A stretch of 64,000 bases of DNA, taken from contig NZ_VORZ01000001.1 in NCBI RefSeq assembly GCF_007997305.1, positions 558,001-622,000 on the forward strand, given 5' to 3'. A program made the translations under genes and the position numbers. How positions within the stretch are numbered: the stretch's first letter is position 1; each line of letters begins with the position of its first letter. Under the pieces are notes generated by a model. It saw only the letters and a program-made list of their open reading frames with translations, had not been told where the DNA came from and did no database searches. The DNA is from Psychrobacter frigidicola. Lineage in GTDB: Bacteria; Pseudomonadota; Gammaproteobacteria; Pseudomonadales; Moraxellaceae. Of the stretch, positions 1 to 64,000 are shown one piece after another.

Positions 1-647
1 GTGAGCACTAAGGCGGTGCGCCTGATGGCCTCAATGAAAGGATAGCGTTCAGTATTGTCGAGCAGGTAGGTCAACAAATGACTATTAATAGGGTCAGTCA
101 TTAAATCTGCATACCCTGCTAGCGACGCTTGCCGCTCTAACCATACCTCTCTTGCCTGTCGCTGCTCTGGACTAACTTTTATAGAAGATTTTACCTCGTC
201 GTCGATTTTATGGCTGGCAGATATCAACGTTTTCTTATGTTGCTTAGCGCTGTTACCTATCAGTTGCGGATAAAGAATATCATGGGTTTCAGGGTTAGCT
301 TGTAGCTTGTTAAGCCATTGCAATAATTGATAAAAATCAACCAGCCGCGCATGGATACGTTCGCGCATCTCAGCGGCAGCGGCGCGGGTAAAAGTAGTGG
401 CAATAATATGCTCAGGAGCGCGTTTTGCCTCAATCAATAAGCGCAACACAATACCAGTCAGCGTCCATGTTTTACCGGTACCTGCTGATGCTTCTATCAG
501 ATACTTACCATTTAGCGGCACTCGTACGGCTGGTAATTTTTGAGGCGGTTGCTGATTGTGGGTATGGGGCCTCGATGTCGTCTCAACAGCTTCAGAGTGA
601 TGAGTGTTATTGTTTTCGTTATTATTGTTAGGCATAGTTTGAAACAT
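1..647 (-). CDS. recB: RecB, beta subunit of exonuclease V (N-terminal part, cut by window edge)
   Basis: Only the first ~215 codons lie in the window; the gene continues past the left edge. The reverse-strand translation starts MFQTMPNNNNENNN and soon reaches KYLIEASAGTGKTWTLTG, the Walker A motif of UvrD-type helicases as found at the N-terminus of RecB, followed by an ATTFTRAAAAEMRERIHARL stretch typical of helicase motif Ia. RecB is the ATPase, 3'-5' helicase and nuclease subunit of RecBCD, which processes double-strand ends for RecA loading. In-frame ATGs lie at 647 and 635, and an in-frame stop lies just upstream of the first. An Asn/His-rich leader precedes the conserved core. recC lies about 110 bp upstream on the same strand, so they are probably co-transcribed. 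Confidence 0.9.
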   Translation of the reverse strand, partial: MFQTMPNNNNENNNTHHSEAVETTSRPHTHNQQPPQKLPAVRVPLNGKYLIEASAGTGKTWTLTGIVLRLLIEAKRAPEHIIATTFTRAAAAEMRERIHARLVDFYQLLQWLNKLQANPETHDILYPQLIGNSAKQHKKTLISASHKIDDEVKSSIKVSPEQRQAREVWLERQASLAGYADLMTDPINSHLLTYLLDNTERYPFIEAIRRTALVL

Positions 648-754
648 AAAAGGTCACTTGTTCTTGGTATTCATAGTAATAGTCTGGTAATAGCATCGCC
701 ACTTAATCAGTTATCAAACTACACAGCTATAGCGTTCATTATCCTTAAAGGCCA

Positions 755-3700
755 TCATGGACACGGCTTCAAAGCGTCATTCATAGCGCCAAATAACAAA
801 GGTGCTAATATGGGCAGCGCATTAGTCAAAGCGGTAAAAGCGTCTTGTTTTTGTAATATATATTGCCATAGCTCATGCTGCGAGCAGGTGTCATAAACCC
901 TATCATTGTTATAGCCTGACCATAACCAGTTCTCAAAATCACTACGTTTAAGCTGATAAATACTGTCTTTACCTTGAGCAACATTTACTTTATCAAGGTA
1001 AGTAATCGCATACACTGGTAACACTGTGATTACCGTACTAGCAGCAATCTGAGCAAAGCGTACCCATTTCAATAGCTCGGCTAACGCGACTTTATAAGTA
1101 ATAGGCGCAAGCTCAAAAATAGTTTTACCTTTGTATTTTGTGTGCTCTTCACTAGACTTATTAAAACGCCAGATACTTCTGCCATCATTATTAGCGACTT
1201 GCTCCTCAGTAGTACGCCGCGCCACTTGCCAAAAGACGTGTGCCAACCAAAAGCGTAATAGATGCTGGGTGCGGGCGCTATTAGGCAAAATATTGATCCA
1301 TAACTTAGCTGATGTCTCTGCTGACAGCGCTGATGGCGAACCGATATCTATTGGAACGATACCTTTAATATTTAATTGACCTTGAGCATTCATTTCAGGC
1401 GCGTGAACGCGAATCATTTTTTCGGCACACGGAGTCAGTAACGTGAAGCACTGCTCGGTGGCTTGCATATCGATATTGGTATTATGAGAAGGCTTAACGT
1501 CAATGCCCATCTTTAATAACTGTTCAGCAAACTCACGGTATTGCTCAGTGATTTTAAGTTGTTGATAGTTTAGAGTCGATTGACGTGCGACACCAGCTGG
1601 CATGACAGGGTCGTATAATAAACGACTCAGTTGCTGCGCCTGTTTATTGTCGCTCTCAATATCATTAGAGCCCGTATGATTAGAGTCAGTAGCAGTATTG
1701 CCATGCATGTCACTGAGCAACTGCGCATTGATGGTATACGCATCTAAGCTTGATAAGGATAACGGCTCTTGATATACAGTATCTTCCGCTGGTAATACAA
1801 TATGCACTTGCTGCTTTTTTAGGAAGTGCTTTGCCGGATGACGAACTTGTAGATATAAATATTGCATATCAACGTGGGTAACGTCGAAGGCTTGGCCAGT
1901 ATCGGCTCTACTATCCTCATTACAAACTCCATTATCTGGGTGAATACGGCGAGCAATGGTGGCATAGTCCGCTTTAGACGGTAAATTCACTTTAATAGGA
2001 AGGCGTGCGTTATCTTTATCTTGCGCTTGTAGACGCTCAAATACGTCCTGCCAGACTTTTGCAGGCGCATTGGTTCTTTTCTGATTTAGCTTTTCACCTT
2101 GCATCGCACGCTCTAAGATTTGTATAAAGTCTTGTTTGACTTCAGAGCCAAGTATTGCTTGCGTGTCTAATATTTCTGGCCTTATAAACACCTCTTCTGC
2201 AAACGGCAATGCAGGGTGCTGGGTAACCAGCCACTGTTCAATAAGCTTGGGCAAGTAACGCTGAATTTGTGCGGTTAATGCCGCATTATTGTTGTCATTA
2301 ATCTCGCTGTCATTCCCATGATTACTATCAGTAGCTAGTGATTCCGTCCCTAATAGTTTTAGCGGATCCCATTGCCATTGCACCTCCCCCTTTAAGAACT
2401 GTAATAATTCACTGACTGGGTTGGCCGGCAGATGCTCATGAGTATCGGTCAGGCGTTGACCATTATAAAAAATCCAGCAAGAATCACGCGCGCACAGTAA
2501 GGCGTCTAAGAACGCGCCGTTATCATCGTCTTCACTGAATCTATCGCCGCGTTGAGCCAAGCCCGCCTTCATTAAGTCATAACGATTATCACGGTCACGA
2601 TTGGGAAACTCCGACAAGTCCATATTTAACATCACGACCAGCCCAAACGGTACATTACGTAGCGCACCAAAACGCCCAAAGGTAATCACACCCGTAGGCT
2701 CAGCACTGACTTGCTGACTCTCTAACTCATCCTCAATGCTATCCAGCATAAAGCTAAGCTTGAGGGGTAAATTACTCACTTGTGACAGCCGCGCTTCGAC
2801 TTGCCCAGCGGCTAACGTAGCGCTCACATTATTGTTATCATTGCTATTGTTATTATCGGCATTCGCAGTACTGTCATGCTTGCTGCCAGTATGATAACGC
2901 TGATAATGCCGGTTGGCTCGCAGACTACTTTTAAAGCCATTCATTGCATTAAAAATCGCGCGCATGGGACGGGTTTGGTCAAATGCACCAAAGTAAGGAT
3001 GGATAATATTAGTTTCAATCCGGTCCAGCCAATCCTCAGCTTTATAGCGCGCTTGGTACTCGTTACGGCAGCCATTAATGCCAGCATGGACACGGCATAA
3101 AGCTTCAATAATAAGAGCATCGTCTAAACTAATGGCGGAAATAGGTACTGTTTTTTCAGCTAAAGTATTGTCTTGCCAATTATCGGGATATAAACAATCG
3201 CTGATACTCGCTTCGGGCATGATTAAGCCCAATGCTATTTGATCTAGCGCATAAACAAAGCTAAAACGGTAGTCATAGTCTTGGGCGTCCAAACTGTGCT
3301 GCAAATGTGCTTCATCAAACCCACGAACAAAACCTGCTTGTTCTAACAAATCACAGCCACGGCTCATTTGTTCATGGGTCAATCCTAGACTTTCGTATAA
3401 TGGTGGTAGCATTAACCAATCCAATACTTCAGCCGACTCAAAGCGTGCCGTATCGCTACCTAGTAAACCATAAAACCCACTTATCGCCTCCCACAGTTGG
3501 CGAATTGATTTATCAACCACTCCTGTGACTTTTGCAGGTAGACTCAAACCATCCTGACCTTTACCAGTCACGAATACAGAGGTAATCAAATCATGATGAC
3601 GGTCAACATCAGGGAGGAGTACGACAATATCAGACAGATGGCGAGTGTTTCCATCGTTATTAGTGTCATTGAGCCAGCGTCCAATCATACCGCGCAGTAC

Positions 3701-5179
3701 TTCAAGCTGACGCTGTAAGTTGTGACATGAGTGAATACTTAGGCTATTATCATATTGTGACAATTGCCACTGCCGTGGTTGCTCATAGTATTTATTTTTT
3801 AGGGTATCATCGCTATACCATTCGGTTTCTAATGGTTCATTATCTTTAAGGATTTGATACCCTTTATGATTACTTAGGCTATTTTTATAATCTTGCTCTG
3901 TATTTAAATCGAGCGCCATTTGCGTCCCTAATGCGGCACTGACCCGCCCTGAGGTTGCCTGTTGGGTAGCGCTTTCATCCAACATGAGAACATCTTGCTG
4001 CAAATGCGCGAGCAAACTTAACGGACGTTCTGTATTTTTATTAGTACGTATCGCGTTGACAGTTCTTGGATTTTCTTCTACATCAAACCGATCTTCCCAA
4101 ACCAACTTAAAATCGTCTTTATCTTCGTTGCCAGACAAACTTGCCAGCATCGCAAAAGTCTCACGCGACTGCTTGCCCAAGCGTGATAACAGGGTGTGCC
4201 CATAATCCCGTAAAAACACACTTTCAGGGTTAATCACCTGCTGGCGCTGTAGCCACTGCTTATCCACGATATCTGCCCAAAACAGCTGCGAGGGATTGTA
4301 ATGTAATAAGGTAATATGCATATATTTTGATAAACGCTGCAAAAAATTTAGCTCATTTTGAGGCAACTGTTGAATCGTAAAAATATGCATCTGGGTGGGT
4401 AATATGGCTTGTATATCTATCCCTGTGTTGTGAGTCTTATCCGACATAACCTCCCAAAACCGCGTCTCAATAGCGGAACGATGCTCATATACTGCTGCAA
4501 ATAGTAGGTGCCATAAATGCCGCTGTGCCGCCTCAAGCTCGGTATAATGGGCAACCAACCACTCCGGTGTTTCGCCCGCATACTTATCAAACGTCATGGT
4601 CAGCTCGTCTTTGGCTGCCACCATGGCAGCGACGTCCACTGCTTTGTTGTCCGACCAAAGATTTAACCACCCTTCCCGATGGGTTAAATAACGACTAAAC
4701 ACGCGCGAAAAGTCAGTAGCCAGCGACCATAGACGCACATCTTGCTGACTACGGTCGGCCTCCACATCTAATAATGCGGACAATAAAGGATATAATGGAT
4801 GTTGATCGTTCGCCATGATGTCATTTTGATAATAAGTAAAATAACCAAACAGACGCCATTGCATCACTGCCCCCGTCAATACTGCCACTTCTGGTACGGT
4901 CACTATTTCTTGAGTTGACTGCGTATTTTCCAGCCACGTATTATATTCAGCCAGCACTTTTTGCATTAACGTCCACTGGTACTGACCCCAAAACGTCGTC
5001 GTGACCAAAGTGCTGATACCCGCTTGACTAGCAATAGACTTATCTAGCCAATCGCCGAGTACCATTGACGGCACAATCACAACAAACTCTTCAAAAATAG
5101 GCTGATTTTTAGATTTATAAGCGGTCAGCAACTGCTCAACCAAACGTTCGGTACGGTGGGACTGAATAATAGTAAACAT
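755..5179 (-). CDS. recC: RecC, gamma subunit of exonuclease V
   Basis: The 1474-residue product begins MFTIIQSHRTERLVEQLL, the usual RecC opening, and contains RecC-type sequence such as HIFTIQQLPQNELNFLQRL and VVMLNMDLSEFPNRD. RecC is the non-catalytic scaffold of RecBCD that splits the DNA strands and reads Chi. It is some 350 residues longer than the roughly 1120 of E. coli RecC. Part of the excess lies in Asn/Asp-rich low-complexity insertions encoded near 2821-2880, 2280-2336 and 1630-1705. The gene order recC-recB on one strand fits an operon. No recD is visible in the window. Confidence is high from N-terminal motif, length class and the recB neighbour. Confidence 0.92.
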   Translation of the reverse strand: MFTIIQSHRTERLVEQLLTAYKSKNQPIFEEFVVIVPSMVLGDWLDKSIASQAGISTLVTTTFWGQYQWTLMQKVLAEYNTWLENTQSTQEIVTVPEVAVLTGAVMQWRLFGYFTYYQNDIMANDQHPLYPLLSALLDVEADRSQQDVRLWSLATDFSRVFSRYLTHREGWLNLWSDNKAVDVAAMVAAKDELTMTFDKYAGETPEWLVAHYTELEAAQRHLWHLLFAAVYEHRSAIETRFWEVMSDKTHNTGIDIQAILPTQMHIFTIQQLPQNELNFLQRLSKYMHITLLHYNPSQLFWADIVDKQWLQRQQVINPESVFLRDYGHTLLSRLGKQSRETFAMLASLSGNEDKDDFKLVWEDRFDVEENPRTVNAIRTNKNTERPLSLLAHLQQDVLMLDESATQQATSGRVSAALGTQMALDLNTEQDYKNSLSNHKGYQILKDNEPLETEWYSDDTLKNKYYEQPRQWQLSQYDNSLSIHSCHNLQRQLEVLRGMIGRWLNDTNNDGNTRHLSDIVVLLPDVDRHHDLITSVFVTGKGQDGLSLPAKVTGVVDKSIRQLWEAISGFYGLLGSDTARFESAEVLDWLMLPPLYESLGLTHEQMSRGCDLLEQAGFVRGFDEAHLQHSLDAQDYDYRFSFVYALDQIALGLIMPEASISDCLYPDNWQDNTLAEKTVPISAISLDDALIIEALCRVHAGINGCRNEYQARYKAEDWLDRIETNIIHPYFGAFDQTRPMRAIFNAMNGFKSSLRANRHYQRYHTGSKHDSTANADNNNSNDNNNVSATLAAGQVEARLSQVSNLPLKLSFMLDSIEDELESQQVSAEPTGVITFGRFGALRNVPFGLVVMLNMDLSEFPNRDRDNRYDLMKAGLAQRGDRFSEDDDNGAFLDALLCARDSCWIFYNGQRLTDTHEHLPANPVSELLQFLKGEVQWQWDPLKLLGTESLATDSNHGNDSEINDNNNAALTAQIQRYLPKLIEQWLVTQHPALPFAEEVFIRPEILDTQAILGSEVKQDFIQILERAMQGEKLNQKRTNAPAKVWQDVFERLQAQDKDNARLPIKVNLPSKADYATIARRIHPDNGVCNEDSRADTGQAFDVTHVDMQYLYLQVRHPAKHFLKKQQVHIVLPAEDTVYQEPLSLSSLDAYTINAQLLSDMHGNTATDSNHTGSNDIESDNKQAQQLSRLLYDPVMPAGVARQSTLNYQQLKITEQYREFAEQLLKMGIDVKPSHNTNIDMQATEQCFTLLTPCAEKMIRVHAPEMNAQGQLNIKGIVPIDIGSPSALSAETSAKLWINILPNSARTQHLLRFWLAHVFWQVARRTTEEQVANNDGRSIWRFNKSSEEHTKYKGKTIFELAPITYKVALAELLKWVRFAQIAASTVITVLPVYAITYLDKVNVAQGKDSIYQLKRSDFENWLWSGYNNDRVYDTCSQHELWQYILQKQDAFTALTNALPILAPLLFGAMNDALKPCP

Positions 5180-5459
5180 AGAGAATCATCTAATTATGGC
5201 AATGAAGTACAAGAAAATAAGAACACAACTTAAAACAACATTCGCGATGACATAAGGCAAAATGACAGTTTATCAAGGGCGAATACTTAGCAGCATCATA
5301 GTGTGGCATTGATATCGGTTAGTTACTAGCAAACAAGGCAGTAGCGTATTAGTTTGCGACAGATGGTGACGCATGTATGAAGGTTTAATCATGATTGAAG
5401 GGCTATGTTACAATTTCTGATAGAAACAACCTGTTTGACTCTTTTTAACAATGAGATGA

Positions 5460-5915
5460 CTGCATATAATACCACTGCGTCCAATTGATGATATCTTTGT
5501 TCATCCCAAGCGGCGATTATACGTTGACTATTACCGCAGTGCGCTGTGGGAGCTGCCACGGATGAAGGTTGATAAGACTGCGTGGCAACGGCGGCAGCCC
5601 TATACTGATGATACCAATGAATTGTATGTCAGTCATCGGCAAGTTATTTATGGCCCTATATTAGCCCAAAAACTGGACACTCTAAACTTGCCCGCAGCAG
5701 TATATGGCAGCTCTCTAAATTTATTTGAAGCATAGTGTAAGGTACAAGACTTTGATTGACCCAAAGAAAAGCTTGCGACCGGACTCTCTCTATTAGCCGC
5801 CCATCACTCGACTTCATACTCGCAAGCTAGATTAGTTACTTCAACCGCAGCAAGCGATATATTCAATAATATGTTGGCAGAGCTGGCGGATGAAGTTATA
5901 CATCATCATATTTGA
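5460..5915 (+). pseudogene. Decayed gene of unknown family with two in-frame stops
   Basis: One reading frame gives 92 protein-like codons (containing DDIFVHPKRRLYVDYYRSAL) to a TAG at 5733. The same frame continues through a TGA at 5757 into 51 further coherent codons (PKEKLATGLSLLAAHHSTSY and on) to a TGA at 5913. Reading the stops as Gln (CAG to TAG) and Trp (TGG to TGA) restores a continuous polypeptide of about 150 residues, so two transition mutations can explain the damage. There is no ATG at the front; the frame opens after a TGA at 5457. I do not recognise the family. It lies in the gap between the recC promoter and the ModA-like gene. Confidence 0.5.
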
Positions 5916-5973
5916 CTCATTAGAATAATTTTATTTACTGATAAAACATTAATTAAGACACGAGCGGTTAACT

Positions 5974-6777
5974 ATGAAAGACTACAAACTGCTATTGGCT
6001 GCACTACTTGTATTAATACTGCTTATTTTCATTGGTATCTTTACATGGCTATGGAGCAGTAATCGTAAAAATGCGGACCCATTACCTATTATGGCTACTG
6101 AAAGTGAGCAGTCCACTAACACCAGTGGAGACGATATAAATACAATTGCGACTAGCATCCTACATGTGCAAGCCGAAGAACAATTACAGGCGGCGTTAGA
6201 TGATGTGATTATGAAGTTTGAGTCACGCTATCCTAATACGCAAGTTTTGGCCCTATACGTCCCTGCTAAATCATTACTCACTTTGCCGGGTACTAGTAAC
6301 GCTAATAATAAGCCATCGTCCTTACCCATCCATATTGACGTTATTATAGCCGATGAAAAAATTGCGCAAACTCGACTGATACCCCTACAGGCTCTACTTA
6401 ATGATGCTCAAACTAAGCTTAACCATAGTGAGATCAATACCCGTAGTACAGCACAAAACAATTTAAACCCTGTAAATGCAAACCCTGCAACTGGCAATGA
6501 TAGTATTGAGGCACGTCACTTAGCTTCTTTTAGCTATGCAGTAAAAAACACCGAGTCAGTTGATGGCGTTATTCTAACGGACAATCCTATTGCTGTCAGT
6601 TTCCGAAATTTTTTACTCTCGAGTGCTGGACAAGACATCTTAAAAAAATACGGTTATGATAATATTGATGGCTACAAAAATAGTGTGGATGATTTATTTA
6701 ATCCAGCATCACGCGGCAAAAAAGCCAGCGGACAACCGTCAGTTAAAGTCGCTGATGCGCTCAGCAATGGTACATAA
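5974..6777 (+). CDS. Membrane-anchored ModA-like periplasmic binding-fold protein
   Basis: The 267-residue product has an N-terminal transmembrane segment (LLLAALLVLILLIFIGIFTW, residues ~6-25) and a Ser/Thr-rich linker. The next part resembles the start of molybdate-type binding proteins (ILHVQAEEQLQAALDDVIMK followed by FESRYPNTQV), and the C-terminus resembles the ModA end (FRNFLLSSAGQDILKKYGYD). ModA proteins bind oxyanions for an ABC importer, but no modBC genes are adjacent, and the membrane anchor and Asn-rich insertion are atypical. The substrate and any transport role are therefore unknown. An ACGAGCGG stretch precedes the ATG. It is followed 63 bp later by a tRNA gene. Confidence 0.6.
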   Translation: MKDYKLLLAALLVLILLIFIGIFTWLWSSNRKNADPLPIMATESEQSTNTSGDDINTIATSILHVQAEEQLQAALDDVIMKFESRYPNTQVLALYVPAKSLLTLPGTSNANNKPSSLPIHIDVIIADEKIAQTRLIPLQALLNDAQTKLNHSEINTRSTAQNNLNPVNANPATGNDSIEARHLASFSYAVKNTESVDGVILTDNPIAVSFRNFLLSSAGQDILKKYGYDNIDGYKNSVDDLFNPASRGKKASGQPSVKVADALSNGT

Positions 6778-6840
6778 TGCTTAATTACTTATTATGGATT
6801 GCTTTTATAAGCGCTTTTTTTTACAATGGAACTCCTTAAT

Positions 6841-6916
6841 GCGCCTATAGCTCAACAGGATAGAGCAATTGCCTCCTAAGCGATCGATCCGAGTTCGAGT
6901 CTTGGTGGGCGCACCA
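6841..6916 (+). tRNA. tRNA-Arg (anticodon CCU)
   Basis: A complete cloverleaf can be drawn. The acceptor stem pairs GCGCCTA with TGGGCGC, the D arm is AGCTC...GAGC, the anticodon loop reads TTGCCTCCTAAGC with CCT at the centre, the T arm contains GAGTTCGAGTC, and the encoded 3' end is ACCA. CCU reads the rare Arg codon AGG. tRNA genes of this kind are common integration sites, and a decayed accessory region with an integrase remnant begins downstream. Confidence 0.93.
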
Positions 6917-7061
6917 ATCATTGTATTTAGACATAACCTCGCATTACCTCAAACCCTCTGTTTAGTTACTATCATGTCTTTATTCATTACCTGCTAGCAC
7001 CACTACGATGTTGTTAAAAATATTAACTCGTCGTGTTTAGCACCACAAAAAACAACCCGTC

Positions 7062-7277
7062 ATGGTGATGGTAATAGTCTCACGGCGATTTTATGCAAAT
7101 ACAAATAAACTAGAAGAAAATGAAAGATTAAAATTGATAGCGTTTGCTACCTTTCAGAAAGCCAGAAGAGGTGCTCGAAAGGGTAGAAATCCTAAGACTG
7201 GTGAGCCAGTCGATATTCCTGAATTAGTAACTATCAACGTTACCTTAAGTGAAAATTTAATAGACTCGATGAACTGA
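7062..7277 (+). pseudogene. HU/IHF-family DNA-binding protein remnant, N-terminus lost
   Basis: The 71-residue frame contains NERLKLIAFATFQKARRGAR followed by KGRNPKTGEPVDIPE, the diagnostic arm region of HU/IHF proteins (family pattern GFGTFxxxxRxxRxGRNPxTGE). It ends with a plausible HU C-terminus. The N-terminal helix-turn-helix half of HU (about 40 residues) is replaced by unrelated sequence, starting MVMVIVSRRF. HU dimers bend DNA, but this truncated chain probably cannot dimerise normally. It is best read as a 5'-truncated remnant, though expression of a short variant cannot be excluded. It converges on the permease gene at 7307. Confidence 0.6.
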
Positions 7278-7306
7278 AACCTGATTTTAAATCCATAGAT
7301 CGAGTT

Positions 7307-8221
7307 TTATGTTGTATGGCGTTTTGCCATATATTTTCCCAGTAAGGGCAAGCAAAATGCTGGTAATTGAAAAGCACCCAGTAACGGCAAAAACATCGCA
7401 CCCATAAAGGGCATAGTTATGGTGTAAGCAAGTAATACATTGCGTCCGCCACACACCAGCGCAGCGACAATGGCATTTTCATAGCCAAAACGCCGATATA
7501 TTATATAAGCGCTAAAATAAAACACCAATGCTAATACCGAACTTAGTACTAGTAATAACAACGCTTGCCATGGATTATGGTCAAAGGTGGTACGAAACCC
7601 CGCCATCAGGCCCAGTGGAAACAACATCAGCAGTAAAATATTGAACTGCCCGATTTTGGGATAATAACGTGACAAAATAGCAGGTGAAACAAACCGACGT
7701 ACCGCCACAGCTAGCACCATCGGCATAACAATATAAACTAATAAGCGCATGATATAAGTACCAACGTCTAAATGCGCATTTTCATCGCCTAATAGCCACA
7801 ATATGCCTAATAATGTAAATGGCATAACGAGCGTAGCAGCGATAGTTTTTGCCGTCGCCAGTTGTGCATCGAACCCCACCGCATTGACCAACGCGCCACT
7901 ACCAAACAAGGGGGCAGTGGCACCAAGACCTGCAATCGCCAATAGCCAATCGCCACGTACCCCGAGCGCATAAGCAATTAATACTAAAACTAGACACGTG
8001 CCCCCGCTTTGTAACAAGGCAAAAACCCACACATAGCTTGTCGCTATACGCTTTAACAGCGCATATTGGTCAATGCCGAGTAAAGTAAAAAACATCAAGA
8101 AGAACAGTATTTGGGGTAAATATACCAATACTGCATTGGATAAGTTTGGAAAAATAAAGCCCACAATGGCGCAAACTGGCATAATCAACGTGCTATGACG
8201 CGCAATAAAACGAAGAATCAT
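7307..8221 (-). CDS. Bile acid:sodium symporter-like (BASS superfamily) permease
   Basis: The 304-residue product is almost entirely hydrophobic, with about nine or ten predicted membrane helices. It carries conserved small-residue motifs (ATAPLFGSGALVNAVGFDAQ, CGGRNVLLAYTI) in positions typical of the BASS/SBF fold, with two inverted five-helix halves. Members export or import organic anions with sodium; the substrate here is unknown. AGGAAAGG lies before the ATG at 8221. It converges with the HU remnant and has no obvious operon partner. It could also belong to a related auxin-efflux-like permease group. Confidence 0.6.
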   Translation of the reverse strand: MILRFIARHSTLIMPVCAIVGFIFPNLSNAVLVYLPQILFFLMFFTLLGIDQYALLKRIATSYVWVFALLQSGGTCLVLVLIAYALGVRGDWLLAIAGLGATAPLFGSGALVNAVGFDAQLATAKTIAATLVMPFTLLGILWLLGDENAHLDVGTYIMRLLVYIVMPMVLAVAVRRFVSPAILSRYYPKIGQFNILLLMLFPLGLMAGFRTTFDHNPWQALLLLVLSSVLALVFYFSAYIIYRRFGYENAIVAALVCGGRNVLLAYTITMPFMGAMFLPLLGAFQLPAFCLPLLGKYMAKRHTT

Positions 8222-8592
8222 GACCTTTCCTAATAAAAAATATTCATAAAAAAGTGGGTATTACTCCCCCTTTTTTACCATCTGTTATGCAAATAATCCC
8301 CACATGATACTCTTTTAATATTTTAATTATCTAATCATGCCACTATTACGGTTTACTGCCTTTTTAATGCTGTAGCGTTTTTTTACTAGAAAGACGCCGC
8401 ATATGCCATGGTTTATACTGGTGTGTGCAGTATGCTTTTAATGCTCTCTAGGTTTGCGACATGATCAATATCACTTTTGGGCAGAGGAATACTATAAAAA
8501 GACTTTCTTTGATGCGTATGCTGAACCACGCTGGGATTGTTTGAGATGATTAATCATCTATAAAAATGCTTCGCAGTTTAAGAGACGTCCCA
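8222..8592. other. Intergenic stretch with a short coding remnant
   Basis: No complete gene is seen. On the plus strand, 8442-8549 is an open frame without a start codon whose translation includes HDQYHFWAEEYYKKTFFDAY, rich in aromatic and acidic residues and ending in TGA. It looks like the tail of a lost gene, but no family was recognised. The right part also holds the 3' flank of the EcsC gene. The left end carries the promoter region of the permease gene. Confidence 0.25.
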
Positions 8593-9291
8593 TTAAGGAG
8601 TATTTAGAGTACTAGAACTAACATCTTTAAAACTACTTAGATCAACCTTATAATCAGTTGGCTCGAATACAAGAAAAGCTTTTCTAGCTTGGTTTCCAAC
8701 AATATTTGTTGTGAAAATATCAAACCCACCACAAATCACACCACCCAATACAGGAACTACCCCACCTAAATTAATTAAACCTCTAGTAGAAAATTTCGTA
8801 ACAAGTCTAAAACTAACTGCTCTCTTAATCTTAGTAAGTGCCACTCCAGTGACATTCTTTTCTATGTAACTAGTGGTAAAATTTGTGCCAAAAGTAATGC
8901 CAGAATCTTTAGCAACCTCATCCATACTACTGCCTAACAAACAGAGATAGATTAAAGCTTTTACTTTATCATTCTTTAAATCGTGACCCGTCATATGAGC
9001 AATAGCAGCAACCATGCGTATGTGAACATAAATCAGAGATGCAATATTTACAGGTAGAGCAACAGGTAAAGTTATTAAACCTCCTAGACCTGCAATGAAA
9101 CCCGCAGAACCTGCTTTAGTGTTCTGCCAACGTATTAAGGAATTAACCTTATCTTCTGTTGTGCCTGGCCCAGTCATATAGTCTTCTGCTAAATCAATAG
9201 CAGAGCCCATTCCTGGTATACCTTGAACAGCTTTGTCGTAAGTCCAATCTAAGAGCCCTTGCATCTTCTCAGGTGATATTACTTTGGCCAT
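8593..9291 (-). CDS. EcsC family protein
   Basis: The 232-residue protein has the layout of EcsC-domain proteins. It has an N-terminal helical region, a glycine-rich hydrophobic segment (AGFIAGLGGLITLPVALPVN, residues ~84-103), an AIAHMTGHDL motif and a C-terminal glycine-rich hydrophobic hairpin (LGGVVPVLGGVICGGFD). EcsC was named from the Bacillus ecsABC locus; its biochemical role is unclear and many members occur as single genes. GAGGGG precedes the ATG at 9291. The neighbour upstream on the same strand is the asparagine-synthase-like gene, 320 bp away. It lies in the accessory region behind the tRNA and may have been acquired. Confidence 0.7.
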   Translation of the reverse strand: MAKVISPEKMQGLLDWTYDKAVQGIPGMGSAIDLAEDYMTGPGTTEDKVNSLIRWQNTKAGSAGFIAGLGGLITLPVALPVNIASLIYVHIRMVAAIAHMTGHDLKNDKVKALIYLCLLGSSMDEVAKDSGITFGTNFTTSYIEKNVTGVALTKIKRAVSFRLVTKFSTRGLINLGGVVPVLGGVICGGFDIFTTNIVGNQARKAFLVFEPTDYKVDLSSFKDVSSSTLNTP

Positions 9292-9612
9292 AGAAACCCC
9301 TCAAGTTTATACAATCAATAATTTTAGACTTAAAAAAGCCTCTCTGATTATACGCGTCAGAGGGCTTCAAATGATGTTTGGTTATACAGAAAGTAGGTTT
9401 AATTAGATGGGTTCAGTTCCCTAGTGAGGTACCATGGTATAGTTATAAAACGTATTAATATCAATGCTTACAGCCATATCATTAATGAATGACTTAGCTC
9501 AGTGTACTTGTGAATATACTCGTAAGGGGTTTTAGGAGTTATTTGTGCAAAATAAGAAATTTATACTACAGGTAGCTGCTGCACTCATTATGAAGAATGC
9601 GTTTAATAGGAA
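9292..9612. other. Intergenic region with no recognised feature
   Basis: AT-rich sequence between the asparagine-synthase-like and EcsC genes, both on the minus strand. No hairpin with a T-run and no protein-like frame was seen. A promoter for the EcsC gene is expected here but could not be assigned. Confidence 0.3.
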
Positions 9613-11391
9613 TCATTCGCTTTCCTTAATCTGTCTTGCATCAGTTCCATACATAGTAATAATTTTTTCTGCAAGCACGATACGATAAGCGATAGTTATT
9701 ACCGATAGCTTCTTAGAGCGCTTAGATTTAAGATAGGCTTTAGGTAAAGCTGGTAGATGGTTGGACAACAACGTCTGAATTTTTTGAGAAACTAAAGCTT
9801 TCTTGGAAACTGCTGTATGTTGTTGTTCTAGTGATGAGAACTCCTGTTTAGAAAGAATCTCATGAACGGAGTCAACCAAACTCGAAGAAAGGTATTTACC
9901 TTCTATAAGAAGCGCAAGCTTATCCAGCAAATACTTTTTACCTTCCTTATTATTAAAGTACGAGTCCATCGAACGTAAAGAACCTACTGCATGGGAAGGA
10001 ACACCACTGCGGTCATATTTTTGCCACAGCATTTTAATATGCAGCTTGTCTCCTTTTTCTTTATCAGGTAACCCCATATAAAGCTTAAATAAAGACCAGC
10101 TCATCATCGGGGTTCTGTTTTCCGCAAATGCACTTATTTGATGTGAATATGCCGCCATTACGATGGGCACGCGAATATCAGTTAAAGTTCGATCTCTCCA
10201 TCTTATTAGCGACTCCCCCTCTAAACGTTTAGTTAAGTATTCTTTCTGTGGCTCAGAATATTCTTTTACGTTGAAATCATTCATATTTGAATAATCACTG
10301 AATAATTCTAACCCCATCATAGTTCTAACTTGAAATTCATCAAGGCAAAGTCCTGCAGGAAATGGAATATCACCCCTTATAATCATTCGATACCCACGTT
10401 GAAAAAACTCATCCCACATCTTAAAGCCATCTGTAAAAGCGTTAAAATGATCAATACGTCCTTCACTTGCCTCTGAAAAATGATCTAGAACTTGATCATA
10501 AGCACTAATCTCAGTAGGCAAAGACATATCTAACAGATTTTTCTTATAAAAATTAGCTACGCGCTGGGCAGCTACTTTATCATCAAAAATGCCTTTCTGA
10601 TTCAATACGCCCCAATTGACCAGAGAAAGCTTATCATCGAGGTCTGCATTGTTACTGAGGGCCAAGAGCAAGCGGCTATCTAGGCCTCCAGATAAGGGCA
10701 TTAACACTTGACCTTCAGGATATTCATTAATAATTTGATCAAGTGATTCAGTCACTTGATTCTGATAGAGATCAAGGTAGTCACTCATTTTTGTACTACC
10801 TGACGGTGGTATATCCATACCTGGTTTTTGTTTTGAGTCTAAGTACCAATCAGTAACGTCCAGTTTGTATTCTAAGTTGGGAAGTACCTGCTTAATATCT
10901 TGGTCCCAAGAAATAAATGGTCCCTGAGATCCAGAAGATAGATACCAAGCAAGCGTTTCTTCATTAAGTCTAAAAGAACCTTTTAGAGTAACTACTGCAC
11001 GTTGCGAGGTAGAAACTATGATCTTAGTATCATCGAAATAATACCATAAAGTCCGCGAACCAAACTGGTCTGAAAAAAACGATATTCCATTTTCAGTATT
11101 CTTGATAACTGCATAAGATCCATCAGCTTCAGAATTACATGCACCTGATTTATTACTGTCTGACTGATGTAGCCAGCCAATAATTAATGCGCCCTGCTCT
11201 GGTTTAGCGACACTCTCACTATTCTGAATAGCATAAAAAGAGCCCGAGTCATCTGGCCATACTTCTACCGTATCTTGGCTTTTGCCTTTAATAGCTACTG
11301 GCGTTAGTAAGCTGCAAACTTGCTCAAGCTCTTGAAGCATTTTTGATGATTTAACTTCTTGGCGAGCTTTAATAAAGATATAATTTGCCAT
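9613..11391 (-). CDS. Asparagine-synthase-like ATP-dependent amide ligase without glutaminase Cys
   Basis: The 592-residue protein has a two-part layout. An N-terminal region resembles the class II amidotransferase fold (FFSDQFGSRTLWYYFDDTKI, residues ~105-124, matches the D..G.R.lyY motif of AsnB). A C-terminal synthetase domain carries the PP-loop LMPLSGGLDSRLLLALS (residues ~232-248). True AsnB needs Cys directly after the initiator Met; this chain starts MANYIF, so glutamine hydrolysis is not expected. That combination occurs in beta-lactam synthetase and lasso-peptide cyclase families, and in many uncharacterised relatives. No lasso precursor or B protein was found beside it. It adenylates a carboxylate by inference; the substrate is unknown. 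AGG lies upstream of the ATG at 11391. Confidence 0.7.
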   Translation of the reverse strand: MANYIFIKARQEVKSSKMLQELEQVCSLLTPVAIKGKSQDTVEVWPDDSGSFYAIQNSESVAKPEQGALIIGWLHQSDSNKSGACNSEADGSYAVIKNTENGISFFSDQFGSRTLWYYFDDTKIIVSTSQRAVVTLKGSFRLNEETLAWYLSSGSQGPFISWDQDIKQVLPNLEYKLDVTDWYLDSKQKPGMDIPPSGSTKMSDYLDLYQNQVTESLDQIINEYPEGQVLMPLSGGLDSRLLLALSNNADLDDKLSLVNWGVLNQKGIFDDKVAAQRVANFYKKNLLDMSLPTEISAYDQVLDHFSEASEGRIDHFNAFTDGFKMWDEFFQRGYRMIIRGDIPFPAGLCLDEFQVRTMMGLELFSDYSNMNDFNVKEYSEPQKEYLTKRLEGESLIRWRDRTLTDIRVPIVMAAYSHQISAFAENRTPMMSWSLFKLYMGLPDKEKGDKLHIKMLWQKYDRSGVPSHAVGSLRSMDSYFNNKEGKKYLLDKLALLIEGKYLSSSLVDSVHEILSKQEFSSLEQQHTAVSKKALVSQKIQTLLSNHLPALPKAYLKSKRSKKLSVITIAYRIVLAEKIITMYGTDARQIKESE

Positions 11392-11687
11392 TGAACAGCC
11401 TATTTGATAATTTATTATTTAATGAACAATATCATTATCAGCGTCATTTATGCGCTAAGTATAGCTAGTTAAGTACAGTTCGCCTGCCGGAAATAAGGAA
11501 CACAGCAAAACTTGTAGTAAGTTAAAGCCTTGATTAGTCGATTTCATCATATAAGTTCATCAGTATAACCCAACGGAACCAGTGATTTATATCTTTTAAC
11601 TCTACTTATAGACCACTTAAAATAGGCTGCTATAATGGAACTACTTATACTAGACTACTAAGCTCCTCATATTTATCAAGGCTTACT

Positions 11688-11969
11688 ATGACTACTTATA
11701 TACTTGACACAGAAACGACATGACTTATCGAACCGCACATGACAGAAGCGGCCTACTCTATTGTTGATATAAACGATGGCAAAGTAAAGATGTTGCAGGA
11801 TCCTAGAGCTAAGTATTTTAACCCTCTTAAAGAGATTAGCTTAGGATCTATGGCGACATCCCATATATGTGATGAAAATGTTGCGGATGAGACACCTCAT
11901 ACAGAGTTTAGACTGCCTAGTAGTGTTGAGTACCTAATTGGTCACAATATTGATTTTAATATGAGTTAA
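11688..11969 (+). pseudogene. DnaQ-like 3'-5' exonuclease remnant (nonsense codon and truncation)
   Basis: The frame starts MTTYILDTETT, carrying the ExoI motif DxE of DEDD exonucleases, then hits TGA at codon 12 where the family has Gly (GGA to TGA). It continues LIEPHMTEAAYSIVDINDG and reaches LIGHNIDFNM, the ExoII motif (HN..FD), before stopping at 11967. The remaining domain with ExoIII is missing. The gene is therefore both interrupted and truncated. Internal re-initiation at 11739 would yield a 76-residue piece without the first catalytic motif. A second scrap of the same gene lies at 60281. Confidence 0.7.
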
Positions 11970-11974
11970 TCAGT

Positions 11975-12151
11975 ATGCCTATCGTTTTTACGCAAGCAGG
12001 ACTACCGATCGAAATTGTTACCCTCGCGGCAGGTATCATTATTTTGGTAGATATTATTTTCACCTTTGGTAACTTAATTGTTCAAACTGAGAGAATAAGT
12101 GTCTTCAGAGACTTAATCGATGCCAAAACAATAGATAAAAATAAGTACTAG
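11975..12151 (+). pseudogene. C-terminal fragment of a dicarboxylate/amino acid:cation symporter
   Basis: The 58-codon frame (MPIVFTQAGLPIEIVTLAAG and on) resembles the last part of DAACS transporters such as GltP/DctA: a GLPIE motif, a hydrophobic helix with an acidic residue (IILVDIIFTFGNLIV) and a short charged tail. Intact proteins are about 420 residues, so this is roughly the last eighth. It follows the exonuclease remnant by only 5 bp, which suggests a deletion joint between two unrelated genes. Confidence 0.5.
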
Positions 12152-12675
12152 ATATTTTTCGTTTTATAAAACAACCATTGTTTTTTTATTCGATGTGCTG
12201 CTAAAATTTTTTAATAGTCTCTGCGCATATTTTGGGATTATCTATGTGCAGATTATTCGGCACCACCTAAACGAATCACATCAATAGTTCCATTTTCCTG
12301 TACCGTTTCTTACGATTCAGTAAGCTTGAAACATATCTTTGTATCTTTACTCAATAGAACAGGTGCGGTAAATACAAGCTCAAGATTACACGGATAAAGC
12401 GTTTAAAAAATACTAACAGTATTTCTTGAAAATATTATAAGTTTAGTCTCGCGATCCAAACACACATAGCGTTATTGAGATGTTGTTAAATATGTTATTA
12501 AAAATATTATTTTAAATAATAAAACCTATACAAATAAAGGGCTATAAATATATAGTCGATGCGTGGCTAGCGCACCAAAAAATATAACAATAGTAAACGA
12601 TAAGCCCTTGTAAGCCATGCACCGCAAGGGCTTATTGTTGTCTAAATTATGGTAGTCACTGACAGCGCTAAATAG
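12152..12675. other. Gene-free AT-rich stretch with a perfect inverted repeat
   Basis: No supported gene. The notable element is an inverted repeat with 11-bp arms, ATAAGCCCTTG at 12600-12610 and CAAGGGCTTAT at 12625-12635, around a 14-nt loop. It lies 40 bp before the integrase remnant. About 30 bp before it, GCGCACCAA (near 12570) repeats the last nine bases of the tRNA-Arg 3' end plus flank. This might be an old attachment-site scar, but nine bases can match by chance. Confidence 0.35.
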
Positions 12676-12961
12676 GATGCCGTCAAAATAGCAAAAACAA
12701 TAAAACCACTGACTGATTCTCAGATCAAGCAAGCCAAGCCCAAAAATAAGTCTTACAAGATAGCAGACGGCTGTATTTGTATGTTAGCAAACTAGGGCTA
12801 AATCATGGCGCATGGATTATATTCGTTCCATCAATAAACAGCACGCCACTATAACGTTAGGGTTTTATCCTGATGTGACACTAGCGCAAGCATGCGAACA
12901 GCGTAAAGGAATACGCGCCCTATTAGCAGAACGGGTTGCCTTATTTAGTTCTATAACCTAG
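12676..12961 (+). pseudogene. P4-type tyrosine integrase N-terminal remnant (frameshifted, truncated)
   Basis: The first frame gives KPLTDSQIKQAKPKNKSYKI then ADGCICML, matching the arm-DNA-binding domain of P4-family integrases (LTDxxIKxAKPKxKxYKLxDGxGLYL). A frameshift near 12785 is needed to continue with KSWRMDYIRS and then ATITLGFYPDVTLAQACEQR, matching the family's LGxYPxxSLAxAR motif. It ends at TAG 12959 after about 95 codons, so the catalytic domain (R-H-R-Y) is absent. It marks a decayed genomic island or prophage behind tRNA-Arg. Confidence 0.72.
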
Positions 12962-13111
12962 ACTCTACCAACCATAACTATTAGTAAGGTCATTACTATT
13001 AGTTATTCTTATATGAATAACTTTTAAAAAACTCCTGAACAACTATATGCTTAGATAAAAATTTAACAGCATTATTAAATGTAACCATAATAAATTAAGG
13101 GAAAAGGAAAA

Positions 13112-14065
13112 ATGAAAATTGTAATCTTAGAATCTCTAGGAATTAGTGATGAAGAATTAAATTTAGTCTCAAAAACTTTAACGGATAACGGTCATGAGTT
13201 AGTGGTATATGACGATGGAAAATTAGATGATGAGACTATTAAGATCAGAATAAAAGATGCTGAGGTTTTAGTGCTCACTAACACAGCACTGAGTGGCGAT
13301 GTTATTGAAGCTGCAGAAAAGCTCAAGTATATTTCGATCGCCTTTACAGGTTATAACCATATCGATTTAGAAAAGTGTAAAGAAAAAGGCATTAAGGTTT
13401 CAAATGCCGCTGGTTATAGCACCAACTCTGTAGCCGAACTGACCTTTGGGCTAATAACCGCACTGTTACGTAATATTGTACCGTTAGATGCGGTAACCCG
13501 CGAGGGTGGTACTAAGGACGGTTACCGACAGAATGATCTAAATGGCAAAACCTTAGGCATATTAGGTACTGGAGACATAGGTAGTGCAGTCGCAAAGTTA
13601 GGTTTGGCTTATGGCTGCAAGGTCATTGCTTATAACAGAAGCGTAAAACAAGAGCTGGTGGATAAAGGGGTAGAATATAAGTCGCTAGATGACGTCTTAA
13701 AGGCGAGTGACATTGTCACCCTTCATATCCCACTAACCGCTGAGACCAAAAACTTAATCGATAAAGATAAGCTGGCATTGATGAAAGACAGCGTATTGTT
13801 AATCAATACCGCCATTGGCCCGATTGTTGATCATGATGCATTAGCAGAAGCACTGCACAATGGAACCATCGCTGGCGCCGGTTTAGATAGAGTGGAGATG
13901 GAACCACCTGTTCCTACAGATTACCCTATCCTAGTTGCCCCAAATACTGTTCTTGTTCCGCATATCGGCTATGCAACAGAAGAAGCCATGGTCAGAAGAG
14001 CTGAAATTACCTTTAGCAATATTGTTAAATGGGAAAAGGGTGCACAAGAGAATATCGTTATTTAA
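13112..14065 (+). CDS. D-2-hydroxyacid dehydrogenase family protein with altered active site
   Basis: The 317-residue protein has the family's split catalytic domain and a central Rossmann domain (GKTLGILGTGDIGSAVAKLG, residues ~145-164). The C-terminal catalytic His is present (PHIGYATEEA). However, the family signature NxARGxxVD reads NTAIGPIVD: the Arg that binds the substrate carboxylate is Ile (codon ATT). The following G(I/L)DVFExEP reads GLDRVEMEP. Normal activity towards 2-hydroxyacids is therefore doubtful. The opening and middle resemble Firmicute family members. AAGGGAAAAGGA precedes the ATG, and the gene lies right after an integrase remnant, suggesting acquisition. A terminator follows at 14086. 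Confidence 0.82.
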   Translation: MKIVILESLGISDEELNLVSKTLTDNGHELVVYDDGKLDDETIKIRIKDAEVLVLTNTALSGDVIEAAEKLKYISIAFTGYNHIDLEKCKEKGIKVSNAAGYSTNSVAELTFGLITALLRNIVPLDAVTREGGTKDGYRQNDLNGKTLGILGTGDIGSAVAKLGLAYGCKVIAYNRSVKQELVDKGVEYKSLDDVLKASDIVTLHIPLTAETKNLIDKDKLALMKDSVLLINTAIGPIVDHDALAEALHNGTIAGAGLDRVEMEPPVPTDYPILVAPNTVLVPHIGYATEEAMVRRAEITFSNIVKWEKGAQENIVI

Positions 14066-14085
14066 ATCAATTATTTAAATCACTA

Positions 14086-14122
14086 AAAGCAAATCTATCA
14101 TCACGGTAGGTTTGCTTTTTTT
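14086..14122 (+). terminator. Rho-independent terminator of the dehydrogenase gene
   Basis: AAAGCAAATCTA pairs imperfectly with TAGGTTTGCTTT around a short loop and is followed by a run of T, 20 bp after the stop codon at 14065. Confidence 0.75.
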
Positions 14123-14954
14123 ATTGGAAGAAAACTGAATTTCGGTTCTAGTTTTTAATTTTAATTATATTTCTACTCTGTTCTAAGTAGAACGGCATAA
14201 CAGATGGGAAACCGAAAAAATTCTTTGCCGTGCAGAACACCCTCTTAGTTTGATCATTTTTAAAGTCCACTCCTCGCTTAGCTCCGAGCCTAGCGACTAG
14301 TTTCTAAATGAACCTAACTTGGTTTGGCGTTGTCGTAAAAAAACCCGCCAGCTCACGGCTTTTAGAAAGCGCGCCGATATGCGTAGCGGGTGTGAGTCCG
14401 CATCAATGCTACGTTGTTGTAGAATGCTTGTAATACACTATACATGGCAGACCCTAAGTACGTTAGATGTCATACAGAAAAGGAATTTTTATGCCTCTAA
14501 TATCGCAAAAGCAATCGAAATAATACAGTAGGTGGTGAGCTTACCTACAGCTTTGTTAGGCGTTCAACTGGTAGGGCCAGCACAAGCATTTATAAGCGAT
14601 GAAATAAACCGTGGTGATAGCTTTAATCACTACAAAGTAATATTTGAGGCAATCATTTTTGAACTTGGTAATTGCGATAGATATATGAATTTGGCGCAAA
14701 AATATATTTTTATATTAATCTATATTCTAAATGATTAGGTACCCAACCTCTCGTTATCATGGGCTTCAAAATAGTAGCAATATACTTTTACGATATAAAC
14801 TAATTAAGACTTAAATCATCAACAATCCTCTTAGTACTATTGACTACATAGCGCAAAGATATTAATTTATACTTTATCTTTTCTGAGGTAACGTTACCAA
14901 AATTTAAGAATTAACGTTGCACAAGCTAAAGTAGCGGTGCCAAAGAGTAGACAC
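14123..14954. other. Gene-poor region with a possible prophage small-ORF remnant
   Basis: No intact gene. On the minus strand 14399-14304 a frame reads GLTPATHIGALSKSRELAGF and on. It resembles the small ORFs that often sit beside P4-like integrases, but I cannot name the family. ACCCGC and GCGGGT near 14345 and 14385 form a weak long-loop inverted repeat. Other plus-strand frames between 14319 and 14738 have no recognisable similarity and are probably chance. Confidence 0.3.
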
Positions 14955-14995
14955 AAAAAAAGCACCGAGCCTTAATAGCTTGGTGCTTTTTGTTT
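14955..14995. terminator. Bidirectional terminator downstream of ddh
   Basis: AAAAGCACCGAGC and GCTTGGTGCTTTT form a strong stem with a 7-nt loop. A-rich sequence on the left and T-rich sequence on the right give a U-tract on both strands. It lies 20 bp after the ddh stop codon on the minus strand. Confidence 0.85.
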
Positions 14996-15013
14996 TTAGC
15001 TCAGCGCTAGCGT

Positions 15014-16009
15014 TTATAGCAGTTCTTTGCGCAGCTGCGCAGGGGACTTAGGCGACAATAAACCAGGTGCGACGTCGAGCACGGTTCTCGCACCAGTTTC
15101 ACCGGCTTGACTCATCTTATAGGTAGCGCGCGCGTAGGCTACTAGCACGCTGGCGGTAAACTCAGGGTTGCTACCGAGCTTTAATGAAAATTCCAATACT
15201 TGGTTGTTAGTTTCATTGTCCATACCGCTGACGCCACTGCGAATGACAAAGCCGCCATGCGGCATCTTGCCATGTTCAGACTCAAAAGTCTGTTGGTCAA
15301 TAAAGTGCACCTTGGTGTCGTAGTCGACAAAGTAATCCGGCATGGTCACGATGGTGTTGCGCACGGTATCGGCATCAGCTCCGTCTGCCAGCACGATATA
15401 GCATTCGCGGGTATGCTTCTCACGGGTGGTTAAGGTTGGCTGCTCACCATTGCGTACTCGTGCCATAGCAGGTTCTGAGGGAAGCGTATATTGCACGCCA
15501 GATTTAACACCACCTACGCGGCGTACCGCATCTGAGTGTCCTTGGCTTAAGCCTTTGCCCCAGAAGGTATAGGTTTCGCCGACTGGTAAAATGGCTTCGC
15601 CATACAAACGATTGATAGAGAATAAACCGGGATCCCAACCTACAGACAACATAGCGACTTTATTGGCTTTCTTAGCCGGTGCATCAAGCGCTGCAAAGTA
15701 TTCAGGAATTTTGGCGTGTGTATCAAAGCTGTCGACGATATTAAATAAGCCGGCGAACGCTGGGCCTTGCTCGGGTAAATCAGACTTGGAGCCGCCACAT
15801 AGGATCAGCACGTCTATGTCATCTTTGTATTGTGCAACATCGTCCATGGCGTACACAGGCACGCTTGGATCGATAAGAGTAACGGAGGCAGGATCTCGGC
15901 GGCTGAATACACAGACTAACTGCATGTCTGGGCTTTGCTTGATAGCGGCTTGGGCGCCGCGGCCGAGGTTGCCATAACCGGCGATGGCGACTCTAATTAC
16001 TGGGGTCAT
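15014..16009 (-). CDS. ddh: meso-Diaminopimelate D-dehydrogenase
   Basis: The 331-residue protein is NADP-dependent and converts meso-2,6-diaminopimelate reversibly to L-2-amino-6-oxopimelate plus ammonia, giving a one-step route to the DAP needed for lysine and peptidoglycan. The N-terminal Rossmann motif VAIAGYGNLGRGAQAAIKQS and the family stretches VDSFDTHAKIPEY, SVGWDPGLFSINRLYGEA and FWGKGLSQGHSDAVRRV are all present. The length is close to Corynebacterium Ddh (about 320). Only some bacteria have this enzyme in addition to the succinylase route. It stands alone, with a terminator behind it. Confidence 0.95.
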   Translation of the reverse strand: MTPVIRVAIAGYGNLGRGAQAAIKQSPDMQLVCVFSRRDPASVTLIDPSVPVYAMDDVAQYKDDIDVLILCGGSKSDLPEQGPAFAGLFNIVDSFDTHAKIPEYFAALDAPAKKANKVAMLSVGWDPGLFSINRLYGEAILPVGETYTFWGKGLSQGHSDAVRRVGGVKSGVQYTLPSEPAMARVRNGEQPTLTTREKHTRECYIVLADGADADTVRNTIVTMPDYFVDYDTKVHFIDQQTFESEHGKMPHGGFVIRSGVSGMDNETNNQVLEFSLKLGSNPEFTASVLVAYARATYKMSQAGETGARTVLDVAPGLLSPKSPAQLRKELL

Positions 16010-16115
16010 TGTGATTAGCCTTACGTTGGTGTAGCGAACAGTCAGTGACTGCTGGGGTGATACGTATCAAGTGATACATGTTGTGTAATAAGGGTCTGCA
16101 GAAACAGTACTTATT

Positions 16116-16454
16116 TTAGAGGATTACTATGACAAGTGATAGCTTACTTTGCGACAAGTGATAGCTTACTTTGCATATTTGAATATATCTGTACAAGGCT
16201 ACTGATTTAACCAACCTATAAATTATAACAATAGTCGAAAAGGATGTGCCTAAAGCCAGATGGATAACTTTGTCAGGGCTGTAGCCCATTTGAGTAAAGA
16301 CGATAAATAACAGGGGCACGATGATGGGGCCACCGCCCACGCCAAATAGCCCCGCAGCGAATCCTGCTAGGGCACCTATGATTAAAAAAGTGATTAATCC
16401 CACGGAATATTTACTTCTAATTTGATGATGATCTGATAGCAATTTATTAGACAT
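16116..16454 (-). pseudogene. Truncated TauE/SafE-family permease
   Basis: The frame opens with a normal TauE/SafE N-terminus: a membrane helix followed by GFAAGLFGVGGGPIIVPLLF and HLALGTSFSTIVI. After about 80 residues the similarity is lost and the chain ends in a short hydrophobic tail at 16116. Intact members have about 250 residues and 7-8 helices and export sulfite or organosulfonates. The break coincides with a tandem 22-bp duplication (16131-16174). No remainder of the gene is found before ddh, so most of it has been deleted. Confidence 0.75.
16131..16174. repeat. Tandem direct repeat, 2 x 22 bp
   Basis: Two perfect head-to-tail copies of a 22-bp unit beginning GACAAGTGATAGC and ending TTTGC lie at 16131-16152 and 16153-16174, at the broken 3' end of the TauE/SafE gene. 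This suggests replication slippage or an imprecise excision event at the deletion joint. Confidence 0.9.
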
Positions 16455-16478
16455 CAGCCAAGAGATTTAAGCACGAGT

Positions 16479-16970
16479 TTAAGCGATTTCCACTTGACCG
16501 ACATGATGATAGCTACGGTTAAAATAAACCAGACTTTCCTCTTGCTCGGATTGTTTGATAGCGACTACCCGACACATAAAGATACTATGCGTGCCCACTT
16601 CTTGAATGTCCTCAATCTCACAATCAAAACTGACCAAAGCATCTTCTAAAACTGGCGCACCTGTAGCTAATTGTGTCCAAGAACCTAGCTTAAAGCGCTC
16701 TGCTGAATCCAATCTTGAGGCAAAGGCATTAGATAGCGCTTCATGCTGTGCGCCCAATACATTGACGCATAAGGCTTTATTATCAACAAAGTACTCATGA
16801 GAGCGTGACGTGTGCTTCATGCAGACCAGCAAAGTTGGCGGTGTATCAGTGACGCTACACACAGCGGATGCAGTAAAGCCATGAACACCTGATTCGCCTT
16901 CGGTGGTGACCACATGAACCGCCGTCGTTAACAACGCCATTGCATCTCTAAAGTCGCTTGCTTCAATCAT
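16479..16970 (-). CDS. Flavin reductase-like FMN-binding protein of the methionine operon
   Basis: The 163-residue protein belongs to the HpaC/flavin reductase-like split-barrel family: VHGFTASAVCSVTDTPPTLL (residues ~29-48) and the CxNVLGAQHEALSNAFAS motif are diagnostic, and the C-terminus has the family's FNRSYHHVG. Such proteins use NAD(P)H to reduce free FMN or FAD for partner monooxygenases. It lies 94 bp after mesD on the same strand in the order mesX-mesD-reductase. A plausible role is to feed reduced flavin to the oxygen-requiring MesD/MesX reaction; that is an inference from context. AGGA precedes the ATG. Confidence 0.82.
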   Translation of the reverse strand: MIEASDFRDAMALLTTAVHVVTTEGESGVHGFTASAVCSVTDTPPTLLVCMKHTSRSHEYFVDNKALCVNVLGAQHEALSNAFASRLDSAERFKLGSWTQLATGAPVLEDALVSFDCEIEDIQEVGTHSIFMCRVVAIKQSEQEESLVYFNRSYHHVGQVEIA

Positions 16971-17064
16971 CGCTTAAATCCTAAATTTGAATATTGTTTA
17001 GCTGTGCTGAGCTAAAGCTACAACTTATAAAAACTAAATTTTGCGTAAGTTTAGTGGTTGAGTG

Positions 17065-18117
17065 CTAAGCCGTCAACTCTTTACGGACAATAGCCGCGCC
17101 AGCACTTAATGCGGCAAGTTTGCCACGTGCTACTTGACGAGACAAGGGTGCCATACCGCAGTTGGTTGATGGGTAGAGCTTGTCCGCATCAACAAATTGC
17201 AGGGCTTTGCGTAGCGTATTGGCCACCTCTTCAGGGGTCTCAATAGTATTAGTTGCCACATCGATCGCACCAATCATCACTTTCTTACCGCGAATCAGTT
17301 CAATCAAATCCATCGGCACATGTGAGTTTTGACATTCAAGAGAGATGATATCGATGCTTGATTGCTGCAACTTAGGAAATGCTTGCTCATATTGACGCCA
17401 CTCAGAACCTAAGGTCTTTTTCCAATCATTATTGGCTTTGATGCCATAACCGTAGCAAATATGTACGGCGGTCTCACATTTTAACCCTTCGATAGCGCGC
17501 TCTAGCGTAGCCACGCCCCAGTCGTTTACATCATCAAAGAACACGTTAAAGGCGGGTTCATCAAACTGGATAATATCGACACCTGCCGCTTCTAACTCTC
17601 GCGCCTCGTCATTGAGAATCTTGGCAAATTCCCACGCCAATTTTTCACGGCTTTTATAATGGCTATCGTATAGCGTATCAATCATCGTCATCGGACCTGG
17701 TAATGCCCATTTGATTGGCTGATCGGTTTGTGCCCGTAAAAATTTAGCATCGTCAACGAATACAGGCTTTTGACGGCTCACCGCGCCCACAACTGTTGGC
17801 ACACTGGCATCGTAGCGATCACGGATTTTGACCGTTGCGCGTTGTTTAAAATCGACGCCATCAAGGTGTTCAATAAAGGTAGTGACAAAATGCTGACGGG
17901 TCTGCTCGCCATCACTAACGATATCGATCCCTGCATGCAGTTGTTCCTGCAAAGACACCCGTAGCGCATCTTGTTTGGCATCCATAAGCTGGTCACCTTC
18001 TAATGCCCAAGGTGACCAAATTTTTTCAGGCTCTGCTAACCAAGAGGGTTTCGGTAAGCTGCCAGCGGTTGAGGTCGGTAATAGTAGTGATGTTGGTGAT
18101 AATGTTGTCATAGTCAT
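17065..18117 (-). CDS. mesD: MesD, folate-independent core methionine synthase
   Basis: The 350-residue protein matches only the C-terminal catalytic half of MetE; the N-terminal half that helps bind methyl-tetrahydrofolate in ~750-residue MetE is absent. It starts with the PTSTAGSLPKPSWL motif. The zinc ligands are visible as His and Cys of TAVHICYGYG (residues ~218-227) and the Cys of STNCGMAPLSR near the end. Core-MetE proteins next to DUF1852 have been described as the MesD family, which make methionine from homocysteine without folate and need MesX and oxygen. The adjacent mesX and flavin reductase support this assignment. The methyl donor cannot be read from sequence. Confidence 0.88.
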   Translation of the reverse strand: MTMTTLSPTSLLLPTSTAGSLPKPSWLAEPEKIWSPWALEGDQLMDAKQDALRVSLQEQLHAGIDIVSDGEQTRQHFVTTFIEHLDGVDFKQRATVKIRDRYDASVPTVVGAVSRQKPVFVDDAKFLRAQTDQPIKWALPGPMTMIDTLYDSHYKSREKLAWEFAKILNDEARELEAAGVDIIQFDEPAFNVFFDDVNDWGVATLERAIEGLKCETAVHICYGYGIKANNDWKKTLGSEWRQYEQAFPKLQQSSIDIISLECQNSHVPMDLIELIRGKKVMIGAIDVATNTIETPEEVANTLRKALQFVDADKLYPSTNCGMAPLSRQVARGKLAALSAGAAIVRKELTA

Positions 18118-18172
18118 TTATCTTCTTTGTTTTAGTCTTTTAATTTTTTATATTTGAGTTAGTAAAACGGCA

Positions 18173-19180
18173 TTAAGCAGCGCGTTTTTTTACGGCAGGC
18201 TTTTGAGTCTCATAGTTTGCAGCCCATTGTTCAAGAATGCCTTGATACGGCTTAATAAACTCTTCTTCTGTAAACTTACCTTGCGTTACTGCCATTTGGC
18301 TGCGCTCTTCGCGGTCATAGACAATTTGAGTAAGTGAATAATCTTGGTACTTCAAACTCGGCTGATACACTTGAGCGGCTGTCGAGTTGGCATTATAAAT
18401 TTCAGGGCGATAAATCTTTTGGAACGATTCCATAGTCGCAATCGCACTGATTAGCTCAAGGTCGGTGTAATTGCTCAACAAGTCACCCGCAAAATAAAAC
18501 GCTAATGGCGCGGCACTTCCAGCAGGCATAAAGTAGCGAACCGTTAAGCCCATTTTATGAAAATAATCATCAGTCAATGAATACTCATCTTGCTGGTATT
18601 CCACTCCTAATACCGGATGCTGATTGGCCGTACGCTGATAGGTCTTACTGGTTGATACACTTAGACAAATCACAGGCGTTTTATTAAAATTGGCTTGATA
18701 GGCTTCTGACTCTAATAAGTATTGAAACAATTTGCCATGTAAATCACCAAAGCTTGAAGGCGTTGGGGCACCTGGGTTTTTATTAAAATGCTCTGACAAT
18801 ACGACGCTAAAATCATAATCGCGCACGTAAGAGGAGAAACTATTGCCGATCATACCGTTGATACGAGCGTTATCTTTATGATCCACAATCGTTGTTTGCA
18901 ACATCTCGATGATAGGGAATGCATCACCCTTGCCTTCAATATCCATATTGGCAGAAATAATATCAACTTCAACAGAATAGCGGTCTGCGCTCGGATTGTC
19001 CGAATGTGCCAAGGCGTTAAAACGATTATTAATCATTCTTAAGGTTTTGCTTAAGTTCTCTTGACGATGCTCACCGCGAGCCAAATTGGCAAAATTAGTC
19101 GTCAGACGCGTGCTGTCTGCAGGACGATAGTTTTCATCAAAACGGATACGCTTAATGGAATAGCTAAATTCATTACTCAT
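18173..19180 (-). CDS. mesX: MesX (DUF1852), partner of MesD
   Basis: The 335-residue soluble protein starts MSNEFSYSIKRIRFDENYRP and contains TRLTTNFANLARGEHRQENL, characteristic of DUF1852 proteins that accompany core-MetE. It is the first gene of the operon, 55 bp before mesD, with AAGGTAGTGA ahead of its ATG. MesX is required for MesD-dependent methionine synthesis; its biochemical function has not been established to my knowledge. There is no signal peptide or membrane segment. The name is assigned on sequence character plus the MesD neighbour. Confidence 0.88.
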   Translation of the reverse strand: MSNEFSYSIKRIRFDENYRPADSTRLTTNFANLARGEHRQENLSKTLRMINNRFNALAHSDNPSADRYSVEVDIISANMDIEGKGDAFPIIEMLQTTIVDHKDNARINGMIGNSFSSYVRDYDFSVVLSEHFNKNPGAPTPSSFGDLHGKLFQYLLESEAYQANFNKTPVICLSVSTSKTYQRTANQHPVLGVEYQQDEYSLTDDYFHKMGLTVRYFMPAGSAAPLAFYFAGDLLSNYTDLELISAIATMESFQKIYRPEIYNANSTAAQVYQPSLKYQDYSLTQIVYDREERSQMAVTQGKFTEEEFIKPYQGILEQWAANYETQKPAVKKRAA

Positions 19181-19602
19181 GGTGATTCACTACCTTAATT
19201 ATTTTTAGATAAAGCCGAATTGGTGTATGTGATGAATCATACCCGAATCATTACATGAATGAAAACGACTTAACTTAAACTAAAGATGAGTAAAATTCAT
19301 GCATGTAAGTTTATGACATAAAGAAAGATTGGATAACGAAAGTTTTGACGACTTACTTAATGAAAAACTAAGCCTGCAATATATTTTAAACTTACGAATG
19401 ATAAATACTTAGAAGGCGGATTAGCATATATCTAGCAGCAGTATGAATTAAAATGCGCCTTGTTCTAAAATAATTATACTCATCGTCCTTATTCAATCTA
19501 TTATTTAACGTTAATTTTTGATTCAGTCAGGCCATAACACTTGTGTTTTAAGCACACCCATTTTTGACTCATCATTAAAAACTCTTAAATATAAGGCTGC
19601 GT
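19181..19602. other. Upstream region of mesX; no riboswitch recognised
   Basis: This gap between the mesX start and the mntP stop should hold the operon promoter on the minus strand. No SAM or cobalamin riboswitch motif, MetJ box (AGACGTCT) array or terminator was seen. Confidence 0.35.
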
Positions 19603-20151
19603 TTAAACCACCATATTCACGCCAATTGCTATTAACACCAAGCCGCCCAAAGCCTCTGCCCAACTGCCAAGCCACGTTCCTGACTGACGCCCTATATAAG
19701 CGCCTACAACACTTAAAACAGCTGTCGTGAGTGCAATGATTAAACATGCCAGATACGCGTTGATTGCCAACAGATTCAAGGTAAACCCTGCAGCCATCGC
19801 ATCGAGACTGGTCGCTATCGCCAAAGACAGTAAGGTTCGGTGACTTAGATTAATCTGCGTCTCCTCATCATTAACAGAACGCGATTCATAGAGCATCTTA
19901 ATACCTAGCGCGACCAGTATGACAAAAGCAATCCAAGACGCCCCAGCAGACAACCAGCCCAACATGGTAGAACCAAGCGCATAACCAATCAGCGGCATCA
20001 CTCCCTGAGCAACACCAAAATAAAAACCAACCAGTAAAGCTGTTTTTAGAAACGGTATCTTAGCCTCACTCTGATACGTAGCGCCAAGACCAATTGCTGC
20101 GGCAAAAGCATCTGCTGCTAGGGCTAAAGCTAACAAGAAAATTTCTAGCAT
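19603..20151 (-). CDS. mntP: MntP manganese efflux pump
   Basis: The 182-residue membrane protein is the right length for MntP (about 190). It has six predicted helices and paired motifs [17 protein letters not shown] near the N-terminus and [18 protein letters not shown] in the second half, each with the membrane-embedded Asp typical of the family. It exports Mn2+ to prevent toxicity. I chose the ATG at 20151 ([11 protein letters not shown]), the usual family start, over an upstream ATG at 20187. In several bacteria a yybP-ykoY riboswitch precedes mntP; no convincing one is seen here. Confidence 0.9.
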
Positions 20152-20366
20152 AATAAAGTAGGACTCTCTATAAATGTTATGACTCATTAATCACTGTTTG
20201 AATGTTTAATTTTTTAGCTTCCTAAGCTCACCTTAAGATTTGTTTGTTGTAATAGCGATAAGACAGACGATGTTACCTCTAGTCTGCATGCGTTATCTTG
20301 CCTAGCTTTAGTTTTTAGCAACAGGATATCGTCAAAAACAAATGATTCATTAAAGGAGTGCTAACC

Positions 20367-20998
20367 ATGAGCCAACAAGACAGAATTAATGTGGTCGACG
20401 ACTCTATCATAACTGTCGCAAATACGCCTAAAACCAGACAAGTAAAAGTTTGGGATGTCTTGGTAAGAGTGACGCACTGGACAGTGGCAGCTGGTATTAT
20501 TGCCAATCTACTCTTTACCGAAGACGGTAGCGATTTGCACGCCTATGTCGGTTATACCGTAGTAGGACTGGTGGTTATACGCTTACTTTGGGGGTTAATT
20601 GGCACGCGCTATGCACGCTTTACCAACTTCTTCCCTACCCCGACACGACTTAAACATCACCTATCAAATTTAAGCGCCCGCCGCGTTGATGAGCAGCACC
20701 TTGGTCATAATCCACTAGCAGCCCAGCCCTTATGATACTATCGTTATGGGCGGTGATTATAGGCTTAGGCTTGACAGGTTATCTGATGGAGTCAGACATT
20801 TTTAGTAATACTGAACTGCTTGGCAATGAAGATTTACTTGAAGAGGTGCATGAATTATTAGCCAACAGTTTGTATCTGCTCGTTCCTCTACACATTATCT
20901 CTGCTATTCTTGTGAGTTATTGGGAAAGGCAGAATCTGATTAAATCGATGATAACCGGCAAGAAAATAGTGGCGGATAAGCCATCTAATTTGGAATAA
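20367..20998 (+). pseudogene. Cytochrome b561-type membrane protein split by a 5-bp duplication
   Basis: Two adjacent frames make up one cytochrome b561. Part 1 (20367-20735) has the DVLVRVTHWTVAAGIIANLL helix and SDLHAYVGYTVVGLVVIRLL with haem-ligand His candidates, and ends LGHNPLAAQPL. Part 2 (20732-20998) continues MILSLWAVIIGLGLTGYLME and supplies the VPLHIISAILVSY helix. A tandem CAGCC duplication at 20719-20728 causes the shift; removing one copy restores HNPLAALMILSL. The stop of part 1 overlaps the ATG of part 2 (ATGA), so coupled translation of two half proteins is conceivable. AAAGGAGTG precedes the start at 20367. A QseBC-like regulator pair follows. Confidence 0.85.
20719..20728. 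repeat. CAGCC tandem duplication causing a frameshift
   Basis: Two adjacent CAGCC units sit exactly where the cytochrome b561 frame breaks. One copy fewer restores a continuous family-like protein. Confidence 0.8.
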
Positions 20999-21034
20999 AC
21001 GCAGTAGCTGAGTAAAAAAAGCGGTGGAACCAAT

Positions 21035-21709
21035 ATGGCACGCATATTACTGATAGAAGACGATAGCACCATTGCTGAAGGCATTATCCTCGGTTTAAAA
21101 AGTCATGGCATGATGGTCGATTGGTTTAGTGATGCCAGACAAGGTGAAATGGCACTGCAAGAGGATATGTTTGATGCGGTACTGCTTGATTTAACCTTGC
21201 CAAAAGATGACGGTATGACCGTGCTACAACACTGGCGCGCCAAACACATCGATACGCCGGTTTTGATTATCACTGCTCGTGATGCCATTGCCAATCGTGT
21301 CGCGGGACTCAACGCCGGTGCTGACGATTACTTGGTCAAGCCCTTTGCGTTAGATGAAGTCATTGCGCGTCTACAAGCATTGATGCGCCGCAGTCAGGGT
21401 CGCAGTCAACCTGAAATTCATTATGGTGAGGTGTCTTATCAGCCCCACAATCAGCAAGTATCTTATCAAGGTCAAATTATTGAGTTGACCATTAAAGAAG
21501 TGGCCATATTAGAGCAAATGCTGACCCATCCTAAGCAAATCCACAGCCGAGCGAGTTTAGAAGACAAGCTATATGGTTGGCAACAAGATATCGAAAGTAA
21601 TGCCATTGAAGTACATATTCATCATTTACGTAAAAAACTGGGCAACGATTTTATATTGACCAAACGCGGTATCGGCTATTATCTCAATCCCGCTTATAGT
21701 CATCATTAG
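21035..21709 (+). CDS. OmpR/PhoB-family response regulator, QseB-like
   Basis: The 224-residue protein has a receiver domain (residues 1-~115). The acidic pair is in LLIEDD, the phospho-acceptor Asp in AVLLDLTLP (Asp ~51), and the conserved Thr and Lys in LIITARDA and YLVKPFAL. A winged-helix DNA-binding domain follows (ELTIKEVAILEQMLTHP, EVHIHHLRKKLG, GIGYYL). It is most like QseB/PmrA-type regulators. GGTGGA precedes the ATG. It lies 36 bp after the cytochrome b561 gene and ~100 bp before its kinase, and probably controls the surrounding redox genes. Confidence 0.9.
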   Translation: MARILLIEDDSTIAEGIILGLKSHGMMVDWFSDARQGEMALQEDMFDAVLLDLTLPKDDGMTVLQHWRAKHIDTPVLIITARDAIANRVAGLNAGADDYLVKPFALDEVIARLQALMRRSQGRSQPEIHYGEVSYQPHNQQVSYQGQIIELTIKEVAILEQMLTHPKQIHSRASLEDKLYGWQQDIESNAIEVHIHHLRKKLGNDFILTKRGIGYYLNPAYSHH

Positions 21710-21805
21710 CCATCACTAACCATTCATATATCCACGTTTACCTTGTCCACGTCACCTTCTAAAACTTTGCCTCCTACTATTTGTCTCCTACTAATAGGTA
21801 CGCCT

Positions 21806-23281
21806 ATGAAAAGTATTCAGCAACGGCTATTAACCTCCCTGTTGATTGGTCTACCCCTGCTTTGGGTGCTCACTTCCAGCTTTATTGCGTGGCGGCTTTG
21901 GCACGAAATTAATGAGATGAATGACACGCAAATCACTCAAGTTGCTCGTTACTTAATAGGGGTCACTCCTAAAGAAGATAAAAACACTCATCAGAAAGAG
22001 GCAAGTGAAAATAAGCATACCGCCAAAATATATAACTTAGACAGCAAACAGCTATCAGGTGACCTTAGTTTAGGTGATATTGGCGAAGCTGAAGACGACT
22101 ATATGGGCTTTGCCATTTGGGATAGAGAAGGACGGCTATTAATGGCTGATGAAAATGGTCAATCCTTTGCTTTTTTGCCAGACCAACGTGGATTTTTAGA
22201 AGAACAGGATTCTGCCTATCAGCGCCTCAACCCCTTTAGCAAGCGTTGGCGTTTATTTTATGTGCATGATGACCATGACGATAAGCACGAAGATCGGGTG
22301 ATTGCCGTTGGTCAGAACCTTGAATCTCGCAAAGAGATGATTATTAATGCCATGTCGGTACAAGTACTGCCGATGCTCATTGAGCTATTTGCATTTATGG
22401 GTTTGGTGATTTTGTTGATTCGACGCGGGTTTATGCCGTTGGCTAAGATTAGTGATGAACTTGAACAACGTCAACCGCAAGACGATAGTCCCATCACAGC
22501 AGACGTACCCAAAGAGATTCAGCCTTTAGTAACTGCATTAAATGTTTTATTTGTAAAAGTAGCAGATACGCTAGCACGTGAGCAACGTTTTACCGCCGAT
22601 GCCTCGCATGAGCTACGAAGTCCACTGGCGGCATTAAAATTACAAGCTGATTTGTTGCAGCAGCAGATATTGCAATTGTCTGGCGTAGAGTCTGGCGGGG
22701 AAGATGAAAATCAGCTATTTTATCATGCCCAGAGAATCAGCGACGGCATTGAGCGTGCCACTCACTTAGTTGAGCAATTGCTGATTTTAGCCAAAATAGA
22801 ACCGCAACAACAATTACCCCATGAGCAACCAGAAAGTCCAGATTGGCTGCTGCTTACAGATATCGTGCTGAGTGACGTCAACCGTCATGCTCGTGAAAAG
22901 CACATCCAATTAAAACGCACCGTTATTTGTGATAATCCTGCTGATATTTTGCCCATTCTTATCAATCCCATTTTATTTAAACTGTTAATCCGTAACCTAT
23001 TAGACAATGCCATTCGCTATTGTCCCGACAGCTCGAAGATTGAACTTCAGCTTGATAGCAATGCGATTAGAGTGGTTGATAATGGCTTAGGTGTAGAACC
23101 AGAACAACTCATTCGGTTAAGCGAGCGCTTTTATCGTCCAGCCGGTCAAAGCCAATTGGGTAGCGGTCTCGGGCTATCAATCGCCAATCGAATAGCAGAA
23201 CTACATGACCTCAAATTAGAGTTTACCAACTGCTCCGAGCCAGAAACGGGCTTTATCGTAACCATAAGCAATAAAAAATAA
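21806..23281 (+). CDS. Sensor histidine kinase, QseC-like
   Basis: Starting at MKSIQQRLLTSLLIGL (21806), the protein has 491 residues. It has an N-terminal membrane helix, an extracytoplasmic sensor region of ~150 residues rich in His/Asp (HDDHDDKHED), a second helix (LIELFAFMGLVILLIRRGF), a HisKA domain with the phospho-His in FTADASHELRSPLAALK, and an ATPase domain (LLDNAIRYCPDSS, VVDNGLGVE, GSGLGLSIANRI). An upstream in-frame ATG at 21743 would add 21 residues; the later start puts the membrane helix at the usual place. The acidic/His stretch might sense metal ions, which is speculative. Confidence 0.9.
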   Translation: MKSIQQRLLTSLLIGLPLLWVLTSSFIAWRLWHEINEMNDTQITQVARYLIGVTPKEDKNTHQKEASENKHTAKIYNLDSKQLSGDLSLGDIGEAEDDYMGFAIWDREGRLLMADENGQSFAFLPDQRGFLEEQDSAYQRLNPFSKRWRLFYVHDDHDDKHEDRVIAVGQNLESRKEMIINAMSVQVLPMLIELFAFMGLVILLIRRGFMPLAKISDELEQRQPQDDSPITADVPKEIQPLVTALNVLFVKVADTLAREQRFTADASHELRSPLAALKLQADLLQQQILQLSGVESGGEDENQLFYHAQRISDGIERATHLVEQLLILAKIEPQQQLPHEQPESPDWLLLTDIVLSDVNRHAREKHIQLKRTVICDNPADILPILINPILFKLLIRNLLDNAIRYCPDSSKIELQLDSNAIRVVDNGLGVEPEQLIRLSERFYRPAGQSQLGSGLGLSIANRIAELHDLKLEFTNCSEPETGFIVTISNKK

Positions 23282-23399
23282 CTATCAATAATCCTTTAAA
23301 AAAAGCTATAAAAACTTAAACGCTGCTGTCTTAAGGTTGAGTTAATATTCACCCCGTATGCTAGTTGTATTCCCTAATAACATATACGGAGTACATACT

Positions 23400-23936
23400 A
23401 TGAGCCTACCTCTATTAAAACCCTTATTATTGACAGTCGGTGCGACCTCCTTAGTATTCTTTGGCGGTGTTATTGCTTTATCCACCCAATCGCCTGACGT
23501 TGATAACGTCCTGTCAGTTACCAATCCTATCACGCAGCCTCAATCTACCCAGCCATCATCCCTTGCTGCGCTTACCGCTGCGCAAGCAAATGAGCTTGCC
23601 AAACAAAATGCGCCTGATGCGATATTGCAGGCTACCCCAGAGCTTATCAACTATAACGGCACAGCCGCTTATGAGGTGCTATTAGACAGTGGTGCCACTT
23701 ATATTGATGCCAACCTTGGAACGGTTCTTAATCCAGTCGCTACCAACAACGATTACGTTGAGGATGATGACGATGATTATAAAGATAAGCGTCACGACGA
23801 TGATAAACATAAGAGTGATAAACACCACAGCAAAAAACACGATGACGAAGACTATAAAGAGAAAGGTCGTTTAATCACCACCAGCTATCAGCAGCATAAT
23901 GAGGATGGCTTTGATGAGGATAGCTACGACGACTAA
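23400..23936 (+). CDS. PepSY-domain exported protein with His/Asp-rich tail
   Basis: From the ATG at 23400 (preceded by GGAG at good distance) the product has 178 residues. An N-terminal membrane or signal segment (LLLTVGATSLVFFGGVIAL) precedes a PepSY domain (ALTAAQANELAKQNAPDAIL then AAYEVLLDSGATYIDANLGT). A hydrophilic tail of mixed Asp, Lys and His follows. PepSY domains are small periplasmic modules often found next to cytochrome b561 genes and two-component systems. The His/Asp tail could bind metal, an inference from composition. It overlaps the next frame by 38 bp. Confidence 0.78.
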   Translation: MSLPLLKPLLLTVGATSLVFFGGVIALSTQSPDVDNVLSVTNPITQPQSTQPSSLAALTAAQANELAKQNAPDAILQATPELINYNGTAAYEVLLDSGATYIDANLGTVLNPVATNNDYVEDDDDDYKDKRHDDDKHKSDKHHSKKHDDEDYKEKGRLITTSYQQHNEDGFDEDSYDD

Positions 23937-24255
23937 TATCAAATCGCATCCGACCCAAGCCGTTAATAGAGCTTCTAACCAGACGGCTAAAAAAGCAGAT
24001 CCTTTTGCCACCCTTAAAAGCAGCATTATGATGGTCTCGATTGCAGGCACTATGGCGGGATGGCTATTATTACTCAATCAAGAGACAGATACGCCAGCTA
24101 TGGATACTGCTTTATTGAGCGCTACCGTTCCTCAGAATAATGAGGTAACTGTTGAGCCAATGTCAATTATTGATATCAGCCAGTTGCGACAGGTCAATGA
24201 GGTAGCGCCTGCCCAGGCAATAAGGGTTGTCGCCCGTACGCGTTCTTCTCAATAA
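23899..24255 (+). CDS. Small single-pass membrane protein of unknown function
   Basis: This 118-residue frame starts inside the end of the PepSY gene. It has one central hydrophobic segment (SIMMVSIAGTMAGWLLLL, residues ~42-59) flanked by polar sequence. No family is recognised. Co-directional overlap with the PepSY gene and the ApbE gene 55 bp downstream argues that it is real and part of the same transcript. The start is uncertain among several nearby ATGs (23899, 23905, 23914). Confidence 0.55.
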   Translation: MRMALMRIATTTNIKSHPTQAVNRASNQTAKKADPFATLKSSIMMVSIAGTMAGWLLLLNQETDTPAMDTALLSATVPQNNEVTVEPMSIIDISQLRQVNEVAPAQAIRVVARTRSSQ

Positions 24256-24310
24256 ATGAAGAAAAATTTAACGGTGATTGAATTTAAGTTTGTGGTAAGG
24301 GAGATAGCGA

Positions 24311-25468
24311 ATGCAAACCAATATGCCCGATAAAAATATACCTGAACTGGTAACTATTAAACTATTGGCGATGGGGTGTCATATTCAAGTCAGTTTAAAT
24401 ATGACAAAGCTAAACACGCGGTATTCAAAGAAAGAAATAGACCACCAGATTGCAATGCTGACAAATTATGTTCAGCAGCGCTTAGCGCATTGGGAAAAAA
24501 CATTCAGTCGTTTTGATGACAGCAGTGAACTGATGAAACTTAATAGCCAGACCAACCAATGGCTTGAGGTAAGCCCAGAGCTATTCGAGGTTTTACAGTG
24601 TGCCATTCATTTTGTCTCAAAGACTCAAGGTTTGGTAACGCCCACCTTGCTTAAACCCCTTTGTGACGCAGGCTATCAGTATTCCTTTGAGACTTTGCCA
24701 AAAATGTCTGAGCCATCCGCGCCCATCACTGGTTCAAAGGTTAGCTCAAATGCAAACTCAAACGCTAACTTAAATACCAGTGCAAATTTGCAAGATACAC
24801 TTATAACGAATGACTTTAAATTAAACCATAACCATAAGCGGATAGAGCGTATCCAGCTTCGCCAATTATCTAATGGGCAGCATCAAGTATATCTTCCATC
24901 TGGAATGGCGCTCGATTTGAACGGTTGTGTCAAAGGCTGGTGCGCTATGCAATTGGCTGAGCACATTAGCCACGTTCATGACTGGCAGTTGCCCTGCTTA
25001 GTAGATATGGGTGGCGATATGGCGATTGGTGTTCCAAGAAACCAAATAGATAAACCAGTCACTTGGGGAGTTGCAGTTGCTAAACCTTACCTTACTAATG
25101 GTGAGCACTTTCAAGAGGAAGAAGATGTTGCGATTCTTAAACTCAGCATGGGTGCTGTCGCCACGTCTGGGCAAGACTATCGGCGCTGGTGGCATCAAGG
25201 TCGCTGGCAACATCATTTAATTCACCCGCATTATTCTCGTCCAGTAACCAGCGACGTGTTAACAGCAACCGTATTGGCTACGGATACCCTAACAGCAGAA
25301 GTGTACGCTAAATACTGCGTGCTTCTTGGTGTCAAAGAAGCGTTGGCATGGCTCGATAAACATCATATTGCTGCACTCTTAATCGATACAAATAACAAAA
25401 TGATGACGACCTCTGCTATTGGTGAACATTTAGTCCAACCAAAATTTATTTCTAGCATAGGAGCATAG
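24311..25468 (+). CDS. apbE: ApbE-type FAD:protein FMN transferase
   Basis: The 385-residue protein matches ApbE: WEKTFSRFDDSSELMKLN (N-terminal FMN-transferase motif), ALDLNGCVKGWCAMQLAEHI (family pattern DLxGxxKGxAxD), PCLVDMGGDMAIG, SMGAVATSGQDYRRWW, HLIHPHYSRPV and LTAEVYAKYCVLLG. ApbE attaches FMN covalently to Thr in exported redox proteins such as RnfG/NqrC. There is no clear lipobox. An Asn/Ser-rich insertion at residues ~145-160 is atypical. AAGGGAGA precedes the ATG. The ferric-reductase-like gene starts 2 bp after its stop, so the two are certainly coupled. Confidence 0.9.
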   Translation: MQTNMPDKNIPELVTIKLLAMGCHIQVSLNMTKLNTRYSKKEIDHQIAMLTNYVQQRLAHWEKTFSRFDDSSELMKLNSQTNQWLEVSPELFEVLQCAIHFVSKTQGLVTPTLLKPLCDAGYQYSFETLPKMSEPSAPITGSKVSSNANSNANLNTSANLQDTLITNDFKLNHNHKRIERIQLRQLSNGQHQVYLPSGMALDLNGCVKGWCAMQLAEHISHVHDWQLPCLVDMGGDMAIGVPRNQIDKPVTWGVAVAKPYLTNGEHFQEEEDVAILKLSMGAVATSGQDYRRWWHQGRWQHHLIHPHYSRPVTSDVLTATVLATDTLTAEVYAKYCVLLGVKEALAWLDKHHIAALLIDTNNKMMTTSAIGEHLVQPKFISSIGA

Positions 25469-25470
25469 TT

Positions 25471-26154
25471 ATGAACATTGACAATCCTACCAGCAGTCAT
25501 ACTACTTCCAACACAACTCTTATTACTCAAGTTTTATGGATTGGCTTAATTTTGAGTATGGCTATCAGCATCGGTGGCTATGCGTTGTTAACTTGGGGAG
25601 AGACCGCCTCTCAGCTACTGACCAGCACTGATAAGCACTTTTGGTATTTATCACGGGCAAGTGGGGTTATTGCCTATACTTTATTCTGGTTGGCAGTCGT
25701 TTTTGGCTTATTACTGAGTACGCGTTTAGGCAAGCATTTTAATGCGGCACGGGTATTTGCGTTGCATGAGTATTTAAGCTTGCTTGCAGTGGGCTTTGCA
25801 GCGTTTCATGCCGGTATTTTATTAGCAGATAACTTTCTAAACCTTAACCTATGGCAAATCTTACTACCTTTTGGCTTCCAAACTGAACGTGTGGGCGTAG
25901 CCTTGGGACAGTTGGGTTTTTGGTTATTATTTATCTGTGCCTTCAGCTTTTATATTAAAAAATATATTGGTCAATCAGCATGGCGCTGGTTGCACTTTTT
26001 AACGTTTACGGCTTATATGTTCATTAGCATCCATGTGTTTATGGTCGGATCTGACAGTCGAGCACTCCCTTTATTATTATTTTATGCGGGTAGTCAGACA
26101 GTCGTCTTTTTACTGATGACCTATCGATTGGTGGCACTAAAACAAGCCAAATAA
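25471..26154 (+). CDS. Ferric-reductase-like transmembrane haem protein
   Basis: The 227-residue protein has about six membrane helices with His residues placed as in ferric reductase-like transmembrane components: ALHEYLSLLAVGFAAFHAGI (two His in one helix), WLHFLTFTAYMFISIHVFM (two His in another). Such proteins carry b haems and pass electrons across the membrane; MsrQ is a related case. TAGGAG overlaps the ApbE stop codon. With apbE, PepSY and cytochrome b561 it suggests an envelope electron-transfer module. The acceptor is unknown. Confidence 0.8.
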   Translation: MNIDNPTSSHTTSNTTLITQVLWIGLILSMAISIGGYALLTWGETASQLLTSTDKHFWYLSRASGVIAYTLFWLAVVFGLLLSTRLGKHFNAARVFALHEYLSLLAVGFAAFHAGILLADNFLNLNLWQILLPFGFQTERVGVALGQLGFWLLFICAFSFYIKKYIGQSAWRWLHFLTFTAYMFISIHVFMVGSDSRALPLLLFYAGSQTVVFLLMTYRLVALKQAK

Positions 26155-26744
26155 CTGTACGTAACATTATATGGCACACCCTAGTGAGACTGATACAGAA
26201 GCTCTACGCGGCTAAGATTTCCTGACGTTCGAACTAACTTTCGTTAAATTTCAATCGGTTCGCTATACAGGTGTCGACCTATCTGCTATAAGCTCAGTGT
26301 TTCACTGGTGTTCATTTTTCACTATCGTCTGTGTAGAAAAATGTGATTATTATTTATACAAAAGGTCAATATTTATTCCTTATATTAGAGCACTAAGCTG
26401 GTTAGGTTTATTAAATATTAAGCGGTCTTTCTATATGCTTCTAGCATTTGCATCAAGCGCTTTAAACCTATAGGTAATAAATTATAAACAATACGTACAA
26501 TTTAAAGTAAATTAATTATTACAGACACACTAAATATCCTTATATGCCTTGACTCATAAGTCTTACAGGAACATTTAGAGTATCTATTTTTGCTTGGGTA
26601 AGCATAAGAAACTTGGGGTTTGATAATAGAGAGCTCAAACTCAAAGGTGATGACTTTCATTATAAGATTAATGGGAAATATAGAATATTAAGCATTGTGA
26701 GAGATATTAATGATAAACGCGTTCAACTGACGCCTAATTATTGA
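26155..26744. other. Intergenic region with a start-less coding remnant
   Basis: No intact gene. The plus-strand frame 26553-26744 encodes 63 codons without an ATG (ends with GDDFHYKINGKYRILSIVRD and a short tail), reminiscent of the C-terminal strands of RelE/HigB-like toxins but too short to call. It ends exactly at the stop codon of the opposing carboxypeptidase gene. The left part (26155-26552) is AT-rich with nothing recognised. Confidence 0.3.
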
Positions 26745-27896
26745 CTAACGTAACTCATCAACGACCGCCAACATAGCAACTAACGAGGCTTCCCCTAATT
26801 TAATAGAGCGCTCTGGTGACCAACCTGTCTCCGCGTCGGGTACATTATCGTTATCTTTAAAAGGCATCTCTAAAGTGTTGGCAAGACAGTCAAAACGTTC
26901 GGCCACCCAGTTGGTTGCAACAGTCATGTTCGCTGTACCCGGCGCATCAACGTCATAGCCAAATTCAGACTGAAAATCAGCACTGGCTATTTTTAATACT
27001 TCTGAAAACCTATTTCGTAGACGCGCGAGGCGGTCATTATAACTTGGCGTACCTTCAGAGCCGGCAAGGAACACAAAAGGTAATGCTTCATCACCGTGCA
27101 CATCATAAAACAGGTCAACACCAGTCGCTTCCATTTTATTAACCACATGAAATACCTCAGGGCTTTTTTCTAAACTTGGCTTTAACCATTCACGGTTTAG
27201 GTTAGTACCGACTGCGTTCGTACGGAGATGTCCGCGCGCACTACCATCAGGATTCATATTAGGCACAATATAGAAATTGGCTTTATCTAATAACAACTTA
27301 GCAGTGGCATTGTCACTATCTAACAAGCTATGCATTAGACCATCGACTAGCCATTCAGCCATCGTCTCACCAGGATGCTGACGCGCAGTAATCCAAATAT
27401 TGTGTTTGCTCTTATTATCATTGCCTTCGTTATTGCTATCATCCTCACTAATTTTAACTAAGGTTAAGTCGCGCTTATCAAGGGTCTCTCCCAAATGCTC
27501 TAAAGTCACTAACGGATGCAGTTGTACGGCTGCTAATAAATCTTGATGACGTTCGTAACTGTAAGGGGCAAAATAAGCAATTTGAATGGTTTCATACTCC
27601 ATATCTACCACTATGGTTAACTTTCCGTTTTTATAAGAGGTTGGCAGACGAAACCAATGCTGACGATCGGTTGAGGCAACCGCTTGGTAGTTCTCCCACC
27701 CTTCAAGGTATGACGCCTCACCTGCATTAAGAATGTTAAGAATATATTGCTCGCCAACCTGACCGGTTACACGAAAGTTAAACCATTGGAAAAACTCGCC
27801 ACCAACGTCCGGACGAATAGCCAATTGAATGTCTTTTTTATTTTCTAAATTAATAACGTCAATATTACCGGCATCGAAATTATCAGTGATATGCAT
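26745..27896 (-). CDS. M14-family zinc carboxypeptidase, cytosolic type
   Basis: The 383-residue protein lacks a signal peptide. An N-terminal beta-rich domain (FFQWFNFRVTGQVGEQYILN; residues ~1-125) precedes the M14 peptidase domain. Zinc ligands are in ARQHPGETMAEW (HPGE, residues ~172-183) and DLFYDVHGDEA (His). NMNPDGSARGHLRTNAVGTN carries the substrate-binding Asn/Arg motif. This layout is that of cytosolic carboxypeptidase-like (Nna1/CCP) M14 enzymes found in many Proteobacteria; their bacterial substrates are unknown. AAGGAAAA precedes the ATG. Confidence 0.87.
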   Translation of the reverse strand: MHITDNFDAGNIDVINLENKKDIQLAIRPDVGGEFFQWFNFRVTGQVGEQYILNILNAGEASYLEGWENYQAVASTDRQHWFRLPTSYKNGKLTIVVDMEYETIQIAYFAPYSYERHQDLLAAVQLHPLVTLEHLGETLDKRDLTLVKISEDDSNNEGNDNKSKHNIWITARQHPGETMAEWLVDGLMHSLLDSDNATAKLLLDKANFYIVPNMNPDGSARGHLRTNAVGTNLNREWLKPSLEKSPEVFHVVNKMEATGVDLFYDVHGDEALPFVFLAGSEGTPSYNDRLARLRNRFSEVLKIASADFQSEFGYDVDAPGTANMTVATNWVAERFDCLANTLEMPFKDNDNVPDAETGWSPERSIKLGEASLVAMLAVVDELR

Positions 27897-28089
27897 AAAT
27901 TTTCCTTAATCAGGTTCTATAATAATATTTTAAAAGTCGCAGTCAGGGCAATTAATATCTATCTTTACCATTATAAACTCAAATATAACATTTTTTCGAC
28001 AGTTGTAATCTCTCATTCAATTTCTTAGTATAATTTCTAAAACAACACTAACAACAGATTAGAAATTATTATTTTAGCAAGCTATCTAT

Positions 28090-28760
28090 GTTGAGCCCTG
28101 CCCTTTTTAAGTAAGGTCTGAATGTAATTCAAAGTTATGGTGAGAGCTCGAACGGTGTATGGTGAGAAAATAGTATCTTTGCTTATCCAGTAGATGAAGA
28201 GACTGGGCTCAAATTGTGTTTTGAGCTATGCTTTCAATTGTGATCAACGCCATAGCGCTGTTTGGTCTTAGTATGCGCCACTCTAACCAGTAGTTCACAC
28301 TGGCTTCTGTGGATATTCTGCTCACTAATGCTATGACTTATTCAGTCATAGTAGCTTGATGGTTTAACGTTTAATACACGACACATAAGAGTAATGCTAA
28401 AGGTTTTCTGGTTGGCTTTAATCAAAGCATACTCCACGAGCTATCTTTGGCAAAGCACGCTGTGGCCTTTTTTAATACCTCATGCTCGTCTTTAGCTACT
28501 TTCAGCCCCCAACTTGAGCATTTTTTCTCTTTTATAATAGCCATCAATTGCGGATCGTATTCTTTAGTGCTTTTGAGTTTACCTTCACTCGCTTTATCTT
28601 GCCAATTGGATAACGTTTGCATCGTTATTCATACCTGCCGAGCCGTAGCACTCAAGTTACCGTTGTTGTCTGCAGTTTTTTTGACAGCTTCTACTTTAAA
28701 TTCTGCACGATAGCTCTGCATTTCCTCGTCATGGTAAACTCCTCGTCGAGTGGTCAGCTT
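28090..28760 (-). mobile_element. IS3-family insertion sequence remnant
   Basis: Pieces of both IS3 orfs are visible on the minus strand. OrfA appears as EEMQSYRAEFKVEAVKKTAD (near 28720-28640), then after a frame break LSNWQDKASEGKLKSTKEYD to FAKDSSW (28422-28622). The start of OrfB follows as FSITLMCRVLNVKPSSYYDW and KTKQRYGVDHN, interrupted by stops. OrfB's DDE catalytic core is missing. The element is dead; its ends and target duplication could not be located with certainty, so the borders are approximate. Confidence 0.75.
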
Positions 28761-29125
28761 ACCAAGTTTATCTCCATTATTTCTTCAGCATAGCTCAGCT
28801 CAAAAGGCTTTTAGAGGATGTGCTTTCATGTGTTTTATCCTTAATTTCTAACATAGCATAAGGACCATATGTTAAACCAGCGCCACTATTGCATTGAGTT
28901 CTGAGGATTTTTTTTGCTTGTCATAAACACACTCAATAGAGTTTCCATGTCCATACTTGCTAATTCAGACGTTTAGTACGCCATAGGCAGATACACACGT
29001 GATGAGTAGCAGCAGAATTTTTATAATATTTTTTAATTGCACTAGTATACATTTGAGTGTAAACAATGGGTAGGCATGACACTAGAATGCCATAACATTA
29101 ACTCTAAACTATTAGTGAGTCAGCT

Positions 29126-30472
29126 ATGCAAAGTAACCAGTATCATTATTTTAAAACATCACACCATAATCGTGTTATAGGTGCATTGGCGATCAGTAGC
29201 CTATTAGTGATAATCGGTGGCTGCGACAATACCATAAGAAATAATGGAACTGATGCTGTTACAGACATGATTACTCATAATCAGACAGCTATTGATAACC
29301 AAGCGCTTTCAACTGAGGTAGTGAATACTGTCGCAACATCCGAGGGTAATGCTGAAGTCGTCACTGCCAACAATCAATTCGCCATTGAGATGTATCAGCA
29401 GATAAATGGGCAGCCGCAGCAAGCAGAAAAAAACGTATTTTTCTCGCCGTATAGCTTGTCTACGGCGATGGCCATGCTATACGCCGCAGCGGAAGGGGAA
29501 ACGAAAGCACAAATTCAGAAAACCTTTAATTATCCGTCAATGGATATACTCAACCCCAATAGCACCGCGCTTTATAATCAATTTAATAAACCCAATCCCG
29601 ACTACAAACTTGCCACCGTCAATGACTTATGGATGCAACAAGGGCTAACCCTCAATAAGTCGTACGCAGATACAGTGAAACATTATTACAGCGGCCAAGT
29701 GACCGCTCTTGATTTTGAAGGCAGTCCTGATCCCGCGCGTCAGACTATGAATAAAAAAATTGCTGAGAAAACCAATCAGTTGATTCCTGAATTACTACCC
29801 AAGGGTAGCATTCAATCTGATACTGCCGTGGTACTAACCAACGCCGTCTATTTTAAGGGGGATTGGACCCTGCCTTTTACGGCTGCAAAAACCAGTGCCC
29901 AGCCTTTTTATAATGCTATAGGCAGAGCCTCTACCGTCCAGATAATGCAGCAACAGTCTTATTTTGACTATTATGAGGACAAACAGGTACAGATCGTACA
30001 ATTGCCTTACAAGGGTGACAACTTATCCATGCTCGTGGTATTACCCAAATTCAACGACAAGCTTGCTATGCAGCAGTTAGCCAAGCGTTTAAGTGCGACT
30101 AAAATTGAACAATGGAGTGTAGGCTTAGTAAGGCAAGACGTGAACCTTCATCTGCCAAAATTTAAGTTAGATGCGCGTTATCAGATGAAAACATTGCTCG
30201 CTGATATGGGTATGCCAAAAGCGTTTCAGAATGGGGCTGAATTTAACTTATTTTCTGATGGCCCACCGATAAAGCTCGATGAGGTTTATCATCAAGCAGT
30301 AGTCACCGTCGATGAAAAAGGGACGGAAGCGGCAGCAGCGACGGCTGCTGTGGGTATGTATACTGGTATGTCTTATCCTGTGCAATTTAAAGCCGATCAT
30401 CCATTTATGTTTATCATAAAAGAAAATAAAACCGATGCGATATTGTTTTTGGGGCAAGTGAATAAACCTTAG
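29126..30472 (+). CDS. Serpin-family protease inhibitor lipoprotein
   Basis: The 448-residue protein has an N-terminal hydrophobic segment ending LLVIIGGC, a lipobox, then a ~45-residue linker and a full serpin domain: NVFFSPYSLSTAMAMLYAAA, TAVVLTNAVYFKGDWTLPF, LSMLVVLPK, and the C-terminal HPFMFIIKENKTDAILFLGQ. The reactive-centre hinge reads DEKGTEAAAATAAVGMY, the small-residue hinge of inhibitory serpins. Aligned without gaps to antitrypsin, P1 falls on the Thr of MYTGMS, though a neighbouring Tyr or Met may be the true P1. As a lipoprotein it would guard the envelope against serine proteases. GTGAG precedes the ATG. Confidence 0.92.
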   Translation: MQSNQYHYFKTSHHNRVIGALAISSLLVIIGGCDNTIRNNGTDAVTDMITHNQTAIDNQALSTEVVNTVATSEGNAEVVTANNQFAIEMYQQINGQPQQAEKNVFFSPYSLSTAMAMLYAAAEGETKAQIQKTFNYPSMDILNPNSTALYNQFNKPNPDYKLATVNDLWMQQGLTLNKSYADTVKHYYSGQVTALDFEGSPDPARQTMNKKIAEKTNQLIPELLPKGSIQSDTAVVLTNAVYFKGDWTLPFTAAKTSAQPFYNAIGRASTVQIMQQQSYFDYYEDKQVQIVQLPYKGDNLSMLVVLPKFNDKLAMQQLAKRLSATKIEQWSVGLVRQDVNLHLPKFKLDARYQMKTLLADMGMPKAFQNGAEFNLFSDGPPIKLDEVYHQAVVTVDEKGTEAAAATAAVGMYTGMSYPVQFKADHPFMFIIKENKTDAILFLGQVNKP

Positions 30473-30519
30473 TTGGCGGCAATAGATAAAGAGTTAAGTA
30501 GCCAACAAAAAGGATAATC

Positions 30520-30807
30520 ATGTTAAATTTTTTAAAACATAAAAAGGAAGATAGCTGGGTTGATACTGCAATAATAATAGTTATACGCCTTATGATTACG
30601 AGCTTTTCTGTGGTATTAGGCTATTTACTAGCTTCCGCTGCCACGATGGGACCACCTATTGCACCCCATATTTGGAATGGTGGTCTGGATGGCGGTATTA
30701 GAATAAGCATTATCATTATTAGTTTTGGCTCGTGTGCTGCTGTATTGATTTGGTTTGTTTGGACACTATGTAGTGATGTTTATCGAATTATTATTCGTAC
30801 CAAATAA
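30520..30807 (+). CDS. Small two-helix membrane protein, unknown function
   Basis: The 95-residue protein has two hydrophobic segments (IIIVIRLMITSFSVVLGYLL and IIIISFGSCAAVLIWFVWTL) separated by a Gly/Pro-rich loop, with a basic N-terminus. AAAGGA precedes the ATG. It follows the serpin gene by 47 bp on the same strand and may be co-transcribed. No family was recognised. Confidence 0.6.
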   Translation: MLNFLKHKKEDSWVDTAIIIVIRLMITSFSVVLGYLLASAATMGPPIAPHIWNGGLDGGIRISIIIISFGSCAAVLIWFVWTLCSDVYRIIIRTK

Positions 30808-30845
30808 ACGTCTAGTGAGCTAACTCCCAAAAGAAGGATTATAAA

Positions 30846-31172
30846 ATGCGCTTTTTATATCGCATACCTATTTTGCTCATAACGTTTTTGTCCATGCAAA
30901 CTGTATGGGCTTGTATGCCGCATTCACCAAATGATGTATTTTTTAGCCGTCTACAGTCATCACAACCCTCGCTGATGGATAGTCAGCAAAAAGGTTTTAA
31001 TTTAGAGTTCAGCAATCACCGCTTCGTTTTTCGCACCCTTAAAACTTGGTTTATGTACTCTACACCGAAGCAATGGCAAAGTGATTTTCAGCTGAAAGGC
31101 ATTGAGCCAAATGACTTGATTATTGGTTTGGCTTATAATACAGATGAAGATCAAGCTTATTACTTACAGTAG
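30846..31172 (+). CDS. Small exported protein of unknown function
   Basis: The 108-residue product has a typical signal peptide (RIPILLITFLSMQTVWA, cleavage likely after WA) followed by CMPHSPNDVF, so it could instead be a lipoprotein with an imperfect lipobox. The mature part has no recognised domain. AGAAGGA precedes the ATG, and the gene lies 38 bp after the preceding small membrane protein in the same direction. Confidence 0.6.
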   Translation: MRFLYRIPILLITFLSMQTVWACMPHSPNDVFFSRLQSSQPSLMDSQQKGFNLEFSNHRFVFRTLKTWFMYSTPKQWQSDFQLKGIEPNDLIIGLAYNTDEDQAYYLQ

Positions 31173-31371
31173 CTACAAGCCAGTGCTTATTAAATAGCTC
31201 TACCCTTTGGTTAGGACTTAAACTTGTAGTGATGTTGACAACAATTTTTTGATATAGTTGTCGTGTACTTCGTAATGTATATAACGTTGAATTTTGAGAT
31301 TAAATAGAATTATTTTTGAGTTGTAAACATAACAAAGACCTACTATATGCCAATCATTCAATGCATACCAT

Positions 31372-32298
31372 TTACTGTAAGTAACCTTTTATAGGAACAA
31401 TATCAGGTGGAATCTCACTTTCTCCTAAGGCTTCTAGTAGGTTAATTTCGATAGTGCGCGATATCGTCGTCAGTGGCAAATGGTTGGCAGCCACACCAAA
31501 AGGATCCGTTATCTCTTCACTGAGCGCATCGAGACCGAAAAAAGTGTAGGCAATGACGCCGCAGACTAAAGGGGTGACCCAGCCTAAAGAATTTGCCAAG
31601 CCAAAAGGCAACATAAAGCAATACAGATAAGTCGTGCGATGCACCAATAGGATGTAAGCAAATGGCAGGGGTGTACTATGAATGCGCTCACAGGCAGCCA
31701 AGACCACTGTCATAGATGTCAGACGTTCATCCATATTTTGTATCATAAGATCCGAGGTTAGCTGCTGGCGGCGACTATAGCCGAGCTGTTTGCCCAGCAG
31801 TCGCATGAGATACTCGGGTAGGTTTCGCGCTTGGCGCATGCTGTCGTGATATTCAGGCTCTACAAAACGGTCAACGTCTTCCCACGGCGACGTACCCCGA
31901 AGTCGATGACGCAGCGCATGAGTAAAAGCAATGTTAAGGTGAATCATACGTTGCTGGGTCTGCCGTCCGGTTTCTGTTTCCTCATCTATAAATGAGAGCA
32001 CTTGACGCGTTAAGCTACGCGAATCAAATACCAACTGACCCCACAAGCACCGACCCTCCCACCAGCGCTGATAGCTGGCATTGTTACGAAAACCTAAAAA
32101 CAGAGACAACGCGATGCCCAGCAAGGTAAATGGCGCGGTACTATAAGAGGTAAAATAGCTTGGAATCCAGTGCTGAACCGCTGATATTAAGGCACTAAGC
32201 AGGGTAATGAGTAAAACTTGGGGATAAATGTGTGGAATTACAGAGCCGCGCAGGGTAAAAAGGATTTTGAATGCATTTGGTGTCTGCCGGATTATCAT
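31372..32298 (-). CDS. Bestrophin-family channel protein
   Basis: The 308-residue protein carries the bestrophin core: FTLLGIALSLFLGFRNNASY then QRWWEGRCLWGQLVFDSRSL (residues ~58-95), the family's most conserved stretch, and FGLDALSEEITDPFG with the acidic cluster near the C-terminus. Bacterial bestrophins form pentameric ion channels in the inner membrane; ion selectivity varies. AGGAAG precedes the ATG. It is a single gene between the serpin group and the 33-40 kb catabolic operon, with no sign of linkage to either. Confidence 0.9.
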   Translation of the reverse strand: MIIRQTPNAFKILFTLRGSVIPHIYPQVLLITLLSALISAVQHWIPSYFTSYSTAPFTLLGIALSLFLGFRNNASYQRWWEGRCLWGQLVFDSRSLTRQVLSFIDEETETGRQTQQRMIHLNIAFTHALRHRLRGTSPWEDVDRFVEPEYHDSMRQARNLPEYLMRLLGKQLGYSRRQQLTSDLMIQNMDERLTSMTVVLAACERIHSTPLPFAYILLVHRTTYLYCFMLPFGLANSLGWVTPLVCGVIAYTFFGLDALSEEITDPFGVAANHLPLTTISRTIEINLLEALGESEIPPDIVPIKGYLQ

Positions 32299-32868
32299 GT
32301 AAACTTCCTAGCGATGAGGTCTGTGAGTGCGCCTTTAAATCTACAGTATTATTTCAATATAGAGTCGGAAGTTGTAAAGCTTAAACTGTCCTACTCAGCG
32401 AAATAATTTTAGCGTCAACCGACAGACTGCTTTTTTAGCGCACGTTAATTAAAATTTAAAGTAAATTTTAACACAACTATTCATCAGCTAGTGAACTTGC
32501 CTGAGCTAAACGTACCTGAGCATTGCTTTTAGACTTTAGATATCAGTGCGTGGAATTTCGCCCTTTTAGCAGCAACACATCAGCTATATTTAGGTTTTTC
32601 TTTTATTTTAAAAGTTCTCTTCTAGCAGGGTTCCCTTCTAGATAATCTTCGACATTATCTGATGAATCACTCATGCCTTACTCCTTTTAGCACTCTTTGA
32701 GCATCACAATAACAGCAGACTACCAAACTAAATTTTCATACTGGACTTATCGCTATCGTTGATCAAGGTTGGCATCAACATTAATAGCTTTAACTAACAA
32801 TCAATTTATTTCAAGAAATAGATGAAAAAACATGGTTTTAAACCTATTCTTGAAAGTCTTATCATAGT
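32299..32868. other. Intergenic region holding only a tiny ORF
   Basis: Between the bestrophin start and the end of the catabolic operon. Apart from the 23-codon frame at 32603-32674, no gene, hairpin with T-run or repeat was recognised. Confidence 0.4.
32603..32674 (-). CDS. Possible 23-residue micropeptide or gene stub
   Basis: AAAGGAGTAAGGC, a very strong ribosome-binding site, lies at ideal distance before ATG 32674. The frame encodes 23 residues, starting MSDSSDNVEDYLEGN, and ends TAA. It could be a genuine small protein or the preserved start of a deleted gene. No family was recognised and the length alone proves nothing. Confidence 0.3.
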   Translation of the reverse strand: MSDSSDNVEDYLEGNPARRELLK

Positions 32869-33594
32869 CTACACGCCACCTGCCCCTTTACTTGACGCTT
32901 CGCTATTTTCGACCAGTATCGCTGCAGCACTTTTCTTAAGTGTTGCCCACTGCCCATCATCAATATAAATACCTTCTTTCCAAGCGCGTTTATGCGTTGC
33001 AAACAGCTCGTCCGTTGACACTTTACGGTCAAAGTGTTCGATTTCTTGTTCAATATCAAAATTCGATGTCGCAAGCTCAATAACCATATCATTGGTATTG
33101 TAATTGTCCTGTGCTTCATTAAAATAATAGATATCAGGATAGACAAAACCTTGATTCAAGGTAAATAAAGTATGCTTCGGTGCTGTACCATTATCCCATT
33201 TAGCCAGACAAGCGATACCTTTTGCAGCCAGATTTACCAGCTCACTATAGGCTAACCAGCGGTTATGACAGTTGTGTAAATAGATTTTAAAATGCTCACG
33301 ATTGCCCATTTTTTCAAGCGCATAATCCATCACTACTGGTAGGTGACAGACTAAGCTACTTCCATGTAAATCTAAGCTGATTTCACCCTCGCCTTGAGAG
33401 ACAATATCAATAGGCATATCACGCTCAGACAGAATAAAAGGACTGGCATTGTTAAAGTGTAGGATACCGTTGAGGCCAGCCATCTGTAGCTCTGCCACCA
33501 TAGAGGCAATCAAATCTGCTTCACCTACTTCACGCTGCATGCCTAAAAAGGCTTTGTTTACCGTCGTGACGATTTCATTATGCGATACGATCAT
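32869..33594 (-). CDS. DUF3726-like protein, last gene of the putative betaine catabolic operon
   Basis: The 241-residue soluble protein begins MIVSHNEIVTTVNKAFLGMQ and contains EADLIASMVAELQMAGLNGI, which I associate with DUF3726, a family without known function. No signal peptide, membrane segment or catalytic motif is evident. AAGGAGCG precedes the ATG at 33594. It lies 58 bp behind the 570-residue gene and closes a six-gene run on the minus strand with BCCT, M19-like, ALDH and RidA-like genes. Its role must relate to the same substrate, by context only. Confidence 0.65.
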   Translation of the reverse strand: MIVSHNEIVTTVNKAFLGMQREVGEADLIASMVAELQMAGLNGILHFNNASPFILSERDMPIDIVSQGEGEISLDLHGSSLVCHLPVVMDYALEKMGNREHFKIYLHNCHNRWLAYSELVNLAAKGIACLAKWDNGTAPKHTLFTLNQGFVYPDIYYFNEAQDNYNTNDMVIELATSNFDIEQEIEHFDRKVSTDELFATHKRAWKEGIYIDDGQWATLKKSAAAILVENSEASSKGAGGV

Positions 33595-33652
33595 GTCTCA
33601 ACGCTCCTTGTTGTACGAATAAATATGTCAGTAACTGGCTCGTTTTCGATTA

Positions 33653-35365
33653 CTAGTCTAAGACTGGCAATAAGGGAAATAACCACTCATCGCTATGTAC
33701 TTCATCAAATAACGGCGCACCTTGGAACAAGGTCACACGCACCCAGCGGTCAGATCTTGGATCAAATTTGGTGGCGCCAAACATCGATAACTTACAGCGT
33801 AACAGATGCATAGGTAAGGCGGTTTTTTGCAGCACATTAATTTGAATATCACCCATCTTTTTATGGCCCATGGTCCAAACTCGTCGAGCAATTGAGCGGT
33901 ACTTTGGCTGCCCTAAAATGAACTCTGAAATAAGCTGCTGCGAATCGGCTTGCTGCAAGGCTAAATATAAAGCATTCGCTTGCCGGCCAATATCTAACAG
34001 AAACTCTTTATCGTCGCCATGTTCTTGACCGCGTATACCCATTCTTGGCTCTTCTTTATCTTCAGAGCGATACCAAAACCAGTAAACATTATCTTCTGCT
34101 CCAAAATCAATGTTGATTGCCCATTGATAACGATCCTCTAAGACGTCTATAAGCTCTTGCACGATTTTACCACTGGGTAGCGACATACTCTCATCTGCAT
34201 TGACTTGCTCGGCGAACCCATCAACGCGCTCAGGATAAAGCTCCATCATGCAAGAGATAATGACCTCTTGGCTCTCAAAACTAAGATGGTCATTGCGCTG
34301 TAAAAATTCAGCCCAAGTGCTACAGACTGCAAGTTCAGTTGTGAGATTATTCTGCAACTTTGTCAGCTCATCAACGACGATACTATTAAGTAGGATTTGT
34401 GGCTCATTAATAGTAACCACTTCAGAGAAATGCTGGATGGCGCGATTCATTAAACTTGAGAATTTTTGTATTTTGTTATGGTTAGCTTCAGGCTCGATAT
34501 CACAGACCAACACGGCTTGTAATGCGCCTTCACGGGTACTTAACCATTGATCGACGACACAAGGATGGTTAATTAAATAAGGGGCCATTCCAAGACCGGT
34601 GGCATTACCAATACCTAAATAACGCTTGATCTCTGTATGTAAGCTAACTGCTTTATCGCCACCTTTTTGCTTAGCCAAATAGTCCACCAAATCAAGGCTG
34701 AATTCACGCAGTAGATAGACCGCACACATCTGCGCGCGAAAAGACTGATTAAAATCTTCGCTATGATCTAACGGTTTAAAGTCAAAAATACCAAACTTGC
34801 CATTGCCATAGACGGCAGTAGTACGCAGGATATAACCGACTTGTGCCAGTACATCAAGGTCAGGCTGCTGCCCCTCAGCAAGCGAGCTAACGATATGATC
34901 GAAGACCCGCACGCTTTTATTTGCCCGTGCCAACACCATAACCATATTAGAATTGCGCCCTGCTTCTTGTAGCGGCACATTTGCTTTTAGGTTTGCCAAT
35001 AACTCATCGCCTATTTCGCCATAAACCAAAGCAAACGTCACATCCCACTTTTGCGCAATCACGCGATCGTTACGTTCTTCATCGGCAATTTGGTTGCAGA
35101 ATACGACTAAGTGATAAACGTGCTCAGGCGTTTGCAAGCGGTAAATCACTTGCCCGTAGCCATCCGTATCTAAATCCCATAGATGCTTGCTTAACGTCCA
35201 ATTTTCTTTATCAATTTTACGTAGCAATGAGCGCACAAAGCTGATACGGGTTTGGTGCATCGCGCCCAGCCTTTCAGAGTGCATCACTACATCAGGTGTA
35301 CGGAAGCTGACGGCGTCTAAATTTCCATTAGCTAGCTTTTCATTGTTTGGCAAAGTATGTTCCAT
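33653..35365 (-). CDS. Unknown 570-residue cytoplasmic protein of the catabolic operon
   Basis: No domain was recognised. The protein starts MEHTLPNNEKLANGNLDAVS, has no signal peptide or membrane helix, and is mixed alpha/beta by composition. Conserved-looking stretches include HYEDATR-free central parts such as YGNGKFGIFDF and FWYRSEDKEEPRMGIRGQEH. AAGGTGA precedes the ATG at 35365. It sits between the BCCT transporter and the DUF3726 gene with short spacers (103 and 58 bp), so it is almost certainly co-expressed. It may be an enzyme of the pathway or an accessory protein; it is the largest unexplained gene in the window. Confidence 0.75.
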   Translation of the reverse strand: MEHTLPNNEKLANGNLDAVSFRTPDVVMHSERLGAMHQTRISFVRSLLRKIDKENWTLSKHLWDLDTDGYGQVIYRLQTPEHVYHLVVFCNQIADEERNDRVIAQKWDVTFALVYGEIGDELLANLKANVPLQEAGRNSNMVMVLARANKSVRVFDHIVSSLAEGQQPDLDVLAQVGYILRTTAVYGNGKFGIFDFKPLDHSEDFNQSFRAQMCAVYLLREFSLDLVDYLAKQKGGDKAVSLHTEIKRYLGIGNATGLGMAPYLINHPCVVDQWLSTREGALQAVLVCDIEPEANHNKIQKFSSLMNRAIQHFSEVVTINEPQILLNSIVVDELTKLQNNLTTELAVCSTWAEFLQRNDHLSFESQEVIISCMMELYPERVDGFAEQVNADESMSLPSGKIVQELIDVLEDRYQWAINIDFGAEDNVYWFWYRSEDKEEPRMGIRGQEHGDDKEFLLDIGRQANALYLALQQADSQQLISEFILGQPKYRSIARRVWTMGHKKMGDIQINVLQKTALPMHLLRCKLSMFGATKFDPRSDRWVRVTLFQGAPLFDEVHSDEWLFPLLPVLD

Positions 35366-35468
35366 ATAGCTATCACCTTAAATAATGGGTTAAGCCAATA
35401 ATTTACTTGATAATTCTAATGACTGGTGTCCATTAGCAAATAAATTACCCGCTATATCAATGACGACC

Positions 35469-37130
35469 TTAATCTATTTCTTTGGTAATGTTTTCTTTAG
35501 CAAGCTTTTCTTCAGCGATTCTATGATCAGTTTCTACTCGGTTAGGACGATAAAGATCTTGATCGTGCGCCATTTGCTGCGCAATTTTTGGTCCATTCCA
35601 TAACGATGGTAGAAGAATAAAGGACACAGGCACAGCGGTAATCACGATAAAGGATTGCAAGGCAGTCACGCCACCTTCACCAAGCGAGATTAAAACAATA
35701 GCCGTTACCCCCATCATGATGCCCCAAAAGGTACGGATGATAGCGTTGGGCTCGCGCTCGCCACTGATAACGACACTGATGGTATAGGTCATCGAGTCAC
35801 CAGTAGTGACAATAAAGACCATGGTTAAAATGATAAATAGTAACGAGGTAATTAAAGGAAACGGTAACTGTTGAGTGATTGCTAACAACGCACCAGGAAG
35901 ATTAAACCCTTCAAAAGCAGTGCTGACACTTCCTGGATTTGCAATCTCAAAAGCCAGACCTGTACCACCAACGACCGTGAACCAAAAGCAGGTAACCAAT
36001 GGAGCAATAATACAAACCGTCGTAATTAATTGGCGAATGGTACGACCGCGCGAGATACGCGCAATAAAGATCGCCATCATCGGGCCATAACCCAAGAACC
36101 AACCCCAAAAGAACACCGTCCAGCCACCAAGCCAGCCTTCATCACCGCGAAAAGTTGCCATCGGAATAAAGTTATGGACCATCGTGCCAACGCCTTGAAT
36201 ATAGCCATTCACGATAAACTTAGTTGGCCCAAACATGATAATAAAGGCCATTAGTGCGACAGCCAGTATGACGTTAAAACGACTAAGTATTTGCATACCT
36301 CGGGCAAGTCCACTGATTGCCGAGAGGGTATAAAGGGCAATAGCAAATACAATAATAATCAGCTGGGTGGTAAAAGTATCAGGGACACCGAATAAAGTAT
36401 TTAGTGCGTAACTGGTTTGTAAACCTAAAAAGCCAATGGGACCAATCGTACCGGCAGCAACGGCGACAATACAGCAGGCATCGATAATCGCTCCAGTATG
36501 ACCGGTAAGTACGCGGTCACCAAAGACAGGATATAAGAGCGTACGCGGCTTAAGCGGCAACCCTTTATCATAATGCAAATGCATAACCACAATAGCGGTT
36601 AAGCTACCAACAATTGACCATGCTAAGAAACCCCAATGCATAAACGATTGGGATAGCGCATTAAAAGCGCGTTGTTGGATATCAGCTGTTTCAGCATATA
36701 CAGGCGGTGCACTAACGAAATGAGCGATAGGTTCAGCGGCTGCCCAAAAGACCCCGCCACCCGCAAGCAATGTACAAAATAAAATGGCCATCCATTTAAA
36801 ATTATCCATTTCAGGCTTTGGTAGGTTGCCTAAGATGACCCGTCCAGTGCGGCCAGCGCCAACGGCTAAGGCAATCACAAACGTCGCCAGCAGCAGAAGT
36901 TGCCAAAAAGGACCAAAAACATTGGCCGACCAAGTAAAGCCTAAATCAATTATTGTTGATAAGCGCTCTTCTGCAAAGATCGCCATTAAAACAAAGACAA
37001 TAATAAAACCGCCACTGTACCAAAAAGCTGGATTTTTAAGTCCCAAAGTATCCGTATCCGCTGTTTTATCAGTGCTAACTGAGCGTCCTTGCCCACTATC
37101 TTTACTGTCAAATCCCTTTAAATCAGCCAT
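35469..37130 (-). CDS. BCCT-family betaine/carnitine/choline transporter
   Basis: The 553-residue protein has about 12 membrane helices and the BCCT signature region WTVFFWGWFLGYGPMMAIFI (residues ~325-344) plus the aromatic-rich FWAAAEPIAHFVSAPP motif (residues ~126-141). BCCT proteins take up quaternary ammonium or sulfonium compounds with Na+ or H+. The long regulatory C-terminal domain of osmoregulated members is absent (the tail after the last helix is about 45 residues). This and the enzyme neighbours favour nutrient uptake over osmoprotection. GGAGCC precedes the ATG. Confidence 0.9.
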   Translation of the reverse strand: MADLKGFDSKDSGQGRSVSTDKTADTDTLGLKNPAFWYSGGFIIVFVLMAIFAEERLSTIIDLGFTWSANVFGPFWQLLLLATFVIALAVGAGRTGRVILGNLPKPEMDNFKWMAILFCTLLAGGGVFWAAAEPIAHFVSAPPVYAETADIQQRAFNALSQSFMHWGFLAWSIVGSLTAIVVMHLHYDKGLPLKPRTLLYPVFGDRVLTGHTGAIIDACCIVAVAAGTIGPIGFLGLQTSYALNTLFGVPDTFTTQLIIIVFAIALYTLSAISGLARGMQILSRFNVILAVALMAFIIMFGPTKFIVNGYIQGVGTMVHNFIPMATFRGDEGWLGGWTVFFWGWFLGYGPMMAIFIARISRGRTIRQLITTVCIIAPLVTCFWFTVVGGTGLAFEIANPGSVSTAFEGFNLPGALLAITQQLPFPLITSLLFIILTMVFIVTTGDSMTYTISVVISGEREPNAIIRTFWGIMMGVTAIVLISLGEGGVTALQSFIVITAVPVSFILLPSLWNGPKIAQQMAHDQDLYRPNRVETDHRIAEEKLAKENITKEID

Positions 37131-37279
37131 GGTGTGGCTCCATATGATAATGTTGCGTCATTTAAATTAGAGTGACCTCTAAACAGCTTTATCTTGTCTT
37201 ACTTCGCCTTTCCATACTTTATTTTCGATTATTCAAATAATATTTTTCCTTACAAAATAGTGAATTCTGTATGAGACTT

Positions 37280-38269
37280 TTAAGCGATAGGTTTTATGCC
37301 ACTCTCAAGAAAATCAAACCAATTCTGTCCAATGATTTTTCCAGCATCTTTATCATTGAAGCCATGTTTTAATAAACCGTTATAAATATTTTCCATACCA
37401 TCCTTGCCCGCAAACCACGGCAAAGTATCTGGCCAACCTGAGTTATTAGCATTGCCTTCACCATAGTCCATTTCCTTTGACCAACGACCGTTACGCATCC
37501 ACTCGAGTACTGCTTGTGGTTGGTTAAGGCACAAATCACTACCAATCGCTAAATGCTCAACGCCATATTTATCAGCACAATCAGCAATCATGGTACAAAA
37601 ATCATTTAACGTACAATCACTGCCATTCGGTAAATGAAACGGATATAAGCTGAAGCCTAATAAGCCACCTGCCTTGGTTAAAGCACTAATAACGGTGTCA
37701 GATTTATTACGCAACGCTTCATGCGCGGTAGTCGGATTCGCATGACTGATACATATCGGACGCTTGGATATCTCAATAGCCTCAAGCGTTGATTGCTCAG
37801 CGCTGTGTGACATATCAATAATCATCCCGACTCGATTCATCTCGACTATGGCTTGCTGACCGAAACGCGTAATGCCACTATCATTCTGTTCATAACAACC
37901 GGTTGCCAGTAAACTTTGGTTGTTATAAGTCAGCTGCATAATCAGCAATCCCAAGCGACGCATGACACTAATCAAACCAATCTCATCATCTATCGGTGAA
38001 CAGTTTTGTGCGCCAAAAAAGATACCCACTTTGCCCTGTTGTTTCGCTGTCTCAATATCAGTCACTGAATACACCGGTAAGATCAGGTCTGAGTTTTGTT
38101 CAAAGCGGCTATTCCACTCGGCAAAGCGAGTCATCGTCTGCCGTGCATCCTCGTGGTATACCAAAGTGGCATGTACCGCATTGATACCACTGGCTTGCAG
38201 CATCTTGAAATAATTACGATCCCAATGGCTATACTGTAATCCGTCAATGACGATATGGTCTTGGTACAT
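37280..38269 (-). CDS. M19 dipeptidase-like protein with a non-canonical metal site
   Basis: The 329-residue protein has the M19 (renal dipeptidase) fold signature IIDMSHSAEQSTLEAIEISK, ICISHANP and AIGSDLCL, keeping the equivalents of His198, His219 and Asp288. But the N-terminal DGHxD metal motif reads DGLQY, the bridging Glu position reads FFGAQN (Gln), and the equivalent of His152 appears as Asn in TYNNQS. At most one metal site remains. It is therefore unlikely to be an ordinary dipeptidase. Similar altered M19 proteins occur, as far as I recall, in Pseudomonas dimethylglycine/choline catabolic clusters. AAAGGAA precedes the ATG. Confidence 0.82.
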   Translation of the reverse strand: MYQDHIVIDGLQYSHWDRNYFKMLQASGINAVHATLVYHEDARQTMTRFAEWNSRFEQNSDLILPVYSVTDIETAKQQGKVGIFFGAQNCSPIDDEIGLISVMRRLGLLIMQLTYNNQSLLATGCYEQNDSGITRFGQQAIVEMNRVGMIIDMSHSAEQSTLEAIEISKRPICISHANPTTAHEALRNKSDTVISALTKAGGLLGFSLYPFHLPNGSDCTLNDFCTMIADCADKYGVEHLAIGSDLCLNQPQAVLEWMRNGRWSKEMDYGEGNANNSGWPDTLPWFAGKDGMENIYNGLLKHGFNDKDAGKIIGQNWFDFLESGIKPIA

Positions 38270-38367
38270 TTCAAATTCCTTTTATACTTTGTGTAAGTAG
38301 CCGCTAGGTGCACTTTTAAACTGCTGCGCCAATATTGATTGCGGCTAGCATCCTTTTTAATCAGCTT

Positions 38368-39831
38368 CTAGTACGCTTTCTGATAAGCTGTTTTAACGAT
38401 GGTGTAAAACTCTTTGGCATACGTTCCTTGTTCGCGTGGACCAAAGCTTGACTCTTTACGACCACCGAATGGCACATGATAATCCGTACCCGCCGTTGCT
38501 AGATTGACCATGACGCAGCCTGCTTGTACTTGTTCTTTAAACATGGCGCTATTACGCAAGCTTTGCGTAATGATGCCACCAGTCAAACCAAAACGCGTGT
38601 CATTGGTCATGGCAATCGCTTCTTCTAAATTCTTCACACGCATCACACAAGCCATTGGCGCGAATACTTCTTCTTGGTTAACGTCCCAGCTATTATCAGT
38701 CTCGGTGAACAAAGTTGGCGACATATAGTAACCCTCATGCGGCATGTCTAATCGTTCGCCACCAAAGGCTAAATTGGCACCTAATTGCTTGGCTTTTTCG
38801 ATCCAATCCATGTTAGACGTAAGCTGTTTGTCGTCAACAATCGGACCCATAAAAATACCGTCATCAAGCGCGTGACCGACTTTTAGAGTTTTCATTTTTG
38901 CCACTACACCGTCGACGAAAGCGTCATGAATACCGTCCATGACGATCAGGCGTGAAGAGGCAGTACATTTTTGTCCTGAACCACCAAATGCACCAGCAAC
39001 GGCAGCGTCAATAGCAACTTGTAAATCAGCATCATCGGCGATGACCAACGCATTTTTACTACCCATCTCTAACTGGCAACGGACAAAGTTTGGTGCGGTT
39101 GCCGCAGCAACTTTGCGACCTGTTGCGACTGAACCAGTAAAGCTGACAGCATCGATATCTTTTGAATTGATTAAAGCATCACCGACTGATGAGCCACCAC
39201 CCAATACTAAGTTAAACGTACCTTCTGGCAACCCTTGACGGTGAATGATTTCAGCTAAAGCAACCGCACTAGCAGGTGTTAGATTCGCAGGCTTCCAGAT
39301 GACACTGTTGCCATAGGCTAACGCTGGTGCAATTTTCCACACGGCGGTTGCGGTTGGAAAGTTCCAAGGTGAAATGATAGCGACGACACCGACCGCTTCA
39401 CGAGTGACCTCAACTTTTACCCCAGGGCGTACGGAGTCGGCAAGGTCACCCATCTGACGTAACACTTCTGCGGCATAATAATGAAAGAATTGACCAGCAC
39501 GATAAATCTCACCGCGACCTTCAGCAAAAGGCTTGCCTTCTTCACGTGATAGCAAGGTACCTAATTCATCACAACGGGCAATCATCTCATCGCCAATCGC
39601 TTGCAGAATTGATTGCTTTTTTTCCATGGGCGTCTTTTCCCATTTTGGCTGTGCAAGGCGTGCAGCGGCAATGGCATCTTGTACTTGTTCGCTACTGGCT
39701 TGAGCAAACTCGCCAATCGTTTCGCTGATATCTGATGGATTAATATTGGCAATGGTATTACTACCCGCTTGCCATTCACCATTGATATAAAGTGATTTTT
39801 TTGGGTCTTGTTTGAGGGCTTGATTTGACAT
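38368..39831 (-). CDS. NAD(P)-dependent aldehyde dehydrogenase (semialdehyde type)
   Basis: The 487-residue ALDH has all catalytic elements: ISPWNFPTATAVWKIAPALA with the active-site Asn, the catalytic Glu in CQLEMGSKNALV, the Gly-rich FTGSVATGR cofactor motif, and the nucleophilic Cys in GGSGQKCTASSR. It is most like the alpha-ketoglutarate semialdehyde / succinate semialdehyde dehydrogenase group, so a carboxylated aldehyde is the likely substrate (inference). AAGGACA precedes the ATG at 39831. It is the second gene of the operon, 75 bp after the RidA-like gene. Confidence 0.92.
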   Translation of the reverse strand: MSNQALKQDPKKSLYINGEWQAGSNTIANINPSDISETIGEFAQASSEQVQDAIAAARLAQPKWEKTPMEKKQSILQAIGDEMIARCDELGTLLSREEGKPFAEGRGEIYRAGQFFHYYAAEVLRQMGDLADSVRPGVKVEVTREAVGVVAIISPWNFPTATAVWKIAPALAYGNSVIWKPANLTPASAVALAEIIHRQGLPEGTFNLVLGGGSSVGDALINSKDIDAVSFTGSVATGRKVAAATAPNFVRCQLEMGSKNALVIADDADLQVAIDAAVAGAFGGSGQKCTASSRLIVMDGIHDAFVDGVVAKMKTLKVGHALDDGIFMGPIVDDKQLTSNMDWIEKAKQLGANLAFGGERLDMPHEGYYMSPTLFTETDNSWDVNQEEVFAPMACVMRVKNLEEAIAMTNDTRFGLTGGIITQSLRNSAMFKEQVQAGCVMVNLATAGTDYHVPFGGRKESSFGPREQGTYAKEFYTIVKTAYQKAY

Positions 39832-39906
39832 TATATTGTCCTTAGTTTATTAAAAATTTGAATGATGAAAGGTTTTGAATACTTAGGTAAATAGAGTCGA
39901 AAAGGT

Positions 39907-40296
39907 CTATGGTACAGCCGCATATACGACTAGCTCAACCAGCATTTCTTCTCTTGCCAATCCTGATATGACTAGCGCAGCACGGTTTGGGTAAGGTGTA
40001 GTAAAGTATTCAGCATAAACTTGATTAACCGTTTTTAGATACTCGCGATCTGTAACATAGATGAGTACTTGTAATACTGAATCCATACCTACATTGGCAC
40101 ATTCTAGGGTGTGCTTCAGGTTATCAAGCGTTTGCCGAGTTTGGGCTTCGATACCACCCGCAACTACTTCACCATTTTCATCAATAGGAATTTGCGCAGT
40201 ATATAAAGTTCCATTGTTTGTGACTGCCCATTCAAGTGGCGACTTAGAGGCATAAAGTGAGGTTTTAACCGCTTGTTTGGTTGAGTGAGTGGTCAT
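39907..40296 (-). CDS. RidA/YjgF-family protein, first gene of the catabolic operon
   Basis: The 129-residue protein has the RidA fold motifs NGTLYTAQIPIDENGEVVAG, ARQ-like QTRQTLDNLKHTLECAN and the C-terminal PYPNRAALVI with the Arg that in RidA salt-bridges the substrate carboxylate. RidA proteins hydrolyse reactive enamines/imines to ketones and ammonia. As the first gene of a catabolic operon it may deaminate an imine intermediate of the pathway. AAGGG precedes the ATG. The divergent LysR gene starts 177 bp away. Confidence 0.88.
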   Translation of the reverse strand: MTTHSTKQAVKTSLYASKSPLEWAVTNNGTLYTAQIPIDENGEVVAGGIEAQTRQTLDNLKHTLECANVGMDSVLQVLIYVTDREYLKTVNQVYAEYFTTPYPNRAALVISGLAREEMLVELVVYAAVP

Positions 40297-40397
40297 ATCG
40301 TCATATCCCTTGATTGAATGGTTTCACAATTTATTTCTTCGTTAGTGATTATCCTACGCAATAAACAATGATAAATCTAACTAATTAAATATCAAAA

Positions 40398-40418
40398 ATG
40401 ATAGATTTAATCTATCAT
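40398..40418. promoter_or_regulatory. Perfect 21-bp palindrome, probable LysR-type operator
   Basis: ATGATAGATT-T-AATCTATCAT has perfect 10-bp arms around one base and contains the T-N11-A pattern of LysR recognition boxes. It lies midway between the divergent lysR-like and ridA-like genes. A related half site, ATGATAAATCT, occurs 30 bp to the left (about 40368), as expected for a second, weaker activation box on the operon side. Confidence 0.75.
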
Positions 40419-40472
40419 CAATAGTTAATATATATTTAATCAATAACAACAAGCACAAGGGCGCTAACCACT

Positions 40473-41378
40473 ATGAAACTACAGCAGTTACGACATTTTT
40501 TATTTGTGGTAGAAGAAGGTGGGTTTCGTGCAGCAGCCAACCGCGCTAACAGGTCACAGGCAGCATTGTCCGCATCGATAAAGGAGCTTGAGAAGACACT
40601 AAATCAGCGTTTATTTGAAGTTGGCAATAAGGCAACATTGACCCCGTTTGGAGAAGGCTGTGTGCCCAAAATACAGCAGTTTCTCAGTGTCTATCAAGGA
40701 TTAGAAGACGATTTACAGGCTATAGCATCAGGAGAAAAGGGGAAAATAAGGATTGCCAGTGTGCCATCGCTAGTGACTAAGCTATTGCCTAGCGTATTAG
40801 TCGCTTATTCAAAAAAATATCCAGATATTGAAATCGTATTGATAGATGATAATGCGGTTGGCGTAGCCAATCGATTACTTACGGGTGAAGTAGATTTGGC
40901 ATTAGGAAACTGTACGAGTATTGATGAAAAAGAAATTGATTTTACCCTGCTTATATCAGATCCCATCGGTGTGGTTTGTCTTAAAAGTAATGAGCTGAAC
41001 CATTTGCAAGAAAGTGATGAACTAACTCAGTCGCACGGGCTAACATGGCAGCAACTTATGGCGGAACCATTTATCTATAACGGTACCTGTAGGTTACTTG
41101 AGAATACACCTGCAGAAGCGCTCAATCGCAAGGCTCGCTATACGGTAGAAAATATTACCTCACTGTTCTCCTTATTAAGAAACGATCTTGGCATTACCAC
41201 ACTGCCGAAACTTGCATTTCCTTCTAATGAGCCTGAACTGGTCTGGATAAACTTACTCGATCCTTCCTTAAACAGACAAATCGGCATCTTTAAGCTGGCT
41301 AATAAGTCCATATCTCCACCGGCTCAAGCTTTTTATGAGCTATGTGTTGCCTATGTTCAGGAGAACTACTTGTTGTAA
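40473..41378 (+). CDS. LysR-type transcriptional regulator of the divergent operon
   Basis: The 301-residue protein has an N-terminal winged helix (MKLQQLRHFLFVVEEGGFRA then AAALSASIKELEKTL-like RSQAALSASIKELEKTLNQR) and a substrate-binding domain (KIRIASVPSLVTKLLPSVLV, GEVDLALG). AAGGGCG precedes the ATG. Its divergent placement from the RidA-ALDH-M19-BCCT operon and the palindrome in the gap strongly suggest that it controls those genes in response to the substrate or an intermediate. A terminator hairpin overlaps its stop codon. Confidence 0.9.
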   Translation: MKLQQLRHFLFVVEEGGFRAAANRANRSQAALSASIKELEKTLNQRLFEVGNKATLTPFGEGCVPKIQQFLSVYQGLEDDLQAIASGEKGKIRIASVPSLVTKLLPSVLVAYSKKYPDIEIVLIDDNAVGVANRLLTGEVDLALGNCTSIDEKEIDFTLLISDPIGVVCLKSNELNHLQESDELTQSHGLTWQQLMAEPFIYNGTCRLLENTPAEALNRKARYTVENITSLFSLLRNDLGITTLPKLAFPSNEPELVWINLLDPSLNRQIGIFKLANKSISPPAQAFYELCVAYVQENYLL

Positions 41379-41408
41379 TCTCTTAATAATATTATTAAGA
41401 GATTTTGA
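41377..41408 (+). terminator. Palindromic terminator of the lysR-type gene
   Basis: AATCTCTTAATAAT and ATTATTAAGAGATT are perfect 14-bp arms with no spacer, followed by TTTTG. The left arm overlaps the stop codon. The stem is AT-rich, so termination strength is uncertain. Confidence 0.6.
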
Positions 41409-41534
41409 TCTGTCACTACCCATGGCTTTGAATTCTAATCATAAGGTAGAGCGTAACAGTTTGACTGTGAACGGCACAGAAGGAAGTAAACAATAGGCTA
41501 TAAAGGCAAAACTTGCCGGCTTTCTTAATCTTAA

Positions 41535-42686
41535 CTTTGCTCGATATCAATAATACCTTACATTGGTGCAGAGGAAATTGCCGAGGTCGTTGATTCTCTT
41601 CGCTCTGGTTGGATTACAACCGGTCCTAAAGTAAAGCGCTTTGAGGAGGAATTTGCTGAGTACATTGAGTCTGACGTTCAAGCGCTAGCTATGAACTCAG
41701 CAACTTCGGGCTTGCACTTAGGATTAGAGGCTGTAGGGGTTAAGGCAGGTGACGAAGTGATTATTCCTAGCTATACCTTTACAGCTACTGCTGAGGTAGT
41801 ACGCTACTTAGGTGCTACCCCTGTTTTCGTAGATAGTGATCCAGTTACCTTAAATATAGATCCCAAGGCGATTGAAGCTGCCATAACAATTAAAACCAAA
41901 GCAATTATTCCGGTACATTTTGCTGGTTTGGCGTGTGATATGGATGCCATTATTGCTATGGCTAGAAAATATAAGTTGAAAGTAGTCGAAGATGCTGCGC
42001 ACGCTTTTCCAACACGTTATAAAGGAAATTTAGTAGGCACACTCGATACAGACGTTACCATATATAGCTTTTATGCTAATAAAACCATGGCTACCGCTGA
42101 AGGTGGGATGCTGGTTTCTAGAGATCCAAATATTATTGAACGCTGCAAAATTATGCGTTTGCATGGTATTAGTCGGGATGCTTTTGATCGGTACTCATCT
42201 AAGAGGCCCTCTTGGTATTACGAAATAGTAGAGCCTGGTTTTAAGTATAATATGCCAGATATTTGTGCATCAATAGGTATTCATCAATTAAAAAAGATAA
42301 ATATTTTTCATAAAAAACGTACAGAAATGGCTCAGGTCTATGATGAGGCATTTAAGTCATTACCGTTAACGTTACCAGCTAGATCCTTAGGTATTGTTGA
42401 GCACGCTTGGCATTTGTATGCGATTCGCTTGAATGATGAGGTGACTCTCTCTAGAGACGATTTTATTATGAAAATGTCCGATTATAATATCGGTTGCTCT
42501 GTGCATTTTATTCCTCTACATCTGCAGCCTGTGTGGCGGGACGGTTATGCCTTAACTCCCGAGCAGTTCCCACATGCAGAAGCGGCATACCAACGTATCG
42601 TCTCAATTCCTTTGTACACGAAGATGACAATAGACGATCAGCTTCGTGTTATCAGTGCTGTTAACAAGACTTTAGATCATGCTTAA
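41535..42686 (+). CDS. DegT/DnrJ/EryC1-family sugar aminotransferase lacking a standard start codon
   Basis: The open frame runs from a TAA at 41532. Its first residues ([37 protein letters not shown]) are the conserved N-terminus of PLP-dependent sugar aminotransferases. There is no ATG, GTG or TTG before them; the first ATG is 41691 ([14 protein letters not shown]), which would cut off ~50 conserved residues. The PLP-binding Lys is in [14 protein letters not shown]. These enzymes make amino-sugar nucleotides for glycans. The sugar transferase gene overlaps by 8 bp. The gene looks 5'-truncated by a recombination event, or it uses a rare start such as ATA/ATT. Confidence 0.78.
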
Positions 42687-43272
42687 ACGTAGTTTCGATT
42701 TTATTGCTTCTGCTATAGGTTTATCATGTCTTTTGCCTGTTTTTTTGATTATAGCATTTTGGGTTAAGCTGGACTCAAAGGGGCCTATTTTCTTTAGGCA
42801 AGTACGAATAGGACGAAATGGCGTTCCTTTTATTATCCATAAATTTAGAACAATGCATACCAATGCAGAGTCTGAGGGCCGCCTGACGATTGGTTCTGAT
42901 TCACGTATAACTCATTCCGGGCATTTCTTACGAAGAACAAAGCTAGATGAGTTACCACAGCTTATCGATGTTTTATTAGGAGATATGAGCTTAGTTGGCC
43001 CTAGGCCTGAGGTATCTGAGTTTATGGAACTATATCGTGAAGACGTGCGAAGTAATATTTTATCAGTAAAACCTGGAATAACCGATAGAGCATCTATTGA
43101 AATGGTTGATGAAAACACTCTTCTTAGTGGGTACGCAGATCCAAAACAAGCGTATATAGAAATTATTATGCCTATAAAAGCAAAAATTTCTTGCGAATAT
43201 GTGGATAAACAAAATTTTATTGATGACCTAAAAATTATTTTTCTTACTTTGTGGCATATTGCATTTAGATAA
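42679..43272 (+). CDS. Bacterial sugar transferase (polyprenyl-phosphate glycosyl-1-phosphate transferase)
   Basis: The 197-residue protein is a PglC/WbaP-core type initiating transferase. It has an N-terminal reentrant helix ([20 protein letters not shown]), [53 protein letters not shown] and [11 protein letters not shown], with the catalytic Asp-Glu pair in LDELPQ. It transfers a sugar-1-phosphate to undecaprenyl phosphate, the first step of capsule, O-antigen or protein glycan assembly. It overlaps the aminotransferase gene by 8 bp. No other glycan genes are near, so the pair seems detached from a larger locus. Confidence 0.9.
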
Positions 43273-43386
43273 TGCGACTCACAGACAGCTAGTATGGACA
43301 ACCATGCACAACACAAACTGCTTACCCAATGCCTACACCTGATGTCACATCGTATACGACGGATTAAGTCTGTTAATGTATAGAAT

Positions 43387-44562
43387 CTAGTATTTAACAT
43401 TCCAGACAATATCTCTATACCTACTTGGGTGAGTATCTCCTTCGGTGTTAAATATCATGACGACTGACTCTTTATTCAACCCTAATTCTTTATGACTGTC
43501 TTTACTAGATACATCGCTACAAAGTTGGTAGAGCAAACCTAGAGTAACTGCGCCCGACTCACCGCTGATAACCCGGGTATCTCCTAATAGAGGATTGCCT
43601 AATACTCGCATACCGAGTGCCGATACATTGTCATCAACTCGAGCAAAGTAATTGCTGCAGTCTTTTAATACGGGCCAAGTGACTGGGTTTGGTTCGCCGC
43701 AAGCAAGTCCTGCCATAATGGTATTTAGCTTGCCACTGACATTGACCATATCACCTTGCGCACTTGTACCTGAGCGGAAAATACAGTCAGCGGTGGCAGG
43801 CTCGGCAATGATGGTTTGAAAGCTGCCAGCACCAAGCTTGTCTACCAAATATCCCAATACACCGCCAGCCATCGATCCGACGCCTGCTTGCAACATCACA
43901 TGAGTTGGCATGTCTGCACCCATAGCAGCAGCTTGTTCAATCGCTTCATCGGGCATGGTCATGTAGCCTTGAGAAATCCAAGTCGGTATTTCTTCATAGC
44001 CCTCCCAAGCGGTATCCTGCACTAGTATCCAACCGTTTTCTTCTGCAGTCTTATTCGCTAGGCGCACGGTATCATCGTAATTGACATCTGTTATAATACA
44101 TTCTGCATCTAGTCTACGAATGCGCTCAGCACTCGCTAATGGTGATCCCTGAGGCATATAGACAACGGCTTTTTGCCCCATTTTCTGCGCAGCCCATGCA
44201 ATTCCAGTGCCATGATTACCAGCAGTTGCCGTGGTAAACACCAATGGTTTATCTAATTTAGTAGCGACTGTTTTTAAATCTATTTCTGCTATATCAATGT
44301 TTAAGTATTGCGCCAGTAACCGCCCTAACGCATAGGAGCCGCCCAGTGCCTTATAAGCGTTAAGTCCAAAGCGCTTGGATTCATCTTTGACCAAAATTGA
44401 TCTTACACTGAGTTTTTCTGCCAGCAGTGGTAACGAGATCAAAGGTGTCGGTTGATAATCTTCAAGTTGATAGTGAAATTTACGGACTTGCTTAGCAAAT
44501 TCTACATTAAAAATAGATGATTTTTGACCAATGTAGAAGTTATTTTCAGCAACGTTAAACAT
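43387..44562 (-). CDS. dpaL: 2,3-Diaminopropionate ammonia-lyase
   Basis: The 391-residue PLP enzyme resembles E. coli YgeX/DpaL: TPLISLPLLAEKLSVRSILV, DESKRFGLNAYKALGGSYAL with the PLP Lys, TATAGNHGTGIAWAAQ with the phosphate/substrate motif, GVGSMAGGVLGYL, and FNTEGDTHPSRYR at the end. It converts 2,3-diaminopropionate to pyruvate and two ammonia. Family members can also act on serine/threonine-like substrates. It is a single gene convergent with the sugar transferase gene. AAGAGA precedes the ATG. Confidence 0.88.
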   Translation of the reverse strand: MFNVAENNFYIGQKSSIFNVEFAKQVRKFHYQLEDYQPTPLISLPLLAEKLSVRSILVKDESKRFGLNAYKALGGSYALGRLLAQYLNIDIAEIDLKTVATKLDKPLVFTTATAGNHGTGIAWAAQKMGQKAVVYMPQGSPLASAERIRRLDAECIITDVNYDDTVRLANKTAEENGWILVQDTAWEGYEEIPTWISQGYMTMPDEAIEQAAAMGADMPTHVMLQAGVGSMAGGVLGYLVDKLGAGSFQTIIAEPATADCIFRSGTSAQGDMVNVSGKLNTIMAGLACGEPNPVTWPVLKDCSNYFARVDDNVSALGMRVLGNPLLGDTRVISGESGAVTLGLLYQLCSDVSSKDSHKELGLNKESVVMIFNTEGDTHPSRYRDIVWNVKY

Positions 44563-44883
44563 AATATTCTCTTAGAAATATAAAGGAGAAATGAAAGTGT
44601 AGTTAGTAACCTTAACTTATTCATTAAGTAATAAAAGATAAATTATACATGGCTATAAGTTGGCGTTAAATGAACTCTAGCGTATTATTTATTACACGTC
44701 CGTAGATATAAGCGACAACTACAAATTTAACATAGAGAAAATAAGTAAAATTTATATAAACTGTAAATCAAATCATTTTTTCATATTCAAGCTAGTGAGT
44801 ATCACTCTGTGCTTTAATATATTGGTTAGCAAACACCTCATTATTATTAGATTTAAAATATCAGTAATAAACTTCTTAAAATT

Positions 44884-44925
44884 AAAAAGTCCTTCACGCT
44901 ATTTTCAACATAGCGTGAAGGACTT
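44884..44925 (-). terminator. Strong hairpin terminator, minus strand
   Basis: AAGTCCTTCACGCTAT (44887-44902) and ATAGCGTGAAGGACTT (44910-44925) form a perfect 16-bp stem with a 7-nt loop. Read on the minus strand it is followed by a TTTT run (44886-44883 region). The nearest upstream minus-strand gene ends 390 bp away, so it may terminate a small RNA from the region 44.93-45.3 kb. Confidence 0.7.
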
Positions 44926-45059
44926 AAGTTACACTTTCTATTTTTCTCAAGCGATGTTACCGATACTACCGTTTTATAATATGTGAATAGGCTTTTGATG
45001 CTTTTATTTTAACAATATTTATGAGTAGCGTTTAAATCTTTCATAAGCAAAAATAAAAT

Positions 45060-45280
45060 TGAAACCAACTGTCAGTGCCGGGTAGTAAGGTCTAATAGGT
45101 ACCTTATAACAAGTGACAAGTGCTGGGCATTAATTGTAAAAAAGACGTCTGCCCGCAACGTATGTCGTCCACTACAGTATATTTTCAACCCCCTGCTGTG
45201 GAGGTTTGGGGTCTGACACTCGCCCAGTCGGTTCCAAACTGGTATTCCAGCAACTTACCTTCAAGTTGCTGGAAAAATAC
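45060..45280. other. Candidate structured non-coding RNA region
   Basis: The stretch is richer in G and C than the surrounding intergenic DNA. It contains stacked short inverted repeats, including TTCCAGCAACTT (45245-45256) with AAGTTGCTGGAA (45263-45274), and CCAGT/ACTGG near 45223-45243 on the minus strand. No frame looks coding. A minus-strand transcript ending at the 44884-44925 terminator would be about 350-400 nt. It does not carry the motifs of tmRNA or RNase P RNA. The strand and borders are uncertain. Confidence 0.3.
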
Positions 45281-45312
45281 TTATAATTTAGTTATTTGAT
45301 GGTTTAATCAAA

Positions 45313-45771
45313 TTATTCAATAAGTTCAATTTGCCAATTATTGGATTGAATAATAATGTTAATTTGACGAAGTTTCATAGCAATATCATCGGCTTGTTTT
45401 TGTAAGCTTGCGACTGATAGCATCACATGCCATTTAATCTCTCGTTGACTATAACGATCAGCCTCGCTATTCGCCGCTTCAATGGCGTCTATCAATAGCT
45501 TATGACGCATCTCCAAGGTATCACGCTCGACCAATAACGTCAGCATTGATTGACCTTTATCAGTGTTAGCAATCGCATTGGTACGATGTATACGCTCAAT
45601 CAAAGCAGTCAATTCAGTAATTATTTGACTGGCGGTGATTATCAACTCATTAGGATCTTCGCTTGGGGTATCCCCTTCTTGAACTTTGGCATTGTTACGA
45701 ATACGGCCCTTAAGCTGGGCAAGTTTCTTTTGCATATCGCTACGGATAAGTAGGGCTTCAGCGAGTTTCAT
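45313..45771 (-). CDS. DIP1984 family protein
   Basis: The 152-residue, mostly helical protein starts MKLAEALLIRSDMQKKLAQL followed by KGRIRNNAKVQEGDTPSEDP, the hallmark opening of the DIP1984 (septicolysin-like) family. It has no signal peptide. The function of the family is not established, and coiled-coil character suggests oligomerisation. AGAGAA precedes the ATG. It stands alone. Confidence 0.85.
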   Translation of the reverse strand: MKLAEALLIRSDMQKKLAQLKGRIRNNAKVQEGDTPSEDPNELIITASQIITELTALIERIHRTNAIANTDKGQSMLTLLVERDTLEMRHKLLIDAIEAANSEADRYSQREIKWHVMLSVASLQKQADDIAMKLRQINIIIQSNNWQIELIE

Positions 45772-46045
45772 TTTTATTCTCTTTTTTATTCATAGCATAT
45801 TACAAGATATCAGATTTAAGCTTTTTTTCAATATTTCTCTTTTAAATCAGAATCTTCTAACTTAAGTCTTTTTAAGCAAGTGAGAACTGCCGCATTGATG
45901 TGTTAATCTGTAAGGTGATAGCTATAAAAATGGCTAAATAGTTATTATGAGTTAACTAACTCATATACTAAACTAACAATAAGATTACTTAACATTTTAT
46001 TAATACCTGCCACAATATATTATCTATCATGATTAAGGATTTATT

Positions 46046-46198
46046 ATGAATATCAAACCTAAAGATAAATTAAACTCTTTGGTACCGTCTATACATTATA
46101 ATTCTAGCTGTACTTGTCCAAAATGTGGATGCACGTGTGCTTCAACTTGTGACAAATGTGATAGTTGCTCGAAATGCTGTAAATGTGGTGAAAAGTGA
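46046..46198 (+). CDS. Cys-rich 50-residue metallothionein-like protein
   Basis: A short frame with a good ribosome-binding site (AAGGA, 7 bp before the ATG) encodes 50 residues. The first ~20 are ordinary; the rest hold eleven Cys in CxC, CxxC and CC patterns (CTCPKCGCTC, CDKCDSCSKCCKC). That density matches metallothionein-type metal-thiolate clusters, although the spacing differs from the SmtA/BmtA family with its zinc-finger fold. It points away from the copper genes but lies at the edge of the copper island. A strong terminator at 46261 follows. Copper or other soft-metal buffering is an inference. Confidence 0.7.
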   Translation: MNIKPKDKLNSLVPSIHYNSSCTCPKCGCTCASTCDKCDSCSKCCKCGEK

Positions 46199-46260
46199 TC
46201 ATTCTTAGCATAGCTATTTAAACTACTAATATAGCTACTTAAGCCAATACTAATGATTAT

Positions 46261-46306
46261 AAAAAAAGCAGCACCTTATGAATCTATTCTAGGGTGCTGC
46301 TTTTTT
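46261..46306. terminator. Bidirectional terminator between the Cys-rich ORF and the copper island
   Basis: AAAAGCAGCACC and GGTGCTGCTTTT form a 12-bp stem with T-runs in both directions. It serves the Cys-rich gene on the plus strand and the DUF305 end of the copper operon on the minus strand. Confidence 0.85.
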
Positions 46307-46329
46307 AGGTTTGAGCGTTACAGATAGCT

Positions 46330-46360
46330 GTTAAGCCCTTTAACTAATAAAGGGCTTAAC
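46330..46360. repeat. Inverted repeat, 13-bp perfect arms
   Basis: GTTAAGCCCTTTA (46330-46342) and TAAAGGGCTTAAC (46348-46360) with a 5-nt loop lie 43 bp after the stop of the DUF305 lipoprotein gene on the minus strand. There is no T-run, so it is perhaps an mRNA-stabilising 3' hairpin. Confidence 0.6.
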
Positions 46361-46402
46361 AATAACTTTCTTAATTAAGCGGTAGATTTTTGAGCACCTC
46401 TC

Positions 46403-47155
46403 TTATGCCTTATTCGCCGCAATCCAGCTTTGCATTTGCTCGATCTCTGGTTTTTGGGCATCAATAATTTCTTGTGCCAGTTTCAGCATCTCAGGGTTTT
46501 TACCATATTTAAGCTGAGTTTCTGCCATATCTACTGCGCCCACGTGATGCGGCAACATACCACGAGCAAATGCCATATCTGGCACTGGATCAGCAATACC
46601 GAGCATCATATCATCATGCATCGCATCCATACCGTTGGCATAAGCTTGCTGCATGGCTTTGGTATCAGGCGTTGGTTCTGCTGCGTCAGGGTTACTTGCC
46701 AGCCAGGCTTTCATCTGCTTAATTTCAGACTGCTGGGCGTCGATAATTTCTTGAGCCAGCTTACGCATCTCTGCATCAGTACCGTACTTGAGCTCAATCT
46801 CTGCCATATCCACCGCACCGATATGATGACCGAGCATCCCTTGAGCAAATGCCGCATCGGGATCGTTATAATCCATACCAACCATCATCTCTTTATGCAT
46901 CTCAGTCATTGATTCGCTGTACTCTTTGAGCATAGGAGTCATCGGAGTTCCGTCTGCTACCATAGCATCTGCACTCATATCATGACCAGCATGTGGGTCT
47001 ACTGCGGCAGTAGTCTCAGCTGTTTCGACTGGTGCGACGTCTTCTGTTGTAGCAGGGTCAACTTTCTCAGTTGTCGGCTGACAAGCACTTAGTAACAGTG
47101 CTGCACTAACACTAGCAGCAATAACTGAGAAGCGTAATTTGTAGTGAGTTTTCAT
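46403..47155 (-). CDS. DUF305 lipoprotein with two DUF305 domains
   Basis: The 250-residue protein has a lipoprotein signal (SAALLLSAC) and a Thr/Glu-rich linker with HAGHDMSADAM. Two DUF305 copies follow, each with MLxHHxGAVDMAEIELKYGT-type motifs (GMLGHHIGAVDMAE and GMLPHHVGAVDMAE) and an AQEIIDAQxxEI helix. DUF305 is a four-helix ferritin-like domain common in copper- and silver-resistance clusters. The HH and Met residues could bind copper in the periplasm; this is an inference. It is the last gene of the island on the minus strand, AAGGATA before the ATG. Confidence 0.85.
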   Translation of the reverse strand: MKTHYKLRFSVIAASVSAALLLSACQPTTEKVDPATTEDVAPVETAETTAAVDPHAGHDMSADAMVADGTPMTPMLKEYSESMTEMHKEMMVGMDYNDPDAAFAQGMLGHHIGAVDMAEIELKYGTDAEMRKLAQEIIDAQQSEIKQMKAWLASNPDAAEPTPDTKAMQQAYANGMDAMHDDMMLGIADPVPDMAFARGMLPHHVGAVDMAETQLKYGKNPEMLKLAQEIIDAQKPEIEQMQSWIAANKA

Positions 47156-47251
47156 GGTATATCCTTTATCCTTGGCTTGAATGGGTTAAATAATTTTACC
47201 CGTTTAAAATAGTTTTTTTATAAATTTATAAATATTTTGAGTTTGAATTCT

Positions 47252-47743
47252 TTACTTCAATTCTTCAATGAGTGCCTGCATCTCACCAATTTCACGCTTT
47301 TGCGCTTCAATGATATCATCCGCCAGTTTTCGTACCCGTGGATCTTCCATATCTGCTCTTGAGCTGGTCAAAATAGCAATCGAATGATGCGGTATCATCG
47401 CTTGCATCCAGTCTACTTGATCAACGGTCGCTTGCGATCTAACGCCCCATAGGCCAACGGCAAATAACACCACACTCAGACCATAAATCATTAAATTTAC
47501 TTTGGTCTTTTTATACATATTGCCCATAAAGGCTAGCATAATAATAGCCATCACTGCGCCCATATATAATGCCATATAAGCTCGAGTTTCACTAAAGTAA
47601 ACGTGGTCGAGTTTATAGGTATTAAAATACATCATGATAAACATAACGATGGTTGACGTTAGAATCATTAATGAAAACTTGAGATAAGGATTCATCTGCT
47701 GTTTATTCATTTGGTTGTGGTCAGTATGGTTCATATCATTCAT
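47252..47743 (-). CDS. DUF305 membrane protein
   Basis: The 163-residue protein starts with a His/Met-rich segment (MNDMNHTDHNQMNKQQM) and three hydrophobic helices (residues ~24-105), then one DUF305 domain: DWMQAMIPHHSIAILTSSRA and AQKREIGEMQALI. The His/Met N-terminus and the IPHH motif are typical of proteins in copper-tolerance loci. It lies 72 bp after copB and 96 bp before the DUF305 lipoprotein gene, all minus strand, and probably belongs to the same transcript. Confidence 0.83.
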   Translation of the reverse strand: MNDMNHTDHNQMNKQQMNPYLKFSLMILTSTIVMFIMMYFNTYKLDHVYFSETRAYMALYMGAVMAIIMLAFMGNMYKKTKVNLMIYGLSVVLFAVGLWGVRSQATVDQVDWMQAMIPHHSIAILTSSRADMEDPRVRKLADDIIEAQKREIGEMQALIEELK

Positions 47744-47815
47744 ATTATTGCCTAGCGGTTTACTTATAGAAGAAGTTACTTCTACAGAAATGTTGTTTAT
47801 ATAAACTAGATAGCG

Positions 47816-48754
47816 TTAAAACCAAAACTTAACACCTGCCGTTACACTACTAGAATCGACCTCTTCACCAAGCTTACGCTGCTGACCACGGGCGCTACCT
47901 AAAGCGGTCTCATAGCGGTAGCCGACATAAGGCGCGAGCTGACGGCCTAAAGTCTGATAAGTGAGGCGAACTTCGGTCTCAAGCCCATTAAAGCCACGGG
48001 TGATGTTATTGTCGGTATCATCCTTACCAAATACGGTAAGCTCTGCCTCTGGTATCACTACCCAATGCTGGTTTAAGCGCCATTCGTACTCGGCCTCAAG
48101 GTCGAGACGAACTTGCCCATCAGTATATAGATAAGCCCGAGCTTCGGTATCAATAAAATAAGGAGTAGTCCCTTCGATACCCGTCATAATCGCCGCTTTA
48201 TCATTTTTAGTATCGTAAGCAACACCAGCTTGACCATTCCAATAAATACCTAATGGCTGCCAGTAAGACAAGGAGGTCAAACTGTCGATATTTTTATCAT
48301 CTTTAGTCTGAATCTCACCTTCACTACGTAGCATAAGACGCTGGCTATCGGTACCAACCCAAGCTTCGGTTTCATAATTTATCGCATCATTATCGAATAG
48401 ATAACCCAGTTTAGATACAGATACGCCCCATGTTGGTAGACTACCTTCCATCGTCGGCTTGCCATATTGACCATAACCGACCCCGTTTGAATAATCAGAA
48501 CTACGGGCATCACTTGGTGCATAGCCACCTTGCATGCCGGACATGTCCATATCCGACATATCCATGCCTGACATTTTCATATCGCCGTTATTATCACTGT
48601 CGTTCATGCTGTCATCATTCATGCCCGACATTGCTGCCATTTCGCTTTTATTCATGCCATCAGAATTAGCAGCATTTGCTTGTGGTATAACCATTGCTAG
48701 CAGTACAGATGCTGACAGTAGCGTGGTATTAAAAGCTGATTTATATATTTTCAT
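47816..48754 (-). CDS. copB: CopB, outer-membrane copper resistance protein
   Basis: From the ATG at 48754 (GAGAGA before it) the protein has 312 residues. A signal peptide (LLSASVLLAMVIPQANA) is followed by a Met/His-poor but Met/Asp-rich spacer with MSGMDMSDMDMSGMQ repeats, and then a beta-barrel domain matching CopB/PcoB: TEAWVGTDSQRLMLRSEGE, YWQPLGIYWNGQAGVAYDTK, LAPYVGYRYETALG and a terminal KFWF. CopB sits in the outer membrane and works with CopA in periplasmic copper detoxification. Its start follows the copA stop by 24 bp. Confidence 0.92.
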   Translation of the reverse strand: MKIYKSAFNTTLLSASVLLAMVIPQANAANSDGMNKSEMAAMSGMNDDSMNDSDNNGDMKMSGMDMSDMDMSGMQGGYAPSDARSSDYSNGVGYGQYGKPTMEGSLPTWGVSVSKLGYLFDNDAINYETEAWVGTDSQRLMLRSEGEIQTKDDKNIDSLTSLSYWQPLGIYWNGQAGVAYDTKNDKAAIMTGIEGTTPYFIDTEARAYLYTDGQVRLDLEAEYEWRLNQHWVVIPEAELTVFGKDDTDNNITRGFNGLETEVRLTYQTLGRQLAPYVGYRYETALGSARGQQRKLGEEVDSSSVTAGVKFWF

Positions 48755-48778
48755 CTTATCTCTCACTAGCAAAGACTG

Positions 48779-50470
48779 TTACACGACGGCCACTTCTCGG
48801 AACATACCTGCATTCATATGATAAAGAAGATGACAATGCCAAGCCCATCTGCCCTGCTCGCCGGTGACATCGAAGCTAATTTTTTGTGCCGACTGCACCA
48901 TAATAGTATGTTTTCGAGCCTGAAAATCACCGTTAGGCGCGCGCAAATCACTCCACATCCCATGTAAATGCATCGGATGATTCATCATCGTGTCATTGAC
49001 TAAGGTAATACGTACGCGCTCGTTAGGTTTAATATTAACTGGTTTAGCCTCTCTAAACGGCATGCCATCAAAGCCCCAAATATAGCGATCCATATTACCG
49101 GTTAAATGGATCTCAAGCTCGCGGCTCGGCGCTCGCTGCTCGGCAATAACGCCGTCCTCAATCGTGTGCAGTTGACTATAATTCAGCACGTCTCTAGTCT
49201 TGCTGACCTTGCGTAGGTTAATACCCGGATCATCAAGGTTTATGCGCGGATTATCGACACGCATAGCGGTTTTATAATCGTATTCAGTCTTGGCATGAGT
49301 AGCTTTATAGCCCTCGCCATCCATAGCGCCCATCATATCCCCCATCGTCATCCATTCGATCTCATCCATGGCAGGGGTTGCGGCGCGGGCAGCCTCTTTG
49401 GTCGCAAGAGTAGCAGTAACGTATCCTGTCCGGTCTATATTCTGTGCAAAAAAGGTATAAGCCTCTTTAGTCGGGGTGACAATAACATCATAAATTTCGG
49501 CAACGCCAATACGGAAGTCGTCAATTGTAACGGGTTCTATATCGTTACCATCAGCAGCTACTACCGTCATTTTGAGACCTGGAATTCTTATATCAAAAAT
49601 AGTTTGCGCGGAACCATTAATAATACGTAACTTAACCGGTTGACCCGCTTTTACCAGTTGAGTCCAATTGGCCGCTGTGGTTTTGCCATTGATAAGGTAA
49701 GTAAAAGTTTTTTCACCAGACAAGTCACTAAAATCCGTCGGCATCATGCGCATCTGATTCCACATCTTGCGCTCATCAAAGGCGGTCTTGATATCGGTTT
49801 TGGCGATATCTGCTAACAATCTTTTAAAGTCCGGTTGATGATAATTATCAAAATCTGAGCGCTGCTTAAGCATTTTGAGTAAGGTATTGGGATTACGATG
49901 AGTCCAATCGCCGAGGAAAATCACATGATCCTCAGCAATAGGATGACGCTCGCGACCTTTGGGCTCAATAACAATAGCTCCACGTAGACCAAGTTGCTCT
50001 TGAAACCCAGTGTGCGAGTGATACCAATAAGTACCCGATTGTTTGAGCGGAAAGCGATAAGTAAAGGTACTATTTGCAGGAATACCATCAAAACTAATAC
50101 CAGGTACGCCGTCCATCTCAAACGGTAACAAGAACCCATGCCAATGTATTGAGGTCGACTCATCCATCTGATTATGGACGCGTATGACGATATTATCGCC
50201 TTCGACCATATGCAAAGTTGGTCCAGGCAGTGAGTCGTTAATCAGCATCGCCATCGTCTGTTTACCATTGACAATAACCGACTGCTTAGTGATATATAAA
50301 TCAAATTCTGGCCCCGTTAGTACAGGAACCTTATGGATATTCTTATCGCTATTAATAACAGCACGCTGTTGATTTGCGCTATTAGCAAGAGTCGGTAGAA
50401 TGGAGGCACCCATCAACGCGGATGACCCTGCCAAAAAACGCCGACGATTTAATTTATTTTGTTTATTCAT
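48779..50470 (-). CDS. copA: CopA, periplasmic multicopper oxidase
   Basis: The 563-residue protein has a twin-arginine signal (NRRRFLAGSSALMGASILPT). The four multicopper oxidase copper motifs are present: SIHWHGFLLP, YWYHSHTGFQ, NHPMHLHGMW and WHCHLLYHMNAGMF. It is the PcoA/CopA class that oxidises Cu(I) in the periplasm. The Met-rich segment of Pseudomonas CopA is short here (around MGDMMGAMDGEGY). It is followed directly by copB. The symbol copA here means the oxidase, not the ATPase. Confidence 0.94.
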   Translation of the reverse strand: MNKQNKLNRRRFLAGSSALMGASILPTLANSANQQRAVINSDKNIHKVPVLTGPEFDLYITKQSVIVNGKQTMAMLINDSLPGPTLHMVEGDNIVIRVHNQMDESTSIHWHGFLLPFEMDGVPGISFDGIPANSTFTYRFPLKQSGTYWYHSHTGFQEQLGLRGAIVIEPKGRERHPIAEDHVIFLGDWTHRNPNTLLKMLKQRSDFDNYHQPDFKRLLADIAKTDIKTAFDERKMWNQMRMMPTDFSDLSGEKTFTYLINGKTTAANWTQLVKAGQPVKLRIINGSAQTIFDIRIPGLKMTVVAADGNDIEPVTIDDFRIGVAEIYDVIVTPTKEAYTFFAQNIDRTGYVTATLATKEAARAATPAMDEIEWMTMGDMMGAMDGEGYKATHAKTEYDYKTAMRVDNPRINLDDPGINLRKVSKTRDVLNYSQLHTIEDGVIAEQRAPSRELEIHLTGNMDRYIWGFDGMPFREAKPVNIKPNERVRITLVNDTMMNHPMHLHGMWSDLRAPNGDFQARKHTIMVQSAQKISFDVTGEQGRWAWHCHLLYHMNAGMFREVAVV

Positions 50471-50627
50471 AAGATAGCCTAGCTCTTAGGACATAAAACT
50501 TGTTTAATATTTTAATCGAATATATAAACAGCTATATAACGTAGTCTTATTAAAAAACAGTCAGTAAACTGAGAAAGTTTTACCAGCCATAGAAAATTCT
50601 ACAACTAATGATTCTATTCAACACTGA

Positions 50628-51227
50628 TTATAGTTGCTGTTGCGGAGAATCGATATCGGCATAAACTTCACTGCTTCCATCTTTATTCATCTGCATAACT
50701 TGATACGGATCAAACTTATTCTGATATTCCATGCCTGGGCTACCTATAGGCATACCAGGGACGGCAAGACCGAGCGCTTGAGCAGGCGGATTGGCTAAAA
50801 ACTGTGCGACATATTTAGCAGGGACATGACCTTCAAACACGTAGCCGTCGGTGGTGACAGCAGTATGGCAAGAGCGCATATCATTAGGGACGCCATAGCG
50901 CTGTTTAAATACAGCTAAGTCTTTAACATCCTGTGCGGTTGTGCTCATGCCATTATCTTCTGCATGGCTTATCCACTCTTTACAGCAGCCGCAGTTTGCA
51001 TCTTTATAAACCGTCGCTGAGACATTTTTTAGTAACTCTGGGTTAAGGTTTGCAACCGTCATAACAGCAGTAGGTTCATTCTGCATGGCACTTGTGTCAG
51101 AGACAGCAGCCGCTTCAATACTATCCGCTTGACCACAGGCAAACAGTGATGAAGTCAGCATCACTAAAAGTACAGAACCAGATAACTTACTGTATCTAGA
51201 AGAAAATATATTTTTATAGCTTTTCAT
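50628..51227 (-). CDS. DUF411 copper-binding lipoprotein-like protein
   Basis: The 199-residue protein has a signal ending SSLFACGQ, a likely lipobox. A DUF411 domain follows with ATVYKDANCGCCKEWISHAE (CxCC metal site), DMRSCHTAVTTDGYVFEGHV and VPGMPIGSPGMEY near the end. DUF411 proteins are regular members of copper and silver resistance clusters and probably handle Cu(I) in the periplasm. AAGGATA precedes the ATG. It lies between the Met-rich gene and copA on the minus strand. Confidence 0.88.
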   Translation of the reverse strand: MKSYKNIFSSRYSKLSGSVLLVMLTSSLFACGQADSIEAAAVSDTSAMQNEPTAVMTVANLNPELLKNVSATVYKDANCGCCKEWISHAEDNGMSTTAQDVKDLAVFKQRYGVPNDMRSCHTAVTTDGYVFEGHVPAKYVAQFLANPPAQALGLAVPGMPIGSPGMEYQNKFDPYQVMQMNKDGSSEVYADIDSPQQQL

Positions 51228-51396
51228 AAAATTATCCTTAAACGTCTATTAGTGTATTTAGACCATGCTTGATATTTACAACAGCTTTGATATTTAATAA
51301 TAGGTACTGTAATAGCCTCACATAGATGTCTTAATCAACCATTTCTTAACATCGACTATAATCCAAAAAGGCTGTAATTTAGTAGAGCTAAGTTTT

Positions 51397-51711
51397 TTAG
51401 GACTTATTTTTATTAGTGACACATTGTTGTTGATACATTTGCTGCATTTTACTCATGTTAGCCATCATAGCCTTCTTCATGGCAGGATCATTCATATCCA
51501 TCTGGCCCATTTTACTATGACCCATGCCTTTCATCATTTGATCATGATCCATGTTTTGCATCATCTTCATATGCTCGCCCATCTTTGCACAGTCCATTTG
51601 ACCTTGCTGCATCGGCATTTTTGTATTATTTGCATTAGAATCATGCGCCACAGCACATGCTGAAACGGTTAAAGCGAGTGCAGTCGCTACAAGTGATTTA
51701 GTTAACCACAT
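51397..51711 (-). CDS. Met-rich exported small protein, probable copper binder
   Basis: The 104-residue protein has a signal ending TVSAC (lipobox-like). Its mature part is very rich in Met, with Met-X-X-Met and His-Met clusters (MGEHMKMMQNMDHDQMMKGM) and two Cys. Such methionine clusters bind Cu(I) in CopC/CusF/PcoE-like proteins. No defined fold was recognised. AGAGGAA precedes the ATG. A CopR-type box lies 172 bp upstream, between this gene and the end of the ATPase gene, so it heads the DUF411-copA-copB transcript. Confidence 0.75.
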   Translation of the reverse strand: MWLTKSLVATALALTVSACAVAHDSNANNTKMPMQQGQMDCAKMGEHMKMMQNMDHDQMMKGMGHSKMGQMDMNDPAMKKAMMANMSKMQQMYQQQCVTNKNKS

Positions 51712-51882
51712 AATTAATTCCTCTTGGCTTTATTAGAAGCTATTGAAGCTCGATACTGTTAATGAATTGATACTATTAATTATAATTTATTAGGGTTAGA
51801 AACCATTAAGTCTATAAGCCTAAAGGCTATCCAAGAAGATTACATTATATAATATTGTTTCTGACTAACAGATGACGCGTAG

Positions 51883-51898
51883 ATGACAATTTTGTCAT
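51883..51898. promoter_or_regulatory. CopR/CusR-type box 1
   Basis: ATGACAATTTTGTCAT is a perfect inverted repeat equal to the core of the CusR box (ATGACAA-NN-TTGTCAT). GATGACGC lies 12 bp before it in the same arrangement as at box 2. It is placed to activate the Met-rich gene and the copA-copB genes on the minus strand. Confidence 0.85.
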
Positions 51899-51900
51899 GT

Positions 51901-54795
51901 TCACAGCTTTAGGCGGCGCAAGCGCAGCGCATTACCTATAACCGATACCGAAGAGAGACTCATGGCAGCGGCCGCTATCATTGGACTTAGCAACAGCCCG
52001 AAAAATGGATACAGCACGCCGGCAGCAAGCGGTATGCCGAGCGCGTTATAGACAAAAGCAAAGAACAAGTTTTGTTTGATATTGCGCATTGTAGAGCGGC
52101 TTAGTTTATGAGCTCTGACAATTCCCATCAAATCACCTTTCACTAGGGTGATAGTTGCACTCTCCATAGCCACATCTGTGCCTGTTCCCATGGCGATACC
52201 GACATTAGCCTGTGCTAGAGCTGGCGCATCGTTAATACCATCACCCGCCATAGCCACGATTTTGCCACTATTTTGTAGCTCTTTGATGATACGGTTCTTG
52301 TCCTCTGGCGAGACATCAGCATGCACTTCATCAATATTCAGCTTACTAGCAACTGCTTTAGCGGTTATTTCGTTGTCACCTGTCAGCATGACCACTTTGA
52401 GTCCAGCCTGATGTAGTAATGATATTGCTTCACTGGTACTTGGCTTGATTGGATCAGCGACTGAAATTAAACCAGCAGCTTGCCCGTCTACGGCGACAAA
52501 CATTACTGTTTCACCATCCTCTCTACGGTTATCAGCGCGTTCTGAAAGCGCACTATCGAAACTATCGAGCCGTTGCATGAATTTTGCGTTGCCGACGCCT
52601 ACCTGCTTACCATTAACCAGCGCTTGTACACCTTCACCAGTGGTGGAGCTAAAATCGCTAGCTTTGGCAGTATCGAGAGATTTTGCCTTTGCAGCATTAA
52701 CAATAGCTTCCGCTAAAGGATGTTCGCTAGCACTTTCTACGGCTGCTACAAGGACAAGCAGTTCATCTTCATTCAAGCCGCCAAGCGCTTCGATGGCGGT
52801 GAGTTCCGGCTTACCTGCAGTTAGTGTTCCAGTTTTGTCGACAACAATAGTATCGACTTTTTCCATACTCTCTAACGCTTCAGCGTTTTTGATAAGCACC
52901 CCATTTTGAGCGCCTTTGCCAGTACCAACCATGATTGACATCGGCGTGGCGAGTCCTAATGCGCAAGGACAAGCTATAATTAGTACAGCGATAGCATTAA
53001 CCAATGCAAAAGCCATCGCTGGCGCAGGTCCAAACATGGCCCAAACAATAAAGGTTATGATAGAGCAAATAAGGACAATTGGCACAAACCAACCTGCTAC
53101 TTTATCAACTAGTTTCTGTATAGGTGCACGGCTACGCTGGGCTTCGGCAACCATCTTGACGATCTTGGACAATACGGTATCGTCACCAACATCGACCGCT
53201 TCAACCAATAGGGTTCCCGTACCGTTCACCGTACCGCCAGTGACCGTATCTCCTGCTATTTTTGCAACAGGTAGTGGTTCACCAGTTACCATTGACTCAT
53301 CGACGTTGCTATTACCATCGAGCACAGTACCGTCTACAGGGAGCTTCTCTCCTGGCTTGACCCGCAGTCTGTCGCCACTAACAACTTCGTCAAGTGATAC
53401 TTCTGTTTCGACATCGTTTTCATCGACACGCCTTGCTGTTGGTGGTGCCAGCTCAAGTAGAGCACGAATCGCGCCAGAGGTCTGACTTCTCGCTTTGAGC
53501 TCTAAAACCTGACCCAATAGTACCAATGTCGTGATAACTGCTGCAGCTTCATAGTAAACACCGACCCGACCGGTGGCGTCCCTGAAGCTGTCTGGGAAAA
53601 TACCCGGAAGAAAAGTGGCTACCAGACTGAAACCAAAAGCCGCGCCTACGCCCACTGCAATCAAGGTAAACATGTTTAGATTTCGGCTTTTAACGGATTG
53701 CCAGCCACGCACAAAGAATGGTGCCGCTCCCCAGAGTACTACTGGTGTCGCAAGCGCCAGCTGAATCCACTGAGCGATCTGCCCAGAGATATCAATCTGA
53801 CCAATATTGTCTAAGTTTATCCCGACCATGTCACTCATTGCATATAGAAACAAAGGTATGGTCAGTGCCGTACAAATCCAAAAACGGCGTGTCATATCAT
53901 CGAGCTCTGAGGTGTCCTCCTCACCGATAGTAGCTGTTTCCGGCTCAAGTGCCATACCACATATTGGACAGCCACTATTCTCCACATCTCTAACCTCAGG
54001 ATGCATGGGGCAGATATAGACCATACCGCTGTAGCCAGCTGGCACCTTATCGTATTTACCGCCTTTGATAGATTTTACATCGGTATTTTCTGTGCTGTGA
54101 CAGCTTGCGTGATCACCTTCTGTATTTTTATCAGTCTTTTCTGCCATCTCGGCAACAGTGTTTTCAGGTTTGAGAAACATATTGCATATTGGACAGCGAC
54201 TATCTTCGACATCCCTGACTTCAGGGTGCATTGGGCAGGTATAGACGGTTCCGCTGTAGCCAGCTGGGACTTTGTCATATTTGCCACCTTTATTAAGTTT
54301 TGCATCTGTATCCGCTGTGCTATGGCAGTTTGCATGATCACCTTCTTTATCAGTCATCTCAGTAACAGACTTTTCGGGCTTGAGAGACATTTTACATATC
54401 GGACAATCATTATCTTCGACATCCCTGACTTCGGGATGCATCGGGCAGGTATAGACGGTGCCATTGTAGTTGGTTGGTACTTTATCGTATTTGCTACCTT
54501 TAATAGATGCTTCTGTACTCGCTTCACTGTTAGCGTTTGCATGGTCACCTTCCATATGCACCATCTCGGCAACCGTATTTTCAGGTTTTAGAGACATTTT
54601 GCTTATTGGACAACCACTATCTTCGACACCCCTGACTTCGGGATGCATTGGGCAGGTATAGACGGTTCCATTGTAGTCGGCTGGCACTTTATCGTACTTA
54701 CCGCCTTTGATGGACTTTACATCCGTACTCACTGTCCCGCTACCATTTGCGTGGTTATCGTCCATTTCTTGTTCTTCATGCTTATCGTGTTTCAT
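51901..54795 (-). CDS. Copper-exporting P1B-type ATPase with four N-terminal heavy-metal-binding repeats
   Basis: From ATG 54795 (AAGGAGTG upstream) the protein has 964 residues. The N-terminal ~290 residues contain four repeats, each with KYDKVPxxYxGxVYxCPMHP and a second CPxC/S motif. They match the HMBD domain that usually occurs once or twice. The ATPase core follows: eight membrane helices, the CPC copper site ([13 protein letters not shown]), VDKTGTLT phosphorylation motif, [10 protein letters not shown] (HP motif), and [10 protein letters not shown]. No HMA domain is present. It pumps Cu(I) out of the cytoplasm. Repeat 1 reads CPIS where the others have CPIC, so one ligand is lost. An upstream ATG at 54849 lacks a ribosome-binding site. 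Confidence 0.93.
53930..54720 (-). repeat. Four diverged ~190-bp repeats encoding HMBD domains
   Basis: The ATPase N-terminus is built from four tandem copies about 65-70 codons apart, recognisable by KYDKVP, CPMHPEV and LKPE/LEPE. The spacers are Asp/Glu/His-rich ([13 protein letters not shown]). Copy differences in the second metal motif are CPISK, CPICK, CPICN and CPICG. Confidence 0.85.
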
Positions 54796-54903
54796 AAAAT
54801 CACTCCTTGAAGATGGTAAATAGACGTTTAGACGCCGCGCAGTTGGCAACTAGTACTCGAATACTGTTTTTCTACTGTTAAATGCTGATGTTTATTAGTT
54901 TTA

Positions 54904-55086
54904 CTATGGTTGACGCAGATACTTAAGCAGTGCCATGACAGTTAATATAAGTATGGCAAAAATCAGTATGACAAACAGCAGCCAGATAATCATCATACCC
55001 CAGCCCATGCCATTCATCATGCCTCCATCCATCCTATTTCCATGCATCATTGATCCATTCATCATTCCATGCATTATAATGTTCAA
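54904..55086 (-). CDS. Small Met/His-rich single-pass membrane protein
   Basis: The 60-residue protein has a Met/His/Gly-rich N-terminus (MNIIMHGMMNGSMMHGNRMD), one strong membrane helix (MIIWLLFVILIFAILILTVM) and a short basic tail, a pattern found in small proteins of copper and silver resistance clusters. GAGGAG lies ahead of the start. It lies between the copR promoter region and the ATPase gene, so it is probably the first gene of the ATPase transcript controlled by box 2. Confidence 0.7.
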   Translation of the reverse strand: MNIIMHGMMNGSMMHGNRMDGGMMNGMGWGMMIIWLLFVILIFAILILTVMALLKYLRQP

Positions 55087-55247
55087 TATAATATCTCCTC
55101 TTAAGTATTACCACCAGAATCAGCACTAGTCTTAATAGTGATGTGCGAATGCATCATTTATGATAAAAAAGCGCTGGTTATATTCCGTATAAGTGAATAT
55201 TCAACAACAGTTTAGCTTAATGACTCTGACGCCAAGATGACGCTAAG

Positions 55248-55263
55248 ATGACAATTTTGTCAT
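55248..55263. promoter_or_regulatory. CopR/CusR-type box 2
   Basis: The second copy of ATGACAATTTTGTCAT, identical to box 1, with GATGACGC again 12 bp upstream and ATGTT after it. It lies in the divergent gap, 82 bp before copR and 162 bp before the small Met-rich gene on the other strand. It should serve autoregulation and the ATPase transcript. Confidence 0.87.
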
Positions 55264-55344
55264 GTTGCAGTCTTCGCATAGGAATATTACCGATAATCCT
55301 CTATCATTCATGGCCTTAATCTAAATAATCGGCGCAAGTCTGCT

Positions 55345-56061
55345 ATGAAAGTATTGTTAGTCGAAGATGAGTTGTCGCTTGGTGAATATATTAAAAAAGG
55401 TCTAACCGAGGCCGGCTTCATTGTTGAGCATCAAACTACGGGATTGGATGGCTACCATGCTTTAATGACTGAAGATTTTAATGTCGTGGTCATGGATGTG
55501 ATGCTACCTGATGTCAGCGGTTTTGAGCTGGTGCGCAATTACCGCGCAGCCGGCAAGCATACCCCTGTCTTGTTCTTGACCGCTAAGGATGACTTGAGGG
55601 ATCGGATTAAGGGGATTGAGATTGGCGGTGATGACTATCTTACTAAACCCTTTGCGTTCGCTGAACTGTTAGTGAGAATAAAAAGTTTACTGCGCCGAGC
55701 CAATCAGGCTGCTTATAAAAGCACTGTGATACAAATTGCAGATTTAAAGATGGATATTGCTAAACGCACTGTCCATAGAGGCGAGGAAGCCATCAAATTA
55801 ACAGCAAAAGAGTTTGCGTTACTCCAGTTTATGCTTGAGCGTGAAGGAGAGGTGTTACCGCGCTCGGTTATCGCCTCACAAGTGTGGGATATAAATTTTG
55901 ATAGTGACACCAATGTTATTGATGTGGCGATACGACGCTTAAGAATTAAGATCGATGATGACTATCCTATAAAGTTAATCCAAACCGTACGCGGTATGGG
56001 CTATCGATTAGAAGTTATGGATAGTAGCCAAGATTTAACGTATTCAATAGACAGTCAATAA
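55345..56061 (+). CDS. copR: CopR/CusR-type copper response regulator
   Basis: The 238-residue OmpR-family regulator has the receiver motifs LLVEDELSL, VVMDVMLPDVSG (phospho-Asp ~51), LFLTAKDDL and YLTKPFAFAELLVRI, and a winged-helix domain (KLTAKEFALLQFMLEREGEV, VIDVAIRRLRIKI, IQTVRGMGYRLE). This is the IrlR/CusR/CopR subtype that controls metal resistance. It is the first gene right of box 2 and overlaps its kinase operon closely (kinase ATG 1 bp after the stop). Symbol given by subtype and context. Confidence 0.9.
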   Translation: MKVLLVEDELSLGEYIKKGLTEAGFIVEHQTTGLDGYHALMTEDFNVVVMDVMLPDVSGFELVRNYRAAGKHTPVLFLTAKDDLRDRIKGIEIGGDDYLTKPFAFAELLVRIKSLLRRANQAAYKSTVIQIADLKMDIAKRTVHRGEEAIKLTAKEFALLQFMLEREGEVLPRSVIASQVWDINFDSDTNVIDVAIRRLRIKIDDDYPIKLIQTVRGMGYRLEVMDSSQDLTYSIDSQ

Positions 56062-56062
56062 C

Positions 56063-57529
56063 ATGACGCCTATTGTCACAGACGGACGCTTGTCACTGTT
56101 ATGGCGCACTATATTTCTATTGACGCTCTGCGTAGTGGTCACTCAAATCTGCCTGTACCTTTGGATTCAGCACTCTGTCAACGGCCATTTTGAGCAAATG
56201 GACTCAGAGATTTTAACCCATGCTGCATTTAATTTACGTCAGAATATAACTGATAACTTACTCGAAAATCAGGAGACAGCTCAACTTTATAATCAACCTA
56301 TAAATCAACGGCCACTACAAAACGCTGGACTGGACTACGATGTAAAAACAGTTATTACTGATAACCAAGGACAAATCATTACCAGTAGTCTCAAAGGTTT
56401 TGTGAATCAGGCAGGAAATAAACGTTCAATAAAATATTTATGGCAGCAGCATCAGGATCAGCCTTTTGATTTAAAACTTGATCATCGGCATTATCGTGCT
56501 ATTGTCATTCGGCATTCTGAACACTTAGCGCTCATCGCCTTACCTATAGATGTCCATCATCAATATCTTGTCCAATTTAACCGTCAGCTCATTCTTATAC
56601 TCATGGCAATTACCTTTATTTTGGTATTTATTGCAGCCTTTAGTGTGCACTTAGGATTTGCCCCGCTATCAACCATCAGACAGAAAATGACTCGCATCAA
56701 TGCCGAAAAGCTTGATGATCGTATTGTTGTTAGTGAGATGCCCAGTGAACTACGCCCTCTTGCTGATGCTTATAACGCCATGATGGATAAACTTGAGCAT
56801 AATTTTGATGCGTTATCGCGCTTCTCAGATGATATTGCCCATGAGCTGCGCACCCCGCTTGCAACCTTAAGTACCCAAACCCAAGTGATGTTAAGTAAGC
56901 CTAGACACAAGACCGAATACGTTGAACAGCTGCATCATCAGCATGACACGCTTGAGCAGTTATCAGGTTTGATTAACAATATGCTGTTACTGGCAAAGAC
57001 ACAAAAAGGACTCTATGACTCGCAACTCAAACCTGTCGATACCGAGTCGCTCATTACTAAGATGATTGATTATTACGAATTTATGGCAGAGGATCGCGGT
57101 ATTTTATTTGAGAAAAGCGGCAACTTTACAGCCGTATTGGGAGATGACAGTTTATTGCAAAGGCTGTTTGCCAATTTAATATCCAATGCTACTTACTATG
57201 CAGCAAGTAATAGCATTATCTCTATTCAAGCATCTACTGGCACTGATAACGTTATGAGTGAGGCACAGAGAACCAAGCAGGCTTCAATAAAGCCAACATT
57301 CCTAAAAATACTGCTCACTAATCGCTTAGCTGAGCCGCTAACACAGGCAGAAGTGAATAAATTATTTGAGCGTTTTTATCGTCATAACAGACATAACTCT
57401 CTACATTCAGGCACAGGTTTAGGGCTATCAATCGTACAAGGTATTGTTAACGCCCATAATGGCAGACTGAACATCACTGTCAAAGATAAGTACTATTTTC
57501 AGGTCAGTGTGGCGCTACTAACCCCTTAG
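56063..57529 (+). CDS. copS: CopS/CusS-type heavy-metal sensor kinase
   Basis: The 488-residue kinase has an N-terminal helix (TIFLLTLCVVVTQICLYLWI), a periplasmic domain of ~130 residues with several His (HRHYRAIVIRHSEHLALI region) for metal sensing, a second helix (LILILMAITFILVFIAAFSV), HAMP, a HisKA domain with FSDDIAHELRTPLATLS, and an ATPase domain (NLISNATYYAASN, GTGLGLSIVQGI). The G1 Asp-x-Gly box between N and G2 boxes is not evident; TDNVMSE and TNRLAEPL lie there instead, as in several heavy-metal kinases of the CusS type. It is coupled with copR. Confidence 0.88.
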   Translation: MTPIVTDGRLSLLWRTIFLLTLCVVVTQICLYLWIQHSVNGHFEQMDSEILTHAAFNLRQNITDNLLENQETAQLYNQPINQRPLQNAGLDYDVKTVITDNQGQIITSSLKGFVNQAGNKRSIKYLWQQHQDQPFDLKLDHRHYRAIVIRHSEHLALIALPIDVHHQYLVQFNRQLILILMAITFILVFIAAFSVHLGFAPLSTIRQKMTRINAEKLDDRIVVSEMPSELRPLADAYNAMMDKLEHNFDALSRFSDDIAHELRTPLATLSTQTQVMLSKPRHKTEYVEQLHHQHDTLEQLSGLINNMLLLAKTQKGLYDSQLKPVDTESLITKMIDYYEFMAEDRGILFEKSGNFTAVLGDDSLLQRLFANLISNATYYAASNSIISIQASTGTDNVMSEAQRTKQASIKPTFLKILLTNRLAEPLTQAEVNKLFERFYRHNRHNSLHSGTGLGLSIVQGIVNAHNGRLNITVKDKYYFQVSVALLTP

Positions 57530-57630
57530 TTTTGACATGAGAGCTATTGCCTTACTACTAGTTACCGTTGATTAAAGTAATTCGATTAAAATCAAGGAAC
57601 ATATTTTATAGCCCGTAAAAAGTGTCAGTG

Positions 57631-58278
57631 TTAAGAAGGAAAAACCACCATCTCATCCCCCTCTTTCCATGGCTGAAACTTGGTCATAGCTTGCAAAAAA
57701 AATGAATGCTCCAACCAGTATTCTAGCCACTGCTGCAGCTTGGGATAAGGTAGGCTGTAAAAAACCTTACGATCCACATGAGCGAATTGGCGGACAAAAG
57801 GCATGATGCCAATATCGGCAATGGTTGCGTTGTTCCCCAGCAAAAAAGCGTTTTTAGACAGTAATCCCTCTAAAACCTGTAAAAAGGCTTCACCCTGCTG
57901 CCGATATTCCATTTGGGTCATCTCAAGATGACGGTCGGCGTATTTATAACGATCCAGCCAATATTTAAACTCGTTATCATTTTTCTCAATCAGCGCATTG
58001 GCCAGATGCAAAACCTTTGCATCCAACAGTCTTTGCGGATCTTGCTGCCCAAGCGCCCACACCATTATCTCCCTACTCTCTTCAATGACAGCTCCATCAA
58101 CAAGCTGTAAAACAGGCACGGTACCTTTCGGACTAATCGCTAACATCTGGCTAGGTTTGTTTTTTAGACTTATTTCCCGCAGCTCCACCTTTAACTTGGC
58201 AAATAACAGGCCAAGACGGGCACGCATGGCATAAGGACAGCGACGAAAAGAGTACAAGCAATGATATGAGGAAGTCAT
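57631..58278 (-). CDS. Glutathione S-transferase-like protein
   Basis: The 215-residue protein has an N-terminal thioredoxin-like GST domain starting LYSFRRCPYAMRARLGLLFA with a Cys at the catalytic position, cis-Pro in GTVPVLQL and the ESREIMVWAL motif, then a helical C-terminal domain (NATIADIGIMPFVRQFAHVD). Cys-type GSTs of this sort often act as glutaredoxin-like thiol transferases. It stands alone beyond copS and points toward it. Confidence 0.85.
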   Translation of the reverse strand: MTSSYHCLYSFRRCPYAMRARLGLLFAKLKVELREISLKNKPSQMLAISPKGTVPVLQLVDGAVIEESREIMVWALGQQDPQRLLDAKVLHLANALIEKNDNEFKYWLDRYKYADRHLEMTQMEYRQQGEAFLQVLEGLLSKNAFLLGNNATIADIGIMPFVRQFAHVDRKVFYSLPYPKLQQWLEYWLEHSFFLQAMTKFQPWKEGDEMVVFPS

Positions 58279-58669
58279 GGGTGTTTTTCACAATTTGATA
58301 GAGGTCAGTGGGTACAGATTTGTTGATTTCAATAGTTACTTAATTTTGCTTCCTAAAGGTATCTTGTAAATTAATTGATGACTATACCGCTGAACCTTGG
58401 ATTATGAATGACGCTTAAGATTAATCGGAAAATAGATTACTTTATATGTGCACTCTATTCTCTGAGATTAATAAGTTTCTGACAAACTTGGGGCAGTTCA
58501 CTAGCTGTTTAATTAAGCTTTCTCTGAACGCTCCCAGCGCTTCTAATTGTTTAACGGCGAAGATATTAAAGGGCTAAATACTGTCGTCCTCAGGAAGCGC
58601 CAGCAAATAGCAAAGAGAACATAATCTTGACCTGATTAAAGGTTTATAGCATCACACCTAAACTGAAGA
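58279..58669. other. Intergenic region without a recognised gene
   Basis: No supported gene. A minus-strand frame around 58590-58450 reads FAVKQLEALGAFRESLIKQL, protein-like but short and without a start, possibly a transposase scrap. Nothing else was seen before the terminator at 58672. Confidence 0.3.
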
Positions 58670-58671
58670 CA

Positions 58672-58716
58672 ATAAAAATCCAATGATAGATGCCTAACTC
58701 AGACACCTACCATTGG
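58672..58716 (-). terminator. Terminator of the repeat-protein gene
   Basis: On the minus strand CCAATGGTAGGTG pairs with CATCTATCATTGG (two G-T or mismatched positions) around an 11-nt loop and is followed by ATTTTTATT. It lies 30 bp after the stop at 58747. Confidence 0.7.
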
Positions 58717-58746
58717 AGTAAAGATATTAATTACTTAAATTACTCA

Positions 58747-59466
58747 TTAGCTTTCTAATTGGTCAATCATGCCTTGATACTTGTCTTTCTTAGCAGCAAT
58801 TTTATTGCGTTCCTCTTCTGCATTAGCAACTAACTCTTTAGAGTCTTCTACTTTCTTATCGAAAGCCGCTAATTCAGTATCTACACCGGCCAAAAGCCTA
58901 TTGAGCATCATAGCAGCCGCTTTTTCAGTGACTTCATGTGTCATATCAGAAGCTTCAGATGTAAAGTCTTCTTTGAGCTTAGAAGCCCATTGATAAATAT
59001 TAGCTATGGTTGCGCCATACTTATCTTTCTTGCCAGACTCATCTTCTTTATCAGACTCATCTTCTTTATCAGACTCATCTTCTTTATCAGACTTATCTTC
59101 TTTATCAGACTTATCTTCTTTATCAGACTTATCTTCTTTATCAGACTTATCTTCTTTATCAGACTTATCTTCTTTATCAGACTTATCTTCTTTATCAGAC
59201 TTATCTTCTTTATCAGACTTATCTTCTTTATCAGACTTATCTTCTTTATCAGACTTATCTTCTTTATCAGACTTATCTTCTTTATCAGACTCATCTTCTT
59301 TATCAGACTCATCTTCTTTATCAGACTCATCTTCTTTATCAGACTCATCTTCTTCAAAGATTACCTCATCACCTTTTAAAACCTCTACAGAAGTTATCGC
59401 ATTATTCTCAATGGTTTCTGCTGACTCGTTTTCTTTGTTGTCATGGTTAAGAGTTTTATCTGACAT
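58747..59466 (-). CDS. Protein with a long SDKEDE/K hexapeptide repeat and coiled-coil tail
   Basis: The 239-residue protein has an acidic N-terminal segment of ~40 residues and about seventeen tandem hexapeptides (SDKEDE at both ends of the array, SDKEDK in the middle). An ~85-residue helical C-terminal domain follows (MTHEVTEKAAAMMLNRLLAG, coiled-coil ending DKKVEDSKELVANAEEERNK). The repeat is highly charged with nearly balanced Asp/Glu and Lys, hence disordered. There is no signal peptide. The repeat number is likely variable. The C-terminal part might be a folded functional domain, but no family was recognised. AAGGATT precedes the ATG. Confidence 0.75.
   Translation of the reverse strand: MSDKTLNHDNKENESAETIENNAITSVEVLKGDEVIFEEDESDKEDESDKEDESDKEDESDKEDKSDKEDKSDKEDKSDKEDKSDKEDKSDKEDKSDKEDKSDKEDKSDKEDKSDKEDKSDKEDKSDKEDESDKEDESDKEDESGKKDKYGATIANIYQWASKLKEDFTSEASDMTHEVTEKAAAMMLNRLLAGVDTELAAFDKKVEDSKELVANAEEERNKIAAKKDKYQGMIDQLES
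59039..59344. repeat. Tandem repeat, 17 units of 18 bp, inside a coding region
   Basis: The 18-bp unit TCATCTTCTTTATCAGAC, with a variant having TTATC at its start, is repeated seventeen times without indels (306 bp), followed by a partial unit. The variants are not random: outer units are TCATC and the middle block TTATC, as expected from unequal expansion of one block. The unit is a multiple of three, so expansion keeps the frame. Confidence 0.95.
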
Positions 59467-59738
59467 AATTTATAATCCTTATTATTCATGGGTTTAGGTA
59501 AAATTTATTAACACTTAATCAGTACTGTTTCTTATTCAGTAGCTTAATGTAAAGAGACATCTGTAACGCTTAGTCTAAAAAAACTTAACTTTTATATCAA
59601 ATTCAAAAAAGCAATAACGATATACTAAATAGCTATTCGTATCGCTATCGCCTTATTCCTGAAAACGCAATTACTCAACTGAAGCCCTTCGAGAACAAAG
59701 CAACCCGCTTTGCTAAACTGATTATGGTAGTCGGGCCT
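59467..59738. other. Short gap with a possible IS transposase C-terminal scrap
   Basis: The plus-strand frame from 59631 reads RYRLIPENAITQLKPFENKA then TRFAKLIM, similar in pattern to the (R..vEN.f..lK.fr.iATRyaK) end of IS5-type transposases. No other part of such an element was found. Confidence 0.25.
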
Positions 59739-60131
59739 CTACTGCAGCCCATTTGCAGCTGTCTTGCCTGCGTTTGGATTCTCAGTAGTATCAGAGTCTG
59801 GCTCATTCATTGCTCCACTATCTGTAGTCTCTGACATATCATCAGCTTCTGTTACCTCTCCAGTGGTCGCCCTGTAATCGGCTTCGGCAGCCAAATTAGC
59901 CTCACTTGCCGCTGTCGGAGCCATTCCGTCAGAGCCCACACCTTCAATTTCAGATCCCGTTTCGCCGTCGAGCGCTGTAGCTTCAGTGCTTTGATCTACG
60001 CCTATGACTTCGCCTGCTTCGGCACTAGGTTCTTCTTTCTCACTACTACAAGCACTAACCCCTATAACGGTCACGGCGAAGGCTGTAAATATAACGGTTC
60101 GTAATGAGCTATTTAATATCGTTTTTTTCAT
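59739..60131 (-). CDS. Acidic lipoprotein of unknown function
   Basis: From ATG 60131 (AAGGA upstream) the product has 130 residues. A lipoprotein signal (VIFTAFAVTVIGVSAC) is followed by a highly acidic, low-complexity mature region rich in Glu, Ala, Thr, Gly and Ser with no recognised domain. It is probably an envelope protein with a disordered chain. An upstream ATG at 60167 would put 12 extra residues before the signal and lacks a good ribosome-binding site. Confidence 0.65.
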   Translation of the reverse strand: MKKTILNSSLRTVIFTAFAVTVIGVSACSSEKEEPSAEAGEVIGVDQSTEATALDGETGSEIEGVGSDGMAPTAASEANLAAEADYRATTGEVTEADDMSETTDSGAMNEPDSDTTENPNAGKTAANGLQ

Positions 60132-60280
60132 CTTGACATCCTTAGTGAGACTAACGGGAAACCACAATAACTCTTTTTATTAGCATAAAATCAGCATAGC
60201 ATAAACTATATATAAACCGTTACAGCCAATAGGAGATTTTTGTCTCTTTTGCATCGTAATAAGGGCTTATTTTAATTACC

Positions 60281-60343
60281 ATGTGCAACACGCGAAAGAC
60301 AAAACTCATCGAACCGCATATGATTGAAGCAGCTTACTCTTAA
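60281..60343 (+). pseudogene. Second short fragment of the DnaQ-like exonuclease gene
   Basis: The 20-codon frame ends KLIEPHMIEAAYS then TAA. It matches LIEPHMTEAAYS of the exonuclease remnant at 11688-11969, and the DNA is similar over about 45 bp on either side of ATCGAACCGCA. No further exonuclease sequence follows. Both copies are dead pieces of the same gene family located 48 kb apart. Confidence 0.65.
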
Positions 60344-60448
60344 AAACACAACTAACAGTAAACACAGCCAATATCGTTACTGGCTTACAATAGATAACAA
60401 CCAACCATAAATGGTAATTAATAATAACCATTAATAATGAGAAATTCT

Positions 60449-61111
60449 ATGAAAAATTCAGAATCGCAACAACAACCCTTAAAAATAGATATTATCTCAG
60501 ATATCTCTTGCCCGTGGTGTGTCGTCGGCTATCGACAGCTGGCTGAGGCACTGGAGAAGAGCAACACCGCGTATGAGATTCATTGGCATCCATTTGAGCT
60601 TAATCCTGACATGCCAGCCGAAGGCAAAAATTTACGTGAGCATAGCGCTAAAAAGCACGGTCGCAATAATCAGGAAATTCAGGCAAGCCGAGATAGAATG
60701 ACCGCTGCAGGAAGCGAGATCGGATTCAAGTTCAATTTTAATGAGGATACTCGCGTGCACAATACCTTTAACATGCATCAACTTATTTATTGGGCAGATC
60801 AATATAGTCTTGCGAATAATTTGGAACAGGCTCTATTCGCCGCTTATTTCACTGATAACCGCAACTTATCAGACAAATCCGTACTAGCAGATATCGCTGC
60901 CGAAGTTGGCCTAGATCGTACTGAAGCATTAACCGTTCTTGAAGACCAGCGCTTTGCTCAAGAGGTGCGCGAGTCCGAACAACGTGCACGGAAACAAGGT
61001 ATTCAAAGTGTACCAACGGTTATTTTTAATGACCAGCACATGGTTAGTGGCGCTCAAGGGGTAGAAAATTATACTAATATTCTACAGCAGCTGGCTAATA
61101 TGTCCGACTAG
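60449..61111 (+). CDS. DsbA/FrnE-family thiol oxidoreductase
   Basis: The 220-residue protein matches the FrnE/2-hydroxychromene-2-carboxylate isomerase-like DsbA group: KIDIISDISCPWCVVGYRQL with the CPWC redox site, HWHPFELNPDMPAEGKNL, AAYFTDNRNLSDKSVLADIA and a cis-Pro in GIQSVPTVIFNDQHMVSGAQ. No signal peptide, so it is cytosolic. FrnE-like proteins assist in oxidative or metal stress. I favour the ATG at 60449 over 60437. A strong terminator follows at 61184. Confidence 0.9.
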   Translation: MKNSESQQQPLKIDIISDISCPWCVVGYRQLAEALEKSNTAYEIHWHPFELNPDMPAEGKNLREHSAKKHGRNNQEIQASRDRMTAAGSEIGFKFNFNEDTRVHNTFNMHQLIYWADQYSLANNLEQALFAAYFTDNRNLSDKSVLADIAAEVGLDRTEALTVLEDQRFAQEVRESEQRARKQGIQSVPTVIFNDQHMVSGAQGVENYTNILQQLANMSD

Positions 61112-61183
61112 ACTTCTTATTAAGTTATCGTACTTTCTAAATTGTCGTAATAAATAGCTTCTCTAAACCATTTTTATAAATAA

Positions 61184-61229
61184 TGCCTAGGCTCATTCTC
61201 TTCAATAGAATAAGCCTAGGCAAATTTTT
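61184..61229 (+). terminator. Terminator of the DsbA/FrnE-like gene
   Basis: TGCCTAGGCT (61184-61193) pairs perfectly with AGCCTAGGCA (61213-61222), with an inner ATTCT/AGAAT stem, followed by AATTTTTG. Confidence 0.85.
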
Positions 61230-61403
61230 GTGCAATAATAATAGAACTCTTCATAGTGCGACAAAGCTAATAAATTGAGCCGGAAACAGTGGTATTGGTT
61301 TAAAAAACTGTACCCAATATTCTCAATGCTTCATGATAGTTAGCCTTCTAAGTTAATTTTATTGTGAACTCGACCTTTATAGTGCTGTTTAGACGGATAT
61401 TTT

Positions 61404-63557
61404 ATGATTAAAAAGCTAGCTTTATTGTTAATTGCAGCAGTGGCTATAGCTCTATTCTTTTACTTTGATTTGAACCAATTGCTTACCCTTGAGGGTTTGA
61501 AAGGCTCAATGGAGCAATTTAGACAATATCAAGCGCAGTCGCCCTTGCTAGTTATTAGTGGTTTCTTTTTACTGTACGTATTGGTTACTGCACTGTCCTT
61601 ACCAGGTGCTGCTATTTTGACTTTGGCCGCTGGCGCATTGTTTGGTTTGGTCGAGGGCTTATTGGTCGCCTCTTTTGCCTCCAGTATTGGTGCTACGTTA
61701 GCCTTTTTAGTTTCACGCTATCTTCTACGTGATACGATTCAGCAGCGTTTTCCAGAACGCCTTGCAGCTATTGATGCTGGTGTTAAAAAAGAAGGCAGTT
61801 TTTACTTATTCACCCTGCGCTTAGTGCCGCTATTTCCGTTCTTTTTAATCAATCTGTTAATGGGCGTCACCGCTATCAAGGCGTGGACATTCTACTGGGT
61901 TAGCCAAATCGGAATGTTGGCCGGTACTTTTGTATTTGTTAATGCTGGCACGCAGCTGGTTCAAATTGAGAATTTATCAGACATTTTATCGTTTAATCTA
62001 ATTCTATCCTTTGCTCTATTAGGCTTATTCCCACTGATTGCCAAAGCTATTTTAAATAGTTTTAAAAAACGCCGTGTTTATGAAAAATATAATAAACCAA
62101 AAAAATTCGACCGTAACATGATTGTTATCGGTGCTGGTGCTGGCGGCTTAGTCACCAGTTATATTGCCGCTGCTGTAAAAGCAAAAGTGACCCTGGTTGA
62201 AGCTGGAGAGATGGGCGGCGACTGTTTAAACTATGGTTGCGTACCTAGCAAAACGGTGATTAAAAGTGCCAAAGTTGCTGAGCAGATTCGTAACGGCGAG
62301 CTTTATGGCTTAGATAATATGACCCCGCAATTTTCATTTAAGAAAGTGATGGCACGCGTACAACAAGTGATTGACGACATTGCCCCACATGATAGCGTCG
62401 AGCGTTATACTAATTTAGGGGTGGAAGTTTTAAAAGGCTACGCTAAATTAATCGACCCGTGGACAGTAGAGGTCAAACTTAACGAGGGCGGTACGCAAAC
62501 ACTTACTACCCGTACCATCGTTATTGCCACTGGCGCACGTCCCTTTACCCCACCATTGCCCGGTATAGAAGAAACCGGTTATGTTACCAGCGATACCATA
62601 TGGCGCAAGTTTGCTAAGTTGGATGCAGCCCCTAAAAAGCTGGTGGTACTTGGCGGCGGTCCGGTTGGGTGTGAGCTGGCACAAAGTTTTGCACGTTTAG
62701 GCTCAAGCGTTACCCAAATCGAAAGGGGCGCTCGCCTGATGAAAAAAGAAGATATTGAGGTATCAAGCTTTGCTTATGAGGCATTGACAGCCAGCGGCGT
62801 GAATGTTTTAACCGAGCATCAAGCCATCCGCTGCGAAGCTCGCGATGGCAAGAAATTCATTATAGTGGAACATCAAGAACAAGCGTTCGAGATTGAATAT
62901 GACGAGCTGCTTTGTGCGGTTGGCCGTAGCGCTCGCCTTGAAGGTTATGGTCTTGAAGCTTTGGGTGTTGAAACCGATCGCACGATTGTGACCAACGGAT
63001 ACTTAGAGACTTTATATCCAAATATCTATGCCGCAGGTGATATCGTTGGTCCGTATCAATTTACTCATGTGGCCTCCCATCAAGCATGGTACGCTGCCGT
63101 AAACGGTCTCTTTGGTCATCTTAAAAATTTCAAAGTAGATTATCGAGTGATACCGTGGACGACCTTTATCGATCCAGAGGTCGCGCGTGTGGGCATCAAT
63201 GAGCAAGAAGCCATCGAAAAAGATATCGATTATGAAGTCACTCGTTTTGAGTTTAAAGAATTAGACCGCGCTATTACTGAAGGCGCAACTAAAGGTTTTA
63301 TCAAAGTTATAACACCCAAAGGCAAAGATAAAATACTTGGCGTCACGATAGTATCTGAACATGCTGGCGACTTAATGGCGGAATTTGTACTGGCCATGAA
63401 GCATAATTTAGGGCTTAACAAAATATTGGGCACCATTCATAGCTACCCTACTTGGGCTGAAGGCAACAAGTCGGTAGCCGGTGAATGGAAACGCGCTCAT
63501 GCGCCACAAACCGTATTAAAATGGGTAGAAAAATATCATACGTGGCGTCGAGGCTAG
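61404..63557 (+). CDS. TVP38/TMEM64 membrane domain fused to a mercuric-reductase-like flavoprotein
   Basis: The 717-residue protein has two parts. Residues 1-~225 form a DedA-like TVP38/TMEM64 domain (LSLPGAAILTLAAGALFGLV, LVPLFPFFLINLLMGVTAIK) with about six helices. Residues ~237-717 form a class I pyridine nucleotide-disulfide oxidoreductase: VIGAGAGGLVTSYIAAAVKA (FAD), GGDCLNYGCVPSKT redox Cys pair, VVLGGGPVGCELAQSFARLG (NADH), NIYAAGDIVGPYQFTH, and a dimerisation domain. No HMA domain and no terminal Cys pair of MerA are present, so it is not a standard mercuric reductase. The fusion ties a soluble disulfide reductase to the membrane; the substrate is unknown. Confidence 0.9.
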   Translation: MIKKLALLLIAAVAIALFFYFDLNQLLTLEGLKGSMEQFRQYQAQSPLLVISGFFLLYVLVTALSLPGAAILTLAAGALFGLVEGLLVASFASSIGATLAFLVSRYLLRDTIQQRFPERLAAIDAGVKKEGSFYLFTLRLVPLFPFFLINLLMGVTAIKAWTFYWVSQIGMLAGTFVFVNAGTQLVQIENLSDILSFNLILSFALLGLFPLIAKAILNSFKKRRVYEKYNKPKKFDRNMIVIGAGAGGLVTSYIAAAVKAKVTLVEAGEMGGDCLNYGCVPSKTVIKSAKVAEQIRNGELYGLDNMTPQFSFKKVMARVQQVIDDIAPHDSVERYTNLGVEVLKGYAKLIDPWTVEVKLNEGGTQTLTTRTIVIATGARPFTPPLPGIEETGYVTSDTIWRKFAKLDAAPKKLVVLGGGPVGCELAQSFARLGSSVTQIERGARLMKKEDIEVSSFAYEALTASGVNVLTEHQAIRCEARDGKKFIIVEHQEQAFEIEYDELLCAVGRSARLEGYGLEALGVETDRTIVTNGYLETLYPNIYAAGDIVGPYQFTHVASHQAWYAAVNGLFGHLKNFKVDYRVIPWTTFIDPEVARVGINEQEAIEKDIDYEVTRFEFKELDRAITEGATKGFIKVITPKGKDKILGVTIVSEHAGDLMAEFVLAMKHNLGLNKILGTIHSYPTWAEGNKSVAGEWKRAHAPQTVLKWVEKYHTWRRG

Positions 63558-63688
63558 TTTTTTAGCAGGTTTTAAAATCACTTAACTTTTATGACTTAAT
63601 TTTGATAAGTTGACTTTGACTAACTTCCTTAGTAAATGAAGCGATTAACTTTAGACCACGCTAATCTTAGACAATAAGTAGACATTAA

Positions 63689-64000
63689 ATGCCCTCTATT
63701 AAGTCTTGGTCCACATTGACGCGCCACCGCCTTTATTGGGTGGCGCTTGGCGTTGTTCTGAGTATTTATGTGGGCATCTCTTCCAGCACGGCAGTGACTA
63801 ATAATAACGCCAGTACTGAAAAGCAATCCTACTGGCAGCAAATAGAAACACTAGGTAAAAATCAAGACGTTTACTTCTACGCATGGGGCGGTGATCCACA
63901 AATAAATGCCTACCTCCAATGGGTCGCCGCCCAAGTTAAGACTGATTACAACATCAACTTAGTGCATGTAAAACTCAGCGATACTAGCGAAGCCGTCAGC
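63689..64000 (+). CDS. YnjB-like ABC transporter substrate-binding protein (N-terminal part, cut by window edge)
   Basis: The first 104 codons are present. After an N-terminal membrane or signal segment (YWVALGVVLSIYVGISSSTA) comes QDVYFYAWGGDPQINAYLQW and INLVHVKLSDTSEAV, matching the start of YnjB-type binding proteins, which occur with YnjC/YnjD ABC transporter subunits of unknown substrate. The gene continues past the right edge. An ATG at 63689 was chosen as the first in the frame; only weak ribosome-binding sequence lies before it. Confidence 0.8.
   Translation, partial: MPSIKSWSTLTRHRLYWVALGVVLSIYVGISSSTAVTNNNASTEKQSYWQQIETLGKNQDVYFYAWGGDPQINAYLQWVAAQVKTDYNINLVHVKLSDTSEAVS

Follow-up and report, generated by a model that had tools for sequence, protein, structure and literature searches.

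The window, the whole 64,000-nucleotide stretch of the Psychrobacter frigidicola genome that was analyzed, carries seven open reading frames at 32869-41378, confirmed by Pfam and ORF coordinates. Six of them lie on the minus strand, spaced by 58–149 bases, and a LysR-type regulator is encoded divergently on the plus strand:

32869..33594, minus strand: DUF3726 protein, 241 aa (PF12525, 3.5e-16); truncated protein of Ldh_2 fold, probably a subunit paired with P570
33653..35365, minus strand: P570, 570 aa (no Pfam or NCBIfam match); proposed ring-opening protein
35469..37130, minus strand: BCCT transporter, 553 aa (PF02028, 2.5e-150); altered aromatics in the WTVFFWGWFLGYGP stretch
37280..38269, minus strand: M19-like amidohydrolase, 329 aa (PF01244, 1.9e-69); dismantled metal site, proposed N-deformylase
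38368..39831, minus strand: aldehyde dehydrogenase (ALDH), 487 aa (PF00171, 5.8e-155)
39907..40296, minus strand: RidA-family enamine/imine hydrolase, 129 aa (PF01042, Ribonuc_L-PSP, 4e-23)
40398..40418, no strand assigned: inverted repeat, candidate LysR box (comparison across Psychrobacter sequences)
40473..41378, plus strand: LysR-type regulator, 301 aa (PF00126, HTH_1, 1.3e-16; PF03466, LysR_substrate, 2.8e-28)

An earlier note on this DNA had described six same-strand genes facing a LysR regulator, an altered M19 protein and no oxygenase. All seven frames and their families were confirmed, as was the alteration of M19 (see below); Pfam found no oxygenase among the operon proteins, and GbcAB, DgcAB and sarcosine oxidase are also absent from the operon. 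The gap between the LysR and RidA genes holds a perfect 10-base inverted repeat with a 1-base spacer (core ATAGATT-T-AATCTAT), just upstream of a promoter-like site whose first hexamer runs from 40395 on the minus strand; promoter-like sites in that region barely exceed chance (27 found, 22.3 expected). With the motif taken from the window itself, the core recurs at 14 or more of 15 bases in 11 of 12 Psychrobacter sequences, the window counted, and beyond Psychrobacter at 13/15 or lower at best, against 12/15 or fewer in 200 shuffles, which makes the repeat a candidate LysR box.

The BCCT protein shares family and overall sequence with TmaT (the trimethylamine transporter 8zw8, its closest solved structure), BetP and DddT; however, it reads WGWFLGYGP where 8zw8 and the choline transporter 9vbn carry the Trp residues of a WAWWIAWSP-type stretch, and its Phe345 and Tyr348 are each found in 75 of 78 aligned BCCTs. 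The best NCBIfam models for ALDH are alpha-ketoglutaric semialdehyde dehydrogenase and 2,5-dioxovalerate dehydrogenase, both under their own cut-offs, and the protein stays under the cut-off of every model among the best 25 of 46 (481.8 bits against NF042993, 770 needed). In RidA, the Arg of YPNRAALV aligns with YPARS of 1xrg and corresponds to the conserved active-site Arg of the Rid family.

M19 enzymes bind binuclear zinc through the ligands HxD, Glu, His, and His. In the window protein, Leu11, Tyr13, and Gln88 stand where the His, Asp, and Glu ligands are expected, so that three of the five ligands of this pattern are replaced relative to the M19 dipeptidases of the same sequence family (DPEP1 1itq; 3id7), which speaks against an ordinary metal-dependent deformylase. 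The altered site is a family trait: Leu11 occurs in 98 of 100 aligned proteins, Asp13 in none of the 100 and Gln88 in all, and His155, His176, Arg187, and Asp245 are likewise kept in 100/100. The closest solved structure, amidohydrolase 2i5g, belongs to the same sequence family and has the Leu and Gln substitutions too.

DUF3726 shares its fold and an N-terminal sequence signal with the Ldh_2 family (DpkA 1wtj, YiaK 1s20, ureidoglycolate dehydrogenase 4fju). Its structure model (pLDDT 91.4) gave 27 Foldseek matches at E ≤ 0.001 (E 1.2e-8 to 2.6e-4), Ldh_2-type dehydrogenases by title, and Ldh_2 was matched at E ≤ 1 by 23 of 41 aligned members, the window's own not among them (best 5.3e-12). 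The protein is, however, about 100 residues shorter than Ldh_2 (241 vs. ~330 at full length) and lacks the SHG motif, with a consensus GLxG where the Ldh of TM1040 reads GVASHG; the His of SHG is the catalytic His of Ldh_2. DUF3726 is a shortened Ldh_2-fold protein of Ldh_2 origin, without the catalytic His motif, and is probably a partner subunit of P570, to which it is fused in Mesorhizobium L075. A literature search for DUF3726 as a term found no paper.

P570 matches no Pfam and no NCBIfam family, and Pfam gave nothing consistent on 49 relatives (alignment A3; at most 4 members per family). The best Foldseek match of the whole model (pLDDT 88.1) had E 0.25, and a VIA match with Z 6.3 spanned 55 helical residues. 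Weak VIA matches (prenyl synthase, polymerase, JetABC, START domain, others) had Z ≤ 6.3 and were discounted, being pairs of helices or dispersed segments, and the P570 profile drew only T-cell-receptor matches from the sequences of solved structures, at E 0.11 or worse. An unmatched structure is not proof of a new fold. Many Arg, Trp, Tyr, and Gly residues are invariant in alignments A1 and A3, with dozens of invariant residues among the 49 aligned members from several phyla, and no cofactor site or motif was recognized. The earlier note had left two proteins without a function: this stands for P570, which has neither a family nor a credible fold match, and holds only in part for DUF3726, a reduced Ldh_2-fold protein. 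The P570 scan returned no fewer than 575 relatives, and a search of viral contigs with the same protein gave no match; plasmid records naming P570 alone call it a hypothetical protein.

We compared 109 P570 loci (20, another 9 from plasmids, and 80 named), with near-duplicates included and some genomes present twice. The 80 named loci span several phyla, and within 9.5 kb of P570 they hold M19 in 77, DUF3726 in 69, ALDH in 68, BCCT in 64, and LysR in 59, counts that rest on identity thresholds, include some short contigs and miss the DUF3726 genes of Bacillales. The gene block is old and co-conserved across phyla. These neighborhoods bear out the proposal that the genes form a catabolic operon for a betaine-type compound, conserved as a unit and centered on the two unknown proteins; the scattering of the genes in relatives, which had been named as refuting it, is not seen. 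Homarine was already among the betaines that the earlier note listed for testing. Neighborhood clustering took in 61 of the 109 loci and gave no recurrent unlabeled family in more than 6 of the 61 (neighbors being taken as clustered families); Rieske proteins, the sole oxygenase type probed for in relatives, occur in 3/61. The operon DNA found no match in a plasmid collection searched in near mode.

In alphaproteobacteria and Halieaceae, the neighbors of the core include an Ldh_2 imine reductase, N-methylglutamate dehydrogenase (mgd, which annotations call sarcosine oxidase), or both. Relatives without RidA often carry an Ldh_2 reductase and/or mgd. Genes for mgd lie beside the core in 11 of the 109 loci (L061, L068-L070, L118, L122, L123, L133, L134, L137, L155), the window locus not among them. 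In a tree of 29 alpha subunits, those of Rhodobacterales (L061, L069, L070) are sister (support 1.000) to a group containing the gmaS-mgsABC-adjacent L186, L187, and L189, together with L205, which lacks gmaS/mgs; Halieaceae-type alphas (L118, L122, L123, L133) form one clade (support 1.000) with the gmaS-mgsABC-adjacent L191-L193. L195-L197 fall inside the alphaproteobacterial Mgd clade without gmaS/mgs nearby, the sarcosine-oxidase-like L198-L202 form a separate group, and the SAR11-type alphas (L137, L203, L204) have their own branch. By tree position, the "sarcosine oxidase" genes beside the core encode N-methylglutamate dehydrogenase in two lineages. One SAR11 contig and the two single cells of alphaproteobacteria grouping with it on the P570 tree (L137, L134, L155) also carry M19, P570, and mgd-like genes, the last as mere fragments at the end of the stretch in two of the three. 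Glycine-betaine demethylation was set aside, as GbcAB, DgcAB, and sarcosine oxidase are missing from the operon and the relatives' "sarcosine oxidase" is Mgd in the two tree-resolved lineages.

According to PMC13390433, which refers to a 2026 article on a conserved pathway for homarine (Ferrer-Gonzalez et al., Nat Microbiol 11:1531, doi 10.1038/s41564-026-02313-7), Mgd has a part in breaking homarine down; the same source puts mgdABCD beside the regulator tmaR, and the regulator beside mgd in Ruegeria sp. TM1040 (L069; 395104-403693 of NC_008043.1) is 48–49% identical to those beside mgd in L186, L187, and L205. Homarine is a marine diatom osmolyte quickly taken up by Ruegeria pomeroyi (PMC12817926), for which a 2022 paper still listed no confirmed homarine transporter (PMC9723723). 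The earlier judgment that no known betaine pathway fits does not stand, since the relatives' core adjoins mgd and PMC13390433 links Mgd to homarine. We consider that the cluster probably serves the uptake and degradation of homarine (N-methylpicolinate), as a hydrolytic, methylamine-releasing version of the conserved pathway reported recently. That it degrades another N-methylated cyclic betaine, e.g., proline betaine (stachydrine), through N-methylproline and N-methylglutamate semialdehyde to N-methylglutamate by way of ALDH, is quite improbable. Such a route would also account for transport by BCCT or a betaine ABC system, for an ALDH of the semialdehyde type and for the mgd link, and a few loci (L061, L067, L070, L123) have a Rieske oxygenase nearby; but Rieske proteins and unlabeled families are as infrequent as given above, homarine is the sole Mgd-linked betaine in the literature passages found, and the route has no 2-imino or enamine intermediate, so that RidA or an Ldh_2 ketimine reductase would be superfluous, yet 78 of the 109 loci have one.

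RidA is present in 61/109 loci, none of which has Ldh or Mgd (both together in 0/109), and 27/109 have none of the three by the thresholds used. By taxon label, the 80 named loci have Rid in 18 of 37 labels and Ldh or Mgd in 10 of 37, the single label with both ("Gammaproteobacteria") pooling different MAGs. A P570 tree of 52 of the 109 loci (32 Rid, 20 Ldh/Mgd; omitting 29 Rid loci, the Ldh locus L070 and all 27 "neither" loci) requires five changes of terminal module by parsimony, against a mean of 16.1 and a minimum of 11 in 500 shuffles; two of these changes, at least five in all, fall inside otherwise RidA-type branches. In Marinomonas L119, Ldh occupies the RidA slot of its relatives, and Bacillales L126 and L142 carry a protein of another Rid subfamily (PF14588). 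The best match of TM1040 Ldh is a ketimine reductase, delta1-piperideine-2-carboxylate reductase (1wtj, E 4.8e-53). RidA replaces Ldh/Mgd in window-type operons, an exchange that was computed directly, as were the conserved core, the mgd linkage in relatives and the Ldh_2 origin of DUF3726.

At E ≤ 0.001 the window genome yields no Ldh_2 protein; its MgdC-like matches are no better than 2.4e-19, and its single GmaS match is a frame of 475 residues resembling GlnA. Thus the N-methylglutamate branch (Ldh_2 plus Mgd) is not found there, which is why we speak of a version rather than the identical pathway, and 2-oxoglutarate, methylamine, and formate are the predicted products. Full-length sox/mgd alphas are nonetheless common in RidA-type genomes, which counts against the hydrolytic homarine reading: they occur in 7/7 Pseudomonas searched (L115, L117, L127, L135, L140, L146, L150), in Halomonas L108 and L121, and in Neptunomonas L128 and L141. 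The 27 loci with none of RidA, Ldh and Mgd, the separate branch of the SAR11-type alphas, the placement of L195-L197, the lost M19 ligands and the ALDH scores under every cut-off count against it as well. RidA-type clusters (Psychrobacter, Vibrio, Halomonas, Pseudomonas) might instead act on a different, related substrate, the relatives' clusters but not the window's being homarine operons. The differing terminal genes would fit this, as would the P570 of Ldh/Mgd-type alphaproteobacteria, only ~40% identical to that of the window; we nevertheless hold it improbable, as at least five terminal-module changes are more easily understood as two outlets for one intermediate than as repeated changes of substrate, and the altered BCCT aromatics are the same in 75/78.

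For the proposed homarine operon, we infer which substrate is used, which bond breaks, in what sequence the steps run, and what P570, DUF3726, and M19 do. BCCT would import homarine, and P570 with DUF3726 would open the N-methylpyridinium ring between C5 and C6, giving an N-formyl-N-methyl enamine with a C5 aldehyde, a derivative of alpha-ketoglutarate semialdehyde. ALDH would oxidize the aldehyde and the M19-like protein would remove the N-formyl group, leaving 2-(methylamino)pent-2-enedioate, the enamine/imine of 2-oxoglutarate, which RidA may hydrolyze to 2-oxoglutarate and methylamine. Other bacteria would instead reduce this imine to N-methylglutamate with an Ldh_2 enzyme, and Mgd would demethylate the product to glutamate; LysR would sense the substrate. 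Chemistry of the 2-aminomuconate type, with ALDH and a RidA-like deaminase, was set aside, as it leads to pyruvate and acetaldehyde and not to N-methylglutamate.

More tentatively, and with somewhat less than even confidence, we suggest that P570 and the Ldh_2-derived DUF3726 form a new two-component N-methylpyridinium ring opener of unseen fold, without a recognized oxygenase, flavin or metal site, behind which evolution has changed the nitrogen outlet five or more times, between hydrolysis by RidA, with loss of methylamine, and reduction by Ldh/Mgd, which retains the nitrogen in glutamate. The C5-C6 cleavage proposed for the homarine route needs O2 or another oxidant, yet P570 shows no recognized cofactor site, which counts against that route. 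This lack, with the missing catalytic His motif of DUF3726 and the greater constancy of M19 (77/80 vs. 69/80), would suit an accessory or regulatory P570-DUF3726 pair, the ring being attacked by the M19-like protein or an enzyme encoded elsewhere; we think this unlikely in view of the invariant P570 residues, the fusion in one genome and the recurrence near the core of no further probed oxidoreductase beyond those named. If the homarine reading is right, P570 would be an enzyme type with hundreds of members, a RidA protein would act directly in catabolism, on an N-methyl imine, and one exchangeable gene could predict, bacterium by bacterium, whether homarine nitrogen is freed as methylamine or kept as glutamate. 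Homarine is an abundant marine nitrogen compound whose bacterial breakdown pathway was only recently reported; the seven-gene cluster is most likely a version of it with a last step that yields methylamine in place of N-methylglutamate and with a proposed ring opener that resembles no known structure.

The trigonelline (tgn) pathway of Acinetobacter baylyi likewise starts from an N-methylpyridinium carboxylate, whose ring is cleaved oxidatively to give an N-formyl aldehyde, and proceeds through ALDH and deformylation to methylamine release, as proposed here; its ring cleavage, however, is carried out by a flavin monooxygenase and reductase pair, a family that Pfam does not find among the operon proteins. 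The conserved homarine operon is reportedly homABCDER, a name with zero occurrences among the literature matches listed, and is said to yield N-methylglutamate and to be spread in SAR11 and Rhodobacterales. With that pathway, the cluster has in common the Mgd link, a LysR regulator with about five structural genes and presence in Rhodobacterales/SAR11; the window version differs in having RidA and BCCT in a genome without an Ldh_2 enzyme or a strong MgdC match, and in its predicted outlet, methylamine plus 2-oxoglutarate.

A check of open reading frames located the six genes, and the LysR gene that diverges from them, where the earlier note had placed them, and Pfam and NCBIfam returned the families that it had named: RidA, an aldehyde dehydrogenase (ALDH), an M19-type protein, a BCCT transporter, a 570-residue protein without known family (P570) and DUF3726. 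The operon is real, widely conserved and catabolic. P570 occurs in 30 of 398 genomes of a phylum-wide sample (window genome counted) and in 1 of 21 from its order; its distribution within Psychrobacter is patchy, since only 14 of 35 other genomes of the genus have it beside the window genome. A profile search of the genome collection gave at least 575 relatives, and the best 80 of these were traced to loci with organism names. These include Psychrobacter, Vibrio, Aliivibrio, Photobacterium, Shewanella, Halomonas, Marinobacter and Pseudomonas, as well as Halieaceae, SAR11, other alphaproteobacterial single cells, Bacillales and Anaerolineae. Annotated plasmids carry P570 in Ruegeria sp. TM1040, Phaeobacter, Aminobacter, Mesorhizobium, Roseateles and the haloarchaeon Natrinema, with a distant copy on Sinorhizobium pSymB. 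Genes for an unknown protein, a dipeptidase, an ABC transporter and an aminotransferase accompany that copy (~28% identity; S. meliloti, L072:9944-13390), and the set may belong to a sister pathway that handles a different compound. The Roseateles sp. XES5 plasmid (L068, NZ_CP084753.1) is flagged UNVERIFIED_ORG and its P570 groups with that of Aminobacter (L074), so it may come from another organism than the one named.

In a radius of 9.5 kb around P570, the 80 named loci hold M19 (77), DUF3726 (69), ALDH (68), BCCT (64) and LysR (59); loci without BCCT may have a glycine-betaine-type ABC transporter instead. Clustering of the neighbouring reading frames of 61 of the 109 P570 loci added, beyond this core, RidA (25/61), an Ldh_2-family imine reductase (Ldh; 13/61), an ABC ATPase (10/61), the alpha subunit of an N-methylglutamate dehydrogenase (Mgd)/sarcosine oxidase (8/61) and extra DUF3726 groups (9 and 7 loci). 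No additional widely recurring partner was found in these 61 loci, the remaining families each reaching at most 6 (Rieske, 3). Features in and around the window's copy are:

29126-30472, +: bacterial serpin (PF00079, 6.2e-112)
31372-32298, -: bestrophin-family protein (PF25539), downstream of DUF3726
40398-40418: perfect 10-base inverted repeat in the LysR-RidA gap, immediately upstream of a promoter-like site that would serve the operon
41691-43272, +: DegT-type aminotransferase reading frame, then a sugar transferase, adjoining the LysR gene
43387-44562, -: diaminopropionate ammonia-lyase (NCBIfam TIGR03528, above cut-off)
48779-57529: copper-type region with multicopper oxidase, P-type ATPase and CusS-like sensor kinase

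Eleven of 12 Psychrobacter sequences match the core of the inverted repeat at 14–15 of its 15 positions; the exception, L047, probably has a wrongly called LysR start. Bestrophin homologues also lie near the cluster in L047 and Neptunomonas (L128). The diaminopropionate ammonia-lyase gene, ~2 kb past LysR, is outside the conserved cluster; the DegT-type match starts at profile position 46, so the N-terminal part may be missing. The P-type ATPase has four heavy-metal-binding (HMBD) stretches, and several long overlapping reading frames lie on both strands at 58747-59497, one of which, when tested, had no Pfam match.

The terminal module of the operon is exchanged between relatives. By the thresholds used, RidA is present in 61 of the 109 loci, an Ldh_2 reductase in 17 and a sarcosine-oxidase-like subunit in 11; RidA never occurs with either of the others (0/109), and 27 loci lack all three. 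The Ldh threshold was low (33% identity), so a few of the 17, e.g., L122, may be unrelated neighbours, and the RidA threshold is blind to the other Rid subfamily of Bacillales (PF14588), which was seen in L126 and L142 and not in L143. When 52 loci are placed on a P570 tree, the label (Rid or reductive) switches five times, against a mean of 16.1 and a minimum of 11 in 500 shuffles. Marinomonas (L119) has Ldh in the exact slot held by RidA in its tree neighbours L128, L141 and L147. Halieaceae-type loci carry soxB-soxD-soxA or soxB-soxA behind DUF3726 (directly in L118 and L122, after BCCT in L133), and these three share a branch (support 1.000) with RidA-type Halomonas and Marinobacter.

In the two lineages that a tree of 29 alpha subunits resolves (from cluster-adjacent loci, loci carrying gmaS and mgsABC, and others), the sequences identify the cluster-adjacent "sarcosine oxidase" as Mgd. 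Rhodobacterales alphas (L061, L069, L070) have as their sister group (support 1.000) L205 together with L186, L187 and L189, the last three adjoining gmaS-mgsABC; Halieaceae-type alphas (L118, L122, L123, L133) form one clade (support 1.000) with gmaS-mgsABC-adjacent L191–L193. Sarcosine-oxidase-like alphas without gmaS/mgs (L198–L202) group separately. Against this reading, L195–L197 fall inside the alphaproteobacterial Mgd clade yet lack gmaS/mgs in the fetched stretch, SAR11-type alphas (L137, L203 and L204, the last on the same contig as L155) are unassignable on their own branch, and gmaS-mgsABC-adjacent L194 has a long branch. The cluster loci themselves contain no gmaS or mgs genes. The mgd-adjacent regulator of L069 is 48–49% identical to those of L186, L187 and L205. 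According to one report, mgdABCD of R. pomeroyi adjoins the regulator tmaR and Mgd takes part in homarine catabolism (PMC13390433).

At E ≤ 0.001, no protein of the Ldh_2 family turned up in the window genome (the control was positive in 4 of 14 genomes), and no alpha-subunit match there is better than 2.4e-19. The genome's one GmaS match, a 475-residue frame, is taken here as GlnA; there are two glutamate-synthase-domain matches, and the one among the matches listed is not of MgsC type. A strong alpha match is likewise absent from 11/11 Psychrobacter genomes (best 2.5e-20) and from 5/5 genomes of a family that is Vibrio-like by P570 identity (f34); for comparison, 19/19 genomes from a different class in this phylum match at E 0. 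Absence of alpha is no rule of RidA types, since full-length alphas are present in RidA-type Pseudomonas (7/7), Halomonas (L108, L121) and Neptunomonas genomes. Most simply, Psychrobacter is predicted to lose methylamine by hydrolysis of the imine.

P570 and DUF3726 very likely function jointly, since they form a single 814-residue protein in Mesorhizobium sp. 131-2-1. Ldh_2 was matched at E ≤ 1 by 23 of 41 aligned DUF3726 members (the window's own not among them), the DUF3726 profile found YiaK in the PDB at 3.5e-4, and the predicted structure (pLDDT 91.4) matched 27 Ldh_2-type chains at E ≤ 0.001. DUF3726 is ~100 residues shorter than Ldh_2 and lacks the SHG motif, and is therefore probably not a dehydrogenase by itself. 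The P570 model, although confident (pLDDT 88.1, pTM 0.88), found no credible PDB match. Arg, Trp, Tyr and Gly are frequent among the invariant residues of P570, which include one His and no Cys; such a set would fit a ligand of anionic, aromatic or cationic nature better than a metal.

At positions that we take to be metal ligands of the M19 pattern, the aligned proteins have Leu for the first His (98/100), no Asp at the second ligand (0/100) and Gln for the bridging Glu (100/100), and two His, Arg and Asp are conserved in 100/100; the best solved match, 2i5g, has the same Leu and Gln substitutions. In the BCCT stretch WGWFLGYGP, Phe345 and Tyr348 (75/78 each) take the place of Trp residues of 8zw8 and of the choline transporter 9vbn.

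The ALDH is closest to alpha-ketoglutaric semialdehyde dehydrogenase models (NCBIfam), and the Ldh of Ruegeria sp. TM1040 looks like a ketimine reductase of 1wtj type; with N-methylglutamate as product and a quaternary-amine transporter, these fit an N-methylated ring acid with an sp2 alpha carbon that yields a five-carbon dicarboxylate. Homarine (N-methylpicolinate) fits once C6 leaves as formate, and by our own mass balance homarine plus four waters equals N-methylglutamate, formate and 2 [H]. The trigonelline pathway proceeds via an N-formyl intermediate, and a similar one may form here. A homarine pathway study has reportedly named the operon homABCDER, with its products. The window's operon is most likely this homarine pathway in a hydrolytic version; the pathway as such is not categorically new, but it has a predicted variant outlet and an unexplained key enzyme.
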